DNA from: a virus
Strand: one strand, 5' to 3'
Length of the DNA: 22,502 bases
Virus record (IMG/VR): IMGVR_UViG_3300037199_000247
Coordinates: 1-22,502 of that record
Part shown: positions 1-22,502 of the stretch, in pieces
Position numbering within the stretch: position 1 is the first letter of the stretch
Layout: each line of letters opens with the position of its first letter
The notes under the pieces: generated by a model
The model's database searches: none
What the model was told of the DNA's origin: nothing
Seen by the model: the letters and a program-made list of their open reading frames with translations, nothing else
Position numbers and translations under genes: made by a program

Positions 1-1
1 C

Positions 2-733
2 TGGCTGGAACAACTCAGCGCCGAACGCGTCCGCGCCCGTGTGCCGCAGGTGTTCGAATTGTTGGGAGTCAGCGCGCTGTTTGTCGATGCCGGCCCCTTG
101 CGCGACCTCGCGCGCGATCTCTGTTTTCTGTTGAATGGCCTTACCAGTTTTCATCCGTCGCCGCTTCCCGATCCCGAGCGCGCCGTCATTCATTTTCCCG
201 GCGGTCTCACGTGGGACGGCGCGAACCAGCGCTGGCGCGGCCTGCGTTGCGCGGCGGTCGAGTTCACGCTCAAGGAAGGGAAGGGGGTCGTCCACAAACT
301 CGGCATCACGCAGGACGGCCTTTTCTATCCCGTCATCGCCTGCAACCGCGACGAGACCATCGAACGCGTCGTCAACGAACTGCTCACCGCCGCCGAGAAC
401 GTCATTGAAGTCATCGACGGCAAACTGCGCACCACGCCGTCGATTCGCCTGCCCGAACGGGGAGTCGCCACGCCGAAGATCATCGACGCGTTCGACGCCC
501 ACATCGTTTCCGGCAGCCGCCGCGAACGCGACGAACGCGGCCACGCCGAGCATTTTGTCGACGGTTGCGAAAATCATTTGCTGCTCAGCGACGCCTACAG
601 CGCGCTCGCGGAATCCGTGTGTGAACACCCCATCGCGCTCCCGCCTACCGGCGCGATGAATCCCACCACCTCCTGCACACTCGGAAACCGCGGCCGCTGG
701 GGCGCGCCCATTTTGGCCAGGAGAACCTGGTGA
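2..733 (+). CDS. Phage terminase large subunit, C-terminal part (partial)
   Basis: The reading frame is open at the left edge, so the N-terminal ATPase domain lies outside the window; about 243 codons remain. What is seen fits the RNase H-like nuclease half of a large terminase, which cuts concatemeric DNA during packaging into the prohead. There is a hydrophobic strand ending in Asp (ALFVDAGPLRDLA), as in the Mu gp28 type, and a late segment, ENHLLLSDAYSALAE, resembling the final helix and acidic residue of these nucleases. The strongest support is context: a Mu gp29-type portal follows after one small gene. A GTG at 41 could be mistaken for the start, but the frame continues upstream without a stop. 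The stop at 731-733 adjoins the next gene's leader. The nuclease assignment rests on position and weak motifs, not on a clear full-length match. Confidence 0.66.
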   Translation, partial: WLEQLSAERVRARVPQVFELLGVSALFVDAGPLRDLARDLCFLLNGLTSFHPSPLPDPERAVIHFPGGLTWDGANQRWRGLRCAAVEFTLKEGKGVVHKLGITQDGLFYPVIACNRDETIERVVNELLTAAENVIEVIDGKLRTTPSIRLPERGVATPKIIDAFDAHIVSGSRRERDERGHAEHFVDGCENHLLLSDAYSALAESVCEHPIALPPTGAMNPTTSCTLGNRGRWGAPILARRTW

Positions 734-768
734 AACCAAAAACCAACCCAACCCAAAGGAAATCGAAA

Positions 769-1164
769 ATGAAGAAGCTCATGTTCTCACTGCTGTTCAC
801 CGCGAGTGTCCTGGCGACGTACGTCTACGCGCAAACCGGCTACCCGCTCGGCTCGGACGTCGCGTCGACAATCACTACGAGCAAATTCAACATCGTCGGC
901 ACGAGTTCGACGCTCGTCGCGACCGACAACGCCGACCGCGTGTTCTGCAAGATCGTCCAGCGCGGCACCAACGCCATCGATGTGGGTTACAGCCTCACCG
1001 TGACGAACGGCCAGCAGGACTATATCGCCGGAAACATCGGCGGCACGTGGGACACGAAACGCCCCGCGCTCTACAAGGGAGCCATCTCGGCCATTCTCGA
1101 CAGCTCCACGGCGACCCTCACGTCCGCCGTCACCGTCATCGAAGGCACACGCCAGAGTTTCTAA
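769..1164 (+). CDS. Small secreted-type protein between terminase and portal
   Basis: This 131-aa protein starts at ATG 769, preceded by an AAAGGA ribosome site at 755-760; an in-frame GTG at 730 lacks a good site and would bury the signal sequence. The N-terminus is a textbook Sec signal peptide: MKK, a hydrophobic stretch to about residue 18, and a probable cleavage at VYA/QTG near residue 21. The mature 110 residues look all-beta, with a pattern (STLVATDNADRVFCKIVQRG ... GTWDTKRPALYKGAISAI ... VTVIEG) that resembles the small beta-sandwich proteins found beside phage head and tail genes. No enzymatic motif is visible. The place between terminase and portal is unusual for a secreted product. 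It could be a decoration protein with a hydrophobic N-terminus, or a truly exported protein. Function unknown. Confidence 0.75.
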   Translation: MKKLMFSLLFTASVLATYVYAQTGYPLGSDVASTITTSKFNIVGTSSTLVATDNADRVFCKIVQRGTNAIDVGYSLTVTNGQQDYIAGNIGGTWDTKRPALYKGAISAILDSSTATLTSAVTVIEGTRQSF

Positions 1165-1191
1165 CCGGTTGGATCGCACACGAGAAATCCC

Positions 1192-2589
1192 ATGGCCAAT
1201 CGCCTCAGAAAAACATGGCAAGCGCTGAAAGGTTTTGGCACGGAAATATTCCGCGCCGACAGCGCCGGCCTCTTCCAATTCGGCGAGAGCAATCTCGTGG
1301 ACGCCCCTCGCAAATCGGGCGCGCCGCCCGTTCCGCCGGCACCCGGCACCATCGTCAAAGCGCAGGTGGCAGAGCGCTGGATGAACCAGGTCACGCGCGG
1401 CCTCACGCCCGAAGCCATTGATGATTATCTCACGACGGCGATCAGCGGTGACACACTGAACCAGTTCGCTCTCTTCGAGGAGATGGAAGAGAAATGGCCC
1501 GAGCTGCGTCTCGCGCTCTACAAACACAAACTCAAGGCCGCGCGCCGCAATCCGCGCATCGTTCCGCCGGACCATCCGCAGAATCCCGCGCTGGCGAAGG
1601 AGAAAGCCGACTTCGCGAACTACGTGTTTGCCGCGATGCGCCACTGGCATCGTACCGCTTTCAATCTTCTCGATGCCGTCGGCAAAGGCATCAGCGGCGC
1701 GGAGATCGATTGGCAACCAGGGGAGGTGGTCGGGCCGAACCGTTCCTCGCGACGCGCCGCCGTGGTCATCGCGGAAATGCCGTGGGTGAATTATCGCCAC
1801 TGGAGTTGGTGGTGGGACAAACCCGAGCTGCAGTTGTTCCCTGACCTGCGCAACCGCGGGCTGCACATCGACGTGCCCGACCGCAAATTCGTCATCTTCC
1901 ACCACCTCTCCAAGAGCGGCCATCCCGCGCGCGCCGCGATCCTGCGTCCGCTCGCCTGGTATTTCCTCATCTACCTCTACACGATGAAGGACTGGAGCAC
2001 GCTCGCGGAGACTTTTGGTGTCGATATCGCCCACGCGTTTTGCAACAAGGACGCGACGCAGGAGCAGCGTAACGCGATTCTCTTGCATCTCTCCCGGCTC
2101 GCCGCCCGCGCCGGTGTGTTCGACGAAGGGACGGTCGTCAATCTCCAGCGCGCCGGCGGTGGCAGCTCGTTCCCGCAGGAAGCGTTGGTGAAATATTGCT
2201 CCGAGAAAGCGCTCGAATGCCTCCTCGGCGCAACGCTCGGCACGCAAGCCGGCATCCACGGCGCGCGTTCCCTGGGCCTGGTCCAGCAAGACGAAACGGA
2301 AGAGTTGGTGGATTGGACGGCTCTCCTCTTCGCGGGAACGATGACCGGCACCGCGTTGCGTTGGTTGATGGATTTCAACTTCACCGACCCGACCGACAAT
2401 CCCGTGATGGAATTGCCGGGAGCAAGCCGTCGCGACATCGCCGCTCTCGCCAACGTCGTAAATACGTTGGTCAACCTCGGCCTGCGCGTCCCCGAATCCT
2501 GGGCCCACGCCCAGTTCGACATCCCGCAGCCCGGCGCAACCACCGAGCGCCTACTAACTCCGAGTCAAATCAACCCTTCAGGAGATTAA
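1192..2589 (+). CDS. Mu gp29-like portal protein (DUF935)
   Basis: This 465-aa protein matches the DUF935 (Mu gp29) portal family. Twelve copies form the ring at the unique capsid vertex through which DNA enters and to which the tail joins. The hallmark segment begins near residue 252: RPLAWYFLIYLYTMKDW, followed by ETFGVDIAHAF, equivalent to the family's signature of a tryptophan-rich helix leading into (A)E-FG-P. A tryptophan-rich stretch near residues 198-210 (NYRHWSWWWDKPEL) also fits. Mu gp29 is about 510 aa, so this is slightly short, mainly at the C-terminus. The start is ATG 1192 with only a weak upstream GAGA. The gene lies between the signal-peptide protein and a gpI-like protease, the Mu head order except that the usual gp30 minor head gene does not follow. 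Confidence 0.88.
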   Translation: MANRLRKTWQALKGFGTEIFRADSAGLFQFGESNLVDAPRKSGAPPVPPAPGTIVKAQVAERWMNQVTRGLTPEAIDDYLTTAISGDTLNQFALFEEMEEKWPELRLALYKHKLKAARRNPRIVPPDHPQNPALAKEKADFANYVFAAMRHWHRTAFNLLDAVGKGISGAEIDWQPGEVVGPNRSSRRAAVVIAEMPWVNYRHWSWWWDKPELQLFPDLRNRGLHIDVPDRKFVIFHHLSKSGHPARAAILRPLAWYFLIYLYTMKDWSTLAETFGVDIAHAFCNKDATQEQRNAILLHLSRLAARAGVFDEGTVVNLQRAGGGSSFPQEALVKYCSEKALECLLGATLGTQAGIHGARSLGLVQQDETEELVDWTALLFAGTMTGTALRWLMDFNFTDPTDNPVMELPGASRRDIAALANVVNTLVNLGLRVPESWAHAQFDIPQPGATTERLLTPSQINPSGD

Positions 2590-2590
2590 A

Positions 2591-3688
2591 ATGTCTGAAG
2601 CAGCACCATCAAACACAAAACACGCCGTCGCCCTCACCGGCCTTTCGACCGCAATCCAAAATCCGAAATCGGCAATCCAAAATCGAACCGATCTGTGGAT
2701 CGTTTATCTGCCAAAAGGTGATCGCGCCGTGGACCAGAACGCGGAGGACGGCACGCCGACGAAATTGCGCGTTAATCCCTCCGCACTTTCCGCGAAGCGC
2801 ATGGAGGCCGCGCGCCGTCTCGCCGCCGTGAAGCCCAACGCGAACCAGCCCTATACGGATTATAACCATGACGATAAGGAAGCCAGCGGTCGGCCCTTGA
2901 AATTCGCGTGGCACGATGATCTCGGCGTGATCGGTCTCACACGGCGCACGCTCCAGGCCATCGAACGCACCACGGGCGATCCGCCCGAGTTCCAGGCCTT
3001 CTCGCCGCACGTGCCCATCGATCCCGAATCGGGCGAGGCCGTGGGTATCTATATGAACTGCGGCGGTTTCGTGAACCGCCCGCTTTTCGGCGACGCGACG
3101 TCGCTCTCCGCCGCCGCGCATCTCCCGCAAGAATTGGTAGCCGCCGATCCGCGCGAAGTCGAACTCGTCAGCGCCGCGCCGGACGAGGTTCATCCTTTCA
3201 GCGAGCTCATCGCCAAACTCTGCGCGCACTACCAACTCGACGCGTCAACCGTCACCGAACCCGAGTTGATCGCCGCCTTCGAGAAGTCCGTCGTGCCCCA
3301 ACCCGCTGAGCTAACCGCAAAGGCCGCGCTTCACAAACCGTCCGACGAAGAAATCGGAATGGAGCTTGTCGGCTTTGCGGTTGGCTGCGGGATTCTCGCG
3401 CCTGCCGAGAAAACCGAATGGGAACGCCGCCTCGCCAAGGACCGCGCGGGTTGGACGAAGGAGTTGCTCGCGAAAGCGCCGAGCGTGTTGCTCGGCCGAG
3501 TCATTCAAGATCAATCCGCCATTCACGCCGCGGGCGGTGCGAAACCAAAAGCGAAATGGGAACAACGCGTCGAGGAACTTTGCGCGAAGGACCCGCTCAT
3601 CGCTCCCATCGCCGCCAAGGATCCCGCGCGCGCCAAATCGATTGCGCTCGAACGAATCGCCAAGGAGGAGCCAGCGCTCCTCAGGTAA
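2591..3688 (+). CDS. Mu gpI-like capsid maturation protease/scaffold
   Basis: This 365-aa protein fits the Mu gpI family, in which an N-terminal protease is followed by a scaffold domain that is degraded as the prohead matures. In the first half are a histidine in DYNHDD (H93), FQAFSPH with a serine at 138 that aligns with the family's conserved YR-LSPV element, and GFVNRPLFG (159-167) matching its LTNNPAL element. The second half (from about 230) is helical and charged, and AVGCGILAPAEKTEWERRL resembles the family's G-hL-PAE region. The start ATG 2591 lies two bases after the portal stop with AGGAG at 2580-2584. Residues about 20-32 (AIQNPKSAIQN) are encoded by a host-type short repeat and look like an insertion before the protease core. 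The family is well supported; catalytic roles are inferred. Confidence 0.8.
   Translation: MSEAAPSNTKHAVALTGLSTAIQNPKSAIQNRTDLWIVYLPKGDRAVDQNAEDGTPTKLRVNPSALSAKRMEAARRLAAVKPNANQPYTDYNHDDKEASGRPLKFAWHDDLGVIGLTRRTLQAIERTTGDPPEFQAFSPHVPIDPESGEAVGIYMNCGGFVNRPLFGDATSLSAAAHLPQELVAADPREVELVSAAPDEVHPFSELIAKLCAHYQLDASTVTEPELIAAFEKSVVPQPAELTAKAALHKPSDEEIGMELVGFAVGCGILAPAEKTEWERRLAKDRAGWTKELLAKAPSVLLGRVIQDQSAIHAAGGAKPKAKWEQRVEELCAKDPLIAPIAAKDPARAKSIALERIAKEEPALLR
2651..2684 (+). repeat. Host-type CCAAAATC short repeat inside the protease gene
   Basis: The 13-mer GCAATCCAAAATC occurs twice, at 2651-2663 and 2672-2684, a period of 21 bases or exactly seven codons, separated by CGAAATCG. It is translated as AIQN-PKS-AIQN. 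Strings of CCAAAATC/CCGAAATC are familiar to me as interspersed intergenic repeats in Planctomycetes and Verrucomicrobia; that link is from memory. The AT-richness and tandem form contrast sharply with the surrounding GC-rich codons. Confidence 0.7.
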
Positions 3689-3721
3689 CCAAAACCAAAA
3701 ACCAAAAGAGGAGACACACAA

Positions 3722-4087
3722 ATGTGGAGCAGAACCGTTGAGACCGCCGTAAAGCTTGGCTTTGCGGTTAACCGAGGCAGCGTGGACGGCAATGTCGTTC
3801 CCGCCGCCGACGGCACGAAACCGACGTTCCCTGTTTTCAGTGAACGCCCCGACGTGGGCACGATCATCGCCGCGGGCAACACGGTCGCCATTGTCACGGA
3901 CGACGGCGACCGGGAAATCTACGTGATCCTGGGCAACACGGTCACCGAATTCCAATTCGGCATGTCCGATTTGAATGGCGCCTGGATTCCCGCGACCACT
4001 GGCAATTACACGGGCGTGCAATTCCTGCAAAGTGGCGTCGCCGGCGACGTCGTGAAGGCCCGCGCCGCGCAATTCAAACTCCCGTAA
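3722..4087 (+). CDS. Small head protein, probable capsid decoration/cement
   Basis: This 121-aa protein has a strong ribosome site (GAGGAG, 3708-3713, eight bases before ATG 3722). It lies between the protease/scaffold and the major capsid gene, the usual slot for a capsid decoration protein (gpD-like or DUF2190-like). The sequence is beta-rich and glycine-rich without transmembrane segments, cysteines or catalytic motifs; VDGNVVPAADG, GTIIAAGNTVAIV and GNYTGVQFL suggest short strands and turns. I do not recognise a specific family, so the call rests on size, composition and position. Its leader carries a CCAAAAACCAAA motif also seen before two other genes here. An alternative is a head assembly factor unrelated to decoration. 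Confidence 0.55.
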   Translation: MWSRTVETAVKLGFAVNRGSVDGNVVPAADGTKPTFPVFSERPDVGTIIAAGNTVAIVTDDGDREIYVILGNTVTEFQFGMSDLNGAWIPATTGNYTGVQFLQSGVAGDVVKARAAQFKLP

Positions 4088-4111
4088 CGCAACCAGCAAA
4101 GGAAAACGCAT

Positions 4112-5131
4112 ATGGCATCCGAACCGCAACTCCTGACACTTAACGCGCAGCTCACGACGTTCGTCGCGGGCGTGCAACCGCCCGATTTGCTCGGACGCAT
4201 CATCGCGCCGACATCCCCGGCGCAATTGATCTCCGACGTGAAATTCAACTGGTGGAAATTTGACCCCGCCGAGTACCTGCGCCAGCAGGACACGAAGGTC
4301 AACCGCCGCGGCACCATTCCCGTGACGGATTTCGCTTTCACCACGGACTCCGATGTTCTCGCCGATCACGGCCAGCAGATCGTCAATCCCAACGACATCA
4401 GCTTGCTCAGCGAGGGCCAGCCGCCGCAGATTTTGCAGGCGCCGGTGAATGTCCGCATGGCAAAACTCAAGGCGTTGACCGAGACGTTCTGGTTCTCGCA
4501 CGAGTTTGAAGTGCGCGACCTCGTCTTCACTGCCGCCAATTACGCGTCGGCCAACACGCGCGTCGCCGCCACCACCGACATGCTCGACAATTCGGACAAC
4601 GAGCCGATCAAGATCATCCAGACGTTGATCGACACGCCGCTGATTCCACCGAACGCGTTGGTCATGGGACTCGCCGTCTGGCGTCCGCTGCAACGTCATC
4701 CGCAAATGGTCAGCGCGATCAAGGCCGTCCTCGGCACCCGCGCCGCCGTCAGCGGTCAGGTCAACCAGGATGAAGTCGCAGCGTTCTTCGGGCTGAAGCA
4801 GGTGCTCGTGGGCAAGCAGCGCACCAACAACGCGAACCCCGGTCAAACCGCCAGCTACCGTCGTATCTGGGGCAAGCACCTCGCTGCGATTCGCATCGAG
4901 GACGCGCCGCAGTCCACCGTCTCGCCGTACCCCGGCACCGCTCTCACGGCGTACGGAAACATTATGAACGCCGGCCCGATCTTCGTCGCCTCCCGCACGA
5001 TCCAGCCGGGCGAGGAAAACGGCGGCCTCTACGGCGCCGTCGCGGACATCATCGGTCACACCCGCAAGGTTCTTATGGTCAACCAGGATTCCTGTTACCT
5101 CCTGCAAAACTGCGTGACCAACGACGTCTGA
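4112..5131 (+). CDS. Major capsid protein
   Basis: This 339-aa protein is in the position of the major capsid protein, directly after protease/scaffold and decoration genes and before the gp36 connector. Sequence features agree with an HK97-fold shell protein: a long N-terminal region, a helical segment around residues 110-160, an NALVMGLAVWRPL strand-helix (about 186-198), and AAFFGLKQVLVGKQRTN followed by a tyrosine-rich segment, resembling the capsid element in which peptides such as FGLK-I-VG are common. There is no evident long delta domain, in keeping with a separate gpI scaffold. Start ATG 4112 has AAAGGA at 4097-4102. Fold assignment is inferred; the location makes the role likely. 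Confidence 0.8.
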   Translation: MASEPQLLTLNAQLTTFVAGVQPPDLLGRIIAPTSPAQLISDVKFNWWKFDPAEYLRQQDTKVNRRGTIPVTDFAFTTDSDVLADHGQQIVNPNDISLLSEGQPPQILQAPVNVRMAKLKALTETFWFSHEFEVRDLVFTAANYASANTRVAATTDMLDNSDNEPIKIIQTLIDTPLIPPNALVMGLAVWRPLQRHPQMVSAIKAVLGTRAAVSGQVNQDEVAAFFGLKQVLVGKQRTNNANPGQTASYRRIWGKHLAAIRIEDAPQSTVSPYPGTALTAYGNIMNAGPIFVASRTIQPGEENGGLYGAVADIIGHTRKVLMVNQDSCYLLQNCVTNDV

Positions 5132-5146
5132 TCCAGTCACTCAAAT

Positions 5147-5189
5147 CCTGACCCTCTCCCCTCCGGGGGAGAGGGTCAGGGTGCGGGGG
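5147..5189 (+). repeat. Palindromic GC-rich repeat, copy 1, carrying the next gene's ribosome site
   Basis: A perfect inverted repeat with 15-base arms (5147-5161 and 5166-5180) and loop TCCG fills most of the gap between the capsid and gp36 genes. Its central 25 bases (5152-5176) are identical to 7588-7612. Beyond the hairpin, a G-rich tail (GCGGGGGA, 5183-5190) is the only purine-rich ribosome site ahead of ATG 5200. There is no U-run, so an intrinsic terminator is unlikely; it may stabilise the upstream capsid message or trim readthrough. It resembles REP-like CCCTCTCCCC elements scattered through many bacterial genomes. Confidence 0.85.
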
Positions 5190-5199
5190 AAATAAAAAC

Positions 5200-5676
5200 A
5201 TGACTATCATCAACGCCTTCCTGGCAGCCGACGACGTGACCGATAACTTCAGCCCCGCCCAGCTCATCGAGTTACTCGACGATCCTGTGAATCCCACCGG
5301 CGCGTTGAACACCACTCTCCGCGATAAAATCATCGCGCGCGTCAACGGCGAAGCCAGCAGCCTCGCCTCCGGTAAACTCCTCTTCCCGCTGCAGGTCGAC
5401 GACTCCGACGCCGACAACATCAAGGCCACCCTGGCGGGTTTCGCACTCGACATGTTCGAGTACTACGCGATGAAAGACAAACCGCACATCCTTCAAGCAT
5501 TCACCGGCGTGCAAGACGGCTACAACCGCGCCGTCGCCTGGCTCGAAGCCGTCCGCGACGGCAAAGCCACCATCGGCACGAGCAAAACCATTCCCGGCGC
5601 CGAAGCCCGCAATGCCGCCGTCGAAACCAGCGCGCACAAGGGCACCTTCGAACGCAAACGGATGAGAGGTTGGTAA
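5200..5676 (+). CDS. Mu gp36-like head-tail connector (DUF1320)
   Basis: This 158-aa protein fits the DUF1320 (Mu gp36) family, thought to form part of the head-tail connector below the portal. Family marks include an N-terminal helix-turn region, then LRDKIIARVNGEASSLASGKLLFPL, equivalent to the A-ASA-ID-YL--RY-LPL element, a middle helix LAGFALDMFEYY (I-A-Y-L), and YNRAVAWLEAVRDGKATIG, the typical Y--A--WL--I--G---L motif. The C-terminus GTFERKRMRGW resembles the family's closing R-F-R---G. It begins after a palindromic repeat whose G-rich tail acts as ribosome site, and is followed after three bases by the gpG-like gene. The assignment is good from motif order and neighbours. Confidence 0.82.
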   Translation: MTIINAFLAADDVTDNFSPAQLIELLDDPVNPTGALNTTLRDKIIARVNGEASSLASGKLLFPLQVDDSDADNIKATLAGFALDMFEYYAMKDKPHILQAFTGVQDGYNRAVAWLEAVRDGKATIGTSKTIPGAEARNAAVETSAHKGTFERKRMRGW

Positions 5677-5679
5677 CAG

Positions 5680-6222
5680 ATGCCCTTCACCATTGAACAA
5701 CATGGCTTCGACGAACAAGGCCAACGCCTCCGCCTTATCGCCGGCGGAATCAACAACCTCGATCCACTCTTAAACGTGATCGCCTCCGACCTCGCGCAGA
5801 TGTGGCGCGACAACATTGACGCCGGCCCCAACGATCGCTGGCAAGCCGGTCCTTCGTATCGCGCGGAAACCTTCGGCGGCACCACACTGCACGACCGCGG
5901 CCTGATGCAGGCCTCGATCATCGGCCAGCAGACTGGCCCATCTGAAATCACCGTCGGCAGCCCGCTCACAGTCGGCAACGGCTGGAACCTGCTCGCCATC
6001 CACGAATTTGGCGCGGAGGTGTTAGCGAAGAACAAGGAATGGCTTACCTTCCGTTACCCGCTCGCCTCATCCACCGAACCCGGCTGGGCCCGCAAAAAAG
6101 AAATCACCATCCTGAGTCGCCCAACTGCTCCTTTCGATTGGGAGCGTGACGAACTAACCCCGGAAGCCGACCAACTCGTCCACTCGCGCATCAACAGTTA
6201 CCTCGCGGAGCTATGCCAATGA
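5680..6222 (+). CDS. Mu gpG-like virion morphogenesis protein
   Basis: This 180-aa protein fits the phage virion morphogenesis family (PF05069; Mu gpG, P2 gpS), which acts in head-tail joining or tail completion. The central pattern is visible: GGTTLHDRGLMQASI (the G--L--TG-L--SI element), ITVGSPLTVGNGW (strand with VG), AIHEFGAEV (H--G), then ILSRPTAPFDW in place of the family's IPARPFL and a C-terminal helix QLVHSRINSYL. Start ATG 5680 lies three bases after the gp36 stop with GAGAGG at 5664-5669. Its stop overlaps the gp37-like start by ATGA at 6219. The order gp36, gpG, gp37 matches Mu and B3-like phages. Confidence 0.8.
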   Translation: MPFTIEQHGFDEQGQRLRLIAGGINNLDPLLNVIASDLAQMWRDNIDAGPNDRWQAGPSYRAETFGGTTLHDRGLMQASIIGQQTGPSEITVGSPLTVGNGWNLLAIHEFGAEVLAKNKEWLTFRYPLASSTEPGWARKKEITILSRPTAPFDWERDELTPEADQLVHSRINSYLAELCQ

Positions 6223-6752
6223 GCAATTACCTCATCGATATTGAGGATTCCGTCATCATCAAGGTCAACTCCGCCACGCGTCCTGACGATAACACGCGCA
6301 ATTTCTTTAATCGCGTCGACATCTTCCGCGGTGAGAAAGCCGACGTCTTTCTCGCCGTCGCCCGCGAGACCGCCCCGTCGGCTTGGCTGCGTCTCGATCG
6401 CATCCTCAACAAGCCCGAGGAATTCAAAAGTGCACGCAATCTCGGCCAACCCGTCCTGCAAGGCACGTTACGCAACGAGATCGCCTGTGTCTGGTCACTG
6501 TTCCTCTGCGCCCGCTCGTTGCGCGCCACCAAGGAACTTTCCCACGGCGGTCCCGGGGTCATCGGTGCCTACGACATGATCAACCTCGTCGTCGGCCCAT
6601 CTGCTTCGCCGCCCGCGACCCCGGGTCGGTTGCGGGGCTGGCCGCCCATCGCGCAAGCGGAACCATTTGTTTTTGTCGGCCTGGAACTGCTCGGCCAGAC
6701 GACGACTGAGACCGTGTATGAAGCTCAGTTTCGAACCCGAGTGCAACTGTGA
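6219..6752 (+). CDS. Mu gp37-like tail terminator/completion protein (DUF1834)
   Basis: This 177-aa protein fits DUF1834 (Mu gp37), a presumed tail terminator or completion protein. It has an N-terminal I--SVI-KV helix, a conserved region LQGTLRNEIACVWSLFLCARSLRA, then GPGVIGAYDMINLVVG, equivalent to the family's GIY-LI--V---L-G, and a late strand FVFVGLELLGQTTTETVYEAQF. I choose ATG 6219 because it overlaps the upstream stop as ATGA and has GGAG at 6207-6210 at eight bases; ATG 6213, two codons earlier, is also possible. It is the last gene of the Mu-type head and connector block. Function comes from family and order; motifs are moderate. Confidence 0.7.
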   Translation: MSNYLIDIEDSVIIKVNSATRPDDNTRNFFNRVDIFRGEKADVFLAVARETAPSAWLRLDRILNKPEEFKSARNLGQPVLQGTLRNEIACVWSLFLCARSLRATKELSHGGPGVIGAYDMINLVVGPSASPPATPGRLRGWPPIAQAEPFVFVGLELLGQTTTETVYEAQFRTRVQL

Positions 6753-6792
6753 AAGAAACCATTGTCAAAAACCAAAAACGGAGGAATGAGAA

Positions 6793-7578
6793 ATGAGTAA
6801 CTTGGCCATCCGCAATCGGCTGACCGTCGGCAATGTCTGGCAGGGCGGCGCGGTCGCGTTGTTCGACCGCGATTATGCCGGCGTCCTGATCGACCTGGGT
6901 AACGTCACCGATTCAAGCTTTAACCAGGAATTGGAAGCGACCGATTTCCGCACCGCCCGATCCACAGGCACGCTCGTCACCGAAGCCCGTCCGATCAAGC
7001 GCCTCGAACTACCCATCACCATTAAGTGCAACGCGCCGGATCCGCAAGCGCTCGACCTCGTGCTCTTCGGCGACGGCCAGGCCGCCTTCAGCCAGGCCTC
7101 GGCGACCGCCTCTACCCAGAACATCACCGTCGCCGCGCTCGATCTGTGGCACAAGATCGCGGGCTTCGAAATCGCCAACGTCGTCGTCAAAAAAGCCAGC
7201 ACCACCGCCGTGCTCGGCACCGATTACGATCTCGACACGGAACTCGGCGCGGTCAAGCCGCTCACCGGCGGCATGTTCTCCGTTAGCGACACCATGGCCC
7301 TTACCTTTGACCTGACCGCCATCACCAAGGTCGAAAACCGTCTCCAAACCCACATCGGTTTCGTCTACGGCGAGTTCTACCTCTACATGGTCCTCCCGCC
7401 GAACGAAGGCCGCACCGCCGAACAAGTCTGGCTCCGCCACATGGCCAAGTCCCGTTTGGAACCAACCGGCAACTTCGACTTCAGCCCTGATAAACCGGCC
7501 GAGCAATCATTCAAAATCACACCCGTCCCCAGCGGTGACGCCACGTATCCCTTCGGTTACCTGCGCCAAATCAAATAG
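6793..7578 (+). CDS. Major tail tube protein
   Basis: This 261-aa protein is in the tail tube position: after the connector set, before the tail assembly chaperones and tape measure. It reads as a beta-rich tube subunit, with an N-terminal AVALFDRDYAGVLIDLGNV strand pair, LELPITIKCNAPDPQALDLVLFGDG in the middle, a GTDYDLDTELGAV segment (residues about 140-152), and a C-terminal FDFSPDKPAEQSFKITPVPSG, a common ending in siphovirus tube proteins. No sheath gene precedes it, so the tail is non-contractile. It has the best ribosome site of the window (GGAGG, 6780-6784, eight bases from ATG), suited to an abundant protein. The leader contains the CCAAAAACC motif. Confidence 0.82.
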   Translation: MSNLAIRNRLTVGNVWQGGAVALFDRDYAGVLIDLGNVTDSSFNQELEATDFRTARSTGTLVTEARPIKRLELPITIKCNAPDPQALDLVLFGDGQAAFSQASATASTQNITVAALDLWHKIAGFEIANVVVKKASTTAVLGTDYDLDTELGAVKPLTGGMFSVSDTMALTFDLTAITKVENRLQTHIGFVYGEFYLYMVLPPNEGRTAEQVWLRHMAKSRLEPTGNFDFSPDKPAEQSFKITPVPSGDATYPFGYLRQIK

Positions 7579-7587
7579 CCGCTCTGT

Positions 7588-7620
7588 CCCTCTCCCCTCC
7601 GGGGGAGAGGGTTAGGGGGA
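7588..7620 (+). repeat. Palindromic GC-rich repeat, copy 2, carrying the next gene's ribosome site
   Basis: Positions 7588-7612 are identical over 25 bases to 5152-5176. The perfect arms are ten bases (7588-7597 and 7602-7611) around the same TCCG loop, with weaker pairing outside. The tail GGGGGA (7615-7620) lies nine bases before ATG 7630 and is its only evident ribosome site. As in copy 1, the element sits exactly between an abundant structural gene (tail tube) and the following lower-demand gene. Confidence 0.85.
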
Positions 7621-7629
7621 ACCGTATAT

Positions 7630-8010
7630 ATGACCGATACCGCCAAACCGATACTCCGCGAATCGCTCGAAGTCGTCTACGACGACGAACGCCGCGAGAC
7701 CATCATCGTCAAGCGCCTCTCAAACACCGACATGATCAAATGGGCCGACACCGGTCTCGACAAGGCCTTTCTCGTTTTCCGCTCCGTCGAGCGCTCGGAG
7801 ATTTCCAATCTCCGATCTCAAATCGGGCAGCAGTGGTTTGACTCGCTCACCCAGGACAGCGCCTTCGCCGTCATTGAGAAAGCGCTGGCGCTAAACCATT
7901 CACCGATTCAAAAAAAAATGCTGGAGGCCGTCCTGGTAAACCTGCGGTCGTGGTTGTTAACGATGCCCTCGACTTCCTCCGCGCCCGCGGCCACGACACC
8001 GACAAACTGA
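7630..8010 (+). CDS. Tail assembly chaperone (gpG role), upstream frame
   Basis: This 126-aa product is the zero-frame reading of a two-part tail assembly chaperone gene lying between tail tube and tape measure, the place of lambda G/GT. These chaperones coat the tape measure before the tube polymerises. The sequence is acidic and helical, starting with a beta pair (LEVVYDDERRETIIVKRLS). Near codon 94 the frame crosses nine consecutive A residues (7910-7918), a classic slippery site that can send ribosomes into the -1 frame. The zero-frame tail after the slip is low-complexity (TSSAPAATTPTN), as expected for a readthrough end. Residues SEISNLRSQIG (about 57-67) are encoded by an AT-rich palindromic repeat. 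The product name follows from order and frameshift; sequence similarity to a known gpG is not evident. Confidence 0.72.
   Translation: MTDTAKPILRESLEVVYDDERRETIIVKRLSNTDMIKWADTGLDKAFLVFRSVERSEISNLRSQIGQQWFDSLTQDSAFAVIEKALALNHSPIQKKMLEAVLVNLRSWLLTMPSTSSAPAATTPTN
7797..7827 (+). repeat. Palindromic short repeat inside the chaperone gene
   Basis: GGAGATT (7797-7803) pairs with AATCTCC (7807-7813), and CCGAT (7812-7816) with ATCGG (7822-7826), giving two overlapping hairpins over 31 bases. The text resembles the AATCTGAGATTTCAAATC type of host interspersed repeats and encodes SEISNLRSQIG in frame. The insertion reading is an inference. Confidence 0.5.
7910..7918 (+). promoter_or_regulatory. Slippery A9 run, probable -1 ribosomal frameshift site
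   Basis: Nine A residues contain the heptamer A-AAA-AAA in the phase required for a -1 slip (zero-frame codons CAA AAA AAA ATG start at 7909). After slipping, decoding continues as AAT GCT GGA into the frame that stays open to 8234. The G-rich stretch just downstream (GCTGGAGGCCGTCCTGG) could form a stimulatory structure. Position between tail tube and tape measure is where tailed phages conserve such frameshifts. Confidence 0.85.
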
Positions 8011-8234
8011 CCGACTATGAAATCGAAGAAACTTTCACGGCAGCGTTCAAAAACTGGCAGCACGACATGGCTGAGCGCGCGTTCTATACCGGCGTTGTGT
8101 GGGTCGAGAAACCGCGTGAATGGCGCAAGTACATCGACAACCTCCACCAGGCGATCGAAGGAAACTCACAACGCGCCGTCGCCGAGGAACTTCTCTCCAA
8201 CTTCCTCGCCCAGGGCGTTCCCGTCGCGAATTGA
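7917..8234 (+). CDS. Tail assembly chaperone, T part of a G-T frameshift fusion
   Basis: This is the -1 frame segment entered from the slippery site; with the upstream 96 residues it makes a fusion of about 201 aa (7630-8234), comparable in design to lambda gpGT. The T part is rich in charged and aromatic residues (YEIEETFTAAFKNWQHDMAERAFYTGVVWVEKPREW) and should contact the tape measure, encoded 18 bases downstream. A GTG at 7950 could give an independent 94-aa protein, but it has no good ribosome site, and the frame stays open back past the A run, so the fusion is the better reading. The zero-frame product ends at 8010, well inside this segment, so both frames are used over about 90 bases. 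Confidence 0.74.
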   Translation, partial: NAGGRPGKPAVVVVNDALDFLRARGHDTDKLTDYEIEETFTAAFKNWQHDMAERAFYTGVVWVEKPREWRKYIDNLHQAIEGNSQRAVAEELLSNFLAQGVPVAN

Positions 8235-8252
8235 CGCCAAGAGGTAAATGAG

Positions 8253-9323
8253 ATGGCTGACAATAACATTGCCGAAATCATCCTGAAAGTTACGACCGAA
8301 GGTCAGGGCAACGCCCAGATTCTTGGGGCTCAATTGACCCAACTCGATCAGGCGACCAACAAGGTGATGACCACTACCTTGGCCGCCACGACCGCGCAAA
8401 AATCGTTCAATGCGGAAATAGGCAAGGCATCGCCCGCGCCGGGTCTTGCGGTGGCGCAATTGCAACAGCCCAACTCGCAATTGGAAAGAATGTTGCAAAA
8501 CTGGGGCAATCTACAAAAGCAGGTGGATGGTTTCACCGCGCACACACTCCGCGACTTCACGTCCACATCCGCACACGCGTTGACGCAATGGATCGAGGGC
8601 TCGAAGAACGCGAAAGAGGCCTTCGCCGGTTTTGTCACGTCCGTCCTCGAAGGCATCCTCCAGATAATGCTCCAGCAGACGATTGCCCACGCGATCGGCC
8701 TGACGCAGGCACAGGTCTCCGCGCAAACACAAACCGTTGCGAATACAGAAATTGCCGCCAGTGCCGCGCCTGCCGCCGCCCTCACCGGTGCCGCGACCTT
8801 CGGGGCGAACTCCGTCGGCGTGGCGCTGGTAATTGCCGCCGTACTGGGCGGCGTCGGCGCCTTGCTGGCCCTGACGCGCCGGGCGGAAGGCGGTCCGGTA
8901 TTTGGTGCCGGCAGCGAGACGAGCGATTCGATTCCCGCGTGGCTTTCTCACAATGAATTCGTGCAACCCGCTGCCGCTCACAACTACTACGGCACCGACG
9001 TCATGGAAGCCATGCGGACGCGTTCAATCCCGCGTGAAGCGATCCGCGCCTCGATGGAGCACCGCACGTTCGCCTACGGCGGACCCGTCCTGCCCACACG
9101 CGCCTTTGCGGAGGGTGGTATCGCCGTGCGGATGGCCGGTGGTGGCGTTGTACCGAATGTCAGCGTCGGCGGCGCGAATGTCCTGATGGCGTTTGGTCCC
9201 GCCGAGATTGACCGTCTGATGGCCACCAGCGAAATGCAGAAGCACCTGACGGATCATCTCGACAGGAACTCGCATCGCATTGCACGAAACGTCAAACGCA
9301 CGGGAGGGCATAGGCAGGAATGA
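8253..9323 (+). CDS. Tape measure protein, unusually short
   Basis: This 356-aa protein has the usual tape measure layout in miniature: an N-terminal helical part rich in Gln, Ala and Thr; AFAGFVTSVLEGILQIMLQQTIAHA (about 123-147) as seen near the end of many tape measures; a hydrophobic segment (186-208); and a glycine-rich C-terminal motif AEGGPVFGAGSETSDSIPAW followed by LSHNEFVQPAAAHNYYG, the family's G-G--TSDSIPA-LS-GEFV element. Tape measure length sets tail length; lambda gpH is 853 aa. At roughly 1.5 angstrom per residue, the whole chain would span only about 50 nm. ATG 8253 has AAGAGG at 8239-8244. The stop overlaps the next start (ATGA, 9320). The identity is well supported; tail length is inferred. 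Confidence 0.85.
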   Translation: MADNNIAEIILKVTTEGQGNAQILGAQLTQLDQATNKVMTTTLAATTAQKSFNAEIGKASPAPGLAVAQLQQPNSQLERMLQNWGNLQKQVDGFTAHTLRDFTSTSAHALTQWIEGSKNAKEAFAGFVTSVLEGILQIMLQQTIAHAIGLTQAQVSAQTQTVANTEIAASAAPAAALTGAATFGANSVGVALVIAAVLGGVGALLALTRRAEGGPVFGAGSETSDSIPAWLSHNEFVQPAAAHNYYGTDVMEAMRTRSIPREAIRASMEHRTFAYGGPVLPTRAFAEGGIAVRMAGGGVVPNVSVGGANVLMAFGPAEIDRLMATSEMQKHLTDHLDRNSHRIARNVKRTGGHRQE

Positions 9324-10582
9324 TTCCTAACCTTGTCATCTTCCCGTTCCGAGCAAATTGGTCCTCGCCGATCACCCTGAAGTCCGCTTTCGCCACGAAC
9401 ATCAAGTGCGAGTCGATCCCCGGCAGCATCACCCGCGACAGCGCCCGCGATTACGGCCAGCGCTCCATCAAGTTTAATATTCTGCCCTACGACAATGTGC
9501 GTTGGACCTGGGACGCTTACCGTGAGGTGAACCCACCGGGCACGATTCTCGGTATTCCCTTGTGGTGCGAGGAGGGGATCTACCTGACGACGGACGCCGC
9601 GATCGGCGCGACGACCCTCTCTGTGTCCGCGGTAAACTTCATCGACTGGCGTAGTGAAGGTGTCTTGTGGAAGTTCGACGACTCGGCCTGCGAGGGCCTG
9701 CAGATTCAAAGTATCAGCGGGACCACCATCGCGCTTTCTTCCGCGCTTCAATCCGCCTTCAAGGCCGGTGACCAGGTCTTGCCGTTGGTGCGTGGGTTCC
9801 AGATTGAAGACTACGCGGAGGACGCGCAAAGCCCGGAGATAGCGGAACTCGTGTTGACGTTCGTGGAAGATTTGGCGGCATTGGCTTCGCCAGCGATTCA
9901 GGGCGCCATCGATGAGGTAACCTATCTCGGCCTGCCCGTGCTGCCGCTGACCACCGAATGGAGCGAACCGCCCAAGACCAGCATCGGCCAGGGAACGCAC
10001 ATTGTTTCGCAGGGCCTCAATCGCCAGGCATTCGGCACGCTGCAGCAATACCTCCGCCAGCGCATCTCACATCGCATCGGTTGCGACGGACGACAGGACC
10101 GCGCGACGATCTGGCAATTCTTTCACGACCGCCGCGGGCGCTGGGACCGCTTCTGGTTGCCATCGTTCAAGGACGAATTGAAACTTTCCGCTGACATCGG
10201 CGCGAGCGACGGGTTCCTGACGCTGGCGAATTTCACGGCGTTCAGTTCCCGCTTTAATCTTGGCGGCGACCTGCGCCGCGCCATCTTCATCGTGAGCGGT
10301 AATCAATGGTGGATCCGCCAGGTCACGAACCTGTCCGGCGGCGGCGCAAACAGGGTGAGCCTCGATGCGTCCATCGGGACCGCGCTCTCCGCTTCCGTCA
10401 CTCTCATCGGCCTGCTGTCGCTCGTGCAATTTGCGACCGACGACATCGAGATCGAGTGCCAATCGCCGCTGGTGGCCACTGCGACCCTTACGTTCACCGA
10501 ACTGGAACGCGAATACGCCGACGTCATCAGCAGCGGAATCGCGAGCGGCATGATCGCGGGAATGGAGTTGACTGCGTCATGA
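9320..10582 (+). CDS. Distal tail/tail-tip protein (D3112-like, FWLP motif)
   Basis: This 420-aa protein follows the tape measure with an ATGA overlap. It resembles distal tail components of D3112/B3-type siphophages and, more loosely, the DUF2460 proteins of gene transfer agents. An N-terminal region FATNIKCESIPGSITRDSARDYGQR corresponds to the EQR-ALR-PR type motif. Residues about 260-285 contain IWQFFHDRRGRWDRFWLPSF, the F---R-GR---FWLPSW signature, followed by the D--L (DELKLSADI) stretch. A terminal strand, FATDDIEIECQSPLVATATLTFTELE, also fits. The GATTLSVSA segment (about 93-101) looks like a small inserted beta domain. The role is presumably to close the tube and dock the hub. The family is recognised from motif and order, not a named symbol. 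Confidence 0.72.
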   Translation: MIPNLVIFPFRANWSSPITLKSAFATNIKCESIPGSITRDSARDYGQRSIKFNILPYDNVRWTWDAYREVNPPGTILGIPLWCEEGIYLTTDAAIGATTLSVSAVNFIDWRSEGVLWKFDDSACEGLQIQSISGTTIALSSALQSAFKAGDQVLPLVRGFQIEDYAEDAQSPEIAELVLTFVEDLAALASPAIQGAIDEVTYLGLPVLPLTTEWSEPPKTSIGQGTHIVSQGLNRQAFGTLQQYLRQRISHRIGCDGRQDRATIWQFFHDRRGRWDRFWLPSFKDELKLSADIGASDGFLTLANFTAFSSRFNLGGDLRRAIFIVSGNQWWIRQVTNLSGGGANRVSLDASIGTALSASVTLIGLLSLVQFATDDIEIECQSPLVATATLTFTELEREYADVISSGIASGMIAGMELTAS

Positions 10583-12072
10583 GAACTGTCCCCTCAGCTT
10601 GGAGCGCACTCGAGACCGCACGCGAGCGACAGGTTGCTCTGCTGATCCACATCTTCGCAAGGCGTGATGGCCGTGTCTCACTACCGGCTGGTTGGGGATC
10701 ATGGACGTACTCAATCGGATTTCAGGCCAACGTCAACTTCACCGACCTGGCGAATTACGCTAGCGACGGTATCCAATCGCGCACCTACGTGCCGGCCGCG
10801 ATTGAGTTCGATGCGAACCAGGTGTTTCGCAAGGAAAGCACCGATCTCGATCCGCACGACCTCACGCTCACGGTCGATCCCTCGCTCGACCCATTCCTCA
10901 ATTACGTCAACCACCAGTGGCCGCTCACGTTCGGCATCGTGATCTACAAGGTGCACCGCAACGGCAACGCCATCATCACAGTGGACAATGGCACTGGCAC
11001 GCAAGTGCCGGTCGCGGACGTCGCGTTCATCGGCTATCTCGACAGCGACGACGCGTTGGACACCAACAGCGCGGGTTTGGAACAAACCATCGATGGCGGC
11101 AAGTTGAAGCTGACCACGAAGTGGGACCACATCACCAAGAAATTCGTGCGTGAGATCCCGCGTCCTGTTTTTAGCATCGACTGCCCAAAGGCACTCTTCT
11201 CGTCATCGAGCACGGCGGTGGTCGATTGCAACGCCGATCCGCAATACGTCCGTATCGACGGCTTTGTCTTGCAAGTCAACGGCGTACTCGTCAGCGCATC
11301 GGAATGGTACGCGCAGCCGCCGGGCTGGTTTGCGCAGGGCATGATCCAATACTCGGCGACCGACCCAATCAGCGGTCTGGTGTTCGGGTTCACGCTCGGT
11401 GTCACCGCCAGCGCGCAGCGCACCGACCTCGGCGTGAACTATGGCGACCTGACACTGGAAATGTTTCCGCCGCTGCCAATCACAGGCCTGGTTGTCACCG
11501 CGTTCGGCGGGTGCGACCGCCTGCGTTCAACCTGCATCGGCAAGCACATTCCCGTGGGCACCGTCCCGCCCGCGCCCGGCACGCCGACGCCCGGCCACAT
11601 CGATGTGGCGCTGCAACTCTTCAACAGCGTTAGTAGCAACGCCAAGACAGCACGCGTAATCATAACACCCACGCTATTGACGATTCAATACAGCGGCACC
11701 GACAGCACACAGATCGGCAACTTCGCCGTCAATGGCGTGGACTGGACAACCACCTCGATGATGGCGCTCGGGTCGAGCGCGCTGGTCACGAGCCCGGGCT
11801 TTACGCTGACAGCCGGTGGCACGGGACCGCCGAACTCTTCCGGGTACAATTTCACGCTCGCCAACAACGGCGCAGGGACGCCGAGCATCGACCAGAAGTC
11901 AACCGCCGCGAATGGCTTCACCACCATCATCAAGATGAAAGGCCAGGCGGCGTACGATTTCCGCGTAAGTTGGACACCGACCAATGGCTCGCCCATCAAT
12001 TTCGGCAACCTGCAGAACTTCGGCGGCACCGACATCCCCATCGAACACCCATCATTGGAGACGACGAAGTGA
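10579..12072 (+). CDS. Tail hub protein, DUF2163/BR0599 family
   Basis: This 497-aa protein starts at ATG 10579, overlapping the previous stop (ATGA); a longer open frame upstream is a shadow of the previous gene. The N-terminal half fits DUF2163: a strand series around 75-150, and REIPRPVFSIDC (C202) followed by a second cysteine (C217), the family's R-IPR--Y---C...C. The BR0599 element is clear at GCDRLRSTCIGKH (C312, C319), equivalent to GCD-T--TC--KF-N. In gene transfer agents and related phages this protein, with an iron-sulfur or metal-binding cysteine cluster, forms the hub joining tube and tip. About 150 C-terminal residues beyond BR0599 are an added beta-rich domain of unknown role, possibly a carbohydrate-binding or Ig-like appendage. 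Confidence 0.78.
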   Translation: MRTVPSAWSALETARERQVALLIHIFARRDGRVSLPAGWGSWTYSIGFQANVNFTDLANYASDGIQSRTYVPAAIEFDANQVFRKESTDLDPHDLTLTVDPSLDPFLNYVNHQWPLTFGIVIYKVHRNGNAIITVDNGTGTQVPVADVAFIGYLDSDDALDTNSAGLEQTIDGGKLKLTTKWDHITKKFVREIPRPVFSIDCPKALFSSSSTAVVDCNADPQYVRIDGFVLQVNGVLVSASEWYAQPPGWFAQGMIQYSATDPISGLVFGFTLGVTASAQRTDLGVNYGDLTLEMFPPLPITGLVVTAFGGCDRLRSTCIGKHIPVGTVPPAPGTPTPGHIDVALQLFNSVSSNAKTARVIITPTLLTIQYSGTDSTQIGNFAVNGVDWTTTSMMALGSSALVTSPGFTLTAGGTGPPNSSGYNFTLANNGAGTPSIDQKSTAANGFTTIIKMKGQAAYDFRVSWTPTNGSPINFGNLQNFGGTDIPIEHPSLETTK

Positions 12073-12683
12073 GCACCCATCTCCCATACTTCCATACTGC
12101 CGATCGCGTTCAGATGTTGCTCAATCAACTTCATTTATGGAGCGGCACGCGCTGGCGGCACGCGGGCGCGCGGCCGAATGAGATGCGCTGCGGTGTGAGC
12201 GGCGACTGCTTGTTTTGGGTGCACGTGTTCAAGGCCATCGGCGCATTGCCGACCAGGTTGGAGATCCCTAACTACCGCCGCAAGGAGGCGCTCGCCGACG
12301 AAATGCAGACATTGCGGGGTTGCATCGAGGCGACGAATTGCACCGATCTGGTATTCGATGAAGCGCACACGAAACAGCTGCCAGTCTTCCGCGTCGGCGA
12401 CGTGCTGCTGTTCAGGAACGGCACTAGCGGTGCTCACTGCGGCCTCGTGGTCAGGGAAGCGCCGGTGCACTTCACCCATCTCACCGGCAACGGCCTGCTC
12501 GAAGAGCCACTCCGCCAGGCGCACTACCTCGCGGCTTTGGCGTTCGTTTACAGACTGCTTGAAGCCCCACAAAACCAGGTCAGCGAGACCCACGAAGCAA
12601 ATCCGAAAACCGAATTCCGAAACTCAATTGACTTTCGGATTTCGAGATTCGTGCTTCGAGTTTCTCCCAGGAGGGAGTCATGA
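12069..12683 (+). CDS. NlpC/P60-like tail peptidase
   Basis: This 204-aa protein starts at GTG 12069, overlapping the previous stop (GTGA), with GGAG at 12057-12060. It fits the NlpC/P60 cysteine peptidases found in phage tail tips, which cut peptidoglycan peptides during DNA entry. The nucleophile is probably C47 in GVSGDCLFW, the catalytic histidine H123 in GAHCGLVV, with a strand VGDVLLFRNG before it, the usual spacing for the fold. The family's commoner DCSGF is altered to GDCLFW, so activity is not certain. The last 35 residues (ETHEANPKTEFRNSIDFRIS) are not domain sequence: they are encoded by a host-type repeat at 12599-12668 that extended the frame. Neighbours (DUF2163 hub upstream, large tip protein downstream) match gene transfer agents. 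Confidence 0.8.
   Translation: MSTHLPYFHTADRVQMLLNQLHLWSGTRWRHAGARPNEMRCGVSGDCLFWVHVFKAIGALPTRLEIPNYRRKEALADEMQTLRGCIEATNCTDLVFDEAHTKQLPVFRVGDVLLFRNGTSGAHCGLVVREAPVHFTHLTGNGLLEEPLRQAHYLAALAFVYRLLEAPQNQVSETHEANPKTEFRNSIDFRISRFVLRVSPRRES
12599..12668 (+). repeat. Host-type palindromic repeat forming the peptidase C-terminus
   Basis: A perfect ten-base inverted repeat, AAATCCGAAA (12599-12608) and TTTCGGATTT (12633-12642), is followed by CGAGATTCGTGCTTCGAG. This wording is the familiar interspersed repeat of planctomycete and verrucomicrobial genomes (from memory). It is AT-rich against GC-rich flanks. It is translated as EANPKTEFRNSIDFRISRFVLR and ends just before the AGGAGG of the next gene. 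Confidence 0.75.
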
Positions 12684-15595
12684 GTTTCCTCGGCGGCGCC
12701 AACGCAGCAATGAGCGCAAACCGGCGCGTGGTCGCGCAGTCGCCCGTCGCTTCCAACATCCTCGGCACGCCGTGGCCGACGTTGTGGGGATTGCGCGGGC
12801 TGAACGGAACGGTCATCGCGTGGACGAACCACACATTCAACAGCGGCGGGGCATCAGGCAAGGGCGGTGGCCAGGTGTCAAGCGGCGAGAAAGACTACCG
12901 CACGTTCGCGCTCGGCCTGTGCATCGGACCGGTGGATCGCCTTACAGAAATCTGGTACGACAACGAGCTGATCTGGCAGGGGAACATCAGCATCGCCTCG
13001 GCGGCGACCACAGCATCGGCCACGGTCGGCATCGGCGGCGTGGTGCTCACGGACAACCTGCAGCGCGGCACGATCACGTTTTATTTCGGCCTCGATACGC
13101 AGACGCAAGACCCGGTCCTCGCCAAATTCATTCCCGACGCGCCGTTCTACCGTGGCATGTGCTACGCGGTGTTCCACGGGCCGCGCACCGGCACGAAAGG
13201 CTTTCGTCTGGGCAATGCCGACACGCTTGCGCAGATCGCACTCTATGTGGAACGAATCCCGGCTTCATTGCCGGGCATGGAGTTTACACTCCAGACGCAA
13301 AGCGCTCCGCAGAACGGTGGAATCGTGAACAGCAGTGTGATTTTCGCTGCCGACGATTCGGCATTCACCGGCACGGGCAGCATCATCTACGTGCTCAATG
13401 TACAGGGCGCCAGTAGCAGCTCAACAGCATTGGTCACCGTCAGTAATCTCGACGGATCGGACACCGCGACAGGCTCGTTCCTGATCACCAGCGGTACGAC
13501 GTTCGCCGTGGGCAGTTTCGGGTTGAAGGCCACGCTCACGTGGACCGGGGGCGCGCTGGTCCCTTCGGCGGACACAGCGCAATGGTCGATTCTGCTAACC
13601 AGTAACATGGACGTACCGGGCGGCGCGAACGTAGCCGGCATGCTGTACGAGCTTTTAACGAGCAGCGTTCACGGCATCGCGCTCGACCTCGCCGTGATCG
13701 ATTCCGCCGCGTTCAATACCGCGGCGCTGGCGTTGCTGCAGACGGGCCTCTCACACCTGGTCAAGGACAAGGGCGACGCGCGCACACTCATCGAGGACAT
13801 CCTCAAGAACGTCCAGGGCGCCCTCACCATCAACAATGGGCTGCTCGGCTTGCGTCTGCTCAGCGGCGGCAATTCGGTGCTCACACTGCAAGCCGATGAC
13901 GTCGTTGCCCTCAAACAGCGGCCCGGTTCCTGGTACGAAGTGCCACAGCGATGCCTCGTCAAATACAACGACATCAACCGTAAGTTCCACGACACGATTC
14001 TGCCGCTACCGGGTGCGGGGGATTTTGGAAACGACGAGAAGACGCTTCAGATCGATCTGCCAATGGTCACCAACGCGGACGTGGCGCGACTGATCGGCAC
14101 GCGGTTGCGCATGCTGGAAACGCTGCCGAAGAATCCTGACACCATCACCTGCGGCCGCGGTGCGTTCCAACTCCAGTTTGGCGACGTGTGCGTCATCAAC
14201 GATCCGCCCCGCGGCTACAGCTCAACCATTCCCTTGATCGTCATCGCCATCCGCGAGCACGGCATGGGCGACGAACTGATCGAGATCGATGTCGTGCCGA
14301 ATATCTTTGGCTTTCTGCCGGCAATTCCGCTCTCGGTCGGAGGAGGTGGCGGTGGTGGTGGCGGCGGGAGCAGTCCAATCGAGCCGATCCAGTTGCAGGA
14401 TGTCGTCGAGTTGCCGTGGGACTTCGCGCAGGACGGCTCAAAGCAGTTCACCCTCTTCGCCGCGCGTCCGCAAGCCGACGTGGAAGGCATGGCACTCTAC
14501 GCGTCCACCGAGAATCCTCCCGTTGACTATGACCTCGTTGATTCCGACGCACCATTCCACGCGGGCGGGACGGTTGTCGATTCCAGCTTCTCGCCGTTCA
14601 CGATGGACCGCGCCGCGTACATCGACTTCAAGCAGGGCAGCGACGACATCGACGGGTTCTCGTCACTCTCGGATACGGACTGGTTTGCCTACAAGATGCT
14701 GGTACTGATCGGCAGCGGGATCAATGCCGGGCTTTACGCCGCCTGCCAGTTGGTTTATCTCGGCGGCACAAGCTGGCGCATCCTGGGGATATTCGGGCCG
14801 CTGTCCGACACGCCCATACCGTCACCGAGTCCGGGCGATCCGCTGTGGGTGTTCCGCATTCAGCCGCTGTATACCGTCCCCGGCGAACCAGCATGGGTCA
14901 TCAATTCGTTGCTGTCGTTCAAGGCCATCCCGTTCGGCAGCCGAATCTCTCCGAGTTTGGGCGATGCCCTGCTCGCGCAGCTCACGATCCTGTCGCGCGC
15001 GCAACGGCCGTTCCCGGCCGATAACCTGATCGCCAACGGGCGCAGCGCATCGATGACGCCGCTTTACAATGGCGATATCAATCTCGCGTGGATCCTGCGC
15101 GACCGCGGATTCGGGTTCGGTTACGAAACGAACCCAAGTGAGTTCGACCCTTCAATCCCCAGCGAAGTGGACACCTGCGACGTGGAGATTTGGGTCGGCG
15201 GCACGCTGAAGCGGACGACAACAGTGAGCGTGCGCCACGACACAGTGCAAACGTCCACGCTGGCCGTAGCGACGGCCCAACAGTTCACGGTCGGCAGTGT
15301 CGCCGGCCTGCAACCGGGCGACCGCATCAGCCTCGTCGACGGCGGCATCGAGTATTTCGGTCGCATCCAATCGATCAGCGGCCTGACGATCACGCTCTTC
15401 TCACCGCTGCCGATAGTGCCCGTGGCCGACGAACTGGTGACCCGCTACGAATCAGTCGGCTACATCTATGACGCTGCGACCAACGCCAGTGACAATGGCG
15501 GCACTCCCGCCGCGTCGGTGGATGTGAAAGTGTACGCGAACCTCAACGGCCTGCGCGCCCTGCGCCCGGCAGAACTCACGGTGATAAAACAATGA
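12680..15595 (+). CDS. Large tail-tip (host specificity/central tail hub) protein
   Basis: This 971-aa protein begins at ATG 12680 (ATGA overlap; AGGAGG at 12669-12674). It occupies the place of lambda gpJ, GTA 'megatron' and D3112 tip proteins. The first 190 residues, with GTPWPTLWGLRGLNGT, LCIGPVDRLTEIWYDNELIW and FYRGMCYAVFHGPRTG, follow the usual pattern of tip proteins (IG-I--I--I--D-----G). Residues about 365-545 resemble the phage tail 3 domain, with TINNGLLGLRLL and a late FGDVCVINDPP. A run of ten glycines (about 555-564) forms a flexible linker to a C-terminal half of beta-sandwich repeats, likely fibronectin-like spacers leading to fibre attachment. No TIM-barrel lysin is evident. 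The exact family is uncertain; the role is well supported by order and size. Confidence 0.78.
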   Translation: MSFLGGANAAMSANRRVVAQSPVASNILGTPWPTLWGLRGLNGTVIAWTNHTFNSGGASGKGGGQVSSGEKDYRTFALGLCIGPVDRLTEIWYDNELIWQGNISIASAATTASATVGIGGVVLTDNLQRGTITFYFGLDTQTQDPVLAKFIPDAPFYRGMCYAVFHGPRTGTKGFRLGNADTLAQIALYVERIPASLPGMEFTLQTQSAPQNGGIVNSSVIFAADDSAFTGTGSIIYVLNVQGASSSSTALVTVSNLDGSDTATGSFLITSGTTFAVGSFGLKATLTWTGGALVPSADTAQWSILLTSNMDVPGGANVAGMLYELLTSSVHGIALDLAVIDSAAFNTAALALLQTGLSHLVKDKGDARTLIEDILKNVQGALTINNGLLGLRLLSGGNSVLTLQADDVVALKQRPGSWYEVPQRCLVKYNDINRKFHDTILPLPGAGDFGNDEKTLQIDLPMVTNADVARLIGTRLRMLETLPKNPDTITCGRGAFQLQFGDVCVINDPPRGYSSTIPLIVIAIREHGMGDELIEIDVVPNIFGFLPAIPLSVGGGGGGGGGGSSPIEPIQLQDVVELPWDFAQDGSKQFTLFAARPQADVEGMALYASTENPPVDYDLVDSDAPFHAGGTVVDSSFSPFTMDRAAYIDFKQGSDDIDGFSSLSDTDWFAYKMLVLIGSGINAGLYAACQLVYLGGTSWRILGIFGPLSDTPIPSPSPGDPLWVFRIQPLYTVPGEPAWVINSLLSFKAIPFGSRISPSLGDALLAQLTILSRAQRPFPADNLIANGRSASMTPLYNGDINLAWILRDRGFGFGYETNPSEFDPSIPSEVDTCDVEIWVGGTLKRTTTVSVRHDTVQTSTLAVATAQQFTVGSVAGLQPGDRISLVDGGIEYFGRIQSISGLTITLFSPLPIVPVADELVTRYESVGYIYDAATNASDNGGTPAASVDVKVYANLNGLRALRPAELTVIKQ

Positions 15596-15596
15596 A

Positions 15597-15631
15597 ACCC
15601 TCTTCGCGCCCTTCGTGGCTTCGTGGTGAAC
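15597..15631 (+). repeat. CTTCGTGG-type host repeat at a gene junction
   Basis: The 40-base gap between the tip gene and the next gene consists almost entirely of CTCTTCGCGCCCTTCGTGGC followed by TTCGTGGTGAA, a degenerate direct repeat of TTCG(C/T)G units. Such sequences are widespread interspersed repeats in planctomycete and verrucomicrobial genomes (from memory). The final GTGGTGA is the only, weak, ribosome-site-like text before ATG 15636. Confidence 0.65.
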
Positions 15632-15635
15632 ACTT

Positions 15636-16097
15636 ATGAGCGTACTAGCAAACGGGACGGAAGATTTGCCATTTGGCCTCACACCGGCTGCAGCCTACGC
15701 CATCATCAACACCGCAATTCAGAAAATCGCGCAGATGAACCTGCTCGACAAGGACGTTCCGTTCTTCGGGCTGGTGCGCGACGGCCAGGTACGCGGTACG
15801 TCGCAGATCGCCATCGAACGACTCATCACCGCCGTTGAAATCCGCACCGAAAGCGCCGCGCCTGTGGGCAGTGCACTACTGATCCAGCTTGTGGTCGGCG
15901 GTACGCTGCAATCGCAACAATATTCCCTCGCCGCCGGCAGTACCTACACACTTGTAAGCGTCACCGGGGACGGCAACGGCGGCGCCGGCTCTGGCCTCGT
16001 CGTCCCCGTCAACACCACACTCGCCGTCCAGATCATCAACAGCAACCAGGCCGCCGATGTGGTTGTTACGCCCAAAACCCAATTGAGGATTCTATGA
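15636..16097 (+). CDS. Small beta-rich tail-associated protein (fibre base?)
   Basis: This 153-aa protein lies between the tip protein and the fibre. An N-terminal amphipathic part (TPAAAYAIINTAIQKIAQMN) precedes a beta-sandwich region (ITAVEIRTESAAPVGSALLI, TLQSQQYSLAAGSTYTLVSV, NTTLAVQIINS) resembling the small domain that often caps phage baseplate or fibre-attachment proteins (a strand, nucleus and AG-T--TL pattern). No signal peptide is present, in contrast to the following genes. Its stop overlaps the fibre start (ATGA, 16094). I do not recognise a named family; a fibre anchor or accessory receptor-binding protein is the best guess from position. Confidence 0.6.
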   Translation: MSVLANGTEDLPFGLTPAAAYAIINTAIQKIAQMNLLDKDVPFFGLVRDGQVRGTSQIAIERLITAVEIRTESAAPVGSALLIQLVVGGTLQSQQYSLAAGSTYTLVSVTGDGNGGAGSGLVVPVNTTLAVQIINSNQAADVVVTPKTQLRIL

Positions 16098-17779
16098 AAC
16101 GAATTTTGATCCTGCTTTTAGCGATCACGATGTTTGCGTTCTCTTCACGCGCCGGCAATGTCTACCCCTTCCGCCTCAGCAATGGCACCGCGACCGGCGA
16201 AGTGGACGAAGTGTTTTTCAGCGCCAGCGACATCACGCTTTCGATCACCAACATTCCCGGTGCCGGCAAGCGCGCCATCATCGGCATCATCGGCGGCGGC
16301 GGTGGCGGCGGATCGAACAACACGATCCTCGTTGCCGGCAACGGCCTTGACTTCACCGATCTCGGCGGTGGCACGAACTCGCTCGCCATCGATCCCTCGA
16401 TTGTGGCGACGAATCCGGTCAGCGGTAGCGGCGGCGGTCTCACCAACGTCCTCGACAGCGCGGGCGGCACGTATTCCTTGGTCGGCCACACCAACCAGCC
16501 GACACTGCTGATCAAAGGCTTGACCAACGAAAGCCCGGTCACGCTCACGATCACAGATCGCGGCACGATGCTCGGTTTCCTGGTCGCCACGCAAGGCGGC
16601 TTCGGCCAGACCAACGCGTGGACCACCAACGGCCTGCCGTGGGCCGTGTCAGACACATTCGGTTTCTCCAACGCTTCGTCCGTCGTCGGTCTGGCGTTCA
16701 CCAATCTCGGCGGCGTGCCGACGATCCACCTCGTGCCCGACAGCACCATCGCACGCACCGGACAATCCCAGACGTGGAGCGCCCCGCAGACCTTCAACAG
16801 CAGTGCGACGTTGACACTCGGCGCGCCGACCTGGTTCAAGAGCAGCGTGACTATCAGCGACAACGTCACCATCGTTTCCAATGCCACCGTTGGCGGAAGC
16901 CTGACGGTAGGCACCGACGCGATGATCAGCGGCAACGTGAATGCCGGCAGCTTCACCGGTTCCATGAACGGCGGCAACATCACCGGCAACCAGAGCGTCG
17001 GGACAAATACGCTCACCGCATTCGGCAGCAACACCGGCACCATCGGCAGCGCAGGGCAATTCCTCGTCGTGCACCTGAACTCCGCGGGCATTCCCGATGG
17101 CTGGAGCACGGCCACCGGCAGCAGCCTCGCCACATCGACAAATTCCATCAGTGCCGTGCAACTAAACGGCTCATGGAACAATGGCGTCATCGGGCTAACC
17201 ATCAGCAATATGAGCGTGGCCACCATCAACGGCACCACGGTCACAGTCGGTTTCGCATCCGCCCCGTTTGAGAACATTACCGTGCTCAATGGCGCGACCA
17301 ACTACACCCTGCACGGCTCAAGCCTGACAATTTCAAATCTGCTATCGGGATTCGGCGTGGTGGTCACCAATCGCGGTGGCGGTCAGATTGACATTGGGGG
17401 CACAGTGACGATGCTCTCGAATAGCGCGAGCTCTTTCTTGAGTGTTAGCGGCACAGCATCAAGTCCAACTGTCACAGTGGAAACCGCGGCCTCGACCATT
17501 ATTCCGGTCGTCACGACCCGAACGCTGCGGGTTATAAATTTGGTTTCAATGCAACCGCCAACGGAGTCAACCCAACTGCCCAACTCGTCATCCAAGATGG
17601 CGCTAACCAGCAGTACTTGTACTTTACCCGTGACGGCCCAAAGAGCGGAGAGCAGTTCATCTCTTTCAACGACAGCACCGGCGGAAACGTATCGTTTGGC
17701 CAAGAGCCGACCGGTAATGCGAGTGGTGACAAACGCGACATTAACATCTCGTCGAGCGTTTCTGTCGGTGGGCTCATAG
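16094..17779 (+). CDS. Tail fibre with Sec signal peptide, N-terminal part of a frameshifted gene
   Basis: The gene starts at ATG 16094 (GAGGAT, 16085-16090; ATGA overlap). Residues 1-21 (MKRILILLLAITMFAFSSRAG) form a clear Sec signal peptide, odd for a virion protein. Then come a glycine run (about 66-72), GSGGGLTNVLDS, and long Thr/Ser/Asn/Gly-rich stretches with short repeats (SGNVNAGSFTGSMNGGNITG; TGTIGSAGQFLVV), as in trimeric tail fibres. Fibre-like sequence runs to about residue 474 (STIIPVVTT, near 17515). After that this frame gives basic, serine-rich nonsense until the stop at 17779, while the -1 frame reads smoothly (NAAGYKFGFNATANG). A single missing base near 17518-17523 would explain it. 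Whether this is mutation, assembly error or a real switch is open. Confidence 0.72.
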   Translation: MKRILILLLAITMFAFSSRAGNVYPFRLSNGTATGEVDEVFFSASDITLSITNIPGAGKRAIIGIIGGGGGGGSNNTILVAGNGLDFTDLGGGTNSLAIDPSIVATNPVSGSGGGLTNVLDSAGGTYSLVGHTNQPTLLIKGLTNESPVTLTITDRGTMLGFLVATQGGFGQTNAWTTNGLPWAVSDTFGFSNASSVVGLAFTNLGGVPTIHLVPDSTIARTGQSQTWSAPQTFNSSATLTLGAPTWFKSSVTISDNVTIVSNATVGGSLTVGTDAMISGNVNAGSFTGSMNGGNITGNQSVGTNTLTAFGSNTGTIGSAGQFLVVHLNSAGIPDGWSTATGSSLATSTNSISAVQLNGSWNNGVIGLTISNMSVATINGTTVTVGFASAPFENITVLNGATNYTLHGSSLTISNLLSGFGVVVTNRGGGQIDIGGTVTMLSNSASSFLSVSGTASSPTVTVETAASTIIPVVTTRTLRVINLVSMQPPTESTQLPNSSSKMALTSSTCTLPVTAQRAESSSSLSTTAPAETYRLAKSRPVMRVVTNATLTSRRAFLSVGS

Positions 17780-18570
17780 TAGCTAATCAGGACAATAACG
17801 GGACCGGCCTAGGCGGCTACCAATTCTACGAGAACGACCCGCAATTTCCCCGGATACTGTTCACGAACGACAAGCAAGCCATCAATACCAATACTGCTTG
17901 GGTCCATGAGACGTACGCGAGTTTCGGAAACTGGACGAATTCTGGCAAAGCTGCAACGCTCACGGGAGGCGGTCTAATTGTTATTGGCTCAAACGAATAC
18001 TGGCTGGCGGTTGGCCGGGCGGTTGGCTCAGTGACCGGCGCCAAGGCCAAAGAATATCCCACGAACAGCTTTTCAGGTTTCTTCTTCTCGCCAGTATCAT
18101 CGGCACAGAGCAATAAATCTTTCCTGGCTGTGCGGGACGCCTCAAATGGCTTGTGGCTGATAGGCGTCGGTTCCAATGGCGCTCACGGCGTTTTTCAGAC
18201 GAACGATTTCTCGACGCCGGTAGCTTTACAATTTATCACCAACCTTCTTACGGCGGTCACTGACACTTACACCAATTCAGGGCGCGGCGAGATTTCCGTC
18301 ACGGTGAATTTTACCTCGGTGCTCGGGAACTCTGCTGTCAGTTGGATGTTTGAGTTCTCTACCAATTCGACTGGCACGATAGCGACCAACACAATCGACT
18401 ATGTTTCGGAGCCGGCAATAGCCCTGACAGAAACCAAGGTGATGCGAGGCGTGATGGACGCGGGCTACGCACTCTGCATCTCCAACCTATCATCCGGCGG
18501 AGCCACTCTCACGATCGGCACCGAGTCCGGCGCGCCTGCCAACGCGCCAAACCGCATCACGTTCTATTGA
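17521..18570 (+). CDS. Tail fibre, C-terminal part (after the frameshift)
   Basis: The frame is open from 17449 but becomes fibre-like only from about 17521, giving roughly 349 residues that continue the upstream fibre. No ATG or GTG with a ribosome site lies near the start, and a TTG at 17617 is unconvincing, so this is best read as the second half of one protein of about 825 aa. It contains QLVIQDGANQQYLYFTRDG, WVHETYASFGNWTNSGKAAT, several aromatic-rich strands, and an ending SNLSSGGATLTIGTESGAP, consistent with a receptor-binding tip. Codon use is visibly more AT-tolerant (GTA, ATA, CTA, TCT codons) than in the N-terminal part, suggesting a different origin. The receptor cannot be guessed. 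Confidence 0.65.
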   Translation, partial: NAAGYKFGFNATANGVNPTAQLVIQDGANQQYLYFTRDGPKSGEQFISFNDSTGGNVSFGQEPTGNASGDKRDINISSSVSVGGLIVANQDNNGTGLGGYQFYENDPQFPRILFTNDKQAINTNTAWVHETYASFGNWTNSGKAATLTGGGLIVIGSNEYWLAVGRAVGSVTGAKAKEYPTNSFSGFFFSPVSSAQSNKSFLAVRDASNGLWLIGVGSNGAHGVFQTNDFSTPVALQFITNLLTAVTDTYTNSGRGEISVTVNFTSVLGNSAVSWMFEFSTNSTGTIATNTIDYVSEPAIALTETKVMRGVMDAGYALCISNLSSGGATLTIGTESGAPANAPNRITFY

Positions 18571-18608
18571 CAAACCGTTCAATCCCAATCATGAAAGGAA
18601 AAACAAAG

Positions 18609-18848
18609 ATGCACGCATTCATCGCCGTAGTCCTCATCCTCAGTGGGTGTATCAACTGCCCGCCCGCCGGCACCGTTATCACCAACACGGTCACGCTAAC
18701 CATCGGCACCAACGTCTTAGCCAGTGCCGCTATGTCGAATGGTGTCCTGGTGGTCACTGCTACGGTACCAAGCAATCAGGTCACCGCCGTCAGCGCAGCT
18801 ATCGGCACGAACTCCACGTCGAGCCAAGTTATCCTTACCACGCCATGA
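18609..18848 (+). CDS. Small lipoprotein
   Basis: The 79-aa product starts best at ATG 18609, nine bases after AAAGGA (18594-18599); ATG 18591 would include that site within the gene. The N-terminus is MHAFIAVVLILSGCINC, a hydrophobic stretch ending in the lipobox LSGC with cysteine at residue 14, so a lipid-anchored protein is likely. The short mature part is threonine-rich (NTVTLTIGTNVLASAAMSNG; SNQVTAVSAAIG) and resembles fibre-like beta strands more than an Rz1-type spanin, which would be proline-rich. Its stop overlaps the spike start (ATGA, 18845), implying coupled translation. It could be a fibre accessory, a superinfection-exclusion lipoprotein, or a spanin-like factor; nothing in the sequence decides. 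Confidence 0.65.
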   Translation: MHAFIAVVLILSGCINCPPAGTVITNTVTLTIGTNVLASAAMSNGVLVVTATVPSNQVTAVSAAIGTNSTSSQVILTTP

Positions 18849-21208
18849 AGCGCGTCCTATTCATCGCTTTTGTGCTCTTCGTGTCTGCTTCGGCCTGTTC
18901 GTGTTTTGCTACGGGCACGAACGTGACAGCCGTCCGCCTGCAGGGCTGGTTGTTACCGTTCAGCCAGATCGTCACGGCTGCGCCACCGACGGTCGTTACC
19001 AACCAGGTGTTCAATGAGTGGTACGGGCCGTTCGCGTCGTGGACGAACGTGATGGCGTGGGGTGCGGCTTGCGACGGGGTGACGGACGACAGTACCGCCG
19101 TGTCCAATGCGCTGGCGGCAGTGGGCACGGGCACGTGTTCGCCGGTACTGTTGATTCCGGGCATGTGTCGGGTGACAAAGAAGCCGTGGTTGAGCCAGCG
19201 GATCAATGTGGCCATTATTGGGACTAATCGCGATACTTGCGGATTCATTTACGATGGCGGCACGGTAAGCGACAGCGATGCCAACAATTCCGGGGCGTCG
19301 TCGTGCTTTCACATTGACGGCGTAAACAACTCGTATTTTGCGCGGCTGACCTTCAACGGCAACGGCAAAGCGCGCACGGTGCTGGCGAGCAGCCAACAGA
19401 GCAACGGCGGGATCTTCGACAACAACAACCTTTTCGAGGACATCGTTGTGAAGAATTCCGCGCCGGACGGCATCGGGATTGACGGTGGACACTTTGGGTG
19501 GGGTTTCTCTAACGACGAGTTCGTGCGGTGCCTCATCCAAACCAACGCGTTTGGGGCAGAGCTGGAGAACTTCAACGCGCTGGACGCGTGGTTCACTGAC
19601 TGCCTGTTCGAGAGCAACAATGTGGCCATCAACGTTAACTTCGGTGACGCCCACGCGTATCATTCTTTCTTCCGTCACAACGGGATCGACTTCAGCCACA
19701 ATCCCGGCGCTGCCTTCTGTTCGCTGGTCAGCAACACCAGCTACCAGTCCGGGATATTCCTCGTTACAACCAACCAGGGTACCGCCGGCACACAGTTGCT
19801 ATTGAAGGGCAACACGGTGATCGACCCGTCGAACATCCCTTACCGCATGGGTCAATACGGTCCCGTGGTCATGTTGGACAACTCCACGCTGACGACGAAC
19901 GCCACGATCTATTTCTACAACGGCACGTGGGGAGATTTGGTCGCGGTTGGCAATACCAATGGCATCTCCAACTGGTTGACGATTTCCGGCAGCACGTCGA
20001 TGCGGACGAACCTGGTGGACAACTACGTGGTGAACCGCGCCTCGCTGACGTTCACCCTCCCGGCACCGCCGCTGTCTGCCACCAACCTCCAGCGGACGGT
20101 GTTCGAGATGACGACCAACGTCACGCCGTCGATGCTGCAGGGAAGCATCAATAGTGCGGCGGATGGCTGCGTGTTTCATATCCCGGCGAACGTGGCGGAT
20201 ACCGCGAACCACATCATCACGTTCAACTCGACGGTAACGATCCCGACCAACAAGGACGTCCGGATCGTGGGAGACGGGATATATACGAAGTTAACATGGA
20301 ACAACGGCAGCAGCTCATTTTTCACGTGTCCGTACCCATCGCACGCGACATTTTCACATTTGTACCTATATGGCAACGACGGCAACGGGTCGGATGGCAA
20401 GATCCCCAACGCGATTGCCATTTCGGGTGTCAGCACGACGGCGGCGCGGGTGTATCTGCGGGCGAGCAACATGCAACGGGGGTGCGTGGCGAACCTGTAT
20501 CTTGGGGATTGCCCGAACACCGTGGTGGACGTTGAGGGGTTGAGTTATGGGGCAACCGCCACGGCGCCGGCGAGCGGTACGAACATCGTGCTCGGCGGAC
20601 GCGGTAAAGTGCGGTTCATCCAATCGGACAGCGGAGTAGACAAGATCAGCTACGTCTGCACCAACGGCGGGCAGTTGTACGTGGAAACCTCCTATAACGA
20701 AGGGGTGGGGACGAGCGGCGACACGATTTTTCTGGTGGGCGGTGGAGGGACGATCACGTTTCTGGACACGAAACTGGTGGAGAACATCGGCAGCGATGAT
20801 TTCAGCGGGGCGACGTCGAACGGGTTTGCGGTGGCCAACCTGAGCGGCCAGCTCTCATTCCTCAATTGCGGGAACATGATTGACTGGTTTAACATTACAG
20901 GTGGAACCACGGGCCTGATTTGGATCAATGGAAACACGACATTCAACAGCCCGGTCGGCACGTTCCCTATTCTCAATTCAACGAATGATACGCCGGTGCA
21001 GACGATGAACTACAACTACAACGGCAGCGGTTCCCGCTACAGCAATGTCCTATCCGCCTCCGCTGCCTTCACCCGCCAGATGCTCGCCCAGGCGCGCGCG
21101 GAGTACACGGATCGCGCCCCGATGGAACGCCGCACGAACCAGACCGACGTGCTGCTGGAGCAGGTGTACTTCGAGTTGGGCAGTCAAAATCTCAGTGTGA
21201 CGCCATGA
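18845..21208 (+). CDS. Pectate-lyase-fold tail spike with signal peptide
   Basis: This 787-aa protein starts at ATG 18845 (ATGA overlap with the lipoprotein); a longer open frame upstream is a shadow. Residues 1-23 (MKRVLFIAFVLFVSASACSC) form a Sec signal peptide. NVMAWGAACDGVTDDSTAVS (about 68-87) is the hallmark start of the pectate lyase 3 (PF12708) beta-helix, N-V-DFGA-GDG-TDDT-A. A first helix of NN- and SN-rich turns follows to about residue 370. A second region (about 440-720) restarts with HIPANVADTANHIITF and DVRIVGDGIYTKLTW, suggesting two beta-helix domains in tandem. The C-terminus (QMLAQARAEYTDRAPMERRT) is helical and charged, perhaps a trimerisation segment. Such spikes bind or cut surface polysaccharide; catalytic residues cannot be named from sequence alone. 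Confidence 0.82.
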   Translation: MKRVLFIAFVLFVSASACSCFATGTNVTAVRLQGWLLPFSQIVTAAPPTVVTNQVFNEWYGPFASWTNVMAWGAACDGVTDDSTAVSNALAAVGTGTCSPVLLIPGMCRVTKKPWLSQRINVAIIGTNRDTCGFIYDGGTVSDSDANNSGASSCFHIDGVNNSYFARLTFNGNGKARTVLASSQQSNGGIFDNNNLFEDIVVKNSAPDGIGIDGGHFGWGFSNDEFVRCLIQTNAFGAELENFNALDAWFTDCLFESNNVAINVNFGDAHAYHSFFRHNGIDFSHNPGAAFCSLVSNTSYQSGIFLVTTNQGTAGTQLLLKGNTVIDPSNIPYRMGQYGPVVMLDNSTLTTNATIYFYNGTWGDLVAVGNTNGISNWLTISGSTSMRTNLVDNYVVNRASLTFTLPAPPLSATNLQRTVFEMTTNVTPSMLQGSINSAADGCVFHIPANVADTANHIITFNSTVTIPTNKDVRIVGDGIYTKLTWNNGSSSFFTCPYPSHATFSHLYLYGNDGNGSDGKIPNAIAISGVSTTAARVYLRASNMQRGCVANLYLGDCPNTVVDVEGLSYGATATAPASGTNIVLGGRGKVRFIQSDSGVDKISYVCTNGGQLYVETSYNEGVGTSGDTIFLVGGGGTITFLDTKLVENIGSDDFSGATSNGFAVANLSGQLSFLNCGNMIDWFNITGGTTGLIWINGNTTFNSPVGTFPILNSTNDTPVQTMNYNYNGSGSRYSNVLSASAAFTRQMLAQARAEYTDRAPMERRTNQTDVLLEQVYFELGSQNLSVTP

Positions 21209-21215
21209 TGGGTTC

Positions 21216-22211
21216 TTACTTGTGAAAGTAGTTCCACACCCTCATGTACCAAGGGGGCGGTGGCTCAGGCGGTGGCGGGGGAGGCGGTGGCTTGCTCGCG
21301 TGCGCGTCCTTCACCGGGGCAGCAGGCTTACTCTGCGCAACAGCTACCTTGGCATCCTGCTCGCGCTGCGGGATTTGGGATTGAATGTCCTTAATCTTGG
21401 CATCGAGAGATGTCAGTGTTCCCTGCTCCTGACTAATCTGCTGTTGGTAGACCGCTATCTCGCCGCTCTGACCGGTGGTTGCTTCCCCCTGCTGCGGGGT
21501 GGTTATGCCTGCTGTTAAGCGACCCGCCAAATCACGTCGTCCGCCACCCGGACTCGCGGCGGTTCCACCTTGCGCTGCCATCAGTTTCGCCTGCGTTGTG
21601 GTGATGGTGGCGCCAAGCTGGGCGCGCTGCACCTGGAGGTCGGCAAGCTGGCTCTTGAGGGATTGCAGGGACTCTTGCGCCGCTTGTACCTTTTTTTCAT
21701 CGGGGGTCATCCACGTGGCGGCAAACTTAACCTTGCCACTCGCCACGTTCGTTGCCTCCGCTTGCCAATCCGCAAGGCGTTTGCTGATCTCCGCAGCAGC
21801 TGCGGAGTTTGTAAACCTTGCCTGAAACTTTTCAAAGGCGGCAATTCCCATCGTGTATTGATCCTTCGTCAATTCCTGGTTCGGATTGAGCGTGTATTTC
21901 GCTAGGGAGGCGTACGCCGCTTTCTCCTGCTTTTGCTCCAGGGTCTCGCGGACAATGGATTGGATGTCCGACTTGTCCACCTGCCTCTGGGTGAAGATCG
22001 TGCCGTGGTAGAGGGATACTTCGATTACGATTTGCGTCTCTGTTTCCGAAACAATTTGTCCCTCCAGCATATCGCCGGATTTTAAAGTCAAGGTGTCGGC
22101 TTTGAGCGGTGCCGGATGGCCGAGAAACAGCAAGCCAATAAAAATCAACAGTAGACACCCGAAGGGAGTCCGACCCCTTTCCGCATTCGCATGTGTTCCC
22201 GGTGCTGGCAT
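21216..22211 (-). CDS. Secreted coiled-coil protein with SH3-like N-domain and proline-rich tail
   Basis: This 331-aa protein is convergent to the spike, with seven bases between stops. It starts at the ATG ending at 22211, with GGAG on the minus strand at 22218-22221. Residues 1-38 contain a hydrophobic core (about 19-31) and a probable cleavage at LKA/D. Next is a small beta domain, TLTLKSGDMLEGQIVSETET (about 40-59), of the SH3-like 'LKSGD-EG-I' type common in verrucomicrobial secreted proteins. Two coiled coils follow (about 166-215 and 250-285: SLQSLKSQLADLQVQRAQLG; QQQISQEQGTLTSLDAKIKD). The C-terminus has proline runs (308-315, 317-320) before WYMRVWNYFHK. It looks like a host envelope protein, not a virion gene, but its exact role is unknown. 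Confidence 0.78.
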   Translation of the reverse strand: MPAPGTHANAERGRTPFGCLLLIFIGLLFLGHPAPLKADTLTLKSGDMLEGQIVSETETQIVIEVSLYHGTIFTQRQVDKSDIQSIVRETLEQKQEKAAYASLAKYTLNPNQELTKDQYTMGIAAFEKFQARFTNSAAAAEISKRLADWQAEATNVASGKVKFAATWMTPDEKKVQAAQESLQSLKSQLADLQVQRAQLGATITTTQAKLMAAQGGTAASPGGGRRDLAGRLTAGITTPQQGEATTGQSGEIAVYQQQISQEQGTLTSLDAKIKDIQSQIPQREQDAKVAVAQSKPAAPVKDAHASKPPPPPPPPEPPPPWYMRVWNYFHK

Positions 22212-22261
22212 TCGTTACTCCGTCGGTCCGCAAATCCTTCTGTCCAAGCTTGCGAGACACA

Positions 22262-22291
22262 ATTTTAGCAAGGGCTGTCCCGCCATCGCAA
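22262..22291 (-). promoter_or_regulatory. Putative sigma-70-type promoter for the secreted coiled-coil gene
   Basis: On the minus strand, TTGCGA (22286-22291) and TAAAAT (22262-22267) are separated by 18 bases, close to the TTGACA/TATAAT consensus. Transcription would begin near 22255, giving a leader of about 44 bases with the GGAG site before the start at 22211. This is consensus matching by eye. Confidence 0.45.
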
Positions 22292-22408
22292 GGGTATTCC
22301 GTTGCCTCTTAAGTAGCGCGCGCGGATAAAAACGACCGACGAATTCAAACCAATCCTTGTCTCGCCATCGACTCAAGCAAAATATTTTCTATCGCGAAAC
22401 AAAAGAAC

Positions 22409-22436
22409 TTGCGCCGGGAAAAGCGCTCGCTAGAAT
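22409..22436 (+). promoter_or_regulatory. Possible divergent promoter at the right edge
   Basis: TTGCGC (22409-22414) and TAGAAT (22431-22436) with a 16-base spacer face right. A purine-rich site (GAGGAGGAAGAGG, 22453-22465) follows and then candidate starts TTG 22469 or GTG 22472. The remaining noncoding text between 22212 and 22408 shows the minus-strand promoter and nothing else I can support. Confidence 0.35.
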
Positions 22437-22471
22437 CGCGACTTAGTTCACCGAGGAGGAAGAGGATTTTG

Positions 22472-22502
22472 GTGGCGAGTGGTGCCGCGGTGAAGGCAGA
22501 TT
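22472..22502 (+). CDS. Possible gene start cut by the window edge
   Basis: Only about ten codons (VASGAAVKAD) are visible after a purine-rich ribosome site at 22453-22465. The start could be GTG 22472 or TTG 22469, in the same frame. Too short for any functional statement; it may not be a gene. Confidence 0.22.
   Translation, partial: MASGAAVKAD

Follow-up and report, generated by a model that had tools for sequence, protein, structure and literature searches.

The window analysed here is the whole of a virus record of 22,502 bases, which starts inside a terminase gene and in which profile matches assign terminase, portal, head and tail genes to a single cluster (Table 1). Between the terminase and the portal, where the original prediction had placed it, lies a gene for a 131-aa protein that begins at ATG 769 behind the motif AAAGGA. 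Its neighbours are close on both sides, with 35 bp from the terminase stop and 27 bp to the portal. The truncated terminase shares 71-75% identity over the common part with the complete large terminases of the viral contigs L002 and L003, and a homologue in the Verrucomicrobia MAG palsa_1439 (G001), the one named MAG that the compared genomes include, matches GpA_ATPase at 2.3e-05, slightly below the Pfam cut-off. Downstream, the major head protein (phrog_1005), Gp36 (PF07030) and a tail protein (phrog_1101) follow in Mu-like order, and the window thus contains the Mu-type late genes PF06074 and PF07030. The protease ORF has a repeat-like stretch, IQNPKSAIQN, close to its N-terminus (about 2650-2690); similar peptides also occur within the terminase of two more distant clusters, L004 and L011. 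With simple sigma-70 and terminator consensus patterns, neither a promoter nor a terminator belonging to the 131-aa gene was found (promoter-like sites nearby: 0 found, 0.2 expected).

Table 1. Features of the window around the 131-aa gene and at the right end of the cluster. G001 is palsa_1439.
Feature	Position	Strand	Basis
Large terminase, C-terminal part, 5' end cut by the window	2..733	+	homology to complete terminases of L002, L003
Ribosome-binding site AAAGGA of the 131-aa gene	755..760	+	sequence; relatives with GGAG-type sites at a similar place
131-aa exported-type protein	769..1164	+	ORF call; six relatives; omega 0.11 window vs G001
Sec/SPase I-like leader MKKLMFSLLFTASVLATYVYA, predicted cut before Q22	769..831	+	leader rule; A21-Q22 invariant
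Mature part, 110 aa, pI 6.3, one Cys	832..1161	+	composition; no membrane span seen
Mu-type portal	1192..2589	+	Portal_Mu PF06074, 8.4e-56; phrog_113
Fibre-like gene, first part, leader MKRILILLLAITMFAFSSRA	16094..17779	+	leader rule; single 851-aa ORF in G001
Fibre continuation, other frame	17617..18570	+	both parts align to one G001 frame
Small lipoprotein-like ORF, lipobox LSGC	18591..18848	+	lipobox; G001 homologue
Spike-like gene, leader MKRVLFIAFVLFVSASA	18845..21208	+	leader rule; G001 spike also leader-bearing
331-aa exported-looking gene, right edge	21216..22211	-	common to G001 and G401
Intergenic flank; in G001 leads into nrdJ (class II RNR)	22212..22502	.	nucleotide alignment

With the portal as bait, the cluster was recovered from L002 (genome G388), L003 (G389) and palsa_1439 (locus L010), whose portal is 95% identical to that of the window, and in all three a homologue of the 131-aa protein is located between terminase and portal. 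A search of 11 genomes from the family of palsa_1439 brought three more, one in G401 at 88% identity and a pair of divergent copies in G393 at 30% and 32%. The protein family therefore has seven members including the window, and all six relatives lie immediately upstream of related portals; the concern attached to the original prediction, that the gene is found only in this genome, does not apply. The seventh member (L233 of G393) sits at a contig edge and has neither leader nor terminase. G393 carries two divergent clusters, L232 and L233, in one genome. The clusters L004 and L011, whose portals are 54% identical, have no 131-aa homologue, and their portal follows the terminase after about 150 bp. 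Among 387 genomes of the phylum, palsa_1439 gave the only convincing match, scans of viral contigs with the protein or its alignments returned no relative besides G388 and G389, and tblastn against phage records gave no match. Weak matches in two of the 387 genomes were set aside as chance, being a repeat protein and a short low-complexity stretch (G252, G286). Since the gene is short and lacks a family match, it could be suspected of being a spurious ORF or an assembly artefact, but six relatives and an omega of 0.11 between the window and palsa_1439 speak against this reading, which is already refuted by the conservation of the gene and can for practical purposes be dismissed. The family changes faster than the portal (about 41% vs 76% identity).

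The terminase and portal genes of Mu-type loci were expected to be adjacent, and this is largely the case: the gap is shorter than 100 bp in 68 of 98 unique Mu-type portal loci, a count that includes the miscalled L010 (gap -23, the portal start having been called too early) and leaves out 7 of 105 loci with no usable upstream ORF. The expectation falls short in that other genes also occupy this gap elsewhere. The gap is a site for accessory genes, because in five Firmicutes prophages (L018, L021, L027, L035 and L047) it holds ORFs that we take, from the motif DPPY, to be methyltransferase-like. A leader-bearing gene in the gap occurs in the clade of the window only, among the 98 loci surveyed.

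The N-terminus of the 131-aa protein has the features of a Sec signal, as had been proposed. A leader rule devised for this analysis and unbenchmarked (positive n-region, hydrophobic core and AxA) is passed by 6 of the 7 members of this diverged family, the window included, and A21-Q22 is invariant in all seven. By chance, 53 of 4800 permuted N-termini of window ORFs pass the same rule (1.1%), and for four members shuffles of their own N-termini pass at 66, 75, 156 and 270 per 2000. Ribosome-binding sites at the leader start in family members place the leader at the true gene start. Between G388 and G389, dN is 0.46 in the leader vs 0.087 in the mature part, as expected if selection acts on the physics of the leader only. 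The leader thus changes rapidly in sequence while its features are retained, as in real signal peptides.

The remainder of the protein is less informative. Downstream of the leader no membrane span is apparent, the protein has no lipobox, and Pfam, PHROG and PDB searches with the family gave no usable match. AlphaFold models of mature parts were discarded as unusable (pLDDT 34.8 and 34.0). The beta-sandwich body suggested from the sequence has only a sheet-favouring composition (0.45-0.49) in its favour and is an unproven guess; the further suggestion that the protein is structural likewise gained nothing, with no family match and no usable model.

The 131-aa gene is not the only leader-bearing gene in its cluster. 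The fibre and spike of the window also pass the rule, which bears out the link to fibre and spike signals drawn earlier, and none of 17 other cluster genes tested does. For the fibre, the rule is passed by three of four members (window, G001 and G401), and the fourth, in G388, has an N-terminus that resembles the others but contains charges; for the spike it is passed by both members, window and G001. The fibre of the window is split across two frames, which may be a sequencing error or a true frameshift, against one continuous ORF in G001. Tailed-phage particles assemble in the cytoplasm, and conserved export leaders on outer proteins are odd because such particles are built inside the cell. 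Raw leader counts are 31 among 851 ORFs from 52 Verrucomicrobiota regions and 24 among 1755 from 78 other loci; they include host and lysis genes and do not serve here as an enrichment test.

The idea that structural-type proteins with export-like signals recur holds for three head proteins elsewhere. These belong to phrog_1731, annotated as virion structural protein, and each begins, downstream of a ribosome-binding site, with a leader-like N-terminus (L053:14489-15025, L059:10520-11083 and L174:7209-7721), with the profile match starting only downstream of the leader-like segment. They are small particle-type proteins that, like the 131-aa protein, bear a leader-like N-terminus in these loci; unlike it, they sit between the protease and the major head protein, and in sequence they do not match its family (the window member has no PHROG match, and no phrog_1731 was found in three other members scanned). 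Among 94 unique phrog_1731 relatives there are three clear cases and one doubtful, L146, which was set aside as its leader-like stretch overlaps the aligned domain; such leaders are therefore rare and scattered. In seven phage records inspected, the protein is annotated from the domain start and has no leader-like segment; one of them, RhkS, trips the rule, but within the domain. Several other exported-looking genes were seen. L174, a Verrucomicrobiota Mu-type cluster, has further leader-bearing genes at 815-1093, 11131-11985 and 12007-12414, one of them fibre-like. Upstream of the terminase in three Mu-like loci (L037:7068-7523, L074:5016-5393 and L080:6621-7025) there are small exported-looking proteins with a G.W.G..T motif directly behind the leader. 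L223 (G001:C34), possibly foreign to the MAG, encodes a repeat protein of 549 aa that bears a leader and matches Mtd_N. An Mtd_N search with hits in 3 of 387 genomes yielded no fibre set of use.

The chromosomal setting of the cluster can be read from its relatives. The last 1.6 kb of the window aligns with the DNA to the right of the palsa_1439 cluster at 77.6% nucleotide identity over 1683 columns, up to the last base, and beyond it palsa_1439 has nrdJ (class II ribonucleotide reductase, assigned by PF02867 and PF08471). G401 has the same gene order, namely an FHA gene, the cluster, the minus-strand gene and nrdJ, so that two further Verrucomicrobiota genomes hold the same cluster at the same site beside nrdJ. 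The G401 cluster begins no more than about 250 bp from the FHA gene, which leaves no space on this side for an early region. The corresponding interval in palsa_1439 is filled by about 4.7 kb of other DNA; its ORF list shows no recognisable early phage gene there, and three ORFs at this left end have no Pfam match. No integration or replication genes, repressor, transposase or early region were seen adjoining the cluster in either genome, and no direct repeat of at least 13 bp was found between the flank stretches compared. In the seven other family genomes in which the site is readable, nrdJ is preceded in every case by a GTPase-like ORF, which we take from its motif to be Der/EngA, and no cluster gene matches there; this count excludes G397 (797 bp, contig end) and G396 (nrdJ match beginning 879 bp from the contig end). 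The two divergent clusters of G393 lie at other places and none precedes its nrdJ, and relatives of the cluster must therefore have moved in the past.

The divergence of the cluster is similar to that of its host flanks. Between palsa_1439 and G401, dS is 0.25 for the FHA gene and 0.42 for nrdJ, and in the cluster the genes from holin to 6793 have values of 0.24-0.65 and the tail genes 0.63-0.91; omega ranges from 0 to 0.25 in the same comparison, which leaves out u13435 and the fibre (out of frame). On these alignments, the simplest reading would be that the cluster was inserted in the common ancestor of the window, palsa_1439 and G401 and was then retained under selection; it seems to have stayed at one chromosomal spot in some soil bacteria. 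With divergence near that of the flanks, strong purifying selection, a single site and no visible integration or replication genes, it therefore looks like a resident cluster, closer to a gene transfer agent than to a mobile prophage. The label of prophage used earlier suits the Mu-type late genes and is probably too simple for a cluster found at the same site in three genomes with no visible integration genes. An ordinary active prophage with site-specific integration before nrdJ is nevertheless a serious, if less favoured, account of the cluster, a judgement that stands apart from those made below on the protein. Its head, tail and terminase genes look intact, the G393 clusters are at other places, and the common site could merely reflect the use of one attachment site, with an integrase encoded elsewhere; the lack of a visible integrase, repressor or transposase, the G401 boundary next to the FHA gene and the missing flank repeat count against it.

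Like gene transfer agents of the RcGTA type, the cluster combines packaging, head and tail genes with no visible replication or integration genes, resides at one site and is under purifying selection; unlike them, it has a Mu-type portal (PF06074), belongs to another phylum and bears Sec leaders on fibre, spike and 131-aa protein. The likeness lies in what the cluster contains, where it sits, the selection acting on it and the lack of early genes in view. Gene transfer agent clusters are described by Redfield and Soucy (PMC6209664) as resembling defective prophages. In the available portion of the RcGTA structure paper, head spikes are separate beta-rich outer parts and the term signal peptide is absent (PMC7296036). 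With Mu-like phages (Mu, D3112/JBD25 and FP_Mushu) the cluster shares Portal_Mu, the protease position, a gp36-like protein and the late-gene order, and it differs from them in having no visible early region or transposase and an extra leader-bearing gene between terminase and portal. The portions of the open-licence literature that were available yielded no paper on leader-bearing structural proteins of tailed phages and none on a gene transfer agent of Verrucomicrobiota.

What, then, would the 131-aa protein do? We give a probability of about 0.5 to the reading that it is a late Sec-exported accessory protein of a resident gene-transfer-agent-like cluster, acting at or beyond the envelope together with fibre and spike. 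The protein would be made late, alongside the packaging and head genes, leave the cytoplasm via Sec and lose its leader to signal peptidase I, which would cut behind AxA and in front of Q22. It would then work at or beyond the envelope, in the periplasm, at the surface or in the medium after lysis, and the likewise leader-bearing fibre and spike would act with it; alternatively, it may join particles outside the cytoplasm. Several lineages within one Verrucomicrobiota family would have inherited the cluster itself at a single site ahead of nrdJ. Against this proposal, the fibre N-terminus of G388 fails the leader rule, the L233 copy has no leader, though at a contig edge, and the clusters of G393 lie elsewhere than before nrdJ.

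Other roles fit parts of the same evidence. The protein could be an exterior particle protein, a decoration of head or tail that leaves the cytoplasm along with fibre and spike and is added to particles only when lysis mixes periplasm and cytoplasm. Leaders on such outer-type proteins in the window, on the phrog_1731 head protein and fibre-like gene of L174 and on phrog_1731 in L053 and L059 would suit such a role, as would evolution faster than that of the portal, but the rarity of phrog_1731 leaders and the lack of a structural match for the family leave it possible and rather doubtful. Alternatively, the tolerant gap in the late operon, which elsewhere admits accessory-type genes such as the methyltransferase-like ORFs of Firmicutes, may have taken up an envelope moron, that is, an exported superinfection-exclusion or surface-changing protein. 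Such phage-encoded envelope-type proteins are a natural comparison, and lipoproteins as well as membrane proteins are found among exclusion proteins (PMC11437467). The 131-aa protein, unlike these, matches no known exclusion protein, has no lipobox, no membrane span beyond its leader and no visible promoter of its own, and is conserved along with the late cluster, all of which makes this an unlikely role.

A leader that stays uncut is a different matter, in which the N-terminus would tether a head-assembly factor to the inner membrane near portal and terminase, with the mature part cytoplasmic or anchored. The position of the gene between terminase and portal agrees with this, and prohead assembly is membrane-linked in T4, but the conserved AxA-Q cut site and the short core look like a cleavable leader, and we regard a permanent tether as very improbable.

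Conserved export leaders on outer proteins of particles that assemble in the cytoplasm raise a clear, testable question, the destination of these proteins. A bolder version, offered as speculation that we think improbable as it stands, would be a Verrucomicrobiota gene-transfer-agent-like particle derived from a Mu-type phage, with fibre, spike and 131-aa protein exported by Sec to join or act outside the cytoplasm, and thus assembled in two compartments. To our knowledge, no gene transfer agent has been described for Verrucomicrobiota. If the cluster is indeed a resident, host-maintained particle system, it would represent an independent domestication, and its Sec-exported parts would be a new trait.

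Follow-up and report, generated by a model that had tools for sequence, protein, structure and literature searches.

Among uncultured Verrucomicrobia, one lineage carries a chromosomally fixed cluster of phage-derived genes, and we consider it rather probable, judging from the sequences compared here, that this is a domesticated particle cluster of Mu-like phage origin, similar to the gene transfer agents (GTAs). By analogy with the latter, the carriers of the cluster probably produce phage-like particles that serve the bacteria themselves. The more specific reading, that of a GTA which evolved independently in the Verrucomicrobiota from a Mu/JBD30-like transposable siphophage, has in our estimate an even chance of being correct. 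Candidate GTAs are usually recognised in sequence data by a set of structural and packaging genes that is fixed at one site and under selection.

The window, that is, the whole stretch of DNA that was analysed (22,502 nucleotides, or 22.5 kb, of an IMG/VR record), begins within a large terminase gene and ends in host DNA, and it carries portal, head, tail, and spike genes between these ends in one same-strand run (Table 1). It covers most of the head and tail genes of a phage. The cluster as a whole measures ~23–27 kb and is made up solely of genes for packaging, head, tail, and spikes, with no endolysin or regulator recognised within it; it holds the phage-derived capsid, tail, and packaging genes that a GTA is expected to have. 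Searches of phage records yielded only distant matches for the portal and the tip.

Table 1. Positions of genes and other features in the window, with the evidence for each.
Feature	Position	Strand	Evidence and remarks
Large terminase, C-terminal part (nuclease domain end)	2..733	+	Gene start left of window
Small protein, signal-like N terminus	730..1164	+	Clade-conserved; identity 93% G001, 86% G027
Mu-like portal protein	1192..2589	+	Portal_Mu 8e-56; JBD30 portal 8rka 5e-34 (profile)
Probable head maturation protease/scaffold, Mu gpI position	2591..3688	+	Weak phrog_3894 (E 0.013), gene order, alignment
Small capsid-associated protein, probably decoration	3722..4087	+	97% identity G001 and G027; role inferred from position before capsid gene
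Major capsid protein	4112..5131	+	phrog_1005 9e-42
Host-type palindromic repeat, intergenic	5147..5181	.	Second copy 7584-7617; self match 94%
Mu gp36-like head-tail adaptor	5200..5676	+	Phage_Mu_Gp36 5e-12
Tail completion/neck protein	5680..6222	+	phrog_26 5e-5
Connector or tail terminator-type protein	6213..6752	+	Position; kept in all clade members
Major tail protein	6793..7578	+	phrog_807 6e-13
Tail assembly chaperones	7630..8234	+	G = 7630-8010; T frame to 8234 via -1 frameshift at A AAA AAA run 7911-7917
Short tape measure protein, 356 aa	8253..9323	+	Several tape-measure PHROGs
Distal tail protein	9320..10582	+	phrog_1082 6e-49; JBD30 baseplate entry 8rk3 4e-25
Upper baseplate/hub protein (BR0599 type)	10579..12072	+	phrog_778 1e-7; 8vjh_D 1e-5
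NlpC/P60-type tail peptidase	about 12069..12683	+	MepS/Spr profile match; GDC and GAHCG motifs kept
Large tail tip/baseplate hub protein	12680..15595	+	phrog_1101 2e-51; Phage-tail_3; 8vjh_A 8e-10
Small conserved protein after tip	15636..16097	+	82-84% identity G001 and G027
Tail fibre proteins	16094..18570	+	Two frames 16094-17779, 17617-18570; one gene in G001
Tailspike-like protein, probably beta-helical	18845..21208	+	67% identity to G001 spike
Host gene, secreted protein, cluster right flank	21216..22211	-	Identity 82% G001, 67% G027, same place
Host DNA upstream of nrdJ	22330..22502	.	81% identity to G001 C5 about 41517-41690

The terminase fragment at the left end shares 95–96% identity with the terminase ends of two bacterial genomes, G001 and G027, which are introduced below; weak matches to GpA_ATPase and GpA_nuclease were obtained from full-length terminase relatives, and the ATPase motifs are retained. 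A gp27-like protein weakly matched phrog_426 and Phage_Mu_Gp27 in its C-terminal part only; in known GTAs, the small terminase has no recognisable DNA-binding domain (PMC11841831). The major capsid protein shows 97.6% identity in G001 and G027, with a dN/dS of 0.02–0.05. Predicted structures for the probable maturation protease (pLDDT 45) and for the first cluster gene (pLDDT 35) were of low confidence and were set aside.

In the tail region, the two chaperone frames follow the major tail gene and precede the tape-measure gene, an arrangement that resembles the common tail-chaperone frameshift; both the slippery run and the 107-aa T (-1) frame are kept in the clade members examined. ORF 8017-8247 was rejected as a gene, the conserved frame there being the -1 T frame. 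The tape measure, for which the Pfam family Tape_meas_lam_C fell slightly below the cut-off, is far shorter than that of JBD30 (1158 aa) or of a divergent relative on a G019 contig (999 aa); tail length follows a rule of about 0.15 nm per tape-measure residue, which predicts a tail of ~50 nm here. Further downstream, the two fibre frames are 62–82% identical to parts of a single 851-aa ORF of G001. The G001 spike weakly matches the pectate-lyase-like family PF12708 and has a long additional stretch that reads as a glycosidase, without a Pfam match, and a search of G027 for the last spike of the window gave no match. The receptor-binding/spike end differs among cluster members.

A preliminary description of this DNA had taken the order of tape measure, distal protein, hub, NlpC/P60 peptidase, and tip, together with a Mu-like head, as a possible sign of a domesticated, GTA-like system. 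All five tail-tip genes are present as long, overlapping, same-strand ORFs in the ORF list, with their families confirmed by profiles, and the head is Mu-like according to the Portal_Mu, Phage_Mu_Gp36, and phrog_1005 capsid matches. However, such a gene order and tip beside a Mu-like head are ordinary for B3/D3112/JBD30 phages. Because head and tip are both of this type, the tip has not been joined to a foreign head; the combination is a normal phage design and therefore, taken alone, no sign of domestication. A novel head-tail fusion was likewise rejected, since the profile matches of portal and distal tail protein point to JBD30, in which this combination also occurs. Domestication itself survived the checks that the description had proposed, although gene order is no evidence for it: the cluster has no transposase or integrase gene as a neighbour, it occupies one site in two related genomes with one flank shared by the window, its genes are under purifying selection, and no complete transposable phage with ends was found around it.

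The entire cluster was located by a terminase scan of bacterial genomes on a 336-kb contig (PLZV01000057.1) of a Verrucomicrobia MAG (G001, isolate palsa_1439), at 73–93% DNA identity to the window; all hosts considered here are MAGs. To its left in G001 lies an FHA-domain gene; to its right lie the orthologue of the last gene of the window, then nrdJ (class II ribonucleotide reductase), then a putative glutaminyl-tRNA synthetase gene, flanking genes without a Pfam call being named from their translations. G027, which belongs to the same family, has these neighbours too: the FHA-domain gene to the left of the cluster, and the host gene and nrdJ to its right. Both flanks are common to G001 and G027 only, and the window shares the right one. 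The host-like gene that had been noticed adjoining the cluster begins 8 bp beyond the last cluster gene and is an orthologue of a chromosomal gene found in the same place in the two genomes. In five other family genomes (G019, G020, G021, G023, and G026), the cluster is absent from this site and the putative GTPase gene der precedes nrdJ; in G026, the nearest of the five by nrdJ, the FHA gene adjoins a clpB-like gene. The cluster/nrdJ junction thus appears to be a derived state common to G001, G027, and the host of the window, and a single insertion followed by descent seems the best explanation for it. The fixed chromosomal locus expected of a GTA is accordingly observed, across three lineages, and the insertion at varied sites expected of a Mu-like phage is not: G001 and G027 share one site. 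Clade member L002 differs on the left, with another host-like neighbour. In four clade members (L002, L003, L069, and L070), the sequence stops before the right flank.

Selection was examined among the window, G001, and G027, where every gene tested except ORF 8017-8247 gave a dN/dS of 0–0.37; on this basis, the cluster genes are maintained by purifying selection. None of 21 cluster genes examined in G001 or G027 has a broken frame, and ~160–320 stop codons would be expected at the divergence of these two genomes without selection. Between G001 and G027, the dS of the head genes (0.32–0.58) is close to that of flanking host DNA (0.42 for nrdJ), indicating that the cluster has been present since these hosts split. 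Tail-gene dS is higher (0.6–0.95), exceeding that of nrdJ, and the tape-measure allele of the window, with 93% identity to G027 and 72% to G001, departs from the head-gene pattern, which suggests that the tail genes recombine. These values bear on an alternative in which the cluster is an ordinary defective Mu-like prophage, with an early region lost only recently and decay still to come. Its gene order and tip are of the ordinary phage type, its terminase relatives are transposable phages, and its distribution is narrow, all as such a remnant would have them; we nevertheless regard this account as unlikely, given a junction common to two genomes and the window despite a dS of about 0.3–1, intact frames where so many stops were expected, a dN/dS far below 1, and head genes as diverged as their host flank.

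Mobility genes were sought with PF00665, PF00589, and a phage-derived transposase protein, because PF02914 (Mu transposase) gave no match anywhere, controls included. In G001 and G027, the interval from the FHA gene to the right host gene is occupied only by genes for phage structure and packaging and by a small number of host-type ones: an HYR-domain protein is encoded there in G001, a methyltransferase and another, small protein in G027. Neither genome yielded an rve domain, and no tyrosine integrase was found in positions 1–60000 of G001 contig C5 or on G027 contig C24. A 39.4-kb phage record (G013, equal to L078+L079) encodes a Mu-type transposase and a Gam homologue; relatives of its transposase occur in seven of nine phage records with related terminases, G013 included, and in none of G001–G005, G019, and G027. 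The terminase tree places the window clade as a tight group among such Mu-like transposable phage records. The cluster therefore has no recognised integration or replication genes of its own beside it, as expected of a GTA, and the linkage of transposase and early region to structural genes that marks a complete Mu-like phage was not observed. A phage with a divided genome, its replication and integration genes elsewhere, or one moved by an unrecognised site-specific enzyme, might look similar, since G001 and G027 do have tyrosine integrases at other places and several clade contigs derive from a viral-sequence collection. Yet the surroundings of the cluster are free of mobility genes in both genomes, the viral label of IMG/VR contigs rests on gene content (L002 ends in a host-like gene), and repeated site-specific infection would not equalise head-gene and flank dS, all of which makes such a phage highly improbable.

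Host repeats in the window, which had also been pointed out, are real, as judged from the self match and from copies in G001, where the same palindromic type occurs at C5 25609-25653 and elsewhere. A short host-type repeat (2650-2685) lies inside the probable maturation protease gene, and the 3′ end of the peptidase gene is host-repeat sequence. The G001 terminase gene is lengthened by two stretches, one of about 72 nt and one of about 150 nt, that leave the frame intact; parts of the longer one have matches at 43 places in G001 and at 23 in G027. Similar in-frame inserts are present in the terminase genes of L002, L003, and L004. Such in-frame insertions are what long chromosomal residence under selection should look like.

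Among 384 Verrucomicrobiia genomes, strong capsid matches turned up in four, of which two represent other phage lineages, and domestication would therefore be limited to a small clade. Two further finds were not counted as support. One is a distant cluster in G002: it is cut off on the left by the end of its contig, and its terminase falls with those of other phages. The other is the G019 contig of 16 kb, divergent and with the 999-aa tape measure.

The domestication that we favour could have proceeded as follows. A Mu/B3-like transposable siphophage would have entered the chromosome of a common ancestor by a single insertion; its early region and its ability to move would have been lost, and selection would have kept its genes for packaging, head, tail, and spikes at one site. 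Host signals may now turn the cluster on, whereupon the GpA-type terminase, freed from a phage genome, would package chromosomal DNA headful-wise, the usual mode in Mu-like phages. Short-tailed particles would leave by lysis, with spikes that may bind or cut polysaccharide, and would deliver host DNA to kin, like GTAs. The retained terminase ATPase motifs and the short tape measure also speak for this reading; the recombining tail parts, the small size of the clade, the different left neighbour of L002, and the lack of a recognised endolysin or regulator speak against it. The main rival is a PBSX-like killer particle, which would package host DNA and kill competing relatives without transferring genes. 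Identical gene content (packaging, head, tail, and spikes), a fixed locus, and purifying selection would all be expected of it, and the receptor-binding end varies among members as target specificity would; adhesion, however, equally predicts spike variation, no immunity gene was recognised beside the cluster, and selection on terminase, portal, and capsid seems stronger than killing alone needs. We consider a killer particle rather improbable. A tailocin was rejected, since portal, capsid, and terminase are all present and under selection.

If the GTA-like reading is true, a different type of phage has been domesticated in a phylum widespread in soil and peat, and the domestication route would be general. 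Such a case would agree with a published proposal, according to which a phage that packages by headful can change over to host DNA more easily (PMC7947584). As a caution, viral-sequence collections would then contain host-encoded particle clusters labelled as viruses. Experimental demonstrations of GTAs come from few lineages, namely alphaproteobacteria (RcGTA, BaGTA), Brachyspira, Desulfovibrio, and Methanococcus (PMC11841831). No report of a GTA in Verrucomicrobiota was found in the open literature, subscription papers lying mostly outside the search, and no described case of a GTA derived from a Mu/JBD30-like phage was found.

Compared to the RcGTA-type GTAs of Rhodobacter capsulatus and other alphaproteobacteria, the cluster likewise has chromosomally fixed, selected structural and packaging genes, a short tape measure, the order tape measure, Dit, hub, peptidase, and tip, and lysis genes outside the cluster, as the holin and endolysin genes of RcGTA lie elsewhere (PMC6209664). 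Unlike RcGTA, its head, portal, and terminase are Mu/JBD30-like, its phylum differs, and its tip matches the GTA-type megatron protein (8gtc_M) weakly (E 0.007). PBSX of Bacillus subtilis, which packages host DNA (PMC12946183), is also chromosomally fixed with structural and packaging genes kept, but it belongs to a different phage type and phylum. With the B3/D3112/JBD30 transposable siphophages (Casadabanvirus-like), the cluster shares a portal resembling 8rka, a distal tail protein resembling 8rk3, and a Mu-like capsid and adaptor; unlike them, it has a fixed locus, no transposase or early region, and a tape measure of 356 rather than 1158 aa (JBD30). Mu-like transposable phage records such as G013 have related terminases and mostly a Mu-type transposase, which the window clade does not. 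Related transposable phages with the early region still in place are available for comparison with the cluster.

The two Verrucomicrobia MAGs with the same cluster at one chromosomal site differ in their tape-measure alleles, which are 93% (G027) and 72% (G001) identical to that of the window. The head genes follow a different pattern, and this discordance suggests recombination within the cluster. In the terminase genes of L044 and three further relatives (L002, L003, and L004), host-repeat inserts keep the reading frame and hit identical linkers across different species; a tandem duplication around the Walker A motif of the terminase ATPase is common to L002 and L003. The G001 tailspike contains an extra stretch of several hundred residues that is missing from the window spike and appears glycosidase-like by eye; G027 yielded no match to this spike.

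The first gene of the cluster encodes a product with two hydrophobic stretches close to its N terminus; its C-terminal domain is conserved and ends in F. It had no database match and its structure model was poor; it is possibly a lysis protein. Within the tail chaperone gene, a slippery A AAA AAA run and the T extension in the -1 frame are both conserved, and the mechanically called ORF there is probably not a gene.

Coordinates of the features compared
Feature	Sequence	Positions
Tape measure	window	8253-9323
Tape measure	L045 (G001)	6276-7355
Tape measure	L054 (G027)	4263-5333
Terminase with insert	L044	15774-18056
Terminase with insert	L002	4551-7082
Terminase with insert	L003	1713-4367
Terminase with insert	L004	1497-4775
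First cluster gene	L044	13639-14451
First cluster gene	L053	11753-12559
First cluster gene	L002	1710-2651
Tailspike	L045 (G001)	16988-20000
Tailspike	window	18845-21208
Slippery run and T extension	window	7911-8234
Mechanical ORF	window	8017-8247

More distantly, contig C26 of G002 (L048+L047) is a mosaic relative with numerous in-frame repeats, combining head genes that resemble those of the window with a terminase belonging to another phage group; its right flank carries genes reading as lipoate ligase, triosephosphate isomerase, and secG, and its left is the contig end. Contig C166 of G019 (L061) is a divergent relative from the family that includes G001 and G027; its tape measure is 999 aa long, and it probably represents a long-tailed phage. 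The 39.4-kb record G013 (L078 and L079) is a transposable phage whose genes include a transposase (phrog_310), a homologue of Gam, and one for a protein with a DnaA C-domain, and terminase comparison places relatives of its lineage in Verrucomicrobiota and Kiritimatiellota genomes.
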